From contig JACIYJ010000004.1 of assembly GCA_014360015.1 (NCBI GenBank), positions 1 to 64,000 on the forward strand: a DNA stretch of 64,000 nt. Reading direction: 5' to 3'. The position numbers and the translations under genes are program-made. Shown in pieces: positions 1 through 64,000 of this stretch (within the stretch, counting starts at the first letter, position 1; each line of letters starts with the position of its first letter). The notes under the pieces are model-generated. The model worked only from the letters and a program-made list of their open reading frames with translations, had not been told where the DNA came from and searched no databases. The DNA is from Candidatus Aminicenantota bacterium. GTDB lineage: Bacteria > Acidobacteriota > Aminicenantia > Aminicenantales > Saccharicenantaceae.

Positions 1-55
1 ATGGGTGCACTCTTGCAAAGCTCATAGTAAGTAGGGTATATATTTTCTGTCATTG

Positions 56-120
56 GGGCTTCCTCCTCCTTTCAGTTAAAATTTTCAACAAAATTTTTAA
101 CGGAGGAAGCCCTGCTTTTT
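56..120 (+). terminator. Large inverted repeat with T-run, likely terminator of an upstream gene
   Basis: An 11-bp perfect stem (GGGCTTCCTCC at 56-66 with GGAGGAAGCCC at 102-112) encloses an AT-rich inner stem (75-85 with 90-101). Five Ts follow at 116-120. The T-run on the + side suggests termination of a gene lying before the window, just ahead of the thiamine promoter. The arms could also be a mobile-element end; no transposase is visible here. Confidence 0.45.
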
Positions 121-247
121 CAAGTACCAGGCTGATAAATTTTCTGGCCTCTTCTGCCGAAGTCCCTATGGCCGGACTGCTACCCCGCTTCTGCCAAATA
201 CTCCCTCTAACCTGGATACTATCTCTTAACCTGAAAGAAACAAAAGC

Positions 248-276
248 TTGACAATTTATTTTGCCAGTATTAAATA
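248..276 (+). promoter_or_regulatory. Promoter of the thiamine operon
   Basis: A consensus -35 TTGACA (248-253) is followed after 17 bases by an AT-rich, poor -10 (TAAATA, 271-276). It lies directly before the TPP riboswitch, so transcription would start at or just before the aptamer. Confidence 0.45.
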
Positions 277-285
277 AATCCTGTT

Positions 286-374
286 CTGTCAGGGGTGCCT
301 TCGGCATCTTCTGAACGAAGGCTGAGAGCAGACCCTTTGAACCTGACCTGGGTAATACCAGCGTAGGGAGACAG
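286..374 (+). promoter_or_regulatory. TPP riboswitch (THI element)
   Basis: The highly conserved THI-box segments are readable in order: GGGGTGCC with TTCGGC, then GGCTGAGA, then ACCCTTTGAACCTGA, then GGGTAATACCAGCG and TAGGGA. A closing P1 stem CTGTC (286-290) with GACAG (370-374) frames the aptamer. It precedes thiM by 65 bases. No terminator hairpin with a T-run is visible between aptamer and start codon, so control of translation initiation is the more likely mode (inference). Confidence 0.95.
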
Positions 375-439
375 AGTCTTCAGGGGAAAAAGCTCAGCCT
401 CTCTAAACAGAATTATTCTATCTCAGGAGGTATGAGACC

Positions 440-1237
440 GTGTTTACAGCCCAAATCATCGCCCTGGACCTGGAAAAAATTCGTAAGCAAGCCCCTCTGG
501 TCCACAACATCACCAATTATGTGGTGATGAATCTAACGGCTAACGCTCTTCTTTCCATCGGTGCTTCGCCGGTGATGGTTCATGCGATTGAAGAAGTGGA
601 AGATATGGTCAATTTAGCTTCAGCTGTAGTCATCAACATCGGAACGCTGAGTTCTCACTGGGTGGAAGCTATGGCTAAAGCCATCAAAGCGGCTGAGCGA
701 AAAAAAATTCCGGTGGTTCTGGACCCGGTCGGCGCCGGGGCCACTCCTTATCGCACAGCTACCGCCCGGCAGTTACTGGAGGCAGGCCCGGTGGCCATAA
801 TTAGAGGCAACGGCTCAGAGATCAGAGCCCTAATTGATTCCGGAGCCAGGACTAAAGGCGTTGACAGCCTCGAAGGTTCCGAAGCTGCGGTGGAAGCCGG
901 AAGGGAGCTTTCGAAAAAATATTCTTGCGCGGTAAGTATCAGCGGATCTACTGATATTATTGTTAAAGACGATAAGACCATCCGCATCGCCAACGGCCAT
1001 CCTCTGATGCCGCGGGTCACCGGACTTGGCTGCACCGCTTCGGCTATTACCGGCGCTTTTGCAGCAGTTAACTCTGACTATCTGCAAGCTGCAGCCGGAG
1101 CCATGGCCGTCATGGGAATCTGCGGGGAGCTGGCCGCATCCGAAGCTAAGGGCCCAGCCAGCTTTGAAGTAAGTTTTCTTGACTGGCTTTACCGAATAGA
1201 TAAAGAAGAAATCGAAGAAAAACTTCGGCTGGGCTGA
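440..1237 (+). CDS. thiM: Hydroxyethylthiazole kinase ThiM
   Basis: This enzyme phosphorylates 4-methyl-5-(2-hydroxyethyl)thiazole with ATP, a thiamine salvage step in the cytoplasm. The 265-residue length is normal for the family. Visible motifs are PLVHNITNYV near residue 19, the DPVGAG segment near 95-100, GNGSEI near 123, and VTGLGCTASA with the conserved cysteine at 198. The start is GTG at 440, preceded by AGGAGG (425-430) at good spacing; an ATG at 432 is in another frame. It is the first gene after the TPP riboswitch and is followed by thiE and thiL, so TPP very probably represses it. No thiC, thiD or thiG is present in the window, consistent with a salvage operon. Confidence 0.96.
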   Translation: MFTAQIIALDLEKIRKQAPLVHNITNYVVMNLTANALLSIGASPVMVHAIEEVEDMVNLASAVVINIGTLSSHWVEAMAKAIKAAERKKIPVVLDPVGAGATPYRTATARQLLEAGPVAIIRGNGSEIRALIDSGARTKGVDSLEGSEAAVEAGRELSKKYSCAVSISGSTDIIVKDDKTIRIANGHPLMPRVTGLGCTASAITGAFAAVNSDYLQAAAGAMAVMGICGELAASEAKGPASFEVSFLDWLYRIDKEEIEEKLRLG

Positions 1238-1294
1238 TAAAGATTTAAGGCCAGGTGATAATAAAAACTGAATTTAATCATAAATGTTAGGTAA

Positions 1295-1957
1295 ATGACG
1301 GGCTCAAAAATGAGAAAAAGAAATCCTGTAGATTTAAGTTTGTATCTGGTCACCGACCGCCGACTGGCGACTGGCTTCACCCTTGAAGAATTGATAACCA
1401 GAGCTATAGAAGGCGGGGTAACGGTAGTCCAACTCCGGGAAAAAGAATGTTCTTCTCGAGAATTTTATGAACTGGCTCTACGAGCGAAAAAAATTCTTCC
1501 GCCTGAAATCCCGCTCATCATTAACGATCGTCTGGACATTGCCTTAGCTTCTGGAGCCTCAGGTCTTCATCTCGGACAGAGTGACTTGCCTGTTGAAGTG
1601 GCCAGAAAGCATCTCGGGCCTGAGGCCATCATCGGGCTGTCTGTGGAAAATCTGGAGCAGTTAAAAGAAGCTGTTAATCTTCCTGTGGATTACTTAGCTA
1701 TCAGTCCGATCTTCCCCACTCCGACCAAAACCGACACTGGTCCAGCCTGGGGTCTGGATGGTTTAGAACAGGCCAGAAGATTGACGGACCTTCCCTTAGT
1801 GGCTATCGGGGGGATTAATGAGAGCAATGTGGTTTCAGTCATCAAAGCTGGAGCAGACGGCGTGGCTGTGGTTTCAGCCATCTGTGCCGCCCGGGACCCA
1901 GAGGAAGCCGCCAGAAGACTGAGAAACATAATAGAAAAAGCCAGAAGAAACAGATAA
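1295..1957 (+). CDS. thiE: Thiamine-phosphate synthase ThiE
   Basis: ThiE couples HMP-pyrophosphate with hydroxyethylthiazole phosphate, the product of the preceding ThiM, to give thiamine monophosphate. The 220-residue TIM barrel shows LYLVTDR, VQLREK, LIINDRLDIA, GLHLGQSDLP, the TPTKTD phosphate/pyrophosphate loop, VAIGGI and GADGVAVVSA. It lies 57 bases after thiM on the same strand. An in-frame ATG at 1310 (MRKRNP) is an alternative start; neither start has a strong ribosome binding site. It is probably co-transcribed with thiM under the riboswitch. Confidence 0.95.
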   Translation: MTGSKMRKRNPVDLSLYLVTDRRLATGFTLEELITRAIEGGVTVVQLREKECSSREFYELALRAKKILPPEIPLIINDRLDIALASGASGLHLGQSDLPVEVARKHLGPEAIIGLSVENLEQLKEAVNLPVDYLAISPIFPTPTKTDTGPAWGLDGLEQARRLTDLPLVAIGGINESNVVSVIKAGADGVAVVSAICAARDPEEAARRLRNIIEKARRNR

Positions 1958-2061
1958 GGTGGAAATTCATAGAACAAGATAAGGTGAATGCAGATTGATC
2001 AGCGTTTGTGATTACCAATCTATATCATAATGATGAAAGGATATCGGCAAACTAAGAAAAT

Positions 2062-3117
2062 ATGGTAAAAGACAGGGATAAAAATATGAAAGATAAGAGT
2101 AAATTAAAAATAACTGACATCGGTGAGTTTGGCTTTATCGCTCGGTTCTCTCCTTCCTTCACCCGAAAACTGCCCAAAAATCTGGTGGGAATAGGCGATG
2201 ACTGTGCGGTAATTCCCTGGAAGAACCGGAAAAAATTGTTGGTAACCACTGATCTACTGCTGGATGGAGTTCACTTCTTAAAAGAAAAAATATCACCGGC
2301 TGACCTGGGTTATAAATCCTTAGCCGTTAATCTCAGTGATATTGCGGCCATGGGTGGCCAACCGCTCTGGGCTTTTCTGTCCATAGCTATCCCCCCGGAG
2401 ACCGAGATTGGCTGGCTGGACGAATTTTTCAGGGGCTGGCGAAGCCTCAGCCAGAAGACCGGAGTTTACCTTCTGGGCGGCGATACTACCAGGTCGACCG
2501 AGAAGCTGGTGATTAATGTCATGGTACTGGGTGAAGTTGAAGACGGATTTATCAAATACAGGTCAGGAGCTCAACCAGGAGATGTGATTGCGGTCACTGG
2601 AGACCTGGGAGATTCGGAAGGCGGATTGAGATTAATATTAAACAACAGAACTAAAAATCAGGAAGGTTCTGCTGAAAAATATTTATTAAAACGCCATTAT
2701 CGCCCGCGCCCCCATCTGGAAGAAGGCTTCTTTTTAGCCCATCGGGCTGAAGTCAGAGCTATGATGGATGTTTCTGACGGAATAGATTCAGACCTAAAAA
2801 GAATTATCGAATGTTCGGACTGCGGTGTCGAAGTGCATCTGGAAAATTTGCCTGTTTCTTCGGCCTTAAGAAAATGCGGTCAGAAATACGGCTGGAACCT
2901 TGACGAAGTGGCTGCTGCTGGCGGGGAAGATTACTGCCTCTTAATAACCGTCAATCCGGAGCGCTTTTCTGAACTGGCCCGAAAATATCAGCAGCGATTC
3001 AAACGGCCTCTTTTTCCCATCGGCCGCATTACTGAACAAAAAGGTAATTTTGTTTATCTGAAAAACGGTCAGCCGGTCACTCTGAGAAAGACCGGTTTTG
3101 ACCACTTTAAAACCTGA
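2062..3117 (+). CDS. thiL: Thiamine-monophosphate kinase ThiL
   Basis: ThiL phosphorylates thiamine monophosphate to the active cofactor TPP using ATP. It has the AIR-synthase/PurM-like fold. Visible motifs are GEFGFIARF near the N-terminus, GIGDDCAVI (metal-binding aspartates), TTDLLLDGVHF, LAVNLSDIAAMGG, LLGGDTT, MMDVSDGIDSDL and AAGGEDYCLL. It follows thiE by about 100 bases and completes the ThiM-ThiE-ThiL salvage route. The start at 2062 has a poor ribosome binding site. An in-frame ATG at 2086 (MKDKSKLK) sits after AGGGA and may be the true start. Confidence 0.94.
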   Translation: MVKDRDKNMKDKSKLKITDIGEFGFIARFSPSFTRKLPKNLVGIGDDCAVIPWKNRKKLLVTTDLLLDGVHFLKEKISPADLGYKSLAVNLSDIAAMGGQPLWAFLSIAIPPETEIGWLDEFFRGWRSLSQKTGVYLLGGDTTRSTEKLVINVMVLGEVEDGFIKYRSGAQPGDVIAVTGDLGDSEGGLRLILNNRTKNQEGSAEKYLLKRHYRPRPHLEEGFFLAHRAEVRAMMDVSDGIDSDLKRIIECSDCGVEVHLENLPVSSALRKCGQKYGWNLDEVAAAGGEDYCLLITVNPERFSELARKYQQRFKRPLFPIGRITEQKGNFVYLKNGQPVTLRKTGFDHFKT

Positions 3118-3215
3118 TTTTTTTTACAGGCCTGCCAGCCTCTGCAGTTCATCTGAAAAATAAATAATTATCGACAAATATCATCAGCTTTTGAATAACT
3201 TACCCAGATTCAAGC

Positions 3216-4088
3216 TCATTTCAAAACTTCTTTAAGCACATCGGCATCTTGAGCTGATATTATCTTATTTTCAAAAATGACCTGAACCTCAAGTTGCTGG
3301 CCAGAGACCTCAACTAAGAGAAAATGATTGGCCCCTCCATTTTTGATATAAAGGTTGTTGAGTCGAGGACCTCCACCACCGCTAATGTAATATTTAATCC
3401 CGTCTATTTCCTTAGTTGGACCGAACCGATGATAATGGCCGGCAAATACTGCCAGAACCTTATTCTGAACAAGCAGGGGATGAATTTTACTTATCCAGAA
3501 ATCTTTGTCGCGCTGGTGCACATATCTGCTGGTCTTAGTCCAGAGAGGAACATGGACAAAAACAAAGGCTCCTTTCCATTGTTCAGAACTGGCCAGGTCA
3601 GCTTTCAGCCATTCAAATTGTTTCCGGCCAATATGCCCGAGCCGGTTCTCTTCCACATTCCAGAGAACAATAAAATGATAACCTTTAAGGTCAAAAGACT
3701 GGTAAGTTTTCTGATAACGTTTCAGGTAAACTTCAAGAGATTTTTTACTGTAGATGTCGTGGTTGCCGGGAACCCGATAAAAAGGAGCCTGGATCCTCGA
3801 TACCAGTTGGTCAAATTCCTTCCACTGCGACTCGGCCCGTCGCAGACCATATCCGGCAATCATATCACCCAGGTGAATGACTACATCGGGCTGAAAACCA
3901 TTAATTTTATCTATCATATTTTTGAAAAATGGGCTCTTTTTGCTGAAAAACTCCGGGCTGGTATCACCGATTATCACCATTCTTAAATCAGCAGGAATTA
4001 GCGGTAGTGAGGAGCTCCAGACAAAAAGCAAAAAAACAACAATTACCTGCAGCTGTCTGCTTTTCATTTTTTGCCTAAGAAAATTCAT
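3216..4088 (-). CDS. Secreted metallophosphoesterase
   Basis: This is a calcineurin-like phosphoesterase, probably exported. The start is ATG at 4088, with AGGAGT at good spacing; the longer reading frame to 4163 lacks this. The N-terminus carries a basic stretch and a hydrophobic signal or anchor (VIVVFLLFVW). Metal-ligand motifs follow: GDTSPE, HLGDMI, VPGNHD, a histidine in FVFVHVPLW, and GHYH near the C-terminus. These are the family blocks D-x-H or its variant, GD, GNHD and GH-x-H; the first block reads IIGDTS instead of D-x-H. The substrate cannot be read from sequence. It is convergent with thiL and stands alone. Confidence 0.85.
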   Translation of the reverse strand: MNFLRQKMKSRQLQVIVVFLLFVWSSSLPLIPADLRMVIIGDTSPEFFSKKSPFFKNMIDKINGFQPDVVIHLGDMIAGYGLRRAESQWKEFDQLVSRIQAPFYRVPGNHDIYSKKSLEVYLKRYQKTYQSFDLKGYHFIVLWNVEENRLGHIGRKQFEWLKADLASSEQWKGAFVFVHVPLWTKTSRYVHQRDKDFWISKIHPLLVQNKVLAVFAGHYHRFGPTKEIDGIKYYISGGGGPRLNNLYIKNGGANHFLLVEVSGQQLEVQVIFENKIISAQDADVLKEVLK

Positions 4089-4528
4089 TAATCTCACTCC
4101 TAAGAAGCCTTTATCCTCATGCTTAAAAAAAGTTACAATTAAAATAAATTTTAACACATTCACCTATCAACCTAATGCTTATTGAATCCGAATGAATAAT
4201 CCTTTCTCCGGAAGTTGCCACTTACCGATCAAATTTGATTTCTCTGGTGACTCGGGTTCTCACTGGCTACATATATTTCAGACATTCAACTTTCCTACCT
4301 CTATCGGCTTTTCTGTTCTCCTGATTTTATTATTTTAATATTCGAATTAAAAGAAAAATTACCGGAATGAAGAGAAGCTGGCTGACTTAACTTCAGACAA
4401 ATTCCCCTTTGATTTTTTATTATTTTTAAGCTAAAGTTAATGGTCAATTAAATATTACTGCCTATCTTAAAATATTATTTTTGCAGCTTTTTTTATTTAT
4501 TTTTTAATCACCTTGACAGGACAGGGTA
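4089..4528. other. 440-bp intergenic region between divergent genes
   Basis: AT-rich spacer between the phosphoesterase (minus) and a PAS kinase (plus). I see no coding pattern, no family A, B or C repeat and no clear -35/-10 pair. It presumably holds promoters for both genes. Confidence 0.4.
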
Positions 4529-5950
4529 ATGCGGTCAAAAAAACTCAAGGACAAAAAAACCGCCCGCCGGAAAAAAGGAACAATTTCTGACACAATTTAC
4601 AAAAATCTGGTTAAACATTCTCCCTATGGTCTGGTCCTAATTGATAGCTTCGGCCGCTGGCTTTTCACCAATCCAGCCTTTACTGAGATAACCGGTTATA
4701 CACTCAAGGATATTCCCAACGGGAAGGCCTGGATGGAAAAAGCTTTCCCTGATGAAGAAAAAAGGAAAGAAATCATCGCCCTCTGGAAAAAGGATTATGA
4801 AGAAGGAATAGTTAAAGACCGTGAATTTGAAGTCACCTGCAAAAATGGAGAGAAAAAATGGCTGGAAATGAGGTCAACTTTTCTCCCATATAGCCGGACT
4901 ATAGTATCCTTCCACGATATCACTGAAAGAAAGGCTTTAGAAGAAGCCAAGAAAAAATCCGAGTCTTATTACCAGGCTCTTCTCGAAGCCATTCCTGACA
5001 TGGTAGTTATAACTGACCCCAACGGCTTCATCACTTACGTTTCGGATTCAACTACTAAATTCCTCGGTTACAATTCTCCAGATGAAATTATAGGAAAATT
5101 TAATCAGGATTTCTTCGCACCTGAAGAACTGGAAAGAATTCAGCAGTTAGGTTCTCTTATCCAGACCCATGGTTTCCTTAATCAGCAGGTGGCCACAGTG
5201 GTCAGAAAAGACGGGAAAAGAAGAATTGTGGAAATAAGCTCGGCTATGGTTCCCAGTTTCCAGGGTCAGCCTTCAGCCTATATCGCTATCTTGCGCGACA
5301 TCACCGACAGAATTCAGCTGGAAAATGACCTGCGCCAAATGCTTAAAGAAAAAGAGATCCTGATTCAGGAAATTCATCATCGAGTCAAGAATAACCTGCA
5401 ATTGGTTCACAGTCTTCTACGTCTCCAGTACTATAAGAGTACCAATCCTGAAGTTCAGACTGCTCTCAAAGACACCCAGAGTCGGGTCAGGGCTATCGCC
5501 CTGATTTATGAAAGCTTGCTTCGAGCTGACCGACTCGACCGCATCAACCTGAAAATCTATCTGGATAAGATTGTCTCCCACCTGGCGGCCATCTATCACA
5601 AAAAAGAAAAAAACATTGAAATCCTCCTCGACTTAGAAGAAATTTATCTCGATATTTCCCGCGCTCATCCCTCCGGCCTGATCGTCTCTGAGCTCGTTTC
5701 CAATTCTTTAAAATATGCTTTTGCTAACCGGGAAAAAGGAACGATAACTGTCTCCCTGCACAAAAATGATGAAGGGAAAATTGTTCTTTCTGTCAGGGAT
5801 AATGGCTCAGGGTTACCACCGGATTTTGATTTTAAAACTTCAGACTCGCTCGGATCTCAAATCGTCTCTGACCTGGTCAAACAGCTAAATGGATCGATAG
5901 TCATAAACTCAGACCAGGGCACAGAAATCACCATCATCTTCAGCGCTTAG
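4529..5950 (+). CDS. PAS-PAS-HisKA_2 sensor histidine kinase
   Basis: A soluble 473-residue kinase with no membrane segment. A first PAS domain (about residues 20-140) and a second (about 148-265) are each followed by a typical PAC end (SFHDITERK, AILRDITDR). The dimerisation/phosphoacceptor domain is of the HisKA_2 type, with EIHHRVKNNLQ carrying the phosphorylated histidine near residue 285. The C-terminal ATPase has NSLKYAF (N box) and DNGSGLP (G box). HisKA_2 kinases often signal to output proteins encoded elsewhere; no response regulator is adjacent. A larger relative with the same catalytic half lies at 27878-30688. The signal is unknown. Confidence 0.92.
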   Translation: MRSKKLKDKKTARRKKGTISDTIYKNLVKHSPYGLVLIDSFGRWLFTNPAFTEITGYTLKDIPNGKAWMEKAFPDEEKRKEIIALWKKDYEEGIVKDREFEVTCKNGEKKWLEMRSTFLPYSRTIVSFHDITERKALEEAKKKSESYYQALLEAIPDMVVITDPNGFITYVSDSTTKFLGYNSPDEIIGKFNQDFFAPEELERIQQLGSLIQTHGFLNQQVATVVRKDGKRRIVEISSAMVPSFQGQPSAYIAILRDITDRIQLENDLRQMLKEKEILIQEIHHRVKNNLQLVHSLLRLQYYKSTNPEVQTALKDTQSRVRAIALIYESLLRADRLDRINLKIYLDKIVSHLAAIYHKKEKNIEILLDLEEIYLDISRAHPSGLIVSELVSNSLKYAFANREKGTITVSLHKNDEGKIVLSVRDNGSGLPPDFDFKTSDSLGSQIVSDLVKQLNGSIVINSDQGTEITIIFSA

Positions 5951-6085
5951 GCCGGGCCAGGCTGAAATCAATCACTTCAGAAGAGGCCACTCAAAATCAC
6001 GCTTGCTGCCTGTCTCTAACCTTAAATAGATTCCCTCTCCCTCAGTCAGACTCGCTCATTATTTTCGCCTTTATTGGTAAGAGCC

Positions 6086-7024
6086 TTAACTGACTGAAGC
6101 TAAGGCAATCAGGGCTCGCATCAGCTTGAAGCCTTCAAGATAATCCTGGGTGTTGAAAACTAAGGTCCGAGGTGAAGGTCTTCTGACCCCTGGAATCAAC
6201 AATCCCAGCTCGGCTTGGTTGCTGTGGTGAAAGTCAATTTCGAATTGATAAGGTGGCTGGAGAACATAAGGCTTGATGATACCAACTGAAGACAACGCCT
6301 TTTTAGCCCCTTCTCTGAGGTCGTTCAGCACTTTTTCCCGGGCAAAATTGCGAGCAGCAAACCGGTTGACAGCTTCTTTAACCGGAACCACTATCAGGTC
6401 TTTCCCCAGAAGCTCCTGAGCCTGACGGCAGGTTTCGGTGTCGCCGGTAAGCAGCACCACCGGCACCTGGTAATAGCCAGCAATGGCTGCATTGATCCCC
6501 AGTTCCGGCATTTCTATTCCGTTAATTTTAATGGCAAAAATGGCCGCACCGGAGATGGTATGGTCAAGAATGGCCGGAGCCGAACCGGCGCGAGCATGAT
6601 AGCCGACAAAAACACAGGCCTGAAAGGTTGAATCTATACCTTCCATCATCGACAGGGGCTTGGGGGAACCGGAGATCAACTGAGCCCGGGGATCAAGATC
6701 GCTGGCAATGATGTTGCGCATGCTTCCGTGGGAGTCATTGACCACCACTTCCGTGGCTCCTGCTTCAAACAACCCCTTGACTACGGCGTTGACGTCTTCC
6801 ACCATCCATTTCCTGGCCAGTTGATACTCTGGAGAATCGGCTGAACACTGATTGCCATGAACAACACCCCAGATGCCTTCCATATCGACAGAGACAAATA
6901 CCTTGAGCGGTTTCTGGGGTGAAGCGGTCGTTCTAACCTGAGCCAGGCTCATCACGGTCGTAACCGCTATGAGAAGAATGCCTGTAATCAAAGCCTTAAT
7001 TACCGGTTGAGCTTTTCTTTGCAT
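6086..7024 (-). CDS. M55 family D-aminopeptidase (DppA-like), exported
   Basis: M55 peptidases are zinc D-aminopeptidases that release N-terminal D-amino acids, typically in cell-wall peptide recycling or nutrient scavenging. The 312-residue protein starts with a signal peptide (residues 1-30, ending near LAQ). It then shows VSVDMEGIWG (metal-binding D and E), VNDSHGSMRN, GYHARAG, LDHTISG, and GDTETC further on, in family order. The start at 7024 is supported by AGGAGG nine bases upstream. A signal peptide implies a periplasmic role, whereas B. subtilis DppA is cytoplasmic. It is monocistronic. Confidence 0.9.
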   Translation of the reverse strand: MQRKAQPVIKALITGILLIAVTTVMSLAQVRTTASPQKPLKVFVSVDMEGIWGVVHGNQCSADSPEYQLARKWMVEDVNAVVKGLFEAGATEVVVNDSHGSMRNIIASDLDPRAQLISGSPKPLSMMEGIDSTFQACVFVGYHARAGSAPAILDHTISGAAIFAIKINGIEMPELGINAAIAGYYQVPVVLLTGDTETCRQAQELLGKDLIVVPVKEAVNRFAARNFAREKVLNDLREGAKKALSSVGIIKPYVLQPPYQFEIDFHHSNQAELGLLIPGVRRPSPRTLVFNTQDYLEGFKLMRALIALASVS

Positions 7025-7203
7025 TTTATCTTCCTCCTGATTGAAACTTTAAATTTTTTAATGTTTCCTTCAGTTTAATAACTCATTTTTGACTCCGAAG
7101 GCAACCAGCTTTTTAAATTTTTTCCTTCATCAGAAATTTTAGTAGCCTGGATTGATCCTGATAAAAATATTTAGTTACGCAAACTTCTTCTGTTATAATC
7201 TCT

Positions 7204-7440
7204 ATGAAAAGAAGGATGAAATCAATGACCGGACTGGCAATAATCCTAACGCTGGTTTTCTCGCCAGTAGCCGCCCTTTCTTCCTATCTCATAACCTATG
7301 CCGAATACAAAAGACATTTTCCTGAGGACCTGAAAAGAGCCAGGAAATTAGCTCTGAGCTTTGCTCTGACTACCTTCATATTTTTTGCCGTGATGATATT
7401 TCTGGCAGTGATTTTTATTGATAAATTTCTGCCGAGGTAA
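7204..7440 (+). CDS. Small two-TM membrane protein, unknown function
   Basis: A 78-residue protein I do not recognise. It has two hydrophobic segments (about residues 9-30 and 48-72) separated by a charged loop (EYKRHFPEDLKRARK). A cytoplasmic basic N-terminus is likely. It precedes a GT2 glycosyltransferase by 38 bases on the same strand and may be co-transcribed with it, possibly as a membrane partner (inference). The ribosome binding site is weak. Confidence 0.6.
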   Translation: MKRRMKSMTGLAIILTLVFSPVAALSSYLITYAEYKRHFPEDLKRARKLALSFALTTFIFFAVMIFLAVIFIDKFLPR

Positions 7441-7478
7441 AGATAAAGCAAAGAAAATAGGCCTGGTATTGAGTTAAA

Positions 7479-8273
7479 ATGACTCAAGGTAATAACGACA
7501 TTAGAATCAAAAGCGAAACAGCAGAAGAAAAAAATCATAACCATATTTTTTTGTCCATCGTCATCCCGGCTTATAACGAAGAAAAAAGAATCGGGCTCAG
7601 CCTGCGGAAAATAATAGATTATTTAGAGCTGAGGAATTTCAGGGCGGAAATTATTGTGGTTGATGACGGAAGTTCAGACCGAACAGCAGAAATCTCCAGA
7701 GAAATTCTGGCTGACTGGTCAGTATCCCAGGTTATTTCGTTTCCAGAAAACAGGGGCAAAGGTGCGGCAGTTAAAGAAGGCGTTTTAAGAGCCGGCGGCG
7801 AACTGGTTTTATTTACTGATGCCGACCTTTCCACACCGATCGAGGAGCTGGAGAAATTTCTGCCTCTAATTGAACAGGGTTTTGACCTGGTCATCGCCTC
7901 CAGAGCCCTGCCAGAATCAGACATCAGAAAAAGGCAGAGCTGGCTACGCGAACATATGGGCAAGGCTTTCAACCTACTGGTGAGATTTCTTCTGTTAAAA
8001 GGTATAAAGGACACGCAATGCGGATTCAAGCTTTTCCAGAAGGCCGCGGCTAAGGAAATTTTCAGCCGGTTGCAAACGACCGGCTTCGCTTTTGATGTCG
8101 AAGCACTGCTTCTGGCCAGAAAGCTTGGTTATAAAATCGCTCAGGTCCCGGTTGTCTGGATTAACTCCCCTGAATCCAGAGTCCGCCTCTTCCGAAGCTC
8201 CATCCGGATGTTATGGGAACTCTTAAAAATAAAAAGAAGGGAAAAAAATGGTGACATCCTACACATTTCCTAA
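7479..8273 (+). CDS. GT2 glycosyltransferase, dolichyl/polyprenyl-phosphate glucosyltransferase type
   Basis: A family 2 glycosyltransferase that would move a sugar from a nucleotide donor to a polyprenyl phosphate on the inner membrane face. Motifs are IVIPAYNEE at the start of the GT-A fold, VVDDGSSDRT, FTDADLSTP (the metal-binding DxD-like site), DTQCGFKLF and GFAFDVE. This is the Alg5/DPG-synthase pattern. There is no C-terminal membrane domain, so the small membrane protein encoded just upstream may help recruit it. The last residues (after KRREK: NGDILHIS) and the TAA stop are encoded by a family B repeat at 8247-8280, so the native C-terminus has apparently been replaced. Confidence 0.9.
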   Translation: MTQGNNDIRIKSETAEEKNHNHIFLSIVIPAYNEEKRIGLSLRKIIDYLELRNFRAEIIVVDDGSSDRTAEISREILADWSVSQVISFPENRGKGAAVKEGVLRAGGELVLFTDADLSTPIEELEKFLPLIEQGFDLVIASRALPESDIRKRQSWLREHMGKAFNLLVRFLLLKGIKDTQCGFKLFQKAAAKEIFSRLQTTGFAFDVEALLLARKLGYKIAQVPVVWINSPESRVRLFRSSIRMLWELLKIKRREKNGDILHIS

Positions 8274-8280
8274 TTTTTTC
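8247..8280 (+). repeat. Family B repeat at the 3' end of the GT2 gene
   Basis: Reads AATGGTGACATCCTACAC then ATTTCCTAATTTTTTC, a diverged copy of the family B head and tail. The TAA stop of the GT2 gene lies inside it (8271-8273). Confidence 0.8.
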
Positions 8281-8394
8281 TTGCCTTCTTCATTCATCCC
8301 TCGGCAGATTTTCAATAATACGAGCTGCCCTCTCCACTATAACTCATCTGCTAACAGAACTCAGGTTGCCCCATGTTTTTATCTCGCCACATAA

Positions 8395-8853
8395 TTATTT
8401 AAATTTCTCACCTTCATCTAACAATTCTTCCAGCAACCGACAAGCATCTTCCACAAACCCGGTACAGTATTTCTGAAAAAGCCCTTTTTCCGAGGCCAGG
8501 GCCAGACCATGCGGTGTCTTCAGGCTGCAGCCAATCAGGTCCGAACAATTTATCGAACCATGAAGTTCGGTAAACCGCTGGCAGAACTTCTGAGCCAAGG
8601 CATAGGTTAAATCCTTGGCCGCCCTATCTTCTGCCCGACTTCGACCGAAATGCAATCCGAGCACCAAGAGCGCACCCATCACTGCCCCGCAGGTTAATCC
8701 CATATGAGATACACCGCCGCCCAGCACCTGGGAAAGTTTGAGGGCTTTTTCCCGTGGAATTCCCTGCTCTTCGGCATAGGGTGTGAACACCGCCTGTGAG
8801 CAGCTGAATCCTTCCTCAAAAAGTTTTCTGGCCTGTTCAGTCTTTTTGCTCAT
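8395..8853 (-). CDS. C_GCAxxG_C_C family redox protein
   Basis: A 153-residue protein of the C_GCAxxG_C_C family, all-alpha proteins with conserved cysteines thought to bind a metal or Fe-S group, common in anaerobes; the function is not established. Visible are GFSCSQAV, GGGVSHMGLTCGAVMGA (the GCAxxG-type core), NCSDLIGC and the late YCTGFVEDAC. The start is the ATG at 8853, with AAGGA nine bases upstream. The longer frame to 8997 is basic, lacks homology and is unlikely to be translated. Confidence 0.85.
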   Translation of the reverse strand: MSKKTEQARKLFEEGFSCSQAVFTPYAEEQGIPREKALKLSQVLGGGVSHMGLTCGAVMGALLVLGLHFGRSRAEDRAAKDLTYALAQKFCQRFTELHGSINCSDLIGCSLKTPHGLALASEKGLFQKYCTGFVEDACRLLEELLDEGEKFK

Positions 8854-9042
8854 ATTCATTCCTTGCTTTAAAAATTTTACCAGATTTTTTTCTTTTAAAA
8901 GATAATTTTTATTGCCCGGTCTGAATTTAATTTCACCTTTTTTATATATTCCAGTTTTATGTATTCCAGATTGTCTTGTTGACAGAAACCAGAACAATGA
9001 CTAATCTAAAAGCAACCTAAAACCAAAACCATAGAGGTAAAA

Positions 9043-9678
9043 ATGTCAATTAGCGTACATCCTAAGAAATTATCAGCAGGAGTTTTTCTGGTCATTTTAA
9101 TTTCCTCATTTTTCCTTTTAGCCAGTTCACCGGCCTGCTTTGAGCAAACTCCGCGTCCGGCCACCTGGGCCCAGCCCATAAAAGCCACCGGAGTGCCCAA
9201 TCTCCATAAAGTTTCTGATACGCTCTATCGAAGTGCTCAGCCCACAGCTGCTGGATTCAAAGAATTGGAGAAAATGGGCATAAAAACAATTATTGACCTT
9301 ACCGGAACTCATCAAGATCCTCATCTGATAGCCGGAACCAGTTTGAAATATTATGATATACCCTCCAAAGCGACCGAGGTTAGAGAAGGCGACCTTCTAC
9401 GATTTCTGAAAATTGTCACCAACCCGGCTGAAGCTCCGTATCTGGTTCACTGCCATCATGGAGCTGACCGCACAGGTCTGTTTGTCGCTGTTTATCGCAT
9501 CGTCATTCAAGGCTGGCCAAAAGAGGAGGCCATCTTAGAGATGCAGAAAGGCGGCTTTGGCTTCCACAACACTTACACCAACATCGTTAAATATCTGCAG
9601 AGCTTTGACCCTGAAAAATTCCGCCGGGCCCTGGACCTGCCCTCATCTGAAACCACCATAGCTTACCTGCTTAACTAA
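9043..9678 (+). CDS. Exported dual-specificity/tyrosine phosphatase-like protein
   Basis: A 211-residue protein with an N-terminal hydrophobic export segment (about 10-30). A DSP-type phosphatase domain follows: LYRSAQPT, the conserved TIIDLTG strand, and the signature HCHHGADRTG with catalytic Cys137 and Arg143 spaced C-x5-R. The LYRSAQP pattern places it with the bacterial beta-lactamase-hydrolase-like/DSP phosphatases. An Asp general acid is not obvious. The start is supported by GAGGT six bases upstream. Substrate unknown. Single gene between divergent and parallel neighbours. Confidence 0.85.
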   Translation: MSISVHPKKLSAGVFLVILISSFFLLASSPACFEQTPRPATWAQPIKATGVPNLHKVSDTLYRSAQPTAAGFKELEKMGIKTIIDLTGTHQDPHLIAGTSLKYYDIPSKATEVREGDLLRFLKIVTNPAEAPYLVHCHHGADRTGLFVAVYRIVIQGWPKEEAILEMQKGGFGFHNTYTNIVKYLQSFDPEKFRRALDLPSSETTIAYLLN

Positions 9679-9931
9679 TTATCCGGGAGATTACCCTCTG
9701 CCATAGACTTTATCAATTGATTTTTCTCTATTTAGAGAAAAAATCTTAGCTGTGAAAATCAATTTATATTTGTTATTTGTGTTATTCGTCGTGATGTTCT
9801 TCGCTGGTATTATAGAGCCGGCAAGTAGTTTCTCAGCATCAATTATCATAAGTAAAAAGTCAATTTTAGGTGGCGGAATTAATTTTAAGGCTGGTTGAAG
9901 AGCCGCTCAAAAAACTATAAACTAATAAAAA

Positions 9932-11191
9932 ATGAAAAAGAAAGAATTCTGGATATTCTTCATTCTCCCTTATCTTCTGGTCTTTGGGCTTTTCACCTTA
10001 GTCTCGCATCTTAACAGGAATTTTATTCAGGCCAGAGTTGAGTCCTTAGCTCAGGAACAGCTTCAAGCTACGGCTTTCATCCTCAAAGTCAACATCAAAG
10101 AGTTTCTGGAGGAAGGTGTTCCTCCCAGCCAGGTTTTAGACCGCTATTCTGGAGCTGAAGATATTTACTTCATTGCCCTTCTGGACAGTCAGGAAAGAGT
10201 GCTGGACTGGCGATCGCAGTTCGAAGGCTACCTCCCCTTCTCCCGGCACAACCGACCGGCCGCCGAATTCTGGATCTTAGATTCTCCAGAAGGCCCGATC
10301 TTCAACCACTATTCGTCGTTCACCACAGCTAAGGGCACCCAATATTATCTTTACCTTGGCTATTCCCTGAAAAAGCTCGACCTCCTTATGGCTTATTCCA
10401 GGCGTAATTTCTGGCTGATGCTGGCAATTCTGGCGGTGGCCGGACTTATCATTTTTGCTGGAGTTTATCGCCTGCATTCTTATTATCAACATGCCTCAGA
10501 AGAAGCCATCAGACAGGCGCAGGAAAAAGAAAGGTTTAAAGAAATTTCCGGTTTCACCGCTGGAGTAGCTCACGAAGTCAAAAACCCGCTCAACAGCTTA
10601 GCTCTGCTGTTTGAACTCTTAGAGAAAAAGGCGCCGGCAGAGCTGTCCAGACAGGTTAGCTTGGGAAAACAGGAAGTCCAGAAAATCGCCAGCATCATCG
10701 ATCGTTTTTCTGAAGTGATCAAACCACTGACTCTTAAGGCTGAAAAAATCAGATTTAACGAAATCCTAAATGAAGAAATCCGAATTCTGGAAAAAGAAGC
10801 CAACTCCAGAGGAGTTAAGCTCGAAGTGGAAGTCTCGAACCTGGTGGTTTTAACCGGCGACCGCCTGCTGCTCAGCCGGGTAATTCACAACCTTATCAAA
10901 AATGCGCTGGAAGCTTCTACTGCCGGTCAGACCGTAAGGGTCAGGGCAACCTTGAAGAAAAAAAATCTTCTGTTTTCAGTTGAAGATGAAGGCCCCGGAA
11001 TCACTCCGGAAAACTCAGAAAAGGTCTTTGAACCGTTTGTCTCCACCAAAAAGACTGGTCTGGGTGTGGGGCTGTATTTAGTGCGCAAAATCGTTGAAGC
11101 CCATCAGGGAAAAATATATTTTAAGAATAAACCGGAGGGCGGAACAATTTTTACTGTGGAGCTTCCTGGAGGAAGACATGAGCAGCCATAA
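9932..11191 (+). CDS. NtrB-type membrane sensor histidine kinase
   Basis: The sensor half of a two-component system. TM1 spans about residues 8-25, an extracytoplasmic sensory region 26-158, and TM2 159-178. HisKA carries GVAHEVKNPLNSL with phosphoacceptor His214. The HATPase domain shows NLIKNALEAS (N box), EDEGPGI (G1) and TGLGVGLYLVRKI (G2). Its 3' end overlaps the start of the NtrC-type regulator by 14 bases, so the two are translationally coupled and almost certainly cognate. The signal is unknown. Confidence 0.93.
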   Translation: MKKKEFWIFFILPYLLVFGLFTLVSHLNRNFIQARVESLAQEQLQATAFILKVNIKEFLEEGVPPSQVLDRYSGAEDIYFIALLDSQERVLDWRSQFEGYLPFSRHNRPAAEFWILDSPEGPIFNHYSSFTTAKGTQYYLYLGYSLKKLDLLMAYSRRNFWLMLAILAVAGLIIFAGVYRLHSYYQHASEEAIRQAQEKERFKEISGFTAGVAHEVKNPLNSLALLFELLEKKAPAELSRQVSLGKQEVQKIASIIDRFSEVIKPLTLKAEKIRFNEILNEEIRILEKEANSRGVKLEVEVSNLVVLTGDRLLLSRVIHNLIKNALEASTAGQTVRVRATLKKKNLLFSVEDEGPGITPENSEKVFEPFVSTKKTGLGVGLYLVRKIVEAHQGKIYFKNKPEGGTIFTVELPGGRHEQP

Positions 11192-12554
11192 AGGAACAAT
11201 TCTGGTGGTTGAAGATGACGAGCTGCAGAGAAGTCTCATCAGCGAAAATCTGCGACAGGAAGGGTATGAAGTTTTTGAGGCGGCCAGCAGTCGGGAGGCC
11301 TTAGAAATCATCAGCCAGAAGCCTGCGGAAATTGCCGTGGTTGATTACAAGCTCGGCCAGGAATCTGGCCTGGAATTGATTAAAGAATTCAAGCGCCGCA
11401 ATCCGCTGATAACACCGGTGATGGTCACCGCCTTTGCCAGCATCGAAACTGCGGTCGAAGCTATCAGGCAGGGCGCCTACGATTATGTGGTCAAGCCCAT
11501 CGACTTTAAGAAATTCCTGTTAGTGCTGGAAAGAGCTAAGGAAAGATTTAGACTGCAGAGAGAAATTTCTGAACTCCGAAGTAAGCTGGAAGAAAAATTC
11601 AGCTTCAAAAACTTTGTCTTCGCTTCAAAGCCTATGGAGCAGGTGACCGGGTTGATGGCTAAAGCCGCCCGCAGTGAAGCTACCGTGTTAATCACCGGTG
11701 AAACCGGAACAGGAAAGGATCTGATTGCCAGGTTGATCCATTTTTCCTCGGCCAGAAGCCGGGGACCTTTTTTAGCGGTTAATCTGCCGTCAATTCCGGA
11801 AACTCTGGTTGAGAGCGAACTTTTTGGTGCAGAAAAAGGTGCTTTCACCGATGCCAAGGAAAGAAAAACCGGCAAGTTCGAAGCGGCTGACGGCGGAACG
11901 CTTTTCCTTGATGAAATCGGTGACCTGAGTCTGGCGGTTCAGGTCAAACTTCTGCGCTTTCTCCAGGATAAAGAATTCTACCGACTTGGTTCCACTAAAC
12001 CATTAAAAGCTGACGTCCGGGTAGTTGCCGCCACCAACAAGAATCTGGAAAAGCTGGTCAGCGAAGGAAAATTCAGGGCTGATTTATATTACCGGCTGAA
12101 TGTGATCAGAATTGAGGTGCCGCCCCTGCGGGAGCGGAAAGAAGATATTCCGCTTCTGGTTGATCATTTTATTCGGGAATACAGCCGACGGGAAGGAAAA
12201 GCCATCAAGGGCATTTCAGCTGAAGCCCTGAATGTCCTGATGAACCACGATTTCCCGGGGAATGTACGAGAACTGGAAAACGCCATCGAGCGGGCAGTGA
12301 TTTTTGCCGAAGGCGAGATAATTACCAGAGCCGACCTACCAGTGTTTTTGGAAATCAGGTCAGAAAAAGATGTGGCTGAGAGCGGACCGGATTTTTCTAA
12401 GCCCTTAACTGACAAGGTCAGAGACCTGGAAATCAGAGAAATCCGCCGGGCTTTAGAAAAGGCTGGCGGAGTTAAAAGCCGGGCGGCTAAGCTGCTGGGT
12501 ATCACCGAGCGCATGCTCAGCTATAAGATGAAAATCTATGGAATAGGGACGTGA
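11178..12554 (+). CDS. NtrC-type sigma-54-dependent response regulator
   Basis: A 458-residue regulator. The receiver domain (about 7-120) has phosphoacceptor Asp56 (VVDYK) and YVVKPIDF. The AAA+ domain carries Walker A GETGTGKD near 174-181, the sigma-54-contact loop GAFTDA near 221-226, Walker B TLFLDEIGDL and the arginine-finger region FRADLYYRLNVI. A Fis-type helix-turn-helix (GVKSRAAKLLGITERML) ends the protein. The start is ATG 11178 with GGAGGA just upstream; the longer frame from 11094 overlaps the kinase and is rejected. The TGA stop (12552-12554) and the final Gly-Thr codons lie inside a family A repeat. No -24/-12 promoter was found nearby, so its targets are elsewhere. Confidence 0.94.
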   Translation: MSSHKGTILVVEDDELQRSLISENLRQEGYEVFEAASSREALEIISQKPAEIAVVDYKLGQESGLELIKEFKRRNPLITPVMVTAFASIETAVEAIRQGAYDYVVKPIDFKKFLLVLERAKERFRLQREISELRSKLEEKFSFKNFVFASKPMEQVTGLMAKAARSEATVLITGETGTGKDLIARLIHFSSARSRGPFLAVNLPSIPETLVESELFGAEKGAFTDAKERKTGKFEAADGGTLFLDEIGDLSLAVQVKLLRFLQDKEFYRLGSTKPLKADVRVVAATNKNLEKLVSEGKFRADLYYRLNVIRIEVPPLRERKEDIPLLVDHFIREYSRREGKAIKGISAEALNVLMNHDFPGNVRELENAIERAVIFAEGEIITRADLPVFLEIRSEKDVAESGPDFSKPLTDKVRDLEIREIRRALEKAGGVKSRAAKLLGITERMLSYKMKIYGIGT

Positions 12555-12727
12555 TACCCTGTCCCCACTTTCTAAAATCTAATTTATTGATAATTAATAA
12601 TTTAAAAATTGGGGACGTGTACATCTGTCCCCACTTGGCCCCAGCTCATGTTTATCAATTTTTTCGCTGCCAACACTTCTTTCACTCTGCTCATCCTTGC
12701 CATATGGGGACAGATTCTCCTGTCCCC
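12546..12727 (+). repeat. Three family A palindromic repeats in 180 bp
   Basis: Copies lie at 12546-12566, 12611-12632 and 12706-12727. Each is about 22 bp of the form GGGGAC, ten variable bases, GTCCCC (loop variants GTGATACCCT, GTGTACATCT, AGATTCTCCT). The first overlaps the stop codon of the NtrC-type gene. No gene is visible in this spacer. Confidence 0.85.
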
Positions 12728-12809
12728 TCTCTCTATCTTATGGTATTTCAATCAGATAGAATTTTAAAAGAAGGAAGCGAGGTTCGCCTCCCCATTGAGA
12801 GTATCCATC

Positions 12810-14510
12810 TTATTCCCAGTCCAGAAGCCTCTTCTGGCCCTGCAATGCCCTGATGCCGGTCACATCCTGACTGACTTCTAAGCAACCCCGGTAGCGCCCC
12901 TCAGCATCGCGGACAGCAAAATAACGGATGTGGATGAATCTACCCTGAAGCTCTATCCAGAATTCAGCCACATTTTTCTCTCCTTTTTTGAAAGCTTCGA
13001 GGATGCGGTTGACGATGTGGACGCTTTTTGGCGGATGGCAGTTCTGAACTTTCCTACCGATGACCCCGGGACTGCGGGGAAAGATGCGGTCCGGTGTGTC
13101 TGAGTAATAGATAACCGTGTCGTTCTCGTCAACAAAGCTGATATCCACAGGAAGATGCGTGAGGAGCAGGTTAATCTGATCTGCAGTGAGCTGGCCAGTG
13201 CTGAGATTAAGAATGGTTTCAACCTTTCGGGAAGGTGCCCCTGAAAGAACTGTCGCACCTCGTGGTGATGCCTGGGCGACCTCAGTGCTGCTCACTGGAG
13301 CGTCGCTGTCTTTACTGCTACTGTATTCAGTTTTTTCTGCCGGACTGCCAGCTGATACTCCAGCCTCCGGCTCTGCATACTTAGCGTAGACAGATTTTGC
13401 CTGCGCCTGAGCCTGGGCCTTTGTCTGCGATTGAGCTGACACCTCGATTGGGGCAACTTCGGGCTTCCATTGGCTACCGGGCTGAATCCAGGCATAACCT
13501 ATTTCTTCTTCCCCAAGCTTGACTCTGGCCCAGTCGGCTTCAGTCAGAACTTCCAGACTCATCGGGAAAAGGATTTTTTCTTCCTTGTAAATCATATCCT
13601 GAATCATCTGAATGAGCTGGCTGCCCCGTCTCAGAATCTCCTGCATCCTTTCTACTGAATAATCTTTCTGCTCAACCATTCTGCGGAGCTCTTTGAGTTC
13701 TTTTCTGATATCATCATGGATGGCCCACATCACTTTGGTCGGCCCTTCCACTCCGTTGGCTTCAAGCAACGGGAAAAGCTGATTTTCTTTCTTGAGGTAA
13801 TGCTTGTCTATTTCTGCCAGATTAGTTAACAGATCCGCCAATTCTCCGAAGTTGCTTTCTGTTTCAAGCTCAGCTGTCTCTCTTTGTAACCTATCCAGAA
13901 TCAGCTTAATCTCTTCCAGCAGTTTCTCAGCGACCCGGTTTTCTGACATCAGCGTATGAACGGGATGACCGGGGATGGTATCCGGAGTTTTCTGGGCCTC
14001 AAGCGACTCTTCAAAGATTTTTACGTGCAGGTCACAGAGCTTTTTGACTTCTTCTTCAGGCAAACCTTCTTCTATCACCTGCTGCTCAAGCCGGGCGATT
14101 TCTTCCGGGCTGACTTCTTTGATTAAAGCAGCGAACCGATTCTTCAGCTCGGTGATGTCGCCACCACGGTGTAAGTCTCTGATGATTTGCTTCAGGATTT
14201 CGATTCGTTCAATTCGTTTCCGTTCATCTCGTTTCTGGTGATTGAGGTCGCCTGCACTTTTACCGGATGGAGCAGCAGTTAGATCCTGGTTGTGCTTTTT
14301 TATTTCAGCTGAAATTTTCTCGACGAGTTCGGCCAGGGGAACTTTTCCCATTTCAGCCACCTGCTTGAGGTCGGCGAAACGGCCTACAGTTTTTCGAAGC
14401 AACGGATTCTTTAACTTCTGATATTCGGGCGAAACACCGGCCAAAAAATCCAGTAAGAATGGATATTCCTTTAACAGTTCAGACAATCTGGTTTTTTCGT
14501 TAAGATTCAT
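12810..14510 (-). CDS. DUF1858/DUF438-hemerythrin-PAS sensor-like protein
   Basis: A 566-residue cytoplasmic protein. The N-terminal 70 residues resemble DUF1858 (LKEYPFLLDFL), followed by a DUF438 region and a hemerythrin HHE domain with iron-ligand candidates (GHPVHTL, DKHYLKKENQLFP, WAIHDD, YKEEKILFP). An Ala/Gln/Ser-rich linker follows (plus-strand about 13205-13480), then a PAS domain (VDENDTVIYYSD to the C-terminus). Proteins of this build are suspected oxygen, NO or redox sensors (family knowledge, weak). The start at ATG 14510 has AGGAGG upstream; the longer frame to 14570 lacks one. No output domain is visible, so a partner protein is expected. Confidence 0.85.
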   Translation of the reverse strand: MNLNEKTRLSELLKEYPFLLDFLAGVSPEYQKLKNPLLRKTVGRFADLKQVAEMGKVPLAELVEKISAEIKKHNQDLTAAPSGKSAGDLNHQKRDERKRIERIEILKQIIRDLHRGGDITELKNRFAALIKEVSPEEIARLEQQVIEEGLPEEEVKKLCDLHVKIFEESLEAQKTPDTIPGHPVHTLMSENRVAEKLLEEIKLILDRLQRETAELETESNFGELADLLTNLAEIDKHYLKKENQLFPLLEANGVEGPTKVMWAIHDDIRKELKELRRMVEQKDYSVERMQEILRRGSQLIQMIQDMIYKEEKILFPMSLEVLTEADWARVKLGEEEIGYAWIQPGSQWKPEVAPIEVSAQSQTKAQAQAQAKSVYAKYAEPEAGVSAGSPAEKTEYSSSKDSDAPVSSTEVAQASPRGATVLSGAPSRKVETILNLSTGQLTADQINLLLTHLPVDISFVDENDTVIYYSDTPDRIFPRSPGVIGRKVQNCHPPKSVHIVNRILEAFKKGEKNVAEFWIELQGRFIHIRYFAVRDAEGRYRGCLEVSQDVTGIRALQGQKRLLDWE

Positions 14511-14765
14511 TTTCCCTCCTTCATTACCTATATATTCTACCTCTTTATCCCATCTTAAGTCAGATAGCACCAGCAGCTAGAAAGCTGCTGTCGAAAGCCT
14601 GAATGATTCGTAGCCAGGGCCCCCTATTTCTTGACGTCATCGTATCTTTAAGCATCCTTTTCGATTATTAATTCCTACTAAATTAGTAGGATTTATTTTA
14701 CCATAGACTTTCCAATTTAGCAACATAAAATAGCAATTTAGATGAAAATAATTCTACTTCCGAAA

Positions 14766-15533
14766 TCAGGCTGGAGCCGGCGGCAGGATTTTATTTTCCC
14801 TGACCAGACTCAGAAAGATTTTATAGAGCTCCGGGTCAAACTGAGACTTCTGTTTTTCCATTATGCTTAAAGCCTGTTCCAATGAATATGCCTTCCGGTA
14901 GGGACGGTCAGAAGTAAGAGCATCAAAAACATCGGCAATCCGAACAATGCGAGCCGTCAAAGGAATTTCTTTCCCTTTGAGCCGAGCCGGGTAACCTGTG
15001 CCATCGAAATTTTCGTGATGGTTAAGGATTACTTCCCCAATGATCGGGTTTAAGTCCAGGGGTTCAACCAGCTTAAATCCCAGCTCAGTATGCTGCTGGA
15101 TCATCAGCCTCTCTGCTTCTGTCAGTAGTACAGGTTTGTTAAGGATATAGTCAGGGATAACTATTTTACCAATATCATGCAGGAGACAAGCATAGCCAAA
15201 AACAACTAAGTTTTCTCTAAGGTGAGATTCCAGGTTTGGATGTCTGGCCAGCAGCAAGCTTATCTCCATCACCCTAACTGAGTGGCCTTTGGTATAAGGA
15301 TCCCTTAGCTCAATAAGAGTTGTTAGTAGTTTAAGCAAGCCATCAATTACCTTGGTGGCTTCAAGATAAAGTTGATCTTTTACTTTAAGAGCATTCTCAC
15401 TGTCGGCTAAGGCCTGTAGCTGTCTGGCAATTATCTGCTTTTGTTTCTCGATAGTCTTCTCATGCTTAGTTATGAGTTTCTGCTGACGGATTATCTCTTT
15501 TCTTTCGCTTTCACGAGACGAATGACTTTTCAT
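14766..15533 (-). CDS. HD-GYP domain protein, probable c-di-GMP phosphodiesterase
   Basis: A 255-residue protein with an N-terminal coiled coil (about residues 5-60) followed by an HD-GYP domain. Signatures include HDIGK with metal-binding His119-Asp120, HHENFDGTGYP near 172-182, and IADVFDALTSDRPYR. HD-GYP proteins hydrolyse c-di-GMP to pGpG or GMP. It would oppose the GGEEF cyclase at 25545-27824. No receiver or membrane segment is present; the coiled coil may dimerise or link to a partner. The start is supported by GGGAGAGGA upstream of the ATG. Confidence 0.93.
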   Translation of the reverse strand: MKSHSSRESERKEIIRQQKLITKHEKTIEKQKQIIARQLQALADSENALKVKDQLYLEATKVIDGLLKLLTTLIELRDPYTKGHSVRVMEISLLLARHPNLESHLRENLVVFGYACLLHDIGKIVIPDYILNKPVLLTEAERLMIQQHTELGFKLVEPLDLNPIIGEVILNHHENFDGTGYPARLKGKEIPLTARIVRIADVFDALTSDRPYRKAYSLEQALSIMEKQKSQFDPELYKIFLSLVRENKILPPAPA

Positions 15534-15851
15534 AATAGATCCTCTCCCATTGAAATTCAGTTAATGTTATTCTTCAAATCCCTGACCGTTAGCTTTTTTG
15601 TTGTCAAGGTACCATTGTTCTTAAATTTTTGCAACAAAAAAAGAAAGGAACACTACATGTTGACAACTTTTCTAATATGAAAATGGGGGTATGTATTTAT
15701 GTCTTTATTTACTCATGTTTTTTCTTTTATGGATTCGCTTTATGATCTAACAGGAAAGCAAAATACCTGTCCCTTTCTTGCCTTAACAGGTCCATCTAAC
15801 AGGCAAAAGGCAGATAAGCAGAGGGGGAAATATACACGTCACCATAGAAAA
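15534..15851. other. Intergenic region upstream of the HD-GYP gene
   Basis: AT-rich DNA with a TTGACA on the minus strand (15602-15607) but no good -10. Short open frames here (for example 15699-15917 plus) have no plausible protein pattern. A weak family-like segment (TATACACGTCACC) lies near 15832. Confidence 0.3.
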
Positions 15852-15926
15852 AGCCAGGTACTTCACTTTTTTCTTACCGCGAAGGTCTGGCCTTCGAAGC
15901 TCAGAATTCCAGCTTAATACCTGGCT
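15847..15926 (-). terminator. Multi-stem terminator-like structure 3' of the RRM gene
   Basis: A 9-bp stem AGCCAGGTA (15852-15860) with TACCTGGCT (15918-15926) encloses two hairpins: CGAAGG/CCTTCG (15880-15896) and AAGCT/AGCTT (15897-15915). On the minus strand the outer stem is followed by TTTTTC, and it lies 43 bases beyond the RRM gene stop. This makes a terminator or a stable 3'-end RNA structure likely. Confidence 0.55.
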
Positions 15927-15968
15927 CTTGCTGTTGCGCTAAGCTACTAACTTATCTTACAGACTTGA

Positions 15969-16283
15969 TTAATAGCGGCGGCCACCGGTAGATCCACGCC
16001 CCCGTCCTCCACCAAAACCACTGCGGGGTTTGTCCTGCCGCGGTCTGGCTTCGTTGACGGTGGCGGTGCGGCCCTTCAGGTTTTTGCCATTCAAGCTGTT
16101 GATAGCAGCATGGGCTTCTTCCTGATTGGGCATCTCCACGAAGCCAAAGCCCCGTGATTCACCGGTGTAGCGGTCCTTAATAATGGAGACGCTGTTGACC
16201 GTGCCGAAAGCTTCAAAGGTTTCCCTTAATTCACTTTCGGTGAGGTCCCTGGAAAGGTTTCCTACGTAGATGTTCATACTCAT
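15969..16283 (-). CDS. RRM-domain RNA-binding protein
   Basis: A 104-residue protein made of one RNA recognition motif plus a Gly/Arg-rich tail. RNP2 is IYVGNL (residues 5-10) and RNP1 is RGFGFVEM. The tail (GFGGGRGRG) resembles cyanobacterial Rbp and other bacterial glycine-rich RRM proteins, often linked to cold stress or RNA chaperoning. AAGGAGAG stands just ahead of the ATG. The upstream leader contains a further hairpin (16306-16354), and the 3' side carries a multi-stem structure, so the mRNA is highly structured; autoregulation is possible but unproven. Confidence 0.93.
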   Translation of the reverse strand: MSMNIYVGNLSRDLTESELRETFEAFGTVNSVSIIKDRYTGESRGFGFVEMPNQEEAHAAINSLNGKNLKGRTATVNEARPRQDKPRSGFGGGRGRGSTGGRRY

Positions 16284-16305
16284 CTCTCCTTTTTAAATTT
16301 CCGTT

Positions 16306-16373
16306 ATAAAGGAGAGGAGTATGACCGATAAGGGCCCGTGCCCTCTTCCTTTATAATCGAGGTTGTAATTATA
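16306..16373 (-). promoter_or_regulatory. Leader hairpin and -10 of the RRM gene
   Basis: On the minus strand a TATAAT -10 (16368-16373) is followed by a leader in which TCCTTTAT (16347-16354) pairs with ATAAAGGA (16306-16313), with an inner GGGC/GCCC helix. One stem arm carries an AGGAG-like sequence similar to the true ribosome binding site at 16286-16292. It could act as a temperature-sensitive or protein-bound 5' UTR (inference). Confidence 0.4.
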
Positions 16374-16594
16374 GCACACAATTCCAAATAAATCTCATTT
16401 TTTTAAAAATATTTTTTTTGTCCGAAATTGGGAATAAAGCTATCTCGCTTTCGTGACCCTATGGTTCATAGACAAAACATCCTTTTAAACATCCTTTTAG
16501 GATGCAAAGTTAAGATGGGCATCCCTTTGCTTTTAGACAAAAATTTCTATATAAATATTTTATAAAATTTTAAAAATTACATCAGAGGTGGGAA

Positions 16595-18907
16595 ATGAAA
16601 ACGGGAGAAATTTTTGCTGAAAGATGGGATCAGCCCAGGAGAAGAACAAGGAAAATTGCCTTCATTGGCAACTATCTACCCCGGCGCTGCGGAATAGCCA
16701 CCTTCACCACCGACCTCTGCGAAACCATCGCTAACCAATTCGAAGGAGTCCAATGCTTTGCCGTACCTGTTACTGACACAGAAGCAGGCTACAATTATCC
16801 GCCGCGTGTCCGATTTGAAATTATTGAAAAGGATATCAATACATATCGTCAGGCCGCAGACTTTCTTAATATCAACGGCGTCGACATAGTCTGCCTGCAG
16901 CATGAATACGGCATCTTTGGAGGTCCTGCCGGCAGCCATATTCTGGCCCTGCTTAGAGATTTGTGTCTGCCAGTGGTGACAACCCTGCATACCATACTCA
17001 AAGAACCCAACCATGATCAATTAACCGTCCTCAAGGAAATCATCCAACTTTCCGATAGAGTGGTGGTTATGAGTCAGCGGGCCAGGGAATTTCTTCTCGA
17101 AATCTATGGTGCACCGGAAGGAAAAATTGAAATTATTCCTCACGGTATTCCCAACACTCCTTTTATTGACCCCAATTTTTATAAAGACCAGTTTGGCGTC
17201 CAAGGAAACATAGTCCTTCTGACCTTTGGTTTGCTTTCGGCTAATAAGGGCATCGAATATGTCATCCAGGCTCTCCCCGAAATACTCAAACATCAAGAAA
17301 ATGTGGTTTATATTGTCCTTGGCGCAACGCATCCAAATATTTTTCGAAAGGAAGGAGAAACTTACAGGCTAAGCCTCCAACACCTGGCTAAAGAATTGAA
17401 AGTGGAAAAGCATGTAATTTTCTATAATCGTTTTGTGAGCTTCCAGGAACTGACTGAATTCATCGGTGCGGCTGAAATTTTCATTACTCCCTATTTGAAC
17501 GAAGCCCAAATCGTCTCTGGCACCCTTTCCTACGCCTTAGGAATGGGGAAGGCAGTGATTTCTACTCCCTATTGGTACGCAACTGAGGCTCTTGCTGAAG
17601 GAAGAGGAATTATTGTTCCTTTTCGTGATTCCAGGGCCATTGCTGAGGCTGTAATTCGTCTTCTCTCTGATGAAACTGAACGGAACACCTTACGAAAAAA
17701 TGCCTATCTTTTTGGGCGGCAAATGGTCTGGCCGGTGGTAGCCCATCGCTACATGGAAGTCTTTGAAAGAGTTAAAGAGGAAAGGCTCTGGAGGCCTCGA
17801 ATCATCCGACCTTATATGACCATGGACCTGCGACCAGGAGAATTGCCTCCTCCTCGTTTTGATCATCTCAAGCAACTTACCGACCACACAGGTGTATTGC
17901 AGCATGCTATTTATAATGTTCCCAATTATAACGAGGGGTATACCACCGATGATAATGCCCGGGCCCTTATTCTGGCCATTCTTCTTTCTACCTTCGGGGA
18001 GAGCAAAGGTTTTCATCCCGATGAGCTGGCCTCCCGAACCTTAGCTTTTATTTGGCACGCCTTCAACCCCAAAACTCGCCGCTTCCGCAATCATTTGAGT
18101 TATGACCGTCGCTGGCTGGATGAAGCCGGTTCTGAAGACGCTCACGGAAGAGCTCTGTGGAGCCTCGGCGTTGTTTTAGGAAAAAGCCAGGTAGAAGGAT
18201 TTAGAAATCTCGCCGGAAGACTCTGGGAGCAAGCCCTACCCGTGGTAAAAGAATTCACTTCCCCTCGGGCCTGGGCCTTCACCCTTATCGGTCTTAGGGA
18301 ATATCTCAGTCAATTTGCAGGAGATATAGTTGCTCGCAGCCTTATGGAAATTTTGGCCGAGCGACTTCTAAATCTGTATCAACAGGTTCACCAACCAGAT
18401 TGGCTCTGGTTTGAAGAAATCCTTTCTTACTGTAATGCTAAGCTCCCTCATGCTCTTCTTGTAGCCGGTCAAGTTTTGGACAGACAAGATATGATTGAAG
18501 TAGGTCTTGAGAGTTTGAGATGGCTGGTTAAAATCCAAATCTCGCCTGAGGGGCATTTCGTGCCCATTGGCACCAATGGCTTTTATAGACGCCACGGACC
18601 TAAAGCCCGGTTTGACCAACAACCTATTGAGGCTTACACAACTCTTTCGGCCTGTCTTGAAGCCTATAAATTTACCGGTGATAAGGACTGGCTGGCAGAA
18701 GCCCAAAGAGCTTTTGAGTGGTATTTAGGATATAACGACCTGCATATCGCTCTCTATGACCCTTCCACTGGAGGCTGTCGAGATGGTCTGCATTCGGATC
18801 GAGTTAATCTGAATCAGGGTGCTGAATCAACCATTTCTTTTCTTCTCTCTTTGGTGGAGATATCCCTTATAAAAAACGTCATTTTAGATAATAAAAAGGA
18901 GGTGTGA
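16595..18907 (+). CDS. GT4 glycosyltransferase with C-terminal alpha/alpha-toroid-like domain
   Basis: A 770-residue two-part protein. Residues about 15-400 form a GT-B glycosyltransferase of family 4: GNYLPRRCGIATFT, LQHEYGIFGG, IPHGIP, LTFGLLSANKGIEYV and the donor-site region TPYLNEAQIVSGTLSYA. The second half (about 405-770) is rich in helices with TTDDNARALI, EDAHGRALWSLG and NQGAESTISFL, resembling an (alpha/alpha)6 glycosidase-like toroid. It overlaps no gene but is followed after 4 bases by a GH130 enzyme. The pair recurs in many bacteria and is likely involved in making or trimming mannose-containing glycans (family context; substrate not proven). AGAGGTGGG precedes the ATG. Confidence 0.88.
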   Translation: MKTGEIFAERWDQPRRRTRKIAFIGNYLPRRCGIATFTTDLCETIANQFEGVQCFAVPVTDTEAGYNYPPRVRFEIIEKDINTYRQAADFLNINGVDIVCLQHEYGIFGGPAGSHILALLRDLCLPVVTTLHTILKEPNHDQLTVLKEIIQLSDRVVVMSQRAREFLLEIYGAPEGKIEIIPHGIPNTPFIDPNFYKDQFGVQGNIVLLTFGLLSANKGIEYVIQALPEILKHQENVVYIVLGATHPNIFRKEGETYRLSLQHLAKELKVEKHVIFYNRFVSFQELTEFIGAAEIFITPYLNEAQIVSGTLSYALGMGKAVISTPYWYATEALAEGRGIIVPFRDSRAIAEAVIRLLSDETERNTLRKNAYLFGRQMVWPVVAHRYMEVFERVKEERLWRPRIIRPYMTMDLRPGELPPPRFDHLKQLTDHTGVLQHAIYNVPNYNEGYTTDDNARALILAILLSTFGESKGFHPDELASRTLAFIWHAFNPKTRRFRNHLSYDRRWLDEAGSEDAHGRALWSLGVVLGKSQVEGFRNLAGRLWEQALPVVKEFTSPRAWAFTLIGLREYLSQFAGDIVARSLMEILAERLLNLYQQVHQPDWLWFEEILSYCNAKLPHALLVAGQVLDRQDMIEVGLESLRWLVKIQISPEGHFVPIGTNGFYRRHGPKARFDQQPIEAYTTLSACLEAYKFTGDKDWLAEAQRAFEWYLGYNDLHIALYDPSTGGCRDGLHSDRVNLNQGAESTISFLLSLVEISLIKNVILDNKKEV

Positions 18908-18911
18908 AAGA

Positions 18912-19895
18912 TTGAAAGAGATGGCTTTTTTCCGGGCAGATTCTATTTTCAAACGATACGAAAAGAATCCAATTCTTACTGCAGAGAAATGGCCCTATCC
19001 GGTGAATGCCGTATTTAACCCGGGAGCGACGAGGTTAAAAGATGGCACAGTTCTTCTTCTCTGTAGAGTGGAGGATAAAACCGGTCTTTCTCATCTCTGT
19101 GCAGCCTACTCTCATAACGGCGTAGATTCCTGGAAAATTGAACCTGCAATGTCTCTTCACCCCGACCCTGACTCCTATCCTGAAGAAATCTGGGGTATTG
19201 AAGACCCTCGCATCACTTACCTTTCTTCTCTCGATAAATATGCGGTTGCTTATACTTCTTATTCTCGGGGAGGGGCTGGTGTTTCTCTCGCCTTGACAAA
19301 AGATTTTGTCCACTATGAACGATTGGGGGTTATCCTTCCCCCAGAAGATAAAGATGCAGCTCTCCTGCCTCATTTAATTAAGGGAAAGTGGGCCATAATC
19401 CATCGTCCGGTTACTTCCTTGGGTGCTCACATCTGGATCTCCTACTCTCCAGACATGAAGAACTGGGGAAGTCATAAACTTATCCTCCAGGCCCGGCGTG
19501 GCGCTTGGTGGGATGCGGGGAAGATAGGTTTAGCTGCCCCTCCAATTGAAACCCCAAAGGGTTGGCTCATTCTTTACCATGGAGTGCGATTTACTGCTTC
19601 TGGAGCTATCTACCGGTTAGGATTAGCACTTCTTGATATGGCTAATCCAGAAAAATGCCTTCTCAGAGGCAAAGCCTGGATTTTTGGCCCGGAAGCACCA
19701 TATGAAAGATTCGGGGATGTTAATAACGTAGTTTTTCCTTGTGGCTATGTGCTTGACGGAGACGGAGATAAAATTTTCCTCTATTATGGAGCAGCCGACT
19801 CCTGCATTGCTTTAGCCAGCGGAAGCTTGAAAGAATTACTCCAATGGCTGGAAGAAAATGGTGAACCTGAAAAAGCCGAATTATCTCCTTTTTAG
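18912..19895 (+). CDS. GH130 family mannoside phosphorylase/hydrolase
   Basis: GH130 enzymes are five-bladed beta-propellers that phosphorolyse or hydrolyse beta-mannosides. This 327-residue protein shows NAVFNPGATRL, LLCRVEDKTG, GIEDPRIT with the probable catalytic Asp, and the late VNNVVFPCGY and FLYYGAADSCIALA. The start is a TTG at 18912: AGGAGG (18897-18902) is nine bases away, whereas the next ATG (18921) is too far. It follows the GT4 gene by 4 bases and is clearly co-transcribed with it. Phosphorylase versus hydrolase cannot be decided by eye. Confidence 0.9.
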   Translation: MKEMAFFRADSIFKRYEKNPILTAEKWPYPVNAVFNPGATRLKDGTVLLLCRVEDKTGLSHLCAAYSHNGVDSWKIEPAMSLHPDPDSYPEEIWGIEDPRITYLSSLDKYAVAYTSYSRGGAGVSLALTKDFVHYERLGVILPPEDKDAALLPHLIKGKWAIIHRPVTSLGAHIWISYSPDMKNWGSHKLILQARRGAWWDAGKIGLAAPPIETPKGWLILYHGVRFTASGAIYRLGLALLDMANPEKCLLRGKAWIFGPEAPYERFGDVNNVVFPCGYVLDGDGDKIFLYYGAADSCIALASGSLKELLQWLEENGEPEKAELSPF

Positions 19896-20086
19896 AAATT
19901 TCTTTCAGCGAATTCCCCCAGCTTTCTTAAGAGCCAAAGATACAATTTAGTTCTCAGGAAGAGCTTTACTTAAAATAATAACGATAAATTTTTATGAGCT
20001 AAGGTCAGAGAGTAACTTAAAAATTTTTTCTGGCTTAAAAAAATAAGGTAGTATGTAATGTGTCACCTATTTGGAAGGAGGCAACA

Positions 20087-21223
20087 ATGATTTTAAAAAC
20101 TGCTAAAAAATCAGCTGCTTTAAACCTTTTTAAAATTCTTGGCTTTATAGCTCTTTTTATCGTGGCCCAATTTTTACTTTCAAATTTGTTCGCCTGGAAT
20201 CAGAAACAGGTTACATCCTCCCCTTCACCACAACTCAGGCCCATCCGCGATGATGTTGGCTTTTGCTGGAATGCCGATAGCATGAAAATTCTGATCGATT
20301 ATTTAGAAAGCCAGGAAAAGGAGACCTTCACCCCTGAAGGTTTGGTCGCGGCCATATCGCCCCATGATGACTACCTGTATGCCGGTCGCATTTATTATCC
20401 GCTCTTTAAAACTCTTCGGGCTAAGGAAGTGGTCATCTTCGGTGTCACCCATGGCGCTGTCCGCAGTGAAATTAAAGGTCTGGACAGCATCTTAATCCTC
20501 GACGACTACCAGCTGTGGCCCGGTGTGTTGAAACCTATTGCTGTCTCTCCGCTCCGCGAATATCTTAAATCCCATCTTAACCAGAATTATTTTATCGTGA
20601 ATAATCACGCTCATGAACTTGAGCATTCCATTGAAGCTCTCCTCCCCTTCCTCCAATACTTCAACCCCGAAGTCAAAATAACACCCATCATGGTAGCCCC
20701 GATGCCCCTCAACAAAATGCAGGAAATCTCTGAACACCTGGCTGAGGTTATTTCAGCTTACATCAAAGAGAAAAACCTCACCCCGGGCAAAGATATCTTT
20801 TTCCTGATCTCGGCTGACGGCAATCACTACGGCCAGGATTTCAACAACCTGGCTTTTGGAGAAGGACAGGAAGCCTGGGAAAAAGCCTTAGCTTTTGACC
20901 GGAAGCTTATTGCTAACTACCTGACAGGTCAGGTAAATGAGGCCAAAATAGCCGGTCTTGTCGGTGAACTTTGGGGCAAAACTTATCTTGATTACAAAAG
21001 CTCCTACTGGTGCGGCAAATATTCAATACCGTTCGGATTGCTGACAATAGAAAAAGTAATAGCCAAAACCGCCGGCAGGAAAATCAGCGGCCAGCTCTTC
21101 CGTTACTCCGACACCTATAGCGAAGGTGTCCTGCCATTGCGAAAAATCGGGCTCGGGACCACGGCTCCTTTCTCCCTCCGGCACTGGGTCAGCTTTTGCT
21201 CCATCGGCTACTACCTTGATTGA
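20087..21223 (+). CDS. Membrane-anchored Memo-family protein (AmmeMemoRadiSam protein B-like)
   Basis: A 378-residue protein with an N-terminal membrane anchor or signal (about residues 12-36) and a Memo domain. The domain shows ISPHDDYLYAG, HAHELEHSIEALLPF and SADGNHYGQDF, positions of the metal-ligand-like residues in Memo/AmmeMemoRadiSam B. Memo proteins are related to extradiol dioxygenases, but the bacterial activity is unclear. The ATG at 20087 has GGAAGGAGG upstream; the GTG at 20060 that extends the frame is not supported. The AmmeMemoRadiSam partners (AMMECR1 and a radical SAM enzyme) are not adjacent. Confidence 0.85.
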   Translation: MILKTAKKSAALNLFKILGFIALFIVAQFLLSNLFAWNQKQVTSSPSPQLRPIRDDVGFCWNADSMKILIDYLESQEKETFTPEGLVAAISPHDDYLYAGRIYYPLFKTLRAKEVVIFGVTHGAVRSEIKGLDSILILDDYQLWPGVLKPIAVSPLREYLKSHLNQNYFIVNNHAHELEHSIEALLPFLQYFNPEVKITPIMVAPMPLNKMQEISEHLAEVISAYIKEKNLTPGKDIFFLISADGNHYGQDFNNLAFGEGQEAWEKALAFDRKLIANYLTGQVNEAKIAGLVGELWGKTYLDYKSSYWCGKYSIPFGLLTIEKVIAKTAGRKISGQLFRYSDTYSEGVLPLRKIGLGTTAPFSLRHWVSFCSIGYYLD

Positions 21224-21367
21224 GGTAATAGCTGCGGTTGCCCCTGTTCCTTTCTTTCTCTCCTCAACCAGCAGTCAACATTAAGCAACTGCAAAACGAG
21301 GATGGAGAAGATGGGCTTTGTGTCGGTAAAAATCAGGAAACGGATAGAACGTCACCGTTTTTATTAC

Positions 21368-22348
21368 TTAGGCTTTGCCCAAGACCATGGCCAGCAGGGC
21401 CATCCTGACATACAGCCCGTACTCCATCTGCCGAAAATAAGCAGCCCGCGGGTCTTTATCGACTTCCATGCTGATCTCGTTTACTCTCGGCAACGGGTGC
21501 ATTATAATCATCTTCTCCTTAGCTTTCTCTAAGGTCTTTGGCGTAATCACATAAGCATCCTTAACCTTTTCGTATTCCTCCAGGTTATCAAACCTCTCTC
21601 TCTGAACCCGGGTCACATATAACACATCCGTTTCCGGCAATACCTCATCTAAGGTCAGATGTTCTTCCTGAGGCAGGCCTTTCTCAGCCACTTCATCGAT
21701 CACATCCCTTGGCATGCGCAACACTTCCGGTGAAACATAATGAAGCTTGATGTTGTCAAACCGGGTTAGAAGCCGGGCTAAGGAATGCACAGTTCTCCCG
21801 TACTTCAGGTCGCCGAGCATGGTGACGGTCAAGTTATCCAGACGTCCGAGTTCTTCTCTGATGGTGAAGACATCGAGCAGAGCTTGGGTAGGATGTTCCC
21901 CCACGCCGTCTCCAGCATTGATCACCGGCTTGCCTGCGTACTGGGCCGCTAAGGCCGCCGAACCCACTTCCGGGTGCCTGATAACAATCACGTCAGCATA
22001 ACAGGCTAAGGTACGTACTGTATCCGGCAAACTCTCTCCTTTGGCCACTGATGAATACCGTACCTCACTGATAGGAATTACCGCTCCGCCCAGCCTCTGC
22101 ATAGCCGCCATAAAGGAAGCAAAAGTTCTGGTCGATGGCTCATAGAAAAGGTTCGCCAGAATTTTCCCCTTGAGCAAATCAAAAGTGCCTATTCTTTCAA
22201 CCATCACCCGCATCTCATGGGCTACGCTGAAGATGTATTCCAAGTCAGCTCTGGTAAATTGCCTGACCGACAGAATGTTTTTCCCATACCAGGGCGCGGT
22301 TTGCTGGTCGCCAAACGGCAGATATGGACTTTTCGGTTTAGTAGGCAT
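21368..22348 (-). CDS. pyrB: Aspartate carbamoyltransferase catalytic chain PyrB
   Basis: PyrB condenses carbamoyl phosphate with aspartate, the committed step of pyrimidine synthesis. The 326-residue protein has the carbamoyl-phosphate site [34 protein letters not shown] and the aspartate-side HPLPR near the C-terminus. The start at 22348 is backed by AAGGAG. No regulatory chain (pyrI) or other pyr gene lies next to it. A strong promoter lies upstream (22388-22416). Confidence 0.97.
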
Positions 22349-22387
22349 ACTAACTCCTTATTAATCCACTTTAGAATTATTTTTTTT

Positions 22388-22416
22388 AATATATCCATCC
22401 CTCTTCACCTTGTCAA
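22388..22416 (-). promoter_or_regulatory. Promoter of pyrB
   Basis: On the minus strand TTGACA (22411-22416), a 17-base spacer and TATATT (22388-22393) make a near-consensus sigma-70 promoter 40 bases before the pyrB start. No attenuator or PyrR-type leader is visible in the short 5' UTR. Confidence 0.7.
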
Positions 22417-22655
22417 TTAAAAAACATTGAAAAACCCTTGTCATCACAAAAATTAAAGGTAAGGACAATGAACAATAAATCTGCGGCAATCCGAATTAAG
22501 CCCACATCCCTCAGAAATCAAAAACTTTTATTTTTCGATTTCCAGCTACTTCAACATTCCTGAACCGAAAATAATCGAAATCCGGGAGCGTTATCGCCTG
22601 GCCGACGCAAACAGCAACAGATTTATAGTTTCCTCAAAGAACCTTCGATAATTGC

Positions 22656-23777
22656 TTATAAATATTGCTCCCACTCTTCTTTCCTGAATTTCCTGAGTTC
22701 CTTCATCTCTTTCCAGGAGATAATCACCGCCGCTTCTTCGGCCATTTTGGCTTTGCTGTATCTTATTGTTAGAAGGGCCGCCTTCCTGACCACTGGCAGG
22801 TTAAATGCCTGGCTCCGCTGGCTCGGCCAGCTGCTTTTTCCATTTAAATTTCCCTGGCCAGAGCCATCTCCTCCTTTATTAACCTTGCCTCTATCCTCAA
22901 GCAACTTACCCGACTCCATCTCTCCCTTCAGCCTGACCACTGTCAGTGGCCCTTTCACTTCGGCCGTGGTGATGATGATATCAGAATCAAGAGCACTCTT
23001 CCTCACTTTCTCATTATCTCTCTCATCGCGGCCGACAGCGATTATTCCGTCGTCTTCAAAAAACACCCGACCATTCTTAATCAGCTGGATGTCTTCCGCC
23101 AGCAACCGCCCTCGCCACTCCAGAAGCTTCTTCAACCTCTGTGAAAAGCCAGGATCAGTCAGAAGACAGCCGCCGGCCGGTGTTGGATATTCCTTGATTC
23201 CATATTTTGCCGCCATCTCCATCTGTTTTTTCCTCGATCGGCCGCAAATATCCAGCAATCGCTCGCGGTCAACCAACCCCTGTTCTTCCGGTTTGGTTGG
23301 CGACAGAAGCTTTGCGGAAAGAGGTCTCAAAACCAACCCCTTCAAGCCCGACAGTTTTTCCACAATCCCTAAGGCCTGCCTATTCTGCGATTTCGGTCTT
23401 TCTCCCAGCACCTCACCCGTGGCCACAAAATCAGCCCGGTATCTCTCCAGCAGCTGCCCGGCGATTCTGACCATCTGGCCGTGGCAGTCTATACAGGGAT
23501 TCATGTTTTTCCCGTAGCCGTACTTAGGCTTTTCCACTATCTGAATCTCTTCTTCAGTAATATCAACCACGACTAAAGGCCAGCCCTGTTCTTCAGCAGC
23601 CCTGATGGCTTCTCGCGGTCCAAAAAAAAGGCTTCTGAAAGTCACGGCAACAACTTCCACCCCCTGCTCTTCCAAAACTTTTCCGGCCAGAACACTATCG
23701 AGGCCGCCAGAAAGAAGCAGCAGAGCCCGGGCTCGGGCTTTTTTCTCACCTGGAATTCTGACCTCTTTTATTTTCAT
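22656..23777 (-). CDS. PP-loop tRNA-thiolation-like protein with C-terminal NFACT-R_2-like domain
   Basis: A 373-residue cytoplasmic protein. The N-terminal adenylation domain has the PP-loop SGGLDS near residue 23 and later NPCIDCHGQMV and FVATGEVLGERP, which parallels MnmA/ThiI-type tRNA sulfur transferases. The C-terminal region (TPAGGCLLTD, IKNGRVFF, RDERDNEK) resembles the DUF814/NFACT-R_2 module often joined to such PP-loop domains. Between them and the C-terminus there is a Gly/Ser/Asn-rich stretch (plus about 22805-22910) that looks inserted. The exact tRNA modification is unknown. It is probably co-transcribed with the SDR gene upstream (gap 22 bases). Confidence 0.8.
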   Translation of the reverse strand: MKIKEVRIPGEKKARARALLLLSGGLDSVLAGKVLEEQGVEVVAVTFRSLFFGPREAIRAAEEQGWPLVVVDITEEEIQIVEKPKYGYGKNMNPCIDCHGQMVRIAGQLLERYRADFVATGEVLGERPKSQNRQALGIVEKLSGLKGLVLRPLSAKLLSPTKPEEQGLVDRERLLDICGRSRKKQMEMAAKYGIKEYPTPAGGCLLTDPGFSQRLKKLLEWRGRLLAEDIQLIKNGRVFFEDDGIIAVGRDERDNEKVRKSALDSDIIITTAEVKGPLTVVRLKGEMESGKLLEDRGKVNKGGDGSGQGNLNGKSSWPSQRSQAFNLPVVRKAALLTIRYSKAKMAEEAAVIISWKEMKELRKFRKEEWEQYL

Positions 23778-23799
23778 GTTCCCAATCCTTCCAACATTT

Positions 23800-24603
23800 T
23801 CACAGGCCGGCTTTCTTCCTTATTTTCTGCTGCCTGGCTGCCCATCGCACCAGCCCATAGGTCCAGGGGCAACGCATCAGAAAAGACAGAAATTTATTGC
23901 GTAATCCTGGAACAATGATAACTTTATTCTTCGAAAGGGCCCGCAGCGATATTCTGACCACCCGGTCAGCCTTCATCCAGAGAATTCCCGGAATCGCCTC
24001 CTTGTCTATTCCGGCCACCTGATGAAATTCTGTATGAGTTAGCCCAGGACAAAGAGCCTGAACTTTAATTCCGGTGTCATGCAGTTCACTCTGAAGATTT
24101 TCCGAAAACATCACTAAGAAAGCTTTGGTCGAACTGTACATGGCTCCTGAAAGCGGGGAAAAGGCAGCAATCGAAGCGACGTTGATTATGGCTCCGCTTT
24201 TCCTGGCCATCATCCCTGAGAGAGCAGCCTTGGTGAGCACCGTCGGAGCCACCACATGAACTTTTATCATCCGTTCGGCTTCTCCGTTTTCATCCTGATA
24301 GAATTTTTCCTTGCCGCCGAAGCCAGCATTGTTGATGAGCAAATCAAGGTCAGGAGTCTGCCGGATTTTTTCTGCCAGCCTCTGGATGTCTTCATCCCGG
24401 CTGAGGTCAGCCGGAAATATCTCTACCTTGACCCCAAACTTTGCGGAAGAAAGCTCGGCGGCTAAGGCTTCCAGGCGCTCCCTTCGCCGGGCTACCAGGA
24501 TCAAATCAGTCCCAGCTTCTGCCAGCTGTCGGGCATATTCTTCTCCCAATCCAGCCGAAGCTCCAGTTATCAGGGCTTTTTTATACCCTATTGGCTTCAT
24601 CAT
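23800..24603 (-). CDS. Short-chain dehydrogenase/reductase
   Basis: A classical SDR of 267 residues using NAD(P)H. It has the cofactor motif ITGASAGLGEEYA, an arginine-rich VARRRERLEAL favouring NADPH, NNAGFGG, the active-site Ser in NVASIAAFS, and the catalytic YSSTK (Y-x3-K). It resembles the DltE/YqjQ-type SDRs of unknown substrate. It lies just ahead of the PP-loop gene on the same strand. Confidence 0.92.
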   Translation of the reverse strand: MMKPIGYKKALITGASAGLGEEYARQLAEAGTDLILVARRRERLEALAAELSSAKFGVKVEIFPADLSRDEDIQRLAEKIRQTPDLDLLINNAGFGGKEKFYQDENGEAERMIKVHVVAPTVLTKAALSGMMARKSGAIINVASIAAFSPLSGAMYSSTKAFLVMFSENLQSELHDTGIKVQALCPGLTHTEFHQVAGIDKEAIPGILWMKADRVVRISLRALSKNKVIIVPGLRNKFLSFLMRCPWTYGLVRWAARQQKIRKKAGL

Positions 24604-24850
24604 CCACTCCTTAAAAATTCAGTCTTATCTATGATAGCAAAGTTTTGCCTGAAAAACAGAGCCGACGCTGGTGAATGGGCTCTGGTCAGCCCATCTCCTT
24701 TATAATCAAAAGGCATAATTATACCCTGACGTCCTCCTCTTGAATCTAAGTTTCTTCATATCGAGTATTTATTTTTTTGACTTGAAAGATATTACTCGAG
24801 GCCGACCCCAAATTGCCTGACCCTCAAATTGCCGCAAATTGTCGGTTTTC

Positions 24851-24879
24851 TTGACAGAAAAAAGTGATAATGTTAATTT
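24851..24879 (+). promoter_or_regulatory. Promoter of the YfiR/YfiN-like operon
   Basis: TTGACA (24851-24856), a 17-base spacer and TAATTT (24874-24879). The start site would fall near 24886, ten bases before the ATG at 24896, which argues against the longer frame from 24839. Confidence 0.5.
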
Positions 24880-24895
24880 GAAGTTTGCAGAAATA

Positions 24896-25552
24896 ATGAG
24901 CTTTTTTCGTCGAGCCTTCTTAAAATTTAGACTTATAATTTTCATATTTATCATCCTCCCAGGAAGCTTTTCTCAGATCATCGCTTTATCTTTGGAGACA
25001 AGGGAAACTCGGTCCCAGCAGTATTATCTACAACCTACCCAGGAACTCCGCCTGCTGAAAAAGGTCCTGACATTTGAGCGCAACTGGAAAGCCAGAGCCG
25101 AAACCCAGCTTATAATTGGCATTCTCTACCAGAAATCCAATTCGCTTTCTTATTGGGTCAAGGAAGACTGGCTGAAACTCTCTACTGAGCTTCCAGAAGC
25201 TGAGAAAACCATTGACAGTATCCCCATCGTTTTCAAAGAAATCCACCTGGATTCAGTTTCTTCTCTGGAGAAAACCCTGGCCGAGGAACAAGTTCAATTA
25301 CTTTATATAACTCCAATCGATGATAAAAAAAGCCCCAAACTGCTGAGAGATATTTCCCGTGTTTGCCAAAAACTAAAAATCGGCACTTTCAGCGGAGTCG
25401 TTGAATATCTTGACTCCGGAGTGGCTATGGTCTTTGGGTTAAAAGAAAACAAAGCCCAGATATTCATCAACTTAGAAGCTTCTAAGGAACAGGGATTGAA
25501 TTTTTCGTCTCAGTTCTTGCGTATCGTTAAAATAAGGAACATAAATGGCTGA
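24896..25552 (+). CDS. YfiR/DUF4154-like exported regulator
   Basis: A 218-residue protein with an N-terminal signal segment (RAFLKFRLIIFIFIILPGSF) and a domain of the YfiR (DUF4154) kind: a predicted alternating alpha/beta core with LLYITPI and the late FINLEASKEQGLNFSSQFLRIVKI, the usual ending of that family. In Pseudomonas YfiR is a periplasmic repressor of the cyclase YfiN. The stop overlaps the start of a CHASE8-like/HAMP/GGEEF gene by 8 bases, matching that arrangement. The family assignment rests on pattern and context. Confidence 0.75.
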   Translation: MSFFRRAFLKFRLIIFIFIILPGSFSQIIALSLETRETRSQQYYLQPTQELRLLKKVLTFERNWKARAETQLIIGILYQKSNSLSYWVKEDWLKLSTELPEAEKTIDSIPIVFKEIHLDSVSSLEKTLAEEQVQLLYITPIDDKKSPKLLRDISRVCQKLKIGTFSGVVEYLDSGVAMVFGLKENKAQIFINLEASKEQGLNFSSQFLRIVKIRNING

Positions 25553-27824
25553 AGACAATCGGTCAGGTTCTACTCCATTTTTCCCCTGGCGCTCCAAAAT
25601 TGTCTTTAAATTCATGATCATTTCTCTGCCTTTTTTAATCTTAATCAGCTTAGCTCTTTTTATAATAGCTCCTTATTGGTATCAGCACCATTCACTCAGA
25701 GACCTTGAAGACAAAGCTCAATCCATCGGCCAGATTGCTTCCTACAACCTGGCTCCGGCTGTGATCTTTGAAGATTCCCAGAACATCAGAGAAATACTCC
25801 TGAGCCTCAGTCAGAGTCCTGAAATTGAATACATCATCGTTTACGATACCCAAGGCAAAGAAATTTCCAGATTCTCCAGGTCTGAGACAGTGACCATTAA
25901 TCCAGAAGACATTCGACAGACCGGCTATACCACTAACAAGAAGACCTGGAATCTTTATACTGAAATCAAACATCAAGACAGGGTCATAGGTTACTTAGCC
26001 ATCGGTTTTTCTCTAAATGAGGTTTATGCTCAAATCAACCACATTCGCCAGATCATCGGTCTGGCTTCTGTTTTGATGTTTGGGTTTGGGCTGTGGTTAA
26101 TTTATTTTTTGAGTTCACTGATCACCCGGCCCCTGCGCCAGATGACTGAAACAGTCAAAGAAATTGCTCGGGGGGATTTATCCAGGCGGGCTGAAGTTCC
26201 CACTTCTGACGAAGTCGGGCTCCTGGCCACCAGCTTTAACACCATGGTTGACCAGTTACAACAGACCTTAGCTAACCTCCAGGAAGCCAGAGAAAATCTG
26301 GAAAAGAAGGTCGAAGAAAGAACAGCGGAACTAAAGCAGCAGATAGAAGAAAAGGAAGCCATTGCTCAAAAGCTCAAAGAAAGCGAGGAGCTTTTCCGAA
26401 GTATGGTCGAAAGCCTGGGTGAAGGTGTAGTCATTGTCGACCCTGAAGAAAACTTTATCTTTGCCAATCAGGCTGCCAGACGTATATTCAACGACTATGA
26501 AGGAAAACTAATCGGCCGCAACCTGAAAGAATTCACCACTCCGGACCAGTATGAGATCATAAGGAAACAGACTCTTCGTAGAAAACAGGGTTTCCGTGAT
26601 GTTTATGACTTAGAGATTACTCTGGACGACGGCACCAGAAAAACACTCATCGTCAACGCCGCACCCCAGTTTGACCGCGATGGCAATTTTGCCTCAGCGC
26701 TGGCAGTTATGATTGACATCACAGAAAGAAAAAGAGAAGAGCGAGCCTTAGCTGAAGCCAAACTTGAACTGGAAAAAGCCATTGCCGAATTGCAGAAAAG
26801 AAATGAGGAAGCTGCCGTTCTGATTGAATTGGGTGATGCTTTCCACTTAGCCAGGTCAGAAAAAGAAATTGTTGATATAGCTTTAAGCTATGCCCGAAGA
26901 CTTTTTCCAGAAGAATCTGGGTTATTATATCTTCGCCAGGCAAAGGAAAATTTTCTGCAGGTTGGTGGTGTCTGGAATTTAGATGGCCCGAGGGAAGACA
27001 TAATTAATTTAGACGATTGCTGGGCCCTTCGAAAATCAGCCCCTTACTTTATCATATCGCCTGAAAAAGATCTGGTCTGTCCACATTTTAAAACTAACTG
27101 GCCAATTAGCTTTCCCACTGCTTGCCTGCCGCTCAATTCTTTCGGTGAAACCTTAGGGCTGCTGGTCGTTTTTTGCTGCCAGAAAAAGCCATACGTTAAG
27201 CAGGAGGCTTACCTTGAACAAGAAATAAAGGTGAAAAAGCAACTGCTAATCACTTTTGCTCAGCGAGTGGCCATGGCTCTGGCTAATATCAGACTCAGAG
27301 AATCTCTCAAGGAGCAGTCGATCCGCGATTCACTGACCAGCCTTTATAACCGTCGGTATCTGGAAGAAACTCTCGAACGAGAGCTTCGGCGGGCCAGACG
27401 GGCCGGTAAGCCAGTTTCAGTGATTATGTTGGACATAGATCATTTTAAGAAGTTCAATGATTCCTACGGACATGAGGCTGGCGATTTTATTCTCCAGACC
27501 ATAGCCAGAACCCTGGAAAGAGCAGTTCGGGCCGAAGATATTGTCTGCCGCTATGGTGGAGAAGAATTCACCGTCATTCTCCCGGGTTTACCCCTGGATA
27601 AAGCCGTTAGCCGAGCAGAGTTAATTCTTGATTCAGTTCGTCATCTCGAAGTAAATTATGGCAAAACTGTGATTCACAATATAACCATTTCCGCCGGCGT
27701 CTCTGCCTATCCCGACCACGCTGACCAGTGGACGGAACTAATTCAGTTAGCAGACACAGCTTTGTTCAAGGCCAAGAATGAAGGCCGAAACCGGGTAATT
27801 GTGGCTGAAAAACAATCTTTTTGA
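25545..27824 (+). CDS. YfiN-like membrane diguanylate cyclase (sensor-HAMP-PAS-GAF-like-GGEEF)
   Basis: A 759-residue membrane protein making c-di-GMP. TM1 is at about 24-46, then a periplasmic CHASE8-like region (YNLAPAVIFEDSQNIREIL is characteristic of YfiN sensors). TM2 is near 168-190, then HAMP, a coiled coil (EKKVEERTAELKQQ), a PAS domain with PAC end (MIDITERK), a GAF-like region, and a C-terminal GGDEF domain with active GGEEF and an upstream RAED product-inhibition site. It is translationally coupled to the YfiR-like gene. The PAS and GAF insertions are extra compared with Pseudomonas YfiN. Confidence 0.9.
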   Translation: MAEDNRSGSTPFFPWRSKIVFKFMIISLPFLILISLALFIIAPYWYQHHSLRDLEDKAQSIGQIASYNLAPAVIFEDSQNIREILLSLSQSPEIEYIIVYDTQGKEISRFSRSETVTINPEDIRQTGYTTNKKTWNLYTEIKHQDRVIGYLAIGFSLNEVYAQINHIRQIIGLASVLMFGFGLWLIYFLSSLITRPLRQMTETVKEIARGDLSRRAEVPTSDEVGLLATSFNTMVDQLQQTLANLQEARENLEKKVEERTAELKQQIEEKEAIAQKLKESEELFRSMVESLGEGVVIVDPEENFIFANQAARRIFNDYEGKLIGRNLKEFTTPDQYEIIRKQTLRRKQGFRDVYDLEITLDDGTRKTLIVNAAPQFDRDGNFASALAVMIDITERKREERALAEAKLELEKAIAELQKRNEEAAVLIELGDAFHLARSEKEIVDIALSYARRLFPEESGLLYLRQAKENFLQVGGVWNLDGPREDIINLDDCWALRKSAPYFIISPEKDLVCPHFKTNWPISFPTACLPLNSFGETLGLLVVFCCQKKPYVKQEAYLEQEIKVKKQLLITFAQRVAMALANIRLRESLKEQSIRDSLTSLYNRRYLEETLERELRRARRAGKPVSVIMLDIDHFKKFNDSYGHEAGDFILQTIARTLERAVRAEDIVCRYGGEEFTVILPGLPLDKAVSRAELILDSVRHLEVNYGKTVIHNITISAGVSAYPDHADQWTELIQLADTALFKAKNEGRNRVIVAEKQSF

Positions 27825-27877
27825 ACGGCAAATTGTGGCTTGGACAGGTTTGATATTATCAAGTCAAAAGTGGAAAG

Positions 27878-30688
27878 GTGACCATGAGAAGTTTCAAGGA
27901 ACTCTGGCTTAAATGGAAAAAGAGACTGAGCAGTCCGCTTTATTTGATTTCTTTAATGCTAACAATCCTCATTCTGATAGCTGGCCTTTCTTTTCGCCGG
28001 TCACAGGAAAATCAGGTAAAAAAAATAATCTTCAACCAGCTGTCCTCCATCACCGAAATGAAGGCTGGTCAGACGCGAAAATGGCTGGATGATAGAAAGA
28101 ATGATGCTCTGCTTTTGATCAAGAGTCCATATCTGGGCACCAGTCTGAAAGCATTTTTGAAAAATCCAAAAAAAGAAGATACAGCTAAGATCAAAGAAAG
28201 ACTGGAACTGCAGGCCAGTGCTTATGGCTATGCCAATATTTTCATATTGGATAAGGAAAGAAAGCCAGTCTTTTCTTTAGAGCCCATGATTGAACAACTC
28301 ACAGGAGAACTTTCAGAAATAATAAACAAAGTGGAGAAAACAAAGTCCATTGTCAATACTGATCTTCATCTCAACCCAGCTGATGGCAAAATACATTTTG
28401 ATATAATAGCCCCCATCACTTCTCTTCTTAATGAGCAAAAAATTGAGGGCTTTATTGTCTTGGTCGTTTATGCTGACGAATTTCTTTTTCCTTTAATTCA
28501 ATCCTGGCCTGTTCCCAGCCAGACTGCAGAAACTTTATTGATAAAGCGCGATGGTGACAATGTTCTCTTCCTGAATGAATTAAGGCATAAAAAGGACACA
28601 GCCCTAAAATTACGAATTCCTTTGAGCCAGAAAAATGTTTCAGCAGTCAGGGCCGCCCTGGGTGAGTATGGCAGTTTTGAGGGAGTAGATTATCGTGGAG
28701 TTAACGTTTTGGCTGTCAATAAGCCAATTCCCAACACCTGCTGGTCCATCGAGGCTAAAATAGATAGGGACGAAGCCTTGGCTGGCTGGCGTGACCGCTC
28801 AACCCTGATCATTCTTTTGATGATTTCGGTTATTGCTGTTCAGTTTCTTCTGACCGAAGTTTTCTGGCAGCGCCGGGAAAAAGTCAATTTTCAAAGACTT
28901 TATCAAGCTGAAGCCCGGGCCCGTGAAACCCAGGAGCTTTTCCGTGTTTTGAGTGAGTCAGCCATCGTCGGGGTTTATCTGGTTCAGGACGGGCTGTTTC
29001 GGTATGTCAATAAAGCCTTAGCCGAGATGTTTGGGTACGAGCCAGAAGAACTAATAGGCAAATTGAGCAGCTTGGACCTGACCCATCCTGATGACCGACC
29101 GATGGTTGGAGAATACAATAGAAAAAGACTCAGTGGAGAAATCTCCAGTATTCGCTTTGATTTTCGTGGGCTGCGCAAGGATGGGTCTTATTTTTATGCC
29201 GAAGCCCATGGCAGCGTCGTTGAACTTGGAGGCAAACCAGCAATCATTGGTACTCTAATTGATATAACTGAGAGAAAGCGGCTGATAGAAGAATTACTGG
29301 CCAAAGAATCTGAAATCAGGGCTACACTTTACAGCATTGGTGATGCAGTTATCTCGACTGATATTACTGGCCGCATTCTGATGATGAACCCGGTAGCTGA
29401 AAGACTTACCGGTTGGACTGAAACTGAAGCCAAGGGAAGACCGATTCAGGAAGTTTTTAACATCATCAACGAATTTACCAGGGAGCCAGCAGAAAATCCG
29501 GTGGAGAGGGTAATCAGCGAAGGAGTTGTCGTTGGCCTGGCCAATCATACTGTTTTGATTTCTCGTGACGGCACCGAACGCCCGATCGCTGATAGCGGAG
29601 CGCCGATTACTGATTCTGAAGGCAATGTCCTGGGAGTAATCCTGGTTTTCCGTGACCAGACCGCAGAAAGAGAAGCTCAGAAGCAGATAATTGAAGCTAA
29701 GGAAGAACTGGCAAAGAGCGAGCAGCAAAAAGCTGCCATTTTTGCCGCTATTTCCGAACACGTAATCTACCAAGCGCCAGATCACACTATACTCTGGGCA
29801 AATAGAGCCGCAGCCGATTCTATTGGCAAAAAGCCGGAAGAGCTTATCGGCAAAAAATGTTACCAATTATGGCACGGAAGAACTTCTCCTTGTGAAATTT
29901 GCCCAGTGGCTCAAGCCAGAGATACCCAGACAGCTCATAGAGAAGAGATTTCTTCGCCGGACGGCCGCTGGTGGCACATAAGCGGTTACCCGATGATAGA
30001 TGATCAAGGCAAAGTCATCGGTATGATAGAAGTGACCATGGAAATTACTGACAGAAAAAAGAGTGAACTGGCTCTGAAGGCTTCGCTGCAGGAAAAAGAG
30101 ATACTGATCAGGGAGATTCATCACCGGGTGAAAAATAACATGCAGGTGATTTCCAGCATTTTGAATCTGCAGTCGGCGCTTCTTTCCGACCCAGAAGCTA
30201 AGATGGCCTTTAAGGAATGTCAGTATCGCATCAAATCGATGGCCATGGTCCACGAGAAGCTCTATCGGGCCAAAGATCTGAGCAACATTGATTTTTCCGA
30301 TTATCTCAAAAATTTAGCTCAAACTATTTTCTTTGACCAGCAGATCAAGTCCGGACAGATTAACCTCCACCTCGACCTCGAGCCAGTAAATCTTAACATC
30401 AACGTAGCGGTTCCCTTAGGTTTGATCCTGAATGAGCTTATCACCAACGCCTTCAAGCATGCCTTCCCGAGTGGCCGAAAGGGCAATCTCTGGATAAGCT
30501 TGAAGCATCTGCCTGAGGGAGTGATTGAGTTACGGGTTAAAGATGATGGCGTGGGCTTCCCAAAAGGACTGGATTTTAAGAAAGCAGATTCCTTGGGCTT
30601 GGTCATCATCAACACTCTGGTCGATCAGATTGACGGAAAAATCGAGCTGCTCAGAGACGGCGGCACCGAGTTCCGCATCACCTTTTAG
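27878..30688 (+). CDS. Multi-PAS membrane sensor kinase of the HisKA_2 type
   Basis: A 936-residue kinase. TM1 (about 20-38) and TM2 (near 308-327) enclose a roughly 270-residue extracytoplasmic dCache/CHASE-like sensor. Three PAS domains follow, each ending in a PAC-type motif (LIDITERK, the VFRDQTAERE end, EVTMEITDRK); the third contains a CEICPV cysteine pair that could bind a cofactor. The catalytic core matches the kinase at 4529-5950: EIHHRVKNNMQ (HisKA_2) and an HATPase domain with NAFKHAFP and DDGVGFP. It lies 53 bases after the cyclase gene and may belong to the same operon. A family A repeat with a T-run follows its stop by 2 bases. Confidence 0.91.
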   Translation: MTMRSFKELWLKWKKRLSSPLYLISLMLTILILIAGLSFRRSQENQVKKIIFNQLSSITEMKAGQTRKWLDDRKNDALLLIKSPYLGTSLKAFLKNPKKEDTAKIKERLELQASAYGYANIFILDKERKPVFSLEPMIEQLTGELSEIINKVEKTKSIVNTDLHLNPADGKIHFDIIAPITSLLNEQKIEGFIVLVVYADEFLFPLIQSWPVPSQTAETLLIKRDGDNVLFLNELRHKKDTALKLRIPLSQKNVSAVRAALGEYGSFEGVDYRGVNVLAVNKPIPNTCWSIEAKIDRDEALAGWRDRSTLIILLMISVIAVQFLLTEVFWQRREKVNFQRLYQAEARARETQELFRVLSESAIVGVYLVQDGLFRYVNKALAEMFGYEPEELIGKLSSLDLTHPDDRPMVGEYNRKRLSGEISSIRFDFRGLRKDGSYFYAEAHGSVVELGGKPAIIGTLIDITERKRLIEELLAKESEIRATLYSIGDAVISTDITGRILMMNPVAERLTGWTETEAKGRPIQEVFNIINEFTREPAENPVERVISEGVVVGLANHTVLISRDGTERPIADSGAPITDSEGNVLGVILVFRDQTAEREAQKQIIEAKEELAKSEQQKAAIFAAISEHVIYQAPDHTILWANRAAADSIGKKPEELIGKKCYQLWHGRTSPCEICPVAQARDTQTAHREEISSPDGRWWHISGYPMIDDQGKVIGMIEVTMEITDRKKSELALKASLQEKEILIREIHHRVKNNMQVISSILNLQSALLSDPEAKMAFKECQYRIKSMAMVHEKLYRAKDLSNIDFSDYLKNLAQTIFFDQQIKSGQINLHLDLEPVNLNINVAVPLGLILNELITNAFKHAFPSGRKGNLWISLKHLPEGVIELRVKDDGVGFPKGLDFKKADSLGLVIINTLVDQIDGKIELLRDGGTEFRITF

Positions 30689-30690
30689 AT

Positions 30691-30719
30691 GGGGACGTGT
30701 ACCGCTGTCCCCTTTTTTT
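30691..30719 (+). repeat. Family A repeat doubling as a terminator
   Basis: GGGGAC, ten bases, GTCCCC (30691-30712), directly followed by seven Ts, two bases after the kinase stop. The hairpin plus T-run would work as a Rho-independent terminator, so the repeat seems to have been adopted for termination. Confidence 0.8.
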
Positions 30720-30924
30720 CCCTTTTTGCCCTCCTATGAAAAGTATGACTAACATGATTAATATGTAGTAGGTCCATCTTTTTTGGCATATAATGGAAGA
30801 AATTATTTTAAATAGCGTCATAAATTACGATGTTTAGTATTTTTTATTTTGCCTTCATACATTGCTCGCTTTCCCTTCCCTTACTTTACCTTGAAAATAA
30901 CTTTTTAAATCAATGGAGGTTTAA

Positions 30925-32781
30925 ATGAAAAAGCGTCTGTTGCCAGTAATTTTTCTTTTTTTAGTGCTGACGGCTTTTTCTTCCCTTCTGGCTCAGATGC
31001 CACCACAGCAGCAAATGAGGCCAGAGGAAGTCAAGAGAGCCCTCAACTTAGTCTCCAAAACAGAGCCGGTTCCTGAAAAGTATAAAGTCGGCTTTGAGTC
31101 AATTACCCCCAAAGACACTCTGGCCATGCTCAACTACTTAGCTTCTGACTGGATGGAAGGTCGCGAAACTGGAAGCCGCGGCTACGCGATGGCCGCTGAT
31201 TATGTGGCTTCGCTTTTCAAGATGTGGGGAATCAAGCCAGGCGGTGACCAGCCCAGGATGGAAATCAATATCGCCCGGGCAATGGCCGGCCAGAGCTCTC
31301 GACAGGCCATGCAGTTAGAGCGAAGCTATTTTCAGGAATTTACCCTAAAAGAGATTTCCGATGTAAAAACCACCCTGAAGGTGGAAATCTCAAAAGGTGC
31401 CGCTACCAAAGCTCGCACCTTCGAAAGCGGAATTGACTTTATGAGCATGCTTTCCTCGCAGGAAGATATAAGCGCTCCGGTGGTATTTGTTGGATATGGT
31501 ATTAAAGAGCCTTCAATTGGCTGGGATGAACTCAAAGGACTGAATCTCAAAGATAAAATTGTCCTCGTCCTGAGCGAGGCACCTGGCAAAGACGACCCGA
31601 AGTCACCATTCAACCAGAAAAAAGAGCTCAAGGAGAAATATTTCCCGCAGGCTCAGGCCATGCAGATGATGTTCATGAGAGGTGGGCGTCGTGGTTTTAA
31701 TAAATTGGAAGAAATCTACAAGCAGGAGCCAGCAGCGGTTCTGGTGGTTCAGAACACAGGCAAAGATGCCGACATTTACAACCTGCTGACGGCCACTCAA
31801 AACAGACAACCTTCGGATGAAAGACCGATAATCAACAGGCCGCGGACCAGAATGGTTATCCCGGGAGCCAGGGACACGATGGCCGGGATGATGGGTGGTA
31901 GCAATGTGCCAACCATCAACATCACTCGAGAAATTGCTAATCTCATCCTTGAAAACACTGGAAAAAGCATCGATGACCTGAAAAAAGCCATCGAAACAAC
32001 TTACAAGCCAGCCTCACGCGACCTGCCTGGAGTCAGAGTCACCATCAATTCCACCGCCAAGGTCAACCTGGTTCGGACGATGAATGTCATCGGCTATATT
32101 GAAGGTTCAGACCCGAAGTTGAAGGATGAGTATTTCGTGGTCGGAGCTCATTTTGATCATCTGGGCAAATGGGATGACTATATTTTTAACGGTTCAGACG
32201 ATAATGCTTCCGGGTCAGTCGGCGTAATTTCAATTGCCAGAGCCATTGCTCTTAATCCAGTTAAGCCCAAGAGAACCATCGTTTTCTGCCTGTGGACGGG
32301 CGAAGAAAAAGGTTTGCTTGGCAGCCGCTATTATGTCCAGAATCCGACCTTTCCGATTGAAAAGACTATCGGTTATCTCAACTACGATATGATCAGCCGG
32401 CCGTTCGATGAGCAGACCATCGGTCGCTATACCAGAATGCTGAATGTTAAGGGTGTTGAAGACCTGGTCAAGCAGATCCGACCGGGGTATTTCGTCACAG
32501 TCAATGCCACCAAGGACTCTGGCTTCTATGAACTTCAGCAGGAAATGAATAAATATGTCGGCCTTGACTTGTTCATCCGTGAACCTGAGCTCGGCGAAGG
32601 TGGAGGTGGGTCCGACCATTCTTCGTTTGCTTCGGTGAAGATACCCTATGTTTACTATATGACCGCGATGCATCCCGATTATCATCAGACCAGTGATAGC
32701 CCGGACAAGGCTTCAGGCGAGCTGCTGTCAAAAGTGATCAAGCTGGGTTATCTGACTGTTTTCGCCTACGCCGACAAATAA
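30925..32781 (+). CDS. M28 family zinc metallopeptidase, exported
   Basis: A 618-residue M28 aminopeptidase with an N-terminal signal peptide (residues 1-24, cleavage near LLAQ). A PA-type domain likely lies in the middle (APVVFVGYGI). The catalytic domain carries the di-zinc motifs VVGAHFDHLG, NGSDDNASGS, WTGEEKGLLGS and the late HPDYHQTSDSPDKA. It acts in the periplasm or outside, trimming peptides. TGGAGGT-like sequence precedes the ATG. A partial family C repeat (32784-32815) and a bidirectional terminator follow. Confidence 0.92.
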   Translation: MKKRLLPVIFLFLVLTAFSSLLAQMPPQQQMRPEEVKRALNLVSKTEPVPEKYKVGFESITPKDTLAMLNYLASDWMEGRETGSRGYAMAADYVASLFKMWGIKPGGDQPRMEINIARAMAGQSSRQAMQLERSYFQEFTLKEISDVKTTLKVEISKGAATKARTFESGIDFMSMLSSQEDISAPVVFVGYGIKEPSIGWDELKGLNLKDKIVLVLSEAPGKDDPKSPFNQKKELKEKYFPQAQAMQMMFMRGGRRGFNKLEEIYKQEPAAVLVVQNTGKDADIYNLLTATQNRQPSDERPIINRPRTRMVIPGARDTMAGMMGGSNVPTINITREIANLILENTGKSIDDLKKAIETTYKPASRDLPGVRVTINSTAKVNLVRTMNVIGYIEGSDPKLKDEYFVVGAHFDHLGKWDDYIFNGSDDNASGSVGVISIARAIALNPVKPKRTIVFCLWTGEEKGLLGSRYYVQNPTFPIEKTIGYLNYDMISRPFDEQTIGRYTRMLNVKGVEDLVKQIRPGYFVTVNATKDSGFYELQQEMNKYVGLDLFIREPELGEGGGGSDHSSFASVKIPYVYYMTAMHPDYHQTSDSPDKASGELLSKVIKLGYLTVFAYADK

Positions 32782-32783
32782 AA

Positions 32784-32815
32784 ACTGGGGCTACAATCTA
32801 TATATCCTATTTTTA
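32784..32815 (+). repeat. Partial family C repeat after the M28 gene
   Basis: Reads ACTGGGGCTACAATCTATA then TATCCTATTTTT, matching the left part of the family C unit at 63250. It starts within 3 bases of the M28 stop codon. Confidence 0.6.
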
Positions 32816-32825
32816 CAAACAAAAA

Positions 32826-32851
32826 GGGGCACCGTGGGGTGCCCCTTTTTT
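32826..32851. terminator. Bidirectional Rho-independent terminator
   Basis: Perfect 8-bp stem GGGGCACC (32826-32833) with GGTGCCCC (32838-32845), loop GTGG, with As before and six Ts after. It sits between the convergent M28 and DUF5916 genes and would stop both transcripts. Confidence 0.92.
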
Positions 32852-35613
32852 CACAGTTCAAATCGGTAAGAAAATTTCACCAGAAAAATATTGTCGCCAG
32901 GAGCGGTGAATAAATTCCCGAGATCACGCCACAGAGAAAACTGCCCTGGATAGGAATAATCGGCCCGATTCTGCGTCCACACTAAATAAAGCAGCGAACC
33001 AGGTCTGTATTCCCATCTCAGCACCACTGTCCCCCGCATCGACTTATAATTAAAATCAGGATTGTAGATAGAAAATGAAGCCGCCGGCCCGCTTCCATCC
33101 GGGTCAATGATGTACTCACTCTCTCCCGCCACAATGGTCGACTCACCCTCACCATACACTAAATAATCATAAGCTCGGGGCCTATTTAGCTGCTTGAACC
33201 GGTCGTACTTGCCCGCCGCAATGAACGGCTGCAAATAAGCCTGCAAACTCAGTTTCGGGGTAAAAATCCAGTTCACCCTGATTTCAGCCGCAACTATCTT
33301 CTGGTCAATCCGGCCAAACACATATCGATTCCCAAACGTCTCGGTCATTAACGGGTCAGCTACTTTGGTCACCCACTGAGTTTCATTCACTTCACGTCCA
33401 AGCTGCGGACCAACCGAGAGGCTGAGATTGCTCATAGGCTTCCAGCGCACAGCAAAATCAGCCCGCCAATCATAAGAATTATTATGGATTCTCTGGTAGA
33501 AAAAGTCGCCTTCAAGTACGACCGGTTTTCGTGAGTCACTGCTGAGGCGCAATTCATTCATAAAGGCCCAGGGCAGCAGAGCCATCGGCCCGCCGCGGGT
33601 CAAACGGTTATTCAAGCTCTCGGGCATAAAAATAAATGTATATTCAAAATCCCACCAGTTATTTAGCACACCTTGAAAACTGGCTGCCAAGCAGCTGAAC
33701 ACACTGTTTCCACCAAAATCGTATTGCCGCGAGCCTCCCCCGATTAGCAGCCACTGCCTGAAGATTTTCCCTGGCTTTGTATGCTGGTAGCCATAGAGCC
33801 CCATTAAATCAATCACATCCGAGCTCGAGCTCTGAAAGCCGGCGTCGTTGGGGTCAAATCCTGGCGACAGGGCTCCCGCCGAAAACAGGAACAATGAATT
33901 CCCCTGCTGCTTGGCCAGTTTAAACTGCCCGCCCCAGCCATTCAGGCTCGTGGCCTCGGGGTCAAGACTGACATGAGTAGCATCGGGCCGCTGAAAATAA
34001 TGGGTCGAAGACTGCTGCAGCCGGTAGATATCATCCTGACTTCCCTGGATAAAAGTTCCGCCAATCCAGCCGCCGACTACCCAAGTCCGTTTCTTATCTA
34101 AAAACGACCAGCCATCAGCCGCTAAGCTGAAGGCATTTTTATTCAAAATGGCCGAAAGCATTTCCGTGTTCAAATCTCTCATCACGCCGGTGGCCATAAA
34201 TCCCATTCCCTGCTGGCCGTCGTTGATGTCTTTCTGAACCCGCAGCACACCATAATAAGTAAGCGGTTCAACTTCATCCTGATAACGATTGCTCATGTCA
34301 TCAACCGTGGCAAACTCACGTCCGGTCAGGGCGCTGATGAAGCCAACATTCCAGCCAGAACCAACCCTCCCAGTTAGCTTGAACGCTCCAAGAATGGTGG
34401 TTCTGTCCGGAAAGCTAACATAGCCATCATGAGTCACATAGCCCTGAGGCTGGCGACCTATTCTCCGGCTGTAGAAAAGACGCGGATTGGGCCAGTTGAT
34501 GTTAGCGTTAAGATAAACCCCGCCCCGGCCGAAGTTATTGAAAATAGATGCCCCCTCAATAAAAAACGGCCTTTTTTCCTGATAATAAGTCTCATAGGCG
34601 CTGAGGTTGATCACCGCCGGGTCAACTTCAACCTGCCCAAAATCCGGGTTCACCGTGACGTCGAGATTCAGATTGCTCTTCAGGCCAACCTTCAGATCAA
34701 AGCCGGCATTGCCTAGATATTTGTGTCCGGTTTCAAACGGGTTGCCAGGTTCTGCCGGACGAAACTGAGCTTGACCGACCGAGTAAGGATACAATTCCAC
34801 CCGCCGCCCAGGGTTGATTTTCTCAATGCCTTCAAGCCTGGCAAAGCGGGAAACATAAGCGTTATCTTCCTTGGGCACCCAGGCAAAGGCTACTTTTTCA
34901 TTCTTGCGTTTGATGGTGCGCTGAAAATTAACGCCCCAGACGTAAACATCCTTTTTGGGAAATCGCAGCTGATTGAAAGGAATGCGCATCTCCAGAGTCC
35001 AGCCGTCTGCCACCCGAGCGGCCTTAGCCTCCCAAATTCCATCCCAGCTTTCGTCTTCATTGACATCGTTAGAAAGAACCTCATCAACGATCGAACCTGA
35101 AGGATTTACTCCAAACAAATAGCCGCTCCGGCGGTCAAAGTACGGATCAACCGCAAAAAAGAACCAGTCAGAATCGACAAAGGAATCACGGCGGCCTAAG
35201 AGCCCAATTACTCCCTTCGGATCAGAATCATGACAGTAGGCAGCTACATAAAGGTTGGTGTCGTCATAGGCCACCCAAACTTCAGTTAATTCGCTGGCTT
35301 TCTCCCCATCATTCGGATCACGCTGAAGAAAATCGCTGACTGGTTCATGGGTCTTCCAGACTTCCTCTTCCAGCAAGCCATCGAGTTTGATGGAGCTATT
35401 GACCCGGAAGGCGTGAACCACTTTTTGCTCCTGAGCTTTCTTAAGAGCTTCCTTGTCGATTTCAGCCGTCCGGTTAACACTTTTACCGGTGGCAGAAAGG
35501 TTGCCGGCTAAAAAAATAAAAAGAACAAAAAATAATAAATTAATCAGATATTCCGGCAGTGAAAAGGACGAATTTTTAATTGCCCTGACCTGTGCGTTCG
35601 AAAAAATCTTCAT
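32851..35613 (-). CDS. DUF5916/CBM9-like outer-membrane protein
   Basis: A protein of about 920 residues. A signal segment (around LINLLFFVLFIFLAG) precedes a carbohydrate-binding CBM9-like domain (IKLDGLLEEEVW, WVAYDDTNLYVAAYCHD, WTLEMRIPFNQLRF). A DUF5916 beta-barrel region follows (NPDFGQVEVDPAVINLSAYE, EKRPFFIEG, LFYSRRIGR) and the protein ends in FSYRFEL, a typical outer-membrane terminus. The ATG at 35613 is chosen because GGAGAAG stands nine bases upstream; the ATG at 35649 has none. Function unknown; similar proteins are thought to handle glycans or transport. A second, broken copy lies at 53996-57032. Confidence 0.87.
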   Translation of the reverse strand: MKIFSNAQVRAIKNSSFSLPEYLINLLFFVLFIFLAGNLSATGKSVNRTAEIDKEALKKAQEQKVVHAFRVNSSIKLDGLLEEEVWKTHEPVSDFLQRDPNDGEKASELTEVWVAYDDTNLYVAAYCHDSDPKGVIGLLGRRDSFVDSDWFFFAVDPYFDRRSGYLFGVNPSGSIVDEVLSNDVNEDESWDGIWEAKAARVADGWTLEMRIPFNQLRFPKKDVYVWGVNFQRTIKRKNEKVAFAWVPKEDNAYVSRFARLEGIEKINPGRRVELYPYSVGQAQFRPAEPGNPFETGHKYLGNAGFDLKVGLKSNLNLDVTVNPDFGQVEVDPAVINLSAYETYYQEKRPFFIEGASIFNNFGRGGVYLNANINWPNPRLFYSRRIGRQPQGYVTHDGYVSFPDRTTILGAFKLTGRVGSGWNVGFISALTGREFATVDDMSNRYQDEVEPLTYYGVLRVQKDINDGQQGMGFMATGVMRDLNTEMLSAILNKNAFSLAADGWSFLDKKRTWVVGGWIGGTFIQGSQDDIYRLQQSSTHYFQRPDATHVSLDPEATSLNGWGGQFKLAKQQGNSLFLFSAGALSPGFDPNDAGFQSSSSDVIDLMGLYGYQHTKPGKIFRQWLLIGGGSRQYDFGGNSVFSCLAASFQGVLNNWWDFEYTFIFMPESLNNRLTRGGPMALLPWAFMNELRLSSDSRKPVVLEGDFFYQRIHNNSYDWRADFAVRWKPMSNLSLSVGPQLGREVNETQWVTKVADPLMTETFGNRYVFGRIDQKIVAAEIRVNWIFTPKLSLQAYLQPFIAAGKYDRFKQLNRPRAYDYLVYGEGESTIVAGESEYIIDPDGSGPAASFSIYNPDFNYKSMRGTVVLRWEYRPGSLLYLVWTQNRADYSYPGQFSLWRDLGNLFTAPGDNIFLVKFSYRFEL

Positions 35614-35684
35614 TTTCGGCTTCTCCAAGATATTTTTTTTGTCTCTCATATAAACGAAGAATTAGGTCAGAAGGTTCACCAAAA

Positions 35685-35805
35685 TGGGGGATACTCTACA
35701 TATTTCCTTTTAATTTTTTATTGAGGGGAAAAAACGGGGGAAAAAACGGGGGACGTCCTACGCAAAAAAACGGGGGACGTCCTACGCGTTTCCTGATTTT
35801 CTTGG
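35685..35805 (+). repeat. Family B cluster with nested truncated heads
   Basis: A diverged copy (35685-35720) is followed by progressively longer heads: AAAAACGGGGG, then AAAACGGGGGACGTCCTACGC (ends 35763), then a full copy with TTTCCTGATTTTC (35771-35801). It lies upstream of the DUF5916 gene and is not at a gene end. Confidence 0.85.
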
Positions 35806-35868
35806 CAAAAAACAATTAAACCTGGTGACACTTTACCCAATTCTTAATTACCAATTCAGAAATTCATT

Positions 35869-36133
35869 ATGTTTAATAAACTCAAATGGATTTTCTCCAA
35901 ACTACCATCTCTATCGAGAACTCGGAAAAGATTTAGGGACATGAAATTCGACCTGGTGAAGACTCAGGGGATAGATCCTGAGAAAAAAAAGATTTTTCTG
36001 CCTCTTTTATATAAATATGACAACCGGTTATATCGACCCTGATGACAAAAATCCTCCAGGACGAGCTTTTAAAAAGGCGAATTACGAATTAAATCAATCA
36101 TTCAACAGTCTACTTCCAGTCACTAATAATTAA
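35869..36133 (+). pseudogene. Possible decayed small gene with a frameshift, unknown
   Basis: A frame starting at ATG 35869 (57 codons to TGA 36042) ends in KYDNRLYRP. Shifting one base at 36041 continues with DDKNPPGRAFKKANYELN up to TAA at 36131. The joined text has protein-like composition across the break, suggesting one gene of about 88 residues with a single indel. I do not recognise the family with confidence. It may be a remnant; chance is not excluded. Confidence 0.3.
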
Positions 36134-36188
36134 TTGTTATTGACTCGCTGCACTGGTTTTTGTGCCGGTCTTCTAAGGCCCGAGCAGA

Positions 36189-38018
36189 TCAAATAGAATT
36201 AGGTAAATATGTAAGACGTCCCTCATTTTCTTTATCGCCTCGGGAGAAATCAGGAAACGCGTAGGACGTCCCCCGTTTTATTTTTTTTCCTTCACGCTCT
36301 AACTGGAATTGCCATTTGTAGATCTCATCCTTGGCCTGACGCAAATTCGGGGTGTCCGGATAAAGCTCCAGGTAGATATTCATATAATTAATTGCCAGCC
36401 GATAATTTTTTAGCTCGCCCAGGACCATAGCCGCACTGTAATAAAGCTGGGGCACCAGAGGTGCTACCTGCAAGGCCTTCTGATATTCCTTCAAGGCCTC
36501 ATCAATTTTTTTCTCTTGCAGTAGCACCTCAGCTCTCAGCGTGTACTTTCTGGCTTCTTCCGGAATTTCTATAAACTGCGGCTTTTTCTTCAAAAACGGA
36601 GCTACGTAGCTACGAATCTCTTTTGCTTTGATCGGGTCAGCCAGTTTCAAGGCAATTGCATATTCATTCAACGCTTCCAGTATCTGTCCCGAAGCTTCAA
36701 ATTGCCTGGCTCTTTCTAAGGCAGCTTCCACTTGCGGTTTCATTATTTCCTGTAACTTCTGGAAATTCTTAATGGCAAGAGCGTTGGTTGCTCCGCTCAT
36801 ATCGCCAATCAAGCTGAAAACCTCTCCAGCTTCTTTAAATTTTCCCAGCTTAGCATAAGCAGTAGCTTCAAGAATTCTGGCTAAGACCGAATCTTTTATA
36901 CCAGCCAGAAGCTTCAGCACTTCCTCGTAATTTCCTTTATCCAGCTCCACAGCTGCCAGAGCAGTTCGAGCCAGCTCGTTGTCCCGGCTTATTTCTAAGG
37001 ATTTCTGAGCATCAGAGGCGGCTTCCTCAGTTGCGCCTTTTTCCCGGAGGGCAATAGCTCTGGCCGACAGGACATTGGCTTTATCATTGGGACCTGTAAT
37101 CACCCCCAGAGCCCGGTCAGCTGCTTTAACTGCTTCATCCCACTGTCCGGCTTTAATCCTGGCATAGCAAATTTCTATCAGGCATGTCGGTTCGGTCGGA
37201 GCCAGCTCAGCTGCCTTCTGCATTTCTTTTATTCCCTCATCAAAATTGCCTGCCTGTAAATAAGCTCGACCCAGCCAGAGACGAAGCATGGCCTCGTTGG
37301 GAGACAGCTCGGTAGCTTTTTGAAACGAAGCTACTGCCGCCTGGTAATTGCCCTTAGCCATCTGCGAACGAGCCAGAGAGGCATGGGCATAGGGCAAATT
37401 GGAATTGACTTTCAGAGCCATCTGAGCTGCCATAATGCTATCATCATATTTCCCCAGGCTGTAATAAGCATAGGAAAGACCAAGCAGATTATCGGGAATT
37501 GGCTCCCGGGTCACTGCCTGTTTGAAAGCTTCCAGGGCCTGCTCGTATTTCCCAGCGTTGAGAAAAGCCCAGCCCTGGCGGTTAAGAATCATTTTATAAC
37601 CGGCATCGATTTTATCCGCTTTCCCCCAGCCACCTTTTTTCATCTCCTGTAAACCGTTAAGAGCAATGTTGATGTCAGCGCCGCTAACAATGAGAAAATC
37701 AACTACCTCCTGATGGCCGTTCATCGCTGCCCAGCCCAAAGCCGTCCAACCGGCTTTAGCCTGAGCATTAAGGTCAGCCCCGCGAGACACCAGCAGCTTC
37801 ACCACTTCCAGTTTGCCTTCTGAGGCAGCAAACATCAGCGGTGTCCCGTATTTCCACTCATTAATGTTTGCTCCTTTATCCAGCAGCTCTTGAACCTTTT
37901 TTACATCGCCCTTCATCGCCGCCTGCTGGAGAGGGGTATAAAAGGCCGATGTACAGCTATAAAAAGAGATAGCTGCTGCTACCAAAATAAAAAGAAAAAT
38001 ATTCCTATTCTTAAACAT
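36189..38018 (-). CDS. Ankyrin-TPR lipoprotein
   Basis: A protein of about 609 residues. The signal peptide ends in a lipobox-like FYSC with Cys about residue 22, so it is likely a lipoprotein. Ankyrin repeats (TPLQQAAMKGDVKKVQELLD, GTPLMFAASEGKLEVVKLL, TALGWAAMNGHQEVVDFL) are followed by a long TPR array to about residue 590. Such proteins are protein-protein scaffolds in the periplasm. The start at 38018 has AAGGAG; the frame to 38033 does not. The last 25-30 residues (from KRGTSYAFPD to the stop) are encoded by family B repeats, so the original C-terminus has been overwritten. Confidence 0.87.
   Translation of the reverse strand: MFKNRNIFLFILVAAAISFYSCTSAFYTPLQQAAMKGDVKKVQELLDKGANINEWKYGTPLMFAASEGKLEVVKLLVSRGADLNAQAKAGWTALGWAAMNGHQEVVDFLIVSGADINIALNGLQEMKKGGWGKADKIDAGYKMILNRQGWAFLNAGKYEQALEAFKQAVTREPIPDNLLGLSYAYYSLGKYDDSIMAAQMALKVNSNLPYAHASLARSQMAKGNYQAAVASFQKATELSPNEAMLRLWLGRAYLQAGNFDEGIKEMQKAAELAPTEPTCLIEICYARIKAGQWDEAVKAADRALGVITGPNDKANVLSARAIALREKGATEEAASDAQKSLEISRDNELARTALAAVELDKGNYEEVLKLLAGIKDSVLARILEATAYAKLGKFKEAGEVFSLIGDMSGATNALAIKNFQKLQEIMKPQVEAALERARQFEASGQILEALNEYAIALKLADPIKAKEIRSYVAPFLKKKPQFIEIPEEARKYTLRAEVLLQEKKIDEALKEYQKALQVAPLVPQLYYSAAMVLGELKNYRLAINYMNIYLELYPDTPNLRQAKDEIYKWQFQLEREGKKIKRGTSYAFPDFSRGDKENEGRLTYLPNSI
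36196..36280 (-). repeat. Family B double unit inside the 3' end of the ankyrin-TPR gene
   Basis: Plus-strand text AATTAGGTAAATATGTAAG with ACGTCCC, a spacer ending CTCGGGA, then GAAATCAGGAAACGCG with TAGGACGTCCCCCG. Two copies of the motif stand in tandem on the minus strand, read as coding sequence by the gene. Confidence 0.88.
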
Positions 38019-38181
38019 TGTTTCTCCTTCCATGACTATAAGTAAAAAAAATTTCGGCCATTTCTCCTGAATTAATGGCCGATATTCAAATGCCTCCTTC
38101 CTTCTTCTGTTTTGATTATATACTTTTCCCCTACTATTAGCACCACTTTTCTATAAAATTTTAATAAAACCTTGTACTGCC

Positions 38182-38210
38182 TTGACAAAATATGAACATA
38201 TGTTCATAAT
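38182..38210 (+). promoter_or_regulatory. Promoter with palindromic operator of the DUF134 gene
   Basis: TTGACA (38182-38187), 17 bases, CATAAT (38205-38210). The spacer and -10 contain the perfect 16-bp palindrome ATGAACATATGTTCAT (38192-38207). A repressor on it would block polymerase; the DUF134 protein encoded 32 bases downstream is the natural candidate (inference). Confidence 0.75.
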
Positions 38211-38241
38211 AAAATGAGATTAAAAATCGAGCAGAAATAAA

Positions 38242-38793
38242 ATGCCGAGGCCATTCTGTCGCCGACGAATTGGCTGGATGCCAGGAAAATTCAGGTTTCT
38301 GCCTGAGGGAGTTGAGCCACAAACAGCCGACTTCTTAGTCCTCACCTTAGACGAGCTTGAAGCTCTCCGGCTGGCCGATCTTCTTGGACTTTATCAGGAA
38401 GAGGCGGCTGAAAAGATGGGTATTTCCAGGCCAACCTTTGCCCGCATTCTCGAATCTGCCCGTAAAAAGGTGGCCGAAGCTCTGGTCAACGGTAAGGCTC
38501 TGGTCATTGAGGGTGGTCCGGTAGAGGTCTATGGCGACTCTGTTGGTCCAGGTCGAAAAGGCCCTCGGTGTTTTAGAGGAGGTGAACCAATGCCACGCGG
38601 ATTTCACGGTCATCATTTAGGCAGACAAGGTTTGGGGCCTGAAGGTCATTGCCTCTGCCCAAAGTGTGGATTCCGTAAGGAGCATCAACCCGGTATTCCT
38701 TGCCTGGAAGAACGTTGCCCTAACTGTGGCAGTGCCCTCATTCGTGAAGGCTCTGAACACCACCAGCTAATACAAAAAAAGAAAAGTAAATAG
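38242..38793 (+). CDS. DUF134 (UPF0251) DNA-binding protein with zinc-ribbon-like tail
   Basis: A 183-residue regulator. The N-terminal DUF134 domain has MPRPFCRRRIGW and a sigma-70 region-4-like helix-turn-helix (LTLDELEALRLADLLGLYQ to GISRPTFARILESAR). A Gly/His-rich linker leads to a C-terminal zinc-ribbon-like CPKCGFRKEH with CPNCGSAL. DUF134 genes commonly sit near NifX/ORP and MinD-ATPase genes; here that group starts about 6 kb downstream. Its own promoter carries a perfect palindrome, suggesting autoregulation. Confidence 0.9.
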   Translation: MPRPFCRRRIGWMPGKFRFLPEGVEPQTADFLVLTLDELEALRLADLLGLYQEEAAEKMGISRPTFARILESARKKVAEALVNGKALVIEGGPVEVYGDSVGPGRKGPRCFRGGEPMPRGFHGHHLGRQGLGPEGHCLCPKCGFRKEHQPGIPCLEERCPNCGSALIREGSEHHQLIQKKKSK

Positions 38794-38853
38794 AAGCTGC
38801 AGCTAATGCCCTTAGCGCTTCCTTAGGCAATTTAAAAGATAGACCATGTGTTC

Positions 38854-38882
38854 TTGACAACCGCAAGATTGCTTTCTATTAT
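38854..38882 (+). promoter_or_regulatory. Promoter before the small membrane gene
   Basis: TTGACA (38854-38859), 17 bases, TATTAT (38877-38882), 36 bases before the ATG at 38919. No operator-like palindrome was seen. Confidence 0.6.
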
Positions 38883-38918
38883 AATTCCCAGTATAATTCG
38901 CAGAAAACTCATCTGATT

Positions 38919-39209
38919 ATGCTGAAAGAACCAAATCTAAAGCTCAATAAAAAGATATTTATTTTAATCTTAGCTTTATTTCTGGTTGACATTCTTCTCT
39001 TAAACTTTTTCCATACCGAAAAAACCCTAACCGTCGATAAAAATTGTCCAGCTGATAATTTCCTGGCCTTAAGCCTTTCTACCGGTAAAATAAATTTCTT
39101 CATTCTCCCAGGTATTTTCTTTCTATTCTTCATCCTTTTATTGAGCAGGCCCGCTAAATATGAAATCTTCTTCCACCGGCAGGTCAGCCGGTCCCCTCCA
39201 CTAATTTAA
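38919..39209 (+). CDS. Small two-TM membrane protein, unknown
   Basis: A 96-residue protein I do not recognise. Hydrophobic segments at about residues 12-30 and 58-77 enclose a short loop with one cysteine (DKNCPADNF), and a basic C-terminus follows. It has a good promoter (38854-38882) and precedes a TonB-dependent receptor by 114 bases, so it may belong to the same uptake unit (inference). Confidence 0.55.
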   Translation: MLKEPNLKLNKKIFILILALFLVDILLLNFFHTEKTLTVDKNCPADNFLALSLSTGKINFFILPGIFFLFFILLLSRPAKYEIFFHRQVSRSPPLI

Positions 39210-39323
39210 ACTCCCGCCTGATTCTCGTCCTGCAAATTTAAGGCCACAGCTCCGGTATAAGTTGTGGCTGAAAAATCAGAGTCCTTTTGACAGACTGGTC
39301 AAATAATCAAAGCGGAGGGAAAA

Positions 39324-41729
39324 ATGAATAAAGAAAAAATAAAAAGCCTCAGGCTCGAAGATAAAGCTCGCCATAATCTAAAGCCACTTAGAAGATTTAT
39401 CTTCAGCTCTGCTTACATATTTTCTCTTATCCTTATTTTTCTCCTATTAAATTTACTAAGCTTCCATTCAGCTCTGGCCGAAAGCCTCCAGGCTCAGAAG
39501 CAACGTCAAAATCGATTTGCTGCCAGGGTTAGAGCTGGACAGTCTGAATCTGAAAAAAGATTCTCTATTTCCGGACAGGTTCGAAGCTGGAGAAATGAAC
39601 CTGTGGCCAAAGCTGTGGTTCTCATTCCTGAACTTGGACTTTCAGTGGAAACTGATTCCAGTGGGAATTTTGCTATTGAGGCCGTCCCGGCAGGAAAATA
39701 TCATCTTCAGGTTATTGCCGAAAATTTTATGGAAACTACCACCGATGAATTCACCCTCGACCGCAACCGCAACGATTTTAAAATAACTCTGATAGAAAAA
39801 GTCCATGAAGAAGTGGTGGTGACCGGAACAAATACCGCCAAGCTCTATTCCGAAACTCCGGTCAAAGTCCAGGTCATAGCCCAGGCCGAAATCGAAAAAA
39901 AACAGGCAGTCAATCTGGCCGAAGCTTTGGCTACTACCACCGGCTTGCGAGTTGAAACTGATTGTCAGAACTGCAATTTCGCTCAGGTTCGGATCAACGG
40001 CCTTGAAGGGAAGTATTCTCAAATTCTGGTAGATGGCTCTCCACTGGTCACCGCTATGACCTCTGTCTACGGGCTTGATCAGATACCCACAGAAATGATT
40101 GAGCGCATCGAAATCGTCAAAGGTGGTACTTCCACCCTTTATGGGAGCAACGCTATTGCCGGGGTCATTAATATCATCTCCCGCGAGCCAGAAACTAACC
40201 AAGCATCACTGGGGTTAAAAGAAGAAGGGATAAACGGAAAATCTGACTTGAACCTGGACTTCCGTTCAAGTTATGTCTCAAAAAATTCTAATTTTAAAGG
40301 ATTTTTCTTTGCCAACCTCCGGAAAAGAAATCCAGTCGACCTCAACAATGACGGTTTTTCTGATCTGGGCCGGATAAATCAAACTTCTTTCGGGATGACC
40401 CTGTTTAATAATCTTGAGAAGTTGAGAGCTAAAATTAAAATTAATCTTTTCCGGATTTTCGAAGACCGCCGAGGTGGCAATGCTTTTGACCAGCCACCGC
40501 ACTTAGCTGATGTTTGCGAGTGGGCAAAAAGCGACCAGATTGGTCTATCATCAGAATGGAATCAAGCTTTATCGGAAAATTTCTATTACTCCCTGATTCT
40601 TTCTTATTTGGATGCTCGCCGCGATACCTATTACGGCTCTCAGAAGGATCCTAACGCTTATGGCCACACCTACAACCCTCTTTTCTTCGCCGGTCTTCAT
40701 GCTTATTATCAATTGAATGGCCACCTGTTGACCCTCGGTTATCAACTCCGAGCCGATAAGATCAAGGACCGGGCGGTCTGTTACAACAGAATAATCAACC
40801 AGACCTATCAAGACAATGGCTTTTTCATCCAGGATGAGTATAAATTCTCTGAGAAAACAACCCTGCTAACCGGACTTAGGATAAGCAAGCATTCTATTCT
40901 CGATAAGTTCATACTTAACCCGAGAGTGAACCTGCTGATCAACCTGACAAAAAATCTAACCTTTCGTCTAGGCTATTCAACCGGATTTCGGGCACCGCAG
41001 GTGTTCGAAGAAGATTTGCATATAACTCAGGTCGGAGGTGAAGGCTTGCTGATAAACAATTCTCCTGACTTGAAAGCCGAGACTTCTCAGAGCTTTAGCT
41101 TAGGTGCAGATTTCGGTCAGGCCATCAAGAGTAATCTCATTCAGTTGAGTGGTGAGCTTTTTTATACACGATTAGCCCATACTTTTGTTCTCCGGGAAAT
41201 AACTACAACAGAAAGCTATCGCCTTCTGGAAAGAATAAACGGCTCTGGAGCCAAGGTTTATGGCGCCTCAGCTGACCTGAAAATAGCCTTCGGTCCATGG
41301 GTAAGTTTTCAAAGCGGCTGGACAATTCAAACCAGCCAGCTCGACCAGCCTGAGCCTGAGTTCGGCTGCCAAGAGTTTTTCAAAACTCCTAAATCTTACG
41401 GCTATGCTGTCCTGAACTATCAACATGACAGAATCATCGACGTTTACCTAACGCTGGACTATACTGGCAAGATGAAGCTTCCTCATTATCGTGGTTACAT
41501 AAGTGAAGACCGTTTGGAAACCACTGATCCATTCTGGGTGCTTAATTTGAGGATCAAAAAAAACATAGCTCTTGGTGGGGATTCTGCTTTAGCCCTGAGC
41601 TTCGGCCTCGATAATATTTTCAACTCATTTCAGAAAGACTTAGACCGCGGAGCCTATCGCGATAGCGGCTATATTTATGGTCCAGCCAAGCCTCGGACTT
41701 TTTTTGTCAGCCTCAACTACCGCATTTAA
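39324..41729 (+). CDS. TonB-dependent outer-membrane receptor
   Basis: An 801-residue receptor. A long N-terminal cytoplasmic stretch and a signal anchor (about 28-52) are followed by a carboxypeptidase-regulatory-like domain (FSISGQVRSWRNEPVAKA, about 75-150). The plug domain (EEVVVTGTNTAKLYSET to VINIISREP) includes the cysteine pair ETDCQNC, and a 22-strand-type barrel ends in FVSLNYRI. It resembles the FepA/CirA/BtuB-type siderophore, metal or cobalamin receptors. The plug cysteine pair hints at a metal substrate. No Fur box was found directly upstream. GGAGGG precedes the ATG. Family B repeat 1-2 bases after the stop. Confidence 0.93.
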   Translation: MNKEKIKSLRLEDKARHNLKPLRRFIFSSAYIFSLILIFLLLNLLSFHSALAESLQAQKQRQNRFAARVRAGQSESEKRFSISGQVRSWRNEPVAKAVVLIPELGLSVETDSSGNFAIEAVPAGKYHLQVIAENFMETTTDEFTLDRNRNDFKITLIEKVHEEVVVTGTNTAKLYSETPVKVQVIAQAEIEKKQAVNLAEALATTTGLRVETDCQNCNFAQVRINGLEGKYSQILVDGSPLVTAMTSVYGLDQIPTEMIERIEIVKGGTSTLYGSNAIAGVINIISREPETNQASLGLKEEGINGKSDLNLDFRSSYVSKNSNFKGFFFANLRKRNPVDLNNDGFSDLGRINQTSFGMTLFNNLEKLRAKIKINLFRIFEDRRGGNAFDQPPHLADVCEWAKSDQIGLSSEWNQALSENFYYSLILSYLDARRDTYYGSQKDPNAYGHTYNPLFFAGLHAYYQLNGHLLTLGYQLRADKIKDRAVCYNRIINQTYQDNGFFIQDEYKFSEKTTLLTGLRISKHSILDKFILNPRVNLLINLTKNLTFRLGYSTGFRAPQVFEEDLHITQVGGEGLLINNSPDLKAETSQSFSLGADFGQAIKSNLIQLSGELFYTRLAHTFVLREITTTESYRLLERINGSGAKVYGASADLKIAFGPWVSFQSGWTIQTSQLDQPEPEFGCQEFFKTPKSYGYAVLNYQHDRIIDVYLTLDYTGKMKLPHYRGYISEDRLETTDPFWVLNLRIKKNIALGGDSALALSFGLDNIFNSFQKDLDRGAYRDSGYIYGPAKPRTFFVSLNYRI

Positions 41730-41730
41730 T

Positions 41731-41772
41731 AAAAACGGGGACATCCTACATATTTACCTAATTTTTTATAGC
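41731..41772 (+). repeat. Family B repeat after the TonB receptor
   Basis: AAAAACGGGGACATCCTACA then TATTTACCTAATTTTT, oriented with the gene and starting two bases after its stop. Confidence 0.8.
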
Positions 41773-41906
41773 CAAAAGGGATAAAAAGCCGGCAGAACCA
41801 TTGAAAAATGTTGCTATTCTGTCAAATGAACCGCCTAAATCTTAATAATTTACTTCTGCTTTAAAATTCGGTATAAAAGACTATAAAATAAGCTCAGGAG
41901 GTTCCG

Positions 41907-42887
41907 ATGAAAAAGCTAAGGTATTTATTATTTAGGGTTTCATTTATATTTCTAAACCTGCTTATACTATTCGGCCCCGTTTTTGCCCAGCAGGTTAGAA
42001 AACGCGGAGCAGAAGCTGGCCAGAATTTTTTCGATGTCTTGCTCCAGTCCAAGTTCATCACCATGTTGGTTATTGCTGCAGTTGTCCTGGTGTTGCTTCT
42101 CACCAGAAAAATGAACAACCGCCTCAAAGTCTCCATCTTGCTGGTATCCACTTTCCTCTATGGAATCTCAGCCAACCTGGGACTGAAAATTTTCTCAGGT
42201 TTTTCCATGCACCCTTCGCCCATCTGTGCCGCTACCAAATCAATACTTTACGGCTTCAGGATGTCGATGATCGTCACCTTGGCGGTAATTCTCTTCTTGA
42301 CGCTTATCGGCCCGAAGCTTTTTTGCGGCTGGGTTTGTCCGGTGGGTGCCATCCAGGAGTTAATTGCTATGCTGGCAGACAAATTAGGCATCAGAAGAAG
42401 GAAATGGAATTTCCGCTTCACTCAGACGATTAGGCTGCTGATTTTCCTGGCTTTTATATTCCTGAGCTGGACAGCCATCATTCACACAGTGGCCAATGGC
42501 CGCGTTGTCGCGCTCTCCCTATATGATTACATCAACGCTTTCGACGGCTACGAGTTAAAACTTCAGTCAACCCTTCTGGACAACCTGTTCCACTTTATGC
42601 CCTTTGTCCTCACACTGATTTTTGCCTTTTTCACCTATCGACCTTTCTGCTATTTGGTCTGCCCCATCGGTCTTATCACTAATATAGTCGAGCAGATCGC
42701 TCTCTTCCGAGTGGTAAGACGCAAGAACACCTGTAACGACTGCCAGAGATGCGTGGCCAAAGCGCCGTGCCCGGCTGTTCCCGAAATACTTAAAGGTGCC
42801 CTTCTTAGACCCGACTGCTTTTCCTGCACCGTCTGCACCAGAAGCTGTAGCCAGAATCTTTTGAAATTCGGCTTGAAAGACGAATAA
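41907..42887 (+). CDS. Membrane 4Fe-4S polyferredoxin (NapH/NosR-like)
   Basis: A 326-residue integral membrane protein with about six hydrophobic segments. It has two Fer4_5-type cysteine motifs at membrane borders (FCGWVCPVGAIQE, FCYLVCPIGLITN) and a C-terminal pair of Fe-S motifs (CNDCQRCVAKAPCP, CFSCTVCTRSC). Such proteins pass electrons across or along the inner membrane. CAGGAGG precedes the ATG. It follows the TonB receptor by 178 bases; an uptake-linked reductase role for a metal is possible (inference). Confidence 0.88.
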   Translation: MKKLRYLLFRVSFIFLNLLILFGPVFAQQVRKRGAEAGQNFFDVLLQSKFITMLVIAAVVLVLLLTRKMNNRLKVSILLVSTFLYGISANLGLKIFSGFSMHPSPICAATKSILYGFRMSMIVTLAVILFLTLIGPKLFCGWVCPVGAIQELIAMLADKLGIRRRKWNFRFTQTIRLLIFLAFIFLSWTAIIHTVANGRVVALSLYDYINAFDGYELKLQSTLLDNLFHFMPFVLTLIFAFFTYRPFCYLVCPIGLITNIVEQIALFRVVRRKNTCNDCQRCVAKAPCPAVPEILKGALLRPDCFSCTVCTRSCSQNLLKFGLKDE

Positions 42888-42888
42888 A

Positions 42889-42990
42889 ACTGGTGACGCC
42901 CTACGCATTTCCTGATTTTCGCCAAGAAAATCTGGAAATAGGGTGACAGCTACCAAAAAAATGGTGACGTGATACCTGATTCCTGATTTG
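42889..42990 (+). repeat. Full palindromic family B element plus a second head
   Basis: 42889-42954 reads GGTGACGCCCTACGCA, TTTCCTGATTTTC, GCCAA, GAAAATCTGGAAA, then TAGGGTGACAGCTACC: an almost complete inverted repeat of about 62 bp, five bases after the polyferredoxin stop. A second head (GGTGACGTGATACC) follows at 42962. Confidence 0.88.
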
Positions 42991-43082
42991 GAAAATATGC
43001 GGATTCCCTACCTGCTACCTGATTTCACCGAGGAAAAATGGAAACTTAGCGCAATCTTACAAGCACTCCTTTCCGACTTAAA

Positions 43083-43553
43083 ATGAAAAAAGCAGCAAAT
43101 AGATTAGGGAACAGGAGTACACGTCCCCAATACGATAGCGGTCTTTATCTCTTGATCTTAAAACTGGACAAACGATGGTGGATTAAAGTCGGCCGTTTGC
43201 CGGCAACCTGTTTTGAACCCGGGTATTATGTCTATGTGGGTCGAGCCAAACGCGGTCTCAAAGGCCGCATCCAGCGCCATCTAAAAAAGAATAAAAAGAT
43301 TTTCTGGCATATTGATTATCTCACCCACTACGCTCAGATCTTGAATGTTCTGATAAAGCCTGGAGCTTATGATGAGTGCAGGACAGTGAGGAAGCTAAGA
43401 AAGTTAATCAAAGATTCTGCTATACCCCTTCGGGGCTTCGGAGCTTCCGACTGCCGCTGTCTTGGACATCTTTTATATTTGCCCGCCTTAACCAGCATTA
43501 AAAACCTCGAAGAATTGTTATTCCAAACGGAAGGGTTCAAAGGCCTGAATTAA
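43083..43553 (+). CDS. DUF123/GIY-YIG-like protein
   Basis: A 156-residue protein. The conserved domain begins at YDSGLYLLILKL and carries GYYVYVGRAKRGLKGRIQRHL (the GIY-YIG-like core, read as YYVYVG), FWHIDYL, and the late GFGASDCRCLGHLLYL. DUF123 proteins are small GIY-YIG relatives, sometimes fused to endonuclease III. The first 17 residues precede the domain and include RSTRPQ encoded by a family A repeat (43108-43128), so the 5' end has been altered and the true start is uncertain. Confidence 0.82.
   Translation: MKKAANRLGNRSTRPQYDSGLYLLILKLDKRWWIKVGRLPATCFEPGYYVYVGRAKRGLKGRIQRHLKKNKKIFWHIDYLTHYAQILNVLIKPGAYDECRTVRKLRKLIKDSAIPLRGFGASDCRCLGHLLYLPALTSIKNLEELLFQTEGFKGLN
43108..43128 (+). 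repeat. Family A repeat inside the 5' coding end of the GIY-YIG gene
   Basis: GGGA, ACAGGAGTACAC, GTCCCC. In-frame within the first codons of the gene. Confidence 0.65.
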
Positions 43554-43884
43554 TCCCACCAATCCATATAGCCGGCTTGCCACTAAAAGACGCCAGCCAA
43601 GTTCATTTAACCATCATCTAACCCCTATATAACCAGTTCACCTAAACAGGTCAGCTTACTAAATGACTCTGCCTCTTTCTAAATAATTAAGCTTTTGAGT
43701 TAACAAGCAGACTTAACATCTAGAAGACCCCTTTCCACGATATTTCCTTAATGATAATAATTTTCATTATCTATAGTTTTCTTTTCGAAGAATTGATATA
43801 ATTTTGATTTGAGTAATTGAATGCCCTGCAATAAGCGGGGCATTATTATGACTGGATTATTATAAAAGACTGGCAGGTTAAAAA
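43554..43884. promoter_or_regulatory. Regulatory region of the Fur-type gene with Fur-box-like site
   Basis: A 19-bp site at 43753-43771 (GATAATAATTTTCATTATC) matches the Fur consensus at 16 of 19 positions. A TATAAT (43797-43802) follows. A leader hairpin AATGCCC (43820-43826) with GGGCATT (43838-43844) stands before the start at 43885. Repression of the Fur-type gene by its own product is likely. Confidence 0.75.
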
Positions 43885-44418
43885 ATGAGAAAAAGCCAAA
43901 GCCAAACAGCCTCCAAAAAGCAGCCTTTAACGCCCAACAAAAATAAAATCAAGAAACCGAAAAAAGACATTCTTAACGAAGAACCTAAACCTGATTTAAA
44001 GAACAAAGCTTCCCGCTGGACTTTGCCCCGCCAGATTGTTTTTAATTTTTTAAAACATTCTTCTTCTCATTTAAGCGCCAAAGAAATTTACAATGCACTG
44101 CACCGTTCTTATCCTGGAATTGGATTAGCAACCATTTACCGAACACTGGAATTGTTATTTCAGTTAGGCCTTATTCGAAAGATAAGCTCTGGCGACGGCC
44201 AGAGCCGCTACGAACTTAAAGATCAGAACCTCGCCGGCCACCATCATCATCTTATCTGCTTAGGCTGCGGCCGAATAATTGATTATCAGGATTTTGCCGA
44301 AGAGGAATTACAACTGGTTAAAAAGACCGAAAAAGTCCTGGCTAAAAAACATAATTTTCTGATTAAAGATCACAATATCGAATTCTTTGGCCTGTGCGAA
44401 AAATGCCGTTTAAAATAG
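43885..44418 (+). CDS. Fur family metalloregulator
   Basis: A 177-residue protein: a lysine-rich extension of about 45 residues, then a Fur domain with winged-helix motif ATIYRTLELLFQLGL, the metal-binding HHHHLICLGCG and the C-terminal CEKCR zinc site. Subtype (Fur, Zur or PerR) cannot be told by eye. A Fur-box-like site lies 114 bases upstream. The following gene starts 57 bases later, so the regulator is probably co-transcribed with NifX-like and CGGC genes. Confidence 0.93.
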   Translation: MRKSQSQTASKKQPLTPNKNKIKKPKKDILNEEPKPDLKNKASRWTLPRQIVFNFLKHSSSHLSAKEIYNALHRSYPGIGLATIYRTLELLFQLGLIRKISSGDGQSRYELKDQNLAGHHHHLICLGCGRIIDYQDFAEEELQLVKKTEKVLAKKHNFLIKDHNIEFFGLCEKCRLK

Positions 44419-44474
44419 CTGCTTTAAATCGCCGCAGGCCAGTAAAGCTGAATTATTTAAAGGGAGGAGGTCAT

Positions 44475-44849
44475 ATGGCAAAAAATCTAAATAAACAAGA
44501 CGAAGAACATAATAATTCGCTGAGCGGAAAAATCTGTATCACGGCCCAGGGCGATGACCTTCGGTCTGAAATAGACCCCCATTTTGGTCGAGCTCTCTAT
44601 TTTTTAATCATCGATCCGGATTCATCAAACTTTGAAGCCATCCAAAACCCTTCAGTTCACCAGGCTCACGGTGCCGGTATCCAATCCGCTCAACTCCTTC
44701 TTGATAAGGGTGTATCTGTTTTAATAACTGGCCAGGTCGGCCCGAACGCCCAGCGAGTATTAGAATCAGCCAGGATTAAAATCATAACCGGAGAAAGCGG
44801 CCCAGCCGAGCAAGCTCTGGCCAGATTCAAGAGCCAAGCCAAAAAATAA
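44475..44849 (+). CDS. NifX/NifB-type dinitrogenase iron-molybdenum cofactor family protein (ORP-like)
   Basis: A 124-residue protein of the NifX/ORP fold: KICITAQGDDLRSEIDPHFGRA, then VHQAHGAGIQSAQLLLDKGVSVLITGQVGPNA. In Desulfovibrio the orange protein of this family binds a Mo-Cu sulfide cluster and is encoded with two MinD-type ATPases; the same company is found here. The start at ATG 44475 follows AGGAGG closely; the longer frame from 44394 overlaps the Fur gene and lacks homology. Confidence 0.88.
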   Translation: MAKNLNKQDEEHNNSLSGKICITAQGDDLRSEIDPHFGRALYFLIIDPDSSNFEAIQNPSVHQAHGAGIQSAQLLLDKGVSVLITGQVGPNAQRVLESARIKIITGESGPAEQALARFKSQAKK

Positions 44850-44877
44850 AAAAATATTTTGAAAAAGGAGAGCCTTT

Positions 44878-45207
44878 ATGAAAAAAATAGGCATCATCAT
44901 TTGCGCCCGTTATCAATCCTGTGGCGGAGGCAAGTGCTTCCGTTCTATAAGAGAGAGAGTTGGCGCCTTTGCCCGTTATCCTAAGGACGAACCGGTCGAA
45001 GTTGTCGGCTATTCCTACTGCGGTGGCTGCCCCGGCGGCAATATCGAATATGTTCCTGAGGAAATGATAAAGAACGGAGCTGAAGTAATTCACTTAGCTA
45101 CCGGCCTGGTAGTTGGCTACCCGCCCTGCCCCTATATCCGCCAGTTTAAGGAGTTCATAGAAAAACGCTATGGTGTACCTGTGGTTATCGGCACCCATCC
45201 CTCTTAA
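44878..45207 (+). CDS. CGGC domain protein
   Basis: A 109-residue protein with ARYQSCGGGKCFRS, the name-giving YCGGCPGG, and CPYI near the C-terminus. CGGC-domain proteins are putative metal-binding proteins of unknown function. It follows the NifX-like gene by 28 bases with AAGGAG before the ATG, in the same operon. Confidence 0.87.
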   Translation: MKKIGIIICARYQSCGGGKCFRSIRERVGAFARYPKDEPVEVVGYSYCGGCPGGNIEYVPEEMIKNGAEVIHLATGLVVGYPPCPYIRQFKEFIEKRYGVPVVIGTHPS

Positions 45208-45525
45208 GTATCTTAAAGTTCATGAACAACTTCCTTTCTGGAAAGAGATAAACATGGAAGAACTGGCTGGTGATTCAATGAAAGAAGATAGAAAAATTAT
45301 GGAAGCTTATAATTAGCTTAGGCTCTAAAACACAGCCAGATCGCTTCCAAGTTTCTCTCTGATTATTTTTAATTTTAACCACGCGGCTATTTATCTCTTG
45401 ACAAACTGAACTTAAGGTATAGAATTAATATTGAGAATGATTTTCATTATCACTATTAAAAATAGCCTGTAACTTTCAGGCCAAACAGGCTCCAAGGCCT
45501 GTAGATATGATGTGGAGGTGTTATT
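45208..45525 (+). promoter_or_regulatory. Second Fur-controlled promoter, before the DUF5320 genes
   Basis: TTGACA (45398-45403), 16 bases, TAGAAT (45420-45425), directly followed by a Fur-box-like site at 45433-45451 (GAGAATGATTTTCATTATC, 16 of 19 consensus matches). Binding would cover the start site. The remaining DNA shows no gene. Confidence 0.78.
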
Positions 45526-45861
45526 ATGCCATGGGGAGATAGAACAGGGCCATTAGGTCTCGGGCCAAGAACCGGTCGGGGACTTGGCTATTGCTCCGGC
45601 TATGCTTATCCCGGCTATATGAATCCGGGTTATCTCTATGCCGGATATGGCAGCGGACGCGGTTGGGGCGGCAGAGGTCCGGGCCGTGGTTTTGGCTTTG
45701 GTTTTGGCTGGAGTCGCGGCTGGGCTCGAGTGGGATTTTTCCAGAGTCGATTTTATTATCCCTGGGCCTATCCGCCGGGAATAAATTATTCGCCTTATTC
45801 TAGTTATCCACCTCCGACCTCTTCTACCAGAACTAAAAAAGAGGATGCTTCCGGAAAATAA
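45526..45861 (+). CDS. DUF5320 family glycine/tyrosine-rich protein
   Basis: A 111-residue protein that begins with the family signature MPWGDRTGPLGLGPRTGRGL. It is very rich in Gly, Tyr, Pro and Arg (GYMNPGYLYAGYG, GRGFGFGFGW). DUF5320 proteins accompany NifX/ORP and MinD-ATPase genes; their role is unknown. GGAGG precedes the ATG, and the promoter carries a Fur-box-like site. The 3' end lies 37 bases before the next start. Confidence 0.88.
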   Translation: MPWGDRTGPLGLGPRTGRGLGYCSGYAYPGYMNPGYLYAGYGSGRGWGGRGPGRGFGFGFGWSRGWARVGFFQSRFYYPWAYPPGINYSPYSSYPPPTSSTRTKKEDASGK

Positions 45862-45898
45862 CCGGAGGCTACAAACTCGAGGAGGTAGAAAATTCGGA

Positions 45899-46117
45899 AT
45901 GGGACCAGCAGGCTGGTATTTCTGGCCATATTTTAATTACTGGCTATCTCGGGCAGGCATTTATCCTTATGCCCCTTATCCACCTTATCCCTCGTTTTTC
46001 TCCGCCGAGCAGGAAATTGAATTTTTAGAGTCCCAGATAAAACTGCTGGAAGAAGAACTGGCTGGGCTAAATCAAAGACTGGAAGAATTGAAAAAAAATA
46101 AGGGGCAAGACAAATAA
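45899..46117 (+). CDS. Small DUF5320-like coiled-coil protein
   Basis: A 72-residue protein: an aromatic/proline-rich N-terminal part (MGPAGWYFWPYF, YPYAPYPPYPS) followed by a coiled coil (EQEIEFLESQIKLLEEELAG). The N-terminus echoes the neighbouring DUF5320 protein and the coiled coil resembles the C-terminus of full-length DUF5320 proteins, so the pair may represent a split arrangement. The start at 45899 follows GAGGAGG by 13 bases, rather far; an alternative upstream start at 45845 overlaps the previous gene. Confidence 0.7.
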   Translation: MGPAGWYFWPYFNYWLSRAGIYPYAPYPPYPSFFSAEQEIEFLESQIKLLEEELAGLNQRLEELKKNKGQDK

Positions 46118-46274
46118 GACACCAGAAGAAAAAGCCTAAGCTGCCTAAGGTCTGATTTTTGCCTTCAGCCGGCTTAATTTATTATTGAATACTTTAATTA
46201 GATAAATTAAGTTAATAACGCAAAATTCTGGTAGGCTGAGCTTAAAAACGCTTTTCAATTATTGAAAGGCAAAG

Positions 46275-47063
46275 ATGAAATTAATCCATTTATTCATTCT
46301 GGCCACATTTTTTATCACACCTTTAATTGCTTTGACTACTGATAACAGACCATCTTGGCGAGCGGTGATTGTTTATGACAACAATGCCGGCGATCCGCGC
46401 CTTAAAACTGACTGGGGCTTTTCCTGTTATCTTGAAGGTCCGGAGAAAACTATCCTTTTTGACTGTGGGGGGCGAGGAGATATTTTACTTTCTAATTTAG
46501 AAAAGTTGGGCTTATCACCCCAGAAAATCGAGGTCATTTGTCTTTCTCATTTTCATCAGGATCACGTCGGCGGCCTGGAAGATTTCCTAATTAAAAATGC
46601 CCAGGTTGAAGTTTGGCTGCCATATTTTTTCCCCTCCGATTTTAAAAAAGCCATCGTGAAAAAGGGCGCCCGGGTGATTGAAGTAGCCAAGCCAGCTCCA
46701 ATTGGCCACGGACTTTATACTTCAGGAGTCATTGACGGACCGATACGAGAACAATCTCTGGTTTTGGACACCAGAGAAGGCCTGGTGGTCATCACTGGCT
46801 GTGCCCATCCTGGCATCGTCCATATTTTGGAAGAAATAAAAACCTCTTTTCCTAAAAAATTTTACATGGTCATCGGCGGTTTTCATTTAGCCGGACTGCC
46901 CGAGATAGAAATAAAAAAGATTGTGGCTGAATTTCGGCGTTTGGGAATCAGAAAAGTTGGACCAACTCACTGCTCTGGAGACGCCGCTCGCCGTCTATTC
47001 TCCGAGGAATACGGGTTAGACTACATCAATCCGGGCCTCGGTCGGGAGGTTATTATCCAGTGA
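46275..47063 (+). CDS. MBL-fold metallohydrolase
   Basis: A 262-residue metallo-beta-lactamase-fold protein with an N-terminal export-like segment (LIHLFILATFFITPLIAL). It carries FDCGGRGD, the metal motif SHFHQDHVGG, GCAHPGIVHI and GGFHLAG, and then PTHCSGD. The overall pattern matches the dihydropterin-type (MptH-like) MBL subfamily commonly found beside ORP genes. Its TGA overlaps the GTG start of the first MinD ATPase, indicating translational coupling. Confidence 0.87.
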   Translation: MKLIHLFILATFFITPLIALTTDNRPSWRAVIVYDNNAGDPRLKTDWGFSCYLEGPEKTILFDCGGRGDILLSNLEKLGLSPQKIEVICLSHFHQDHVGGLEDFLIKNAQVEVWLPYFFPSDFKKAIVKKGARVIEVAKPAPIGHGLYTSGVIDGPIREQSLVLDTREGLVVITGCAHPGIVHILEEIKTSFPKKFYMVIGGFHLAGLPEIEIKKIVAEFRRLGIRKVGPTHCSGDAARRLFSEEYGLDYINPGLGREVIIQ

Positions 47064-47905
47064 TTATATCAGTAGCCAGTGGAAAAGGTGGCACAGGAAA
47101 GACTACTGTGGCCGTAGGCTTGGCCCTTTCCCTCAGCGAAGAAAATTTGGTTCAATTTCTGGACTGCGATGTGGAAGAGCCTGATGCTCACATTTTTCTT
47201 AAGCCTGAAATTAACCAGGGTCTTACAGTTGAGGTTCCCATTCCAGAAATTTCAGAGGATCGCTGTACTCACTGCGGTTTATGCGCGCAGTTTTGTGTCT
47301 ACAAAGCCCTGGCAGTTCTTAAAGACACAGTTTTGGTTTTCCCGGAACTTTGTCACAGTTGCGGTGGCTGCAAATTAATTTGCCCGGAACAGGCCATCCA
47401 TGAGGTAGGACAGCGGGTCGGAGTAGCCGAATATGGCTCAGCCGGAAGAATCAATTTCATTCAGGGTAAACTCGATATTGGCCAGGCCCGGGCTACACCG
47501 CTAATTAGGAAAATTAAAAAACAAATAAATACTACTAATTTAGTAGTAATTGATTCCCCGCCAGGGACTTCCTGTCCGGTGGTGGAAGCAGTCCGCGACA
47601 GCAATTTTACTCTCCTAGTGACCGAGCCAACTCCTTTTGGTTTGAACGACCTCAAGCTATCAGTTGAAGTCTTAAGGCAATTAGAAATTCCTATGGGAGT
47701 AATAATTAACCGGGCCGGTCTTGGAGCCGATAGCCTGATAGAGGATTACTGCCGCCAGGAAAAAATTCCTGTATTAATGAGCATTCCTTTTGACCGGGAA
47801 ATCGCCCGAGCTTATTCGCAAGGTGTGGCTCTAACTGCAGTTCTACCTACATACCGGGCAAAATTCAAAGAGCTTTTATGGACCATTAAGGAGCTCACTC
47901 GATGA
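47060..47905 (+). CDS. MinD/Mrp-type ATPase with inserted ferredoxin domain (first)
   Basis: A 281-residue P-loop ATPase. GKGGTGKTTVAVG is the deviant Walker A; CDVEEPDAH follows. Two 4Fe-4S motifs are inserted (CTHCGLCAQFC, CHSCGGCKLIC), and then VIDSPPGTSCPV carries the switch region. ORP-type MinD ATPases with ferredoxin inserts come in pairs, and here the second starts within the ATGA overlap at 47902. The GTG start overlaps the stop of the MBL gene. It probably delivers Fe-S or metal cofactors, or works with the NifX-like protein. Confidence 0.92.
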   Translation: MIISVASGKGGTGKTTVAVGLALSLSEENLVQFLDCDVEEPDAHIFLKPEINQGLTVEVPIPEISEDRCTHCGLCAQFCVYKALAVLKDTVLVFPELCHSCGGCKLICPEQAIHEVGQRVGVAEYGSAGRINFIQGKLDIGQARATPLIRKIKKQINTTNLVVIDSPPGTSCPVVEAVRDSNFTLLVTEPTPFGLNDLKLSVEVLRQLEIPMGVIINRAGLGADSLIEDYCRQEKIPVLMSIPFDREIARAYSQGVALTAVLPTYRAKFKELLWTIKELTR

Positions 47906-48816
47906 AGCTATTAAAACAAATTTTAATCATCAGCGGAAAAGGTGGCACTGGTAAAACCGTTATCTCGGCCGCCCTGGCCAGCATTGTTTCCAGCAAAGTG
48001 ATGGCTGACTGCGATGTGGATGCGGCCAATCTTTATCTTCTCCTCAAACCCGAGATAATAGAGAGTGTGCCCTTTTATGGAGAAAAGAAGGCAGTCGTCA
48101 GAGTGGAAAGCTGCACCGGCTGCGGTCTCTGTCTCCCTCATTGCCGCTTTTCAGCCATAGCACCAACCTCTGAGGGGAAAATAAAAATCGACCATATTGC
48201 CTGCGAAGGCTGCGGGGTTTGTGCCCATTTCTGTCCAGCCAAAGCCATAGAAATGAAAGAGAATATCGCCGGTAATTTATTTGTCTCGCGCACCGCCTAC
48301 GGCCCATTTGTTCACGCTCGGCTGGGAGCCGGTGAAGAAAATTCTGGAAAGCTGGTGACTGAGGTTCGGAAAAAAGCTAAGGAAATCGCCGAAAAAGAAG
48401 GCTTAAATTATGTGATTATAGACGGACCGCCGGGTATCGGCTGTCCGGTGGTGGCTTCGCTATCCGGCGTCGACCTGGCTCTCGTCGTCACTGAGCCCAC
48501 TATGTCCGGGATACATGATATGGAACGGGTAATTCAGGTGGCCAGGCATTTTGGCCTGAAGACGGCCTGTGCTCTAAACAAGTTTGATATAAACCCCGAG
48601 CTTAGCCATGAAATAGAACAATGGTGTCGTCTGAATTCAGTGCCCATCTTAGCCAGAATCCCCTTTGAGGAAACGGTGGTGAAGGCAGTAATCCAGGGAA
48701 TTCCCATCACTGAGTTTTCGGACAATGGCGGAAGCCAGGTGGTAGCAGAAATCAAACAACTTTGGCATAAAATGGGGGACGTCCTACGTGTTTCGGATGA
48801 CATCAAATTACAATGA
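47902..48816 (+). CDS. MinD/Mrp-type ATPase with inserted ferredoxin domain (second)
   Basis: A 304-residue paralogue of the preceding protein: SGKGGTGKTVISAA, CDVDAANL, the ferredoxin motifs CTGCGLCLPHC and CEGCGVCAHFC, and then DGPPGIGCPV. It is coupled to the first ATPase by an ATGA overlap, consistent with heterodimers. Its last residues (KMGDVLRVSDD) are written by a family B repeat (48771-48800), and the frame then runs on to a TGA at 48814; the C-terminus is therefore altered. Confidence 0.91.
   Translation: MKLLKQILIISGKGGTGKTVISAALASIVSSKVMADCDVDAANLYLLLKPEIIESVPFYGEKKAVVRVESCTGCGLCLPHCRFSAIAPTSEGKIKIDHIACEGCGVCAHFCPAKAIEMKENIAGNLFVSRTAYGPFVHARLGAGEENSGKLVTEVRKKAKEIAEKEGLNYVIIDGPPGIGCPVVASLSGVDLALVVTEPTMSGIHDMERVIQVARHFGLKTACALNKFDINPELSHEIEQWCRLNSVPILARIPFEETVVKAVIQGIPITEFSDNGGSQVVAEIKQLWHKMGDVLRVSDDIKLQ
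48771..48800 (+). repeat. Family B repeat coding the C-terminus of the second MinD ATPase
   Basis: AATGGGGGACGTCCTACGTG then TTTCGGATGACATC: an intact head with a diverged tail, in frame with the gene. Confidence 0.8.
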
Positions 48817-48860
48817 CTTTCAAAAATGTAAAATAACTCTTAAAATAAAAGCGGTTGCCA

Positions 48861-49808
48861 ATGGAAAAAATAATTTTCGGTCCGGTGCCTTCGAGGCGCC
48901 TTGGCCGGAGCTTAGGTATCAATAATATTCCTCCCAAAATTTGCAGTTATTCCTGCGTTTACTGTCAACTGGGAAACACCCTGAAGATATCGGCGGCCAG
49001 GTAACCTTTTTATGATCCACAGGAAATTATCAGAGAAGTGGAAGAAAAACTTAAAGAGCTCGGTCAAAGGGGCGAAGCGATTGATTATCTGACCTTTGTT
49101 CCTGATGGCGAGCCAACTCTTGACCTAAACCTTGGCCACAGTCTGGAGCTGCTTAAAAGGTTTAAAATTAAAACTGCGGTTATTACCAATTCGTCTCTTA
49201 TCTGGGAAAGCACAGTCCGCGAGGATTTAACCATAGCCGATTGGGTATCAGTCAAGATAGATAGCTTGATTCCGGAAACCTGGAAGAAGATAAATAGACC
49301 TTACGGTCGGTTAAACCTGAGTTCAATTCTTCAAGGGCTGCTGGACTTTTCCACAGTTTTTAAGGGCCAGTTAGTCACGGAGACGATGATGGTCGATGGC
49401 CTGAATGATAACGCCAGAGAAATAGAAAAGGTCGCGGATTTTCTGCTCAAACTCAAACCCCGGGTGAGCTATCTTTCTGTTCCTACGAGGCCGCCGGCGG
49501 AAAAATGGGTAAGGCCGCCATCAGAAAAGGCCCTTAATGAGGCTTATCAAATTTTCAGCCGAAATGGGCTGGTAGTTGAGCTCCTGACTGGCTACGAGGG
49601 CAATGCTTTCGCTTCCACGGGAAACACAGCTAATGATCTGCTGGCCATTACTTCAGTTCATCCAATGCGAGAGGAGGCTGTGCGGGAATATTTAGAGCGG
49701 TCTGGGAATAGCTGGCAATTAGTCCAAAATCTTATTGAATCAGGCCAGCTGATCAAAACCGAATATCAGGGCCATAAATTCTACCTAAGAAAACTAAAAA
49801 AACGGTGA
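48861..49808 (+). pseudogene. Radical SAM protein with an in-frame TAA
   Basis: Reading from ATG 48861 gives [17 protein letters not shown] and the radical SAM cysteines CSYSCVYC, then ends at TAA 49002-49004. The same frame continues without a shift as PFYDPQEIIREVEEKL, FVPDGEPTLD, VITNSSLI, SVPTRPPAEKWVRPP and so on to 49808, matching the family of small radical SAM proteins with this exact order. One nonsense change therefore splits a 316-codon gene; a sequencing error is possible. The TGA stop (49806-49808) and the last Arg codon come from a family B repeat. Confidence 0.85.
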
Positions 49809-49890
49809 CGCCCTACCTAAAAAATGGGGGACGTCCTACGCGTTTCCTGATTTCCAAAAACGGTGACGCCATACATATTTCCTGATTTTC
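49801..49890 (+). repeat. Three tandem family B units
   Basis: A truncated head (49803-49816, ends CCTACC), a full GGGGGACGTCCTACGCG unit with TTTCCTGATTT (49821-49855), and a second full unit of the GGTGACGCC type (49861-49890). The first supplies the radical SAM stop codon. Confidence 0.9.
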
Positions 49891-50007
49891 CTGCTCCCTG
49901 GCCTTACCTAAAGCGACAGCTATTTTGCTTAAAGCCGGTAATCATTGTAAAGTATTTTATGGAATTTTTGAGGCATAGTTTCATAATCACCGCTGGGAGG
50001 TGGTAAG

Positions 50008-50304
50008 ATGACCTTCTTAGTCCAAGCTTTTGACTATCCAGCACCGCAAGGACCTGAACGAAGACAGGCCTGCCGCCCTGAACATCTTAAACTGGGCGAA
50101 AAGTTATATGCCGAAGGAAAATGGCTCTGGGCTGCAGCCATTCTTAATGAAGCCGGCGACCCCATAGGCACTATCATCATTTGCGATTTTCCCTCCAAGG
50201 AAGCACTCCAGCAAGAATGGTTAAACCGGGAACCGTACCTTGTCAACAAGGTCTGGGAAAAAGTGGAAATCCATCCCATTAAACCCGCACCTTTTATGAA
50301 GTAA
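50008..50304 (+). CDS. YCII-domain protein, copy 1
   Basis: A 98-residue protein of the YciI-like (YCII) family: MTFLVQAFDYP, GEKLYAEGKWLWAAAIL, GSIIICDF-like GTIIICDFPSKE, and the C-terminal PYLVNKVWEKVEIHPI. YCII proteins are small ferredoxin-like-fold enzymes or binding proteins of mostly unknown function. GGGAGGTGG precedes the ATG. A near-identical second copy lies at 53058-53354 with related upstream DNA. Confidence 0.88.
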   Translation: MTFLVQAFDYPAPQGPERRQACRPEHLKLGEKLYAEGKWLWAAAILNEAGDPIGTIIICDFPSKEALQQEWLNREPYLVNKVWEKVEIHPIKPAPFMK

Positions 50305-50314
50305 TGGACGAAAA

Positions 50315-50337
50315 GGGGGACACATTCTTGTGGCCCC
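50315..50337 (+). repeat. Family A-like repeat after YCII copy 1
   Basis: GGGGGACACA, TTCT, TGTGGCCCC: an imperfect hairpin 11 bases after the stop. Confidence 0.55.
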
Positions 50338-50345
50338 AATTTTTC

Positions 50346-50931
50346 TTTGTGTCACCAATTTTTCTTAGCATGATTTTTTCCTACGCCCACTTTTTCTAAC
50401 CTTCTATACCTTACCAACAATTTTCGGCCATCCATAATAAGCGATGAGCACCTCAACAGGAAAAAAACATTATATTTTGCAAATCCGCCCTTCCCACGAT
50501 GATAAACTTACAAAGCCTAAACAAAATCTGAGGGGAGCTTATAGTTTGGAATTTATAGTCAGGCAGTGATAACTTTTATTTTGATTGCCTTTCCTTTATC
50601 TTTTCGCTTCTTATTTTATTATTTACTACCTTTTATTTACTACCTTATTCGCTTCTTACCTTATTCCCTTCAATCTTTTTGGCTAAAACAACAATAGATG
50701 AAATTTAAAAATCAGGTAACGGACAATAGGCACTGCGTTTTATAAAAAATTGGGGAACAAGTATTATGTCCCCCGGTTTATCCTTCCCATTCCCTTATGT
50801 CCTTATTTTTTCTTCTTCAAGCTTTCTTGAAAACAGAGGTTTTTTTCTGTATAATTTCGCTTCATTCCGGGGAATGAAGTCTCCCCCATAAATGCCCGCC
50901 GGCTGATGACTTCTACCAAAAAACCAGATTA
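50346..50931. other. 585-bp spacer without recognisable gene
   Basis: AT-rich DNA with a pyrimidine-rich direct repeat (TTATTTACTACCTT near 50615-50645) and a family A/C-like element (50751-50776: TTGGGGAACAAG with TATTATGTCCCCC). No coding pattern seen on either strand. Confidence 0.45.
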
Positions 50932-51438
50932 TTGGTGAGGTGTATCATGTTTGAGGCTTATCTTACTGCAGCCATCTGGCTTGGTCTGGCTATTCTGGCC
51001 ACAGTCTTAGCCAGTCGGCTGAAAATCTCCATGGCTCTAATGGAAATCATTGTCGGTGCAGCAGCCGGCTATCTCGTTGTGAAATACCTGGGCGAATCGG
51101 CCTTGAGCCCCAATGCCGACTGGCTCAGATTTGTGGCCAGCTCCGGGGCTATTTTGCTAACTTTTCTGGCCGGAGCGGAGCTCGACCCGGTCTCCATTCG
51201 GGCCAAGCTGAAAGAATCCACAGTCATCGGCTTTATCGGCTTTCTGGCACCTTTTGCTGGATGTGCCGCCGTCGCCCGCTTCCTGCTGCACTGGGATTGG
51301 CGAGCCAGCCTGCTGGCCGGCATAGCCCTTTCCACTACTTCCATGGCCGTCGTCTATTCGGTTATGCTGGAGTTCGGTTTTAACCAGACCGAATTTGGTA
51401 AAGGTATTCTTGGGTCGTGTTTCGTCAACGACCTGTAA
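50932..51438 (+). pseudogene. Truncated cation:proton antiporter (Kef/NhaP-like)
   Basis: A 168-residue remnant. It contains only the first part of a CPA2-type Na+/H+ or K+/H+ antiporter, with about five TM helices (WLGLAILATVLASRL, LMEIIVGAAAGYLVV, ILLTFLAGAELDP, ALSTTSMAVVYSVM) up to the family's ACFVNDL-like turn, here SCFVNDL. There the frame stops (TAA 51436-51438) and a family B palindrome follows within 5 bases. The usual family length is about 380-650 residues, so most of the transport domain is missing. No continuation is found downstream. Confidence 0.85.
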
Positions 51439-51440
51439 CA

Positions 51441-51508
51441 AAACGGTGACGCCCTACATGTTTCCTGATTTTCCCCGAGAAAATCAGGAAATATCGTGAC
51501 AGCTACCC
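51441..51508 (+). repeat. Full palindromic family B element at the antiporter break
   Basis: GGTGACGCCCTACATG, TTTCCTGATTTTC, CCCGA, GAAAATCAGGAAA, then TATCGTGACAGCTACC: the clearest complete inverted-repeat unit in the window. Confidence 0.9.
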
Positions 51509-51838
51509 TATTTCCATCCTCATTTCCATCCTCAATACTTAAAACTTTATACCTGTGCTCTTCTGGACATCCACTCATAAAATAAAAGCGGTGAGGATTT
51601 TTGCTTTGTAAGTCTCATTCGTCAAAAGTGTGATGGAAAAAATGTTCAGATTTTTTAGAGCCGTTTTGTAATTGACTTAATGATTTAAATAAATTAAAAA
51701 GCCAAAAAGAGCGACAGGAGTAAACGTCCCCTTCTTTACTCGCCACTTCTCATTTTGTATTTGAATTTTTTCTCCTCAAAATTATAATTAACTAGAAGAA
51801 AGTGTTTGGTCAATTTTTATTAGCAGCTTGAGGCAGCA
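51509..51838. other. 330-bp spacer
   Basis: AT-rich; contains the direct repeat ATTTCCATCCTC twice near 51512-51534 and a family A-like half site (51714-51732, ACAGGAGTAAACGTCCCC). No remainder of the antiporter gene is recognisable. Confidence 0.4.
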
Positions 51839-52912
51839 GTGGAATCGATTTTCTGGATGCTGGAATCTACTGACAATCCCAGGTTTCCCTATAGGATAAG
51901 AATAAAAAAGGGTGAGGAAAATCTTCTTTCCCTGCGGGTTCAGGACAGATGGCCAGGCACCAGAGGCCACATATTCTGTCTGCGAGAAGACCCGGAAGGA
52001 TACTCGCGACCCGGTCAGGAAATAGAAAAAGTCCCGGTAATTTCCCTCAAAAGGTATGGCAAGCGACTGGCTGTGGTTCTGGACCGACCTACCAACAAAA
52101 GATGCGAATTCCTCTTCCTGAAGAAAAAGTACAAGCAAAAAGAAGGCGAATATGAACAGATTTTCTGGCGAACGCGAAGTGCGCTCGTTCAAAGACGACT
52201 TAAGGTCAAGTTAACCACCAGGGGCTCGCCGCAGCTCCACATCATCATCGATAAAAATGAACGTTATCCCTGGAACTTTCCTGGATGTATTGTCGAAAGG
52301 AAGAGCCTGCCAGCCGGAGATTATGCTCTGCTCTACAACGAGAGCATCAAAGCCGTCGTCGAACGCAAGACTTTTGAGAATTTACTGGGTGAGTTCGGGC
52401 GGATGCCGGTTCTTCATCAAACGCTCGGCGAGCTTGAAGCTTATCGCTACTCTGCCCTGGTCATCGAAGCCAATTATGGCGACTTCCTGAATCCACAAAA
52501 ATTAAAATTTTATACGCCGTCTTTCACCTCGAAAGCGATTGCCGAAATACAAGCACTCCATCCGGATTTAAAAATCATCTTTGCCGGCAACCGAAAGTTG
52601 GCCCGGGAGTGGACGCTGAGATTTTTTACGGCCATTCTGGCTCACGAAGAGGATAAGCTGCCGGCAGGCGTCAACGAAGCTCTGGTCAAATATGAGCTCC
52701 CGCTTGATTTTAAAGGCGGTAGTTATTTCGAAATAAGGGAAAAAGTGCTGAAAGAATTGCCGGACGAATTTACCAGAGAAGATTTGGACAATATTTTTGC
52801 CCAACATGAGAAAAAGAATTTACGGAAAGTGTTGGCTGATTTGAAAAAGGAAGGAGTGCTTCAGGTCTCTGGTAAAGGAGCTGGAAGGCGCTGGGTAAAA
52901 TTGCCAAAATAA
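51839..52912 (+). CDS. ERCC4-domain nuclease
   Basis: A 357-residue protein whose central part (about 125-285) is an ERCC4 nuclease domain: IIIDKNERYPW, IVERKSLPAGDYAL and AVVERKTFENLL give the V/IERK-x3-D-type metal site of the XPF/Mus81 nuclease family. The C-terminal 60-70 residues (FTREDLDNIFAQHEKKNL, KKEGVLQVSGKG) resemble a small winged-helix. The N-terminal 120 residues are unfamiliar. The start is GTG 51839, with GAGG five bases upstream; an ATG at 51857 is an alternative. Isolated single gene; role in branched-DNA processing or element biology is open. Confidence 0.82.
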   Translation: MESIFWMLESTDNPRFPYRIRIKKGEENLLSLRVQDRWPGTRGHIFCLREDPEGYSRPGQEIEKVPVISLKRYGKRLAVVLDRPTNKRCEFLFLKKKYKQKEGEYEQIFWRTRSALVQRRLKVKLTTRGSPQLHIIIDKNERYPWNFPGCIVERKSLPAGDYALLYNESIKAVVERKTFENLLGEFGRMPVLHQTLGELEAYRYSALVIEANYGDFLNPQKLKFYTPSFTSKAIAEIQALHPDLKIIFAGNRKLAREWTLRFFTAILAHEEDKLPAGVNEALVKYELPLDFKGGSYFEIREKVLKELPDEFTREDLDNIFAQHEKKNLRKVLADLKKEGVLQVSGKGAGRRWVKLPK

Positions 52913-52923
52913 AAAAGCGGTAA

Positions 52924-52957
52924 AAATGGGGACGTCCTACATATTTCCTGATTTTCC
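52924..52957 (+). repeat. Family B repeat after the ERCC4 gene
   Basis: AATGGGGACGTCCTACATAT then TTCCTGATTTTCC. It lies 12 bases after the stop, in the gene's orientation, and upstream of YCII copy 2. Confidence 0.88.
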
Positions 52958-53057
52958 TTAAAACAACGGCTGTTTTGCTTAAGGTCGGTGATCATTGTAA
53001 ACTATGTTCTGGCGCTGGCGACAAATATTTTTAAAATCACAGCAGAGAGGTGGCCTG

Positions 53058-53354
53058 ATGACATTCTTAGTCCTGGCTTTTGACTATCCGGCACCACAAG
53101 GTCCTGAACGACGCAAGGCCTGTCGCGAAGACCATCTTAAATTGGGCGAAAAGCTCTATGCCGAAGGAAAATGGCTCTGTGCTGCGGGCATCCTTAATGA
53201 AGCCGGCGATCCCATAGGCTCCATTATCATTTGTGATTTTTCTTCCAAGGAAACACTTCAGCAAGAATGGTTAAACCGGGAACCGTACCTTGTCAATCAG
53301 GTCTGGGAAAAAGTGGAACTCCATCCCATCAGACCTGCACCTTTTATGAAGTAA
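53058..53354 (+). CDS. YCII-domain protein, copy 2
   Basis: A 98-residue near-copy of the protein at 50008-50304 (same MTFLV start, DYPAPQGPERR, GEKLYAEGKWL, NREPYLVN and PAPFMK end; roughly ten substitutions). AGAGAGGTGG precedes the ATG at 53058; the frame from 53004 is not supported. The upstream sequence (TTTTGCTTAA, GGTGATCATTGTAAA) also matches copy 1, as does the family B unit before it, so a block of about 0.4 kb was duplicated. Confidence 0.88.
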   Translation: MTFLVLAFDYPAPQGPERRKACREDHLKLGEKLYAEGKWLCAAGILNEAGDPIGSIIICDFSSKETLQQEWLNREPYLVNQVWEKVELHPIRPAPFMK

Positions 53355-53995
53355 AACTTAGGCATAATATGCCAAATTCCTTCTTTACTTATGACCGACA
53401 CCACACTTGCTGCCGAATCTAAATTTAGGGAATACACCTCATTTTTTCACTGCTTTTGGAAAGAACAATTTATATATCGCTATTAATTTGAAAAATCCTC
53501 TGACATTAGACTAATAAAAGGCAAACTTAATCAATCATCCGCCATACTCATTGTTAAAAAGAGTTAAAGATCATGGACCCGCCGCACCGGTTTTCTTCCC
53601 AGTTTTCTAAGATCCGGCCAGACCAAGAAATTAGGTAAATATGTAGGATGTCCCCAGTTTTTTGCCTCGGGAGAAATCAGGAAACGCGTAGGACGTCCCC
53701 GGTTTTTTATCCCCGTTTTTTAAAAAGAAGGCAACATTTTCCCTTCCTTTTATGTATTCATTATTGAATTTGTGCTAAGCTTCAGCGATTTCGATCACAA
53801 ATTCGCGCTCGGGCCTGGTCGGCCAGGAAAGCGCATCGGCCAGGATAGCCGGTCGGCCTCAGCCCGGTCGCTAAGGCTAAAATTAAAAATCCATTACGAA
53901 AAATCCTCATCAGGAGTAAGATAATAAATGAAATCTGCAGGCAAAATCAGAAGTTGCAGCGGCCGCGAGCAGAGCTTTAGCAGAGCTTTAGCTTC
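53355..53995. other. 640-bp region with a family B cluster and GC-rich hairpins
   Basis: No gene recognised. A double family B unit in minus orientation occupies 53627-53702, with a truncated head following. Around 53805-53880 the DNA is GC-rich with repeated GGCC-containing inverted repeats (CCTGGTCGGCCAGG near 53815), unlike its surroundings. Confidence 0.5.
53627..53720 (-). repeat. Family B double unit (orphan)
   Basis: Plus-strand text GAAATTAGGTAAATATG, TAGGATGTCCCC, spacer ending CTCGGGA, GAAATCAGGAAACGCG, TAGGACGTCCCCGG. It has the same two-copy build as 36196-36280 and 60773-60857 but is not at a gene end. Confidence 0.88.
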
Positions 53996-56900
53996 GTGGC
54001 CATCGGCGCCAGCGGTAACAGCCGTAACCGCAACAAATTCGTCCTCATCCGAACTCACAGTAATCGCGCTGGCAATGATTTTAACCTCCATGACTCCAAA
54101 AGCATTCCCGTCAATTGTCCCATCGCTGACAATAATCCAGGGTCCTCTTCCAGAATTTTCCCAGGCAGCACAGCCCTTCCCACATCTGAATTCAATCCGT
54201 CAACCCAGCCCTCCCCAGCTCTCCAAACAAGCCAAGCCAAAAATTCACCAGCGTCTTCTGCCCTTTTTTCCGGCTCTTTTTCTTCTTCTCTAACTCATTT
54301 AACTCATTTTTTCGGCCTTTATATTCATACTATTCTTTCTTTAGTCTTTTTTATTTTTCTTATTTCTTCTATATTTCTGACTTCCAGTCTTAATGCCTTC
54401 GCCCAGGAAAAACAAAAAGCCCAGACTCCCCAAAAGTCTCCGGCCTCAGCCTCCCAATCTTCCCAAATCACTCAAACGGCTCATACCCAGTCCATTTCTC
54501 CCACCTCCCCCAACCCCAACCTCAACCAGAAAAAAATTGCCTACACCCACCGACTCAACCCTCATGCCCCCACCATCGACGGCCGCCTCGACGACCCCGC
54601 CTGGCAAACTGGCGAATGGTTTTCTGATTTTATCCAGTTCCACCCCTATGAAGGACAGCCTCCAACCGAGCAAACAGCTTTCAAAATCGTCTATGACGAC
54701 AGCCACCTCTTCCTCGCCATCCGCTGCTACGATTCGCAACCGCAGACCATAGAACGCCGCCTCAGCCGGCGCGACAACACCTCGGGCGATTACATCCTGG
54801 TCTTCTTCGATAGCCTCCAAGACCTGCGCACCAGTTACTGTTTTGCGGTCAACGCGGCCGGGGTCAAAGCTGATCAGATTATTTCCAATGATAATTTCGA
54901 TGAAAACAATGTTGACATCTCCTGGGACCCGGTCCGGGAAGTCAAAACTGCTATCGACGAGCAGGGCTGGACGGCCGAGATGAAGATCCCATTTTCCCAG
55001 CTACGCTTCGACAACAAAGAGGAACAGGTCTGGGGTTTTGAAGTGATGCCCCAGCTCTTCAGGAAGAACGAAATCTCGCTCTGGCAGCACATTCCCAAGA
55101 ATGCTCCCGGCTGGGTCAGCCAGTTCGGTGAGTTGCGCGGTATTGTGGGCCTGAAGCCGCCGCGCCAGATTGAGATTATTCCTTACACTGTGGGGGCGCC
55201 TACGTTCCTTCCCACAGGAAGCCGGAAACCCATTTTCCAGCGGACACGAAAAAAATCTGTTTGGCGGGCTTGACGGAAAGATAGGACTCACTCATGACCT
55301 GACTCTTAATTTCACCTTCAACCCGGATTTCGGTCAGGTTGAAGCTGACCCTTCGGTCATCAACCTCACAGCCTACGAGACTTATTTTGAAGAAAAGAGG
55401 CCTTTCTTCGTTGAAGGTCAGAACATCACCAATTTTCAGATAACCGGCGGCGATGGTGATTTTTCTTACGACAACCTATTTTACAGTCGCAGAATTGGTC
55501 GTGCGCCACAGATTTATCCTGACACCAGCGGCTATTGCAGTATTCCGCAATCGACAACCATCCTTGGAGCCGTCAAGCTATCGGGGAAAACCAGAAACGG
55601 CTGGTCCATCGGCCTGCTGGAAGCCCTAACCGCAAAAGAAACTGCCTCTATCTACGAGCCCGAGAGCGAAGTTTAAGGGAGCGCGGTGGCTGAGCCGATG
55701 ACCAATCACTTAGTCTTCAGGCTGTCAAAAGATTTCCGGCAGGGTGCCACCATCATCGGTGCGATGTTCACTGGCGTTAACCGCAATCTTGACGAGCAAA
55801 CCGAAGACCTGCTTCATCGCTCCGCCTACACCGGAGGCTTTGACCTTTACCACAGCTGGAAGAATCGGCAGTACTATTTCTCGCTAAAACTGGTCAGCAG
55901 CGGAGTTTTCGGCACAGAAGCAGCGATTCAGCGCACTCAGGAATCTTCGGTTCATTATTACCAGCGGCCGGACGCCGATTACCTGACCTATGACCCGACT
56001 CGGCGGTCACTCTACGGCCATGGCGGGTCAGTAGATTTTGGACGGATGGGCGGGTCAAACCTTCTTTTTGCCACCGGCCTGACCTGGCGCTCGCCCGGGC
56101 TGGAGCTGAATGATGTGGGATTCTTGAGGTCGGCCGATACCGCCATGCAATACCTGTGGATGGGCTACCGCTTCTATAAGCCATTCAGTTTTTTCAGAAA
56201 CCTCAACATCAACTTCAACCAGTGGACTGGCTGGAATTTTGGCGGCGAAAGAATTTTCGCTGGCGGAAATATCAATGCCTGGGCTCAGTTCAAGAATTAC
56301 TGGAGCCTGAGTTTTGGTATAAACCGGCAGTTCAGCGGACTGTCGCAGAGCGCTCTGCGCGGGGGACCGTTGCTCAGAGTGGCACCAGCGGTCAACATCT
56401 GGACCTTCGTCCAGACCGATATGAGGAAAAAGGTGCGCCTGTCGGTGAACGGACAGTGCAGAAAAGCACTGAACGGGGATAATCTCAGCATCAACCTGGG
56501 ACCACAGATTTCATACAATCCAGTGCCGGCTTTTGACCTCTCGCTCAAGCCATCATACTCAGTTTTCAGGAGCGAGCTTCAGTACGTAAACACAGCTGAG
56601 TTCGCGGGCGAAAAAAGATACCTGGTTGGCAAGATTGACCAGAAGACTGTGTCCATAACCATGCGCCTCAACCTGAGCCTGACGCCTGACCTGTCCATAC
56701 AGTTCTACGGAATGCCTTTTATTTCAGCCGGAAAATATAGCCGGTTTAAAATGATAACCGAGCCCAGAGCAAAAGAATGGCAGAACAGGTATCATGTGTT
56801 TGGTGAGAACGAGATTGGATACGATGCGGGAAGCGGGACTTACGCCGTAGACAAAAACGGAGACGGGATTACTGATTATTCTTTTTCTAATCCCGATTTT

Positions 56901-57032
56901 AACTTCTTACAGTTCAGATCAAACCTGGTGCTGAGGTGGGAATACAGACCCGGCTGCACGCTGTTTTTAGTCTGGACGCAGGGCCGAACTGAGTTCGGCT
57001 ACAGCGGCCTGATGGATTTTAGTGGATTTTAA
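53996..57032 (+). pseudogene. Broken DUF5916 outer-membrane protein copy
   Basis: A second DUF5916 gene with three lesions. (1) A one-base shift near the G5 run at 55192-55196: the first frame ends RKPIFQRTRKK, while the correct continuation GNPFSSGHEKNLFGGLDGK is in the next frame. (2) An in-frame TAA at 55674-55676 between EPESEV and GSAVAEP. (3) A missing C-terminus: the protein stops at MDFSGF, about 25 residues before the FKFSYRF-type end of its relatives, exactly where two family B repeats begin. Diagnostic motifs are PTIDGRLDDPAW, NPDFGQVEADPSVINL, EKRPFFVEG and LFYSRRIGR. Its N-terminal 100 residues before the signal segment are Ser/Thr/Pro-rich and odd, with no good start codon. Confidence 0.88.
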
Positions 57033-57086
57033 AATGGGGGACGTCCTATTAAAATGGGGGACGTCCTACGCGTTTCCTTATTTTTA
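57031..57086 (+). repeat. Nested family B units at the DUF5916 pseudogene end
   Basis: AAAATGGGGGACGTCCTA (truncated head) then AAAATGGGGGACGTCCTACG with CGTTTCCTTATTTTT. The TAA of the pseudogene overlaps the first base pair of the element. Confidence 0.88.
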
Positions 57087-57420
57087 AGGCGGGAAGCCCT
57101 GAAAAAAAGGGACACCTTGTTCAGGCCCCGCCCGACTTATTTACCAAAATTTAACCAATCAATACCGATTAATAATTAATATGAATCTGAACCATTTAAT
57201 CTAACCATCAGATTGGCTGGTCAGCTTGGCATTGCCGCCACCTTTTCAAAACCAAAGCCCACCACTTCAAGTGTAGGCGCTCAACCCCCCCCCGCTTAAG
57301 CCATAAACTGGGTCTTAAGCCATACGCTGTGGCTTGGCTAACCTGCCTTTTACCAATAACGAATAAAGCGAATAATTAGCGGGGAATAAAATTAGCAAGA
57401 GGTGAATAAATAGAGGTTAA
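57087..57420. other. Spacer between the DUF5916 pseudogene and mnmA
   Basis: AT-rich. It contains a run of nine to ten Cs near 57286 and a direct repeat CTTAAGCCATA (two copies near 57295-57330). No gene seen. Confidence 0.4.
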
Positions 57421-57497
57421 TATATAGGTAAGCTGTCACCAAATTTCCCATTTCTCTCGGGAGAAATCAGGAAACGCGTAGGGCGTCCCCCGTTTTC
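57421..57497 (-). repeat. Family B double unit at the 3' end of mnmA
   Basis: Diverged copy (TATAGGTAAGCTGTCACC) then CTCGGGA, GAAATCAGGAAACGCG and TAGGGCGTCCCCCG. It abuts the mnmA stop codon (57498-57500) in the gene's orientation. Confidence 0.88.
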
Positions 57498-59051
57498 TTA
57501 CCGCCGGATGAAGCCGGCGCCAAGGACAGCCTCTCCATCGTAGAACACGGCTACTTGGCCTGGGGTGATGGCTTTGTAGGGAGTGAGGAGAGTGACTTTG
57601 GCTGTGTCCGGTATGATTAACTCCGAAATTCCTGACACTGATTCCTCATTTCTTACGTTATTCTTTTTATCTCTTATATTCTTCTGCCCTATTTCATTAC
57701 CCTTGGTGAAGAATCCTGATCTTTCAGTAAGCTTGACTGAAATATCCCTGCCTTCAGCCATGCCGACAGTAGCATTATCAGAAGACATGACAATAAACCG
57801 GCATTGAAGTTCCGGTGATTTGTAGCGCACTTTGACTGTGGCTTCGATTGTCTCGCCGGGAGCGGGGATGCGGGCAATCCAGTTGATATGGTCTACGTAA
57901 AATTTCTGGGTGAGAAGGTCCTTCTCCTCGCCGATGTAGACGGTGTTGGTGGCGGCATCGATTCGGACCACGTAGAGCCGGCCGGTGCTGGCGATGCCCA
58001 GGCCACGTCGCTGTCCGATGGTGTAATTTTCAATGCCGTTATGATGGCCGAGGATGCGGCCGCTTAAGTCTTTGATGGGCCCGGGAGTGCCTTTTTTGAG
58101 AAGCTCGCGGTAATCGCCTGCGTAAAAATCCTGGCTTTCTTCTTTGTCGCTAACGGGAAGGCCGTAGTCGCGGGCGATTTTTCTGACCTCAGCTTTGGTC
58201 AGGTCGCCGAGCGGAAAAAGGGCACGCGCCAGCTGTTCCTGGCTGAGCAGTGATAGAAAATAGGACTGGTCTTTGGAGGCGTCGCGGGCTTTGAGCAGAA
58301 GCCAGCGGCCAGTTGAGTCATCGTGGCTGACGCGGGCGTAATGACCGGTGGCAAAATAATCATGATCAAGGCCCAGCTTGCGGCAGCCTTCAACCAGCAG
58401 TCCGAATTTAATCTCAGCGTTGCATTTAACGCATGGATTAGGTGTCCGGCCGCGGGCATATTCCTCACGGAAGTAATTCAGGATGCGGGTCTCATATTCC
58501 TGATGAAGGTCAACCACATAAAAAGGAATTCCGATGTGGTGGGCGACGGCTTCAGCTTCCTTAATTTCTTCGTCTTCATTGTCGCCGAAGCAGGACAGCC
58601 GGCGGCCTGGGCGGGTCGATGCAGTCGGGGCAGAAGGACAAATGGATTGAGGGGAGCTGGCACACTGGGATGGCTGAGTCGGAGTAGTCGGAGTAGAAGT
58701 CAGGTGCGACTGAAAAAAGTCCGAAGATTGAGAAATCTGAAGTGAGTCGGGTGGCCGGGATGCAGCAGATGATGAAGAGGGGGAGGAAGATTCGGAAGGT
58801 TTAGATGAATCAGACTGTCGAGCTGAGCTCCCCGGGCGTGAACCACCTATCTTTGAGCCACCCTCAGCAGAGTCCCCCGGGCTTAACCCAGTTGTCTCTG
58901 AGTCGGCCATTGCTGAGCCTCCTGGCGGCGAGCCTATCCTCATAGTAACGCCGATCACTTCATAGCCTGCCTGTTTCAGCAGAAGTGCGGCCACAGACGA
59001 GTCCACTCCGCCGCTCATCCCGACCAGCACTCTTTTCCTCTGCGCCATCAT
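57498..59051 (-). CDS. mnmA: tRNA-specific 2-thiouridylase MnmA with large low-complexity insert
   Basis: MnmA thiolates U34 of tRNAs for Lys, Glu and Gln. Conserved parts: GMSGGVDSSVAALLL (PP-loop), GVTMRI, CFGDNEDEE, TPNPCVKCN, FATGHYAR, KDQSYFL, the late GQRRGLGIA and the C-terminal GQVAVFYDG. A Ser/Thr/Pro/Gly-rich insert of about 112 residues (58599-58934) splits the first domain after GVTMRI, and a second charged insert (near 57615-57725, KGNEIGQKNIRDKKNNV) lies in the barrel. Normal length is about 360 residues; this has about 517. The ATG at 59051 follows TATAAT (59058-59063) by 6 bases, so the mRNA may be leaderless. A TTG at 59057 extends the frame. Confidence 0.92.
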   Translation of the reverse strand: MMAQRKRVLVGMSGGVDSSVAALLLKQAGYEVIGVTMRIGSPPGGSAMADSETTGLSPGDSAEGGSKIGGSRPGSSARQSDSSKPSESSSPSSSSAASRPPDSLQISQSSDFFQSHLTSTPTTPTQPSQCASSPQSICPSAPTASTRPGRRLSCFGDNEDEEIKEAEAVAHHIGIPFYVVDLHQEYETRILNYFREEYARGRTPNPCVKCNAEIKFGLLVEGCRKLGLDHDYFATGHYARVSHDDSTGRWLLLKARDASKDQSYFLSLLSQEQLARALFPLGDLTKAEVRKIARDYGLPVSDKEESQDFYAGDYRELLKKGTPGPIKDLSGRILGHHNGIENYTIGQRRGLGIASTGRLYVVRIDAATNTVYIGEEKDLLTQKFYVDHINWIARIPAPGETIEATVKVRYKSPELQCRFIVMSSDNATVGMAEGRDISVKLTERSGFFTKGNEIGQKNIRDKKNNVRNEESVSGISELIIPDTAKVTLLTPYKAITPGQVAVFYDGEAVLGAGFIRR

Positions 59052-59072
59052 GACCAAATTATAGCATTTTTA

Positions 59073-59273
59073 AAATGGTGACGCCCTACATGTTTCCTGA
59101 TTTTCATGGCTAAAACATCAAAAAATGGTGACGCCCTACGCGTTTCCCTATTTTTTGTATTTCTTTCGAGTCTGCATAGGAAAGCATATGGGAAAAGTCA
59201 AAAAACTGAAAACACAAAGGCGACAAAAACTTGACAAAAACTTGTGATGCCTTACACCTTTCCTGATTTTTTT
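59073..59273 (+). repeat. Family B units upstream of the RAYT gene
   Basis: Copies at 59073-59105 (GGTGACGCCCTACATG with TTTCCTGATTTTC), 59121-59156 (GGTGACGCCCTACGCG) and 59243-59273 (diverged, CTTGTGATGCCTTACACC). All face the transposase gene. Confidence 0.88.
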
Positions 59274-59320
59274 CTCTCATATGATACAAAAATCTTCGCT
59301 CCTCCGTCTATTCAAGTGCT

Positions 59321-60001
59321 ATGCCAAGGTTAGCCAGAATAATCATGCCAGGCATCCCTCACCACATCGTCCAGCGCGGCAACCGAAATCAGGTAGTTTT
59401 CTTTTCGGACGAGGATAAAGAGCTTTTTCTGAAAATTCTGGCCTTTCACTGCCGCAAAGAAAACATTGCCATCTGGTGCTACTGTTTGATGAATAATCAT
59501 TTTCATCTGATTGCTGTGCCGGAAAACCCTGCCAGCCTGGCGCGGGCCATTGGCCAAACTCAGCGCAAATATACCTGGTTTGTCAATGCCCGCAACAACT
59601 GGAAGGGCCATCTCTGGCAGGATCGATTCCAGTCTTTTGCGATGGACGAAATCCACCTATACAACTGCGTCAGATATGTCGAGCGCAACCCCGTCAGAGC
59701 CGGCCTGGTCAACCTGGCCGAAGAATATCCATGGTCAAGTGCCAGAGCCCATGTCTTTGGATTCAAGGACCCGGTCCTTAGCCCTATGCGCGCGCTCTCT
59801 TATATCACCGATTGGAGCGCCTATCTCCGCGGTCAAGAAACAGACGAAGAATTAGAATTGCTGAGGAAGACTTCTCGCACCGGCCGACCACTTGGCAGCG
59901 ATGATTTCGTGCAGCATCTGGAAAAAAACCTCGGCCGGGCTATCAGACCCAAAAAGCCAGGCCGTCATAAAAAGATGATGCCCCTTGCAGTCCACTCATA
60001 A
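59321..60001 (+). CDS. REP-associated tyrosine transposase (RAYT, Y1 HUH family)
   Basis: A 226-residue single-strand DNA transposase related to IS200 TnpA. Signatures: MPRLARIIMPGIPHHIVQRG, the HUH motif MNNHFH (His60, His62), RKYTWFVN, GHLWQDRF, and the tyrosine-bearing RYVERNPVRAGLV (candidate nucleophile Tyr119), followed by YPWSSA. RAYTs act on palindromic REP elements in the same genome. Family B copies in opposite orientations lie on both sides (59073-59273 plus, 60308-60392 minus). No typical IS200 TnpB partner is present. It is the likely mover of the repeat family. Confidence 0.93.
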   Translation: MPRLARIIMPGIPHHIVQRGNRNQVVFFSDEDKELFLKILAFHCRKENIAIWCYCLMNNHFHLIAVPENPASLARAIGQTQRKYTWFVNARNNWKGHLWQDRFQSFAMDEIHLYNCVRYVERNPVRAGLVNLAEEYPWSSARAHVFGFKDPVLSPMRALSYITDWSAYLRGQETDEELELLRKTSRTGRPLGSDDFVQHLEKNLGRAIRPKKPGRHKKMMPLAVHS

Positions 60002-60307
60002 ATTTCATAAGCGCAAGAAAATTTCCAACAAACTGACTAAAAACCGCTAGCCAATAAAAACAAAAAGACTCGACAATTACTCCAACTTTCCTGAAAAATA
60101 ACATCGAGCTCCCGATTAAATTGAAAGACCTTTGCCACTTTTTAATTTAACCAATTTAAGCCAAAAATCATAAAGCAAATAGGACGTCGCTTATTTTTGG
60201 TTATTAATCATTTCATAGGGCAGCCACCGTTTCTTACAAAGCGTTATCTAATTTTCACTTTTTGCATTTTCCAATTTTCTCTGAATCTTCCAGTCTGCTA
60301 ATTGGCA
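60002..60307. other. Spacer downstream of the RAYT gene
   Basis: AT-rich DNA with a possible degenerate family B head near 60178-60195 (AAATAGGACGTCGCTTA). No coding pattern and no continuation of the IS110 stub. Confidence 0.4.
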
Positions 60308-60392
60308 AAAATTAGGAAATATGTATTGCGTCACCTGATTTTCCGATACTCTTGGGAGAAATCAGGAAACGCGTAGGGCGTCACCAATTTTT
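60308..60392 (-). repeat. Family B double unit at the IS110 stub break
   Basis: AATTAGGAAATATGTATTG with CGTCACC, spacer with CTTGGGA, GAAATCAGGAAACGCG with TAGGGCGTCACC. The stop codon of the IS110 stub (60381-60383) is inside. Confidence 0.88.
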
Positions 60393-60509
60393 AATAGTTA
60401 CTGCTTCCCGCTCCGTCGGTATCCTGGCCCGGCCCACTTCTTGACCATTTTGATTCAAAATCACAAAATGACTATAATGCTTGTGTAGGTCAATATCTAC
60501 GTATTGCAT
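60381..60509 (-). pseudogene. IS110 family transposase stub (N-terminal 42 residues)
   Basis: Minus-strand frame from ATG 60509: MQYVDIDLHKHYSHFVILNQ, then GQEVGRARIPTE, the start of an IS110 DEDD transposase (the first catalytic Asp is in DIDLHK). AAGGAGG precedes the ATG and a TATAAT lies further up, so the 5' end is intact. The frame runs into a family B unit after about 38 residues and ends at its TGA. The other 300 residues of the usual transposase are missing. Confidence 0.8.
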
Positions 60510-60533
60510 CAGCCACCTCCTTGTGTTGGTTTT

Positions 60534-60560
60534 CCCCCAAAGGTCATCAACCTGGGGGGT
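60534..60560 (-). promoter_or_regulatory. Leader hairpin of the IS110 stub
   Basis: CCCCCAAAGG (60534-60543) can pair with CCTGGGGGG (60551-60559), a hairpin in the 5' leader between TATAAT and the ribosome binding site. This is probably part of the IS110 left end. Confidence 0.4.
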
Positions 60561-60772
60561 GGCGCAGCATTATATCACAATACTCATTACCTAATTTTTT
60601 TAGGGACATTAGACCGTCATAAATTAGTCGGAGCTTTTCATCATTGGAAGATTAAATTATTATCAGCCGGCGCGGCGCCAGGTTCTCTTTTGTCGAAAAA
60701 TAGAAGAAAACCGCCGGGTAATGGCGCGGATCCAACGCCAGAATGTCAGGGATAATCACCGCTCTGAGGGAA
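60561..60772. other. Spacer between the IS110 stub and the TauE gene repeats
   Basis: No gene recognised; may contain the rest of the IS110 left end and its insertion point, which cannot be fixed by eye. Confidence 0.3.
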
Positions 60773-60857
60773 AAAATTAGGAAATATGTAAGACGTCCCC
60801 CGATTTTTCATTACCCTTGGGAGAAGTTAGGAAACGCGTAGGACGTCACCCGTTTTC
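60773..60857 (-). repeat. Family B double unit at the TauE 3' end
   Basis: AATTAGGAAATATGTAAG with ACGTCCCCCG, spacer with CTTGGGA, GAAGTTAGGAAACGCG with TAGGACGTCACCCG. The element overlaps the last base pairs of the TauE stop codon. Confidence 0.88.
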
Positions 60858-61956
60858 AGAAGAAGAGGAAACGGAGAGCAACGAAAATCAGGAAGATTCC
60901 GTAGAGGAGCTTGACCGTGTCGCCCGGCATCTTGATGTTGATTCTGGCGCCAAACACCGTGCCCAGCACGAGACCGAGGGCCAGCAGAGCGGCAATTCTC
61001 AGGTCGAGCGTTCCGGCTTTGTAATAATAAATGACTCCGGGAAGACCCACCGGCGCCAGCAGCGCTCCAAGGGAAGTGGCAATGGCTCTTTTCGGCGGAT
61101 AATGAAAGAAAAGTATCAGAAACGGCACGATGATGTTGCCACCGCCGATACCGAACATCCCGGCCATCACGCCAGCTACGAGCCCCACCCCCACAAGCGC
61201 CAGGAAATGCGGCTTAGAGTGTGATTCGGGGATGCCCCGGGCATCAGAGTTACCTGGGACGTTTGAAGCACCAGCTGGTAATGATGCTGTCCTCATCGAC
61301 TCACTCAAGGCGCCTCCATGAGCCGCCGCGTCCTGATTCATCTGTTCCCGAGCTGACGTTCCATAACCTCCGTTAACTCCACTTACTCGAATCTCAGTAG
61401 TTTCAGATGCAGATGAAGTTCCAACCTGAAAGGATTTTCTTACTCCGTCATATCTCTCTGGTGATTCTGTCACTGATTTCTCTTCAGTCGGAATATGCTG
61501 TTCTCCTTCCTCGACTTTGAGCCCGGGCTTGGCCTGGCCCGGCTTATCATTTCGCTGGGCTCCATCATTTTTAGTTCCAAATAATTTTTTAATTCTTCCT
61601 ACAGGCTTAATAAAAGTCCAGCTCACATACAGGCAAAAAAGTGCATAGAGCTTGCGCATCACATCAGCAGGTAAACTGTGGGCCAGCCAGGCGCCGACGA
61701 CTACCGAAATCACCAGGCCAGTGGCAATGAAGATGGACCCGCGAACATCAATCAGCTTCGCCCGATAATAGGCCATCACCCCCAAAATCCCCACCGGCAG
61801 CAGTATTGCCGCCAATGAAGTCCCCGTGGCTTTAATCAGCGGGAAATGAGCCAGAAGGACCATGGCCGGCACCATGACGATTCCGCCTCCTATGCCAAAT
61901 AGCCCGGAAAATATCCCGGCAAGAAAACCAATAACCACAACTAACATTCCGTTCAT
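60856..61956 (-). CDS. TauE/SafE-type permease with long central insert
   Basis: A 366-residue inner-membrane protein of the TauE/SafE family (sulfite/sulfonate or related anion export). Two homologous halves are visible: GFLAGIFSGLFGIGGGIVMVP with TSLAAILLP, and the second GLVAGVMAGMFGIGGGNIIVP with TSLGALLAPVGLPGV. Between them lies a hydrophilic insert of about 125 residues (61210-61596) rich in Ser, Thr, Gly, Glu and Asp, far longer than the usual loop. The C-terminus is short (LRFLFF) and abuts a family B repeat. No clear ribosome binding site. Confidence 0.9.
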   Translation of the reverse strand: MNGMLVVVIGFLAGIFSGLFGIGGGIVMVPAMVLLAHFPLIKATGTSLAAILLPVGILGVMAYYRAKLIDVRGSIFIATGLVISVVVGAWLAHSLPADVMRKLYALFCLYVSWTFIKPVGRIKKLFGTKNDGAQRNDKPGQAKPGLKVEEGEQHIPTEEKSVTESPERYDGVRKSFQVGTSSASETTEIRVSGVNGGYGTSAREQMNQDAAAHGGALSESMRTASLPAGASNVPGNSDARGIPESHSKPHFLALVGVGLVAGVMAGMFGIGGGNIIVPFLILFFHYPPKRAIATSLGALLAPVGLPGVIYYYKAGTLDLRIAALLALGLVLGTVFGARINIKMPGDTVKLLYGIFLIFVALRFLFF

Positions 61957-62276
61957 CCCGTGAATTATACAAAAAATATAAGCAGGATTGTAAGAGTAAA
62001 AAATTTTAATTTTATTTTGGGGACGTGTACCTCTGTCCCTGCTTTTCGCCCATCATAACTTCTTCATAATAAATAAGATAATTTTTGGAGGGGGACAGGA
62101 TACTCTGTCCCTGTTTTATATCTTTTTTTATATCAATAAGTTACAAAATTAAATTTGGTACACGAGTAACACGTCCCCAATTCGAATCCCCATTTTGATG
62201 TTTTCCTTTTTTCCTTCATATTTTCACCAATTTCTTTTATAATTTAAATGTTATTTGGAATATACCAGGGTAAATA
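61957..62276. other. Spacer with family A repeats upstream of the MntA gene
   Basis: Family A copies at 62019-62040 and 62091-62112 (each ending GTCCCT) and a diverged half at 62158-62178 (ACGAGTAACACGTCCCC). The rest is AT-rich without gene pattern. Confidence 0.75.
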
Positions 62277-62747
62277 ATGCAAAAAAATAATTCCACGTCA
62301 GCCGCTCCCCAGCGATTAGAGCAAATAAAAGACATCTGCCAGCAGCACCAGATTGCCTTGGCTTATCTTTTCGGCTCCCAAAAAGACCTGGCCTACCAGA
62401 TTCTGCTCGGACAGAAGATTGAAATGACAGACCCCTTAGCCGATATTGACCTGGGACTGGTGTTCAAGAGCCATGCTGCCTTTGCCCTTTCCCCCCACCT
62501 TCCCCGGCATATCCTTTATGCCGACTTATACAACAAGCTGTCGGAGCTTTTTTTGCCATACCCGCTGGACCTGGTTTTCCTTCAGGAAAGTCATTCGGTA
62601 TTCCAGTTTGAGGCAATCAAGGGAATCTGCGTATATGCTATTTCTGAGGCCTTCAAAGACGATTATGAAATGATGATTCTGAGAAGAGCCGCGGATTTTA
62701 AATACACCCTGGAAACATTCGCCCGGGAAGCCCTCGAACAATTTTAG
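62277..62747 (+). CDS. MntA-type nucleotidyltransferase antitoxin
   Basis: A 156-residue minimal nucleotidyltransferase: ALAYLFGSQKD (GS motif) and DPLADIDLGLVF (the D-x-D metal pair), followed by YPLDLVFLQ as the third acidic strand. The loop between GS and DxD is longer than usual. MntA antitoxins inactivate partner HEPN toxins by transferring AMP to a tyrosine. The HEPN gene follows 15 bases later. In many systems the HEPN gene comes first; here the order is reversed. No clear ribosome binding site. Confidence 0.88.
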   Translation: MQKNNSTSAAPQRLEQIKDICQQHQIALAYLFGSQKDLAYQILLGQKIEMTDPLADIDLGLVFKSHAAFALSPHLPRHILYADLYNKLSELFLPYPLDLVFLQESHSVFQFEAIKGICVYAISEAFKDDYEMMILRRAADFKYTLETFAREALEQF

Positions 62748-62762
62748 AGGTCACAAGGCAAA

Positions 62763-63209
62763 ATGGCTAAGAATGAGCCCACGATTAACAAAGTCTTTGT
62801 CAATGAGAGATTAATTCTTATCGCCTCTTTTTTGAATGAACTGAGGCAGTTAGCCGCTATAAAAAAGCAGGATTTTGTTTCGGTAAAAGTTAACTCGGCC
62901 GCCGCCGAAAGCTTTCTTCGGCGCACGCTCGAAGCAGTTTTTGATATAGGCCGACATATCCTGGCCAAGAGCGGTAAAATTGAGCTGGCCGCGGAATACA
63001 AATCCATCGCCCGCGGACTAACTGACCTGGGAATTGTTGACAAACAATTAGGCCAGAAACTGACCCAAATGGCCGGCTACAGAAATCGTTTAGTCCATAT
63101 GTATAACTTGATAAGCGACGAGGAATTATACGAAATCATCAACTCTGACCTCAAAGATGTTGAAGCGTTTGTCTCGGCAATAAAGAAGTACTTAGGGACT
63201 CTGCCTTAA
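62763..63209 (+). CDS. HepT-type HEPN toxin
   Basis: A 148-residue helical protein ending in the HEPN ribonuclease signature: GYRNRLVHMYNLI gives R-x4-H followed by x-Y, i.e. R, H and the target Tyr for AMPylation. The middle shows AAESFLRRTLEAVFDIGRHI, typical of DUF86/HepT. Together with the preceding MntA-type gene it forms a type VII toxin-antitoxin pair. A family A repeat begins 5 bases after the stop. Confidence 0.9.
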   Translation: MAKNEPTINKVFVNERLILIASFLNELRQLAAIKKQDFVSVKVNSAAAESFLRRTLEAVFDIGRHILAKSGKIELAAEYKSIARGLTDLGIVDKQLGQKLTQMAGYRNRLVHMYNLISDEELYEIINSDLKDVEAFVSAIKKYLGTLP

Positions 63210-63214
63210 AATAA

Positions 63215-63236
63215 GGGGACGTGTACCTCTGTCCCC
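63215..63236 (+). repeat. Family A repeat after the HepT gene
   Basis: Perfect GGGGAC, GTGTACCTCT, GTCCCC. Adjacent to the stop of the toxin gene. Confidence 0.88.
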
Positions 63237-63249
63237 GCTTTCTGCCGGT

Positions 63250-63622
63250 CAGAAAACTGGGGACACAATCTATATTTCCTATTTTTTTATCCAAAAATGA
63301 TCCGAAAATGATCCGAAAACGTTTTGTGCCCCCGTTTCATTGGGGGACATGATACGTTTTCCTGTCCAATCCCTTTGTTGTCTATTCTGACAGAAAACGT
63401 TTCGTGTCCCCCGTTTTTTGTTCCTGCACAATAATGTGCTTATCTATTCTTGCCGAAAATGGTTTGTGTCCCCCGTTTCCAAGGGGACATGTAGTATTTT
63501 CCTGCCCAATCCTATTATCATCTATTCTGGCGGAAAATAGTTCGTGCCCCCGTTTTTTGCTGCTTGTCCTCTTCCCGCGAAAAAATTAATGAATAAGTAT
63601 TATGTCCCCCGTTTCTTTCTGG
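63250..63622. repeat. Family C repeat array
   Basis: Imperfect palindromes of about 70-80 bp. 63342-63412 pairs GGGGGACATGATACG with TTTTCCTG against CAGAAAACG with TTTCGTGTCCCCC. 63483-63551 has the same build with ATTTTCCTG and CGGAAAATAG. 63250-63334 is a further diverged unit (GGGGACACAATCTATATTTC to CCGAAAACG with TTTTGTGCCCCC). Right halves alone occur at 63429-63475 and 63596-63622. Units share the core CTATTCTG and end CCCCCGTTTC/T. Confidence 0.85.
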
Positions 63623-63672
63623 CTCTGCGAATGTACAGCAAGGTGTCCCTCAATTTCGATGGTTCTCCCCAT

Positions 63673-63707
63673 AAAAATCAGGAAACGCGTAGGGCGTCAC
63701 CATTTTT
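63673..63707 (-). repeat. Family B repeat before the BlaI-like gene
   Basis: AAAAATCAGGAAACGCG then TAGGGCGTCACCATTTTT: a single unit in minus orientation, not at a gene end. Confidence 0.85.
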
Positions 63708-63742
63708 AATTCCTATTATTTCTATAATTCCTATCGAAATAC

Positions 63743-63771
63743 TTGACATTCTACGGCCTGTAGAATATAAT
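63743..63771 (+). promoter_or_regulatory. Consensus promoter with internal operator, BlaI-like gene
   Basis: Perfect TTGACA (63743-63748), 17 bases, perfect TATAAT (63766-63771). The spacer holds the inverted repeat ATTCTAC (63748-63754), GGCCT, GTAGAAT (63760-63766), with the TAC/GTA core typical of BlaI/CopY sites. Binding would block the promoter. Confidence 0.8.
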
Positions 63772-63788
63772 GGCTCTGGTGATTAAAA

Positions 63789-64000
63789 ATGAAGTTTTCG
63801 CTCAAGCCTAAAAGACGGGGAATCGAAGCTCTGTTGGGAGAGCTGGAACTGACCGTTATGGAAGCTCTCTGGACAATCGGCCCAGCTCCTGGACGCCTCA
63901 TCTACGAACAGGTCCGAAAGAATAAAAAGGTAGCTTATACCACAGTGCTCACGGTCCTCGATCGCTTAGCCAAAAAAGGCCTGGTCAATAAGAATCAGCA
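63789..64000 (+). CDS. BlaI/MecI/CopY family repressor, partial
   Basis: The first 70 residues are in the window and the gene runs off the end. MKFSLKPKRRGIEALLGELE leads into LTVMEALWTIGPA and VAYTTVLTVLDRLAKKGLV, the winged-helix of the BlaI/CopY family. Members usually repress their own gene and a neighbouring membrane metalloprotease (BlaR/MecR type) or copper pump; such a partner would lie beyond the window. The palindrome in its promoter supports autoregulation. Confidence 0.9.
   Translation, partial: MKFSLKPKRRGIEALLGELELTVMEALWTIGPAPGRLIYEQVRKNKKVAYTTVLTVLDRLAKKGLVNKNQ

Follow-up and report, generated by a model that had tools for sequence, protein, structure and literature searches.

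The origin of disordered protein in bacteria is mostly explained by selection together with base composition. Disordered linkers and low-complexity inserts are familiar from eukaryotes such as Plasmodium, in which they are hydrophilic, evolve rapidly, and lie at domain borders and in loops. The inserts described here share these traits with the Plasmodium type, but their association is with a single block of the chromosome, not with base composition or the proteome as a whole. The closest bacterial systems are the Rickettsia RPEs, which lie in frame within genes, and the intragenic REPs (GTAG/CGTC), over half of which encode 20-30 residues, and up to 82 (PMC3733652). Most REP families are reported to be genome-wide, with T. 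roseum GTAG-23, which is clustered in blocks, as the exception (PMC3733652).

The present locus resembles these systems in (i) the addition of in-frame residues to many unrelated proteins, tRNA-modifying enzymes included, and (ii) the presence of a RAYT/REP system, that is, a Y1_Tnp gene surrounded by short extragenic GGGGAC...GTCCCC hairpins. RPE and REP inserts are recognisable repeats (PMC3733652), whereas those considered here share no repeat between genes, contain no REP, and reach 186 residues. Likewise, most REP families are reported to be genome-wide (PMC3733652), whereas the present repeats are concentrated in a few islands, the largest of which among those sampled coincides with the inserts. 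A search of the open-access literature gave, among the matches listed, no account of a REP island in which non-homologous inserts cluster and no title on low-complexity inserts in bacterial orthologues or in MnmA.

The window, the whole 64,000-nucleotide stretch analysed, comprises the first 64 kb of C25, a contig of a 2.72-Mb genome (G000). Its tauE gene (60859-61956, minus strand), identified as an open reading frame with a Pfam match, encodes a 366-residue permease of two similar helical halves. The match (PF01925, E 1e-47) falls into two stretches, one per half, which places the protein in the TauE/SafE family. Both halves thus resemble other TauE/SafE permeases, and the difference lies in the interdomain linker, which is 130 aa here and about 25 elsewhere. 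Alignment, composition, and predicted structure all locate a hydrophilic, predicted disordered insert at residues 119-248 (130 aa; 61213-61602, minus strand), confirming the stretch that the first-pass annotation had put at 61210-61596. The AlphaFold model, modest as a whole (pTM 0.49), has ten long helices with 10-residue block means of pLDDT between 66 and 81; over most of the insert the block means fall to 31-53, and residues 128-246 are below 50 almost throughout. This low predicted order in TauE, together with the hydrophilic composition of 14 inserts described below, is that of an intrinsically disordered linker. Foldseek returned nothing at E≤0.001 for the TauE model, and no solved structure is related to the protein by sequence at E≤1.

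TauE matches at E≤1e-20 occur in 29 of 94 genomes of the order; 27 were aligned and two fragments were left out. Six of the 27 orthologues, all from species of the same genus, have linkers of 66-130 residues. The other 21 (nine further species of the genus, two of family f3, and ten from other genera of the same family) have a short linker of about 25 residues and nearly fixed length. The distance from an FxxP motif to the next conserved motif is 30-32 residues in the short set; in the long set it is 73-137 for the five members that the motif pattern picks up, the sixth being missed. Since the six species with expanded linkers group as a single clade (support 98/95 in a 28-species tree of TauE and MnmA core columns), a single gain accounts for the position of the linker. 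DNA similarity among the six inserts is confined to the first 26-30 bases, and to G060 compared with G072 or G070.

MnmA, the tRNA 2-thiouridylase (57501-59057, minus strand; 519 aa), carries two inserts: site 1, of 110 aa, after the VTMRI strand (58605-58934, minus strand), and site 2, of 65 aa, in the C-terminal barrel domain (57603-57797, minus strand). The solved chain 9hln_A has only 13 and 8 residues at these sites. MnmA is matched in 14 of 19 genus genomes, and half of these (7/14) have the site 1 insert, for which one change on the tree suffices and separate gains are not needed. Site 2 is long in a set that overlaps the site 1 carriers and reaches its maximum in G070, whose MnmA (contig C33, 48494-50632) has inserts of 163 and 186 residues and, at 693 aa, nearly twice the normal length. 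A phylum-wide sample yields an MnmA match in 150 of 159 genomes, and the longest one-piece full-length span among the matches listed is 1149 bases, for a model of 351 positions. The best piece from the window covers model positions 48-326 only, with both cuts at its inserts. Other incomplete best pieces among the matches listed comprise three that start at 44-45 and seven that end at about 210-247; one of these seven has a second piece among the matches listed, across a gap of 60 bases.

Comparable stretches had also been proposed for the DUF438, PP-loop, and DUF5916 proteins, and alignment bears out most of the set, TauE and MnmA included, the exception being the location in the DUF5916 copy. 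The DUF438/hemerythrin/PAS protein has a hydrophilic linker between its hemerythrin and PAS domains at about 13239-13454 (minus strand; 13205-13480 had been suggested), up to 37 aa longer than in G074 and G077, which themselves have a Gly/Ala-rich linker there. The ThiI-like PP-loop protein has such a stretch at 22794-22922 (minus strand), but a gain in this species does not hold: of five relatives, three have a longer one (G074, G077, and G071), and it is a variable linker, not one gained by the species of the window. The DUF5916 copy at 32854-35649, to whose N-terminus a stretch had been assigned, has an ordinary signal-anchor-like N-terminus, while the orthologue in G060 is extended by a long hydrophilic stretch. 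The S/T/P/Q-rich stretch lies instead behind a signal-like segment (54404-54529, plus strand) of the CBM9/DUF5916 gene at 53996-57032. That gene is split into three open reading frames in the window, with a frame change near 55.2 kb and a break near 55.68 kb that reflect decay or sequence error, and is a single long frame in G060, G074, and G077.

Insert hosts in the block defined below include MnmA, WecB, the ThiI-like PP-loop protein, a GHL10 glycosidase, an FtsX-like permease, a GGDEF sensor, and a NapH-like protein whose match is under that family's cut-off. In the eight species that have a complete close copy of WecB, its open frame is between 431 and 534 aa long. GlmS, to the right of the block, has an insert confined to G074 among ten genomes with a close copy. 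Beyond the window on the same contig, a CusB-like metal-efflux adaptor (G000:C25, 67020-68504) has a His/Ser/Thr-rich stretch near its N-terminus that amounts to 95 additional residues relative to a sister-genus relative.

Composition was measured in 14 inserts (six from TauE, seven from MnmA site 1, and the single site 2 insert caught). Hydrophobic residues make up 10-21% of these inserts versus 28-54% of their flanks, at an insert GC content of 49-59%. In all 14 the hydrophobic share is lower in the actual frame than in the three other frames read, and 11 are less hydrophobic than all 200 of their base-shuffled copies. Where inserts can be aligned, dN/dS is 0.28-0.69, as against 0.08-0.18 in the flanks (four pairs): 0.47 for G062/G065 at site 1, 0.46 for G074/G075 at site 2, 0.56 and 0.69 for site 1 comparisons with G068, and 0.28-0.60 for site 2 of G062, G065, and G068. 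Values for the G000/G060 and G060/G072 inserts are saturated or unreliable (one is 1.39). Hydrophilicity in the proper frame and this dN/dS pattern make the inserts look translated and constrained to remain hydrophilic, but otherwise loosely held. Both the strong hydrophilic bias and the dN/dS below 1 would also be expected if the linkers had a function under selection, such as that of a tether or of a tail that forms condensates, and genes of shared function lay together. The host proteins are functionally unrelated, however, and sister species have inserts of widely different length and sequence, so that such selected linkers are a very improbable explanation.

The inserts show no common source in repeated DNA. 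Matches among the 14 at E≤0.01 are orthologous (19-30 bp where the inserts begin, and 198 bp for a single close pair), the sole match between different insert sites being 19 bp long, and a comparison of 24 inserts with one another gave no cross-match at E≤0.001. Within the genome, the TauE and MnmA inserts of the window have no second match better than 23-24 bp (E 0.003), and short matches of inserts to other contigs of the genus or family (22 bp; 46 bp at 80%; E 0.005-0.008) were taken as chance. The inserts are therefore not similar copies of one repeat in the manner of RPEs and REPs, and shared repeat DNA was rejected as their source. Decayed REPs are likewise unsupported: the REP motif is present in 0 of 24 inserts, a relaxed search found one match in 7293 nt (0.14/kb versus 0.27/kb in genes), and 31 inserts show no hairpin excess (mean z -0.19, none below -2, against a mean of -0.64 and six below -2 in 48 core controls). 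These results speak against the in-frame spread of a repeated DNA, one of two processes that the first-pass annotation had put forward. Replication slippage was set aside because the weak rise in codon autocorrelation over codon shuffles (combined p 0.02) is the same in core segments, and templating from the neighbourhood because an 11-mer excess (combined p 5e-5) is equalled by core segments.

What the insert-bearing genes have in common is their place on the chromosome. The mnmA contigs of six members of the genus and two of a sister genus were compared by pairing open reading frames through reciprocal best hits, and an insert was called where one protein was at least 20 residues longer and that stretch contained less than 22% hydrophobics. 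On the 396-kb contig of G074, one or more genus members show an insert in 12 of the 40 orthologue groups at 229-297 kb (68 kb around mnmA), compared with 0 of 147 to the left and 2 of 21 to the right of this block. The contrast between block and left side has a Fisher p of 2e-9, for a block that was picked once the map was known; permutation scans that allow for this choice give p of 5e-5 to 3e-4 for G074, 5e-5 to 8e-4 for G060, and 0.007 to 0.01 for G077. Around rpoB, where genes are also better conserved (80% identity), inserts occur in 0 of 112 G000-G074 pairs, so that none of the 259 groups to the left of the block and around rpoB has one. Stratified by identity, the G060-G074 comparison of block versus rest gives 3/6 v 0/27, 2/7 v 0/35, and 1/7 v 0/39 in the bands below 80%, and 0/2 v 0/28 above it; the radius for these bands was picked after the positions had been seen, a choice of the kind for which the permutation scan allows. 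The contrast also persists at each number of partners tested. The clustering thus lends support to the proposal of a common process behind inserts in unrelated proteins.

The strength of the clustering depends on how it is measured. Within 25 kb of the mnmA of the window, the G000-G074 (3/8 v 3/30, p 0.09) and G000-G077 (2/9 v 2/22, p 0.56) comparisons are not significant, and the window's own genome alone therefore does not show it. A cruder dispersion test gives p of 0.003-0.20, and the block excess for G074-G077 is just twofold when all gaps of at least 20 aa are counted regardless of hydrophilicity. The orthology-free scan breaks down through wrong-frame open reading frames at 68% GC, and a high-GC control pair (G051/G059), in which 7 of 163 pairs of proteins were flagged, by eye mostly for that reason, yields no insert rate. 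A few variable proteins might simply happen to adjoin and have been found by sampling around mnmA: the contigs were chosen for holding mnmA and tauE, the species pairs are not independent, and the G000 pairs alone are not significant. Against such chance and gene content stand the permutation scan in G074, the contrast that survives stratification by identity and partner number, and the empty rpoB surroundings, which together make coincidence scarcely probable. The skew of the G074 contig flips near 360 kb, which suggested that the block might contain a replication origin, but dnaA lies on other contigs in the six genomes searched. Beside the block, the segment at G074:C12 300-357 kb has many low-GC3 genes and few genus orthologues, and with its sugar-nucleotide enzymes (matches to UDP-glucose dehydrogenase type and epimerase proteins) looks like a variable polysaccharide locus.

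Point divergence in the block is nearly ordinary. Median dN, block v elsewhere, is 0.140 v 0.111, 0.171 v 0.131, and 0.218 v 0.219 in three species pairs, and median dS 1.11 v 1.09, 1.36 v 1.26, and 1.85 v 2.18, with no significant difference in either (p 0.16-0.90), although in two of the three pairs the block has a somewhat higher dN. Relaxed selection across the lineage, the second process proposed at first reading, is thus at odds with a trait that is regional (12/40 v 0/147 and 0/112) and with block dN and dS not significantly different from those elsewhere. With substitution near ordinary and insertions in excess, a local supply of inserted DNA is favoured over a general relaxation. In the same direction, the frequency of indels of 1-19 residues is raised 1.3-1.9 times in those block genes that lack long inserts (five overlapping pairs, with p<0.05 in one). 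Intergenic gaps also vary more between species in the block (p 0.001 for G060-G074; 0.10 for G074-G077).

The main rival to an insertion-prone block is a merely permissive one, a region of stand-alone genes in which weak or late expression and tolerance of longer proteins let inserts survive that arise everywhere, and whose long spacers would also explain the gathering of REPs. Block genes are indeed spaced further apart and less in operons, gene kind may contribute, REPs lie almost wholly outside genes, and the slight, non-significant rise in dN has the expected sign. Weak expression is expected to raise dN, however, and the ordinary dN of the block therefore argues against permissiveness, as do the dS values and the housekeeping enzymes MnmA, WecB, and GlmS among the insert carriers. 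On balance, a permissive block that accounts for both inserts and REPs is a realistic but doubtful explanation.

The regional clustering of inserts coincides with a RAYT/REP island. A RAYT-like transposase gene, whose Y1_Tnp domain (PF01797) identifies it as such, lies between mnmA and tauE (59321-60001, plus strand), and at least one copy occurs in the block of all six genomes searched; three of the six have further Y1_Tnp matches outside the block, mostly partial or distant. The palindromes around the gene have the form GGGGACAC-NNNNNN-GTGTCCCC, or are GGGGACGT variants, and the REP consensus is GGGGACACCTTCAGGTGTCCCC plus variants, which are not identical between related species. REPs of the GGGGACGTCCTACG type occur at 35-63 kb in the window, with two extragenic copies at 35749-35785 (plus strand) and further exact copies in 48775-57069, at 48775, 49827, 52928, 53688 (minus strand), and 57057. 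Exact hairpins number 28 in G074, 76 in G077, and 11 in G071 genome-wide, as against 0 for the reversed pattern, and the REPs are multicopy short palindromes found almost wholly outside genes. On the sampled genus contigs, the motif occurs mostly 4-28 times per 20 kb in the block (one bin is empty) versus 0-3 times elsewhere; in the sister genus it occurs 1-12 times per 20 kb, unclustered, with totals under the base-composition expectation. Smaller REP clusters lie outside the block at G077:C7 74-111 kb, G060:C11 18-30 kb, and G000:C26 8-18 kb.

The mean number of REP sites within 10 kb is 15-22 for insert genes and 2-8 for other genes. Rotating the labels (an insert in any genus member) reaches the observed proximity in 2-3 of 207 rotations in G074, 8-10 of 176 in G060, and 3-9 of 102 in G077. 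Within the block, insert genes are not significantly nearer a REP (13/18 v 77/142, p 0.21). The motif is dense again at 360-380 kb in G074, adjoining the GlmS insert, and GlmS also adjoins REPs in G060 and G000, where it has no insert, so that REP adjacency is not sufficient. The block is moreover one region seen in related species, and its agreement with the REP island is therefore one coincidence of place; the link between RAYT/REP and inserts is a correlation. The most direct causal version of it would have the RAYT transposase itself make the inserts, with REP or REP-flanked DNA jumping in frame into nearby genes and then decaying. Although RAYT is present in the block of every genome searched, REPs are dense there and sparse on the remainder of the sampled contigs, and intragenic REPs are already known (PMC3733652), this version is improbable given 0 of 24 inserts with the motif, a relaxed match rate below that of genes, a hairpin signal below that of core genes, and no significant gene-level REP enrichment within the block.

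The best reading of these observations, and one rated at just short of even confidence, is an insertion-prone chromosome block combined with selection for in-frame, hydrophilic, loop-located insertions. Disordered linkers would be the product of numerous separate insertions, each in frame and placed in a surface loop or at a domain border, and one block, at about 12 to 120 kb of the contig of the window, would gain (or keep) inserted DNA far more than the other regions sampled. Purifying selection would retain those insertions that are in frame, hydrophilic, and clear of the folded core, after which insert dN/dS would run at about two- to sixfold the flank value, up to the point where orthologous inserts cease to align. 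A raised local insertion rate would then be the cause of the clustering, with the RAYT/REP island presumably marking or feeding insertion; the island may be cause, companion, or marker. More specifically, a local insertion mutator might be tied to the island, in which single-strand nicking or fork breakage at REPs starts error-prone repair, during which genes close by receive non-templated or short filler DNA; this version is rather unlikely.

In this little-studied genus, floppy stretches thus occur in unrelated proteins, housekeeping enzymes among them, and mostly in one REP-rich block, a distribution that hints at a local process by which new disordered protein is built. Unrelated genes that gain long inserts at near-ordinary point divergence would separate insertion supply from relaxed constraint, a question that becomes testable by strain comparison. 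An MnmA, GlmS, or WecB of odd annotated length in such genomes is not necessarily misassembled. If the mutator reading is true, the block would be a standing nursery of new disordered protein segments.
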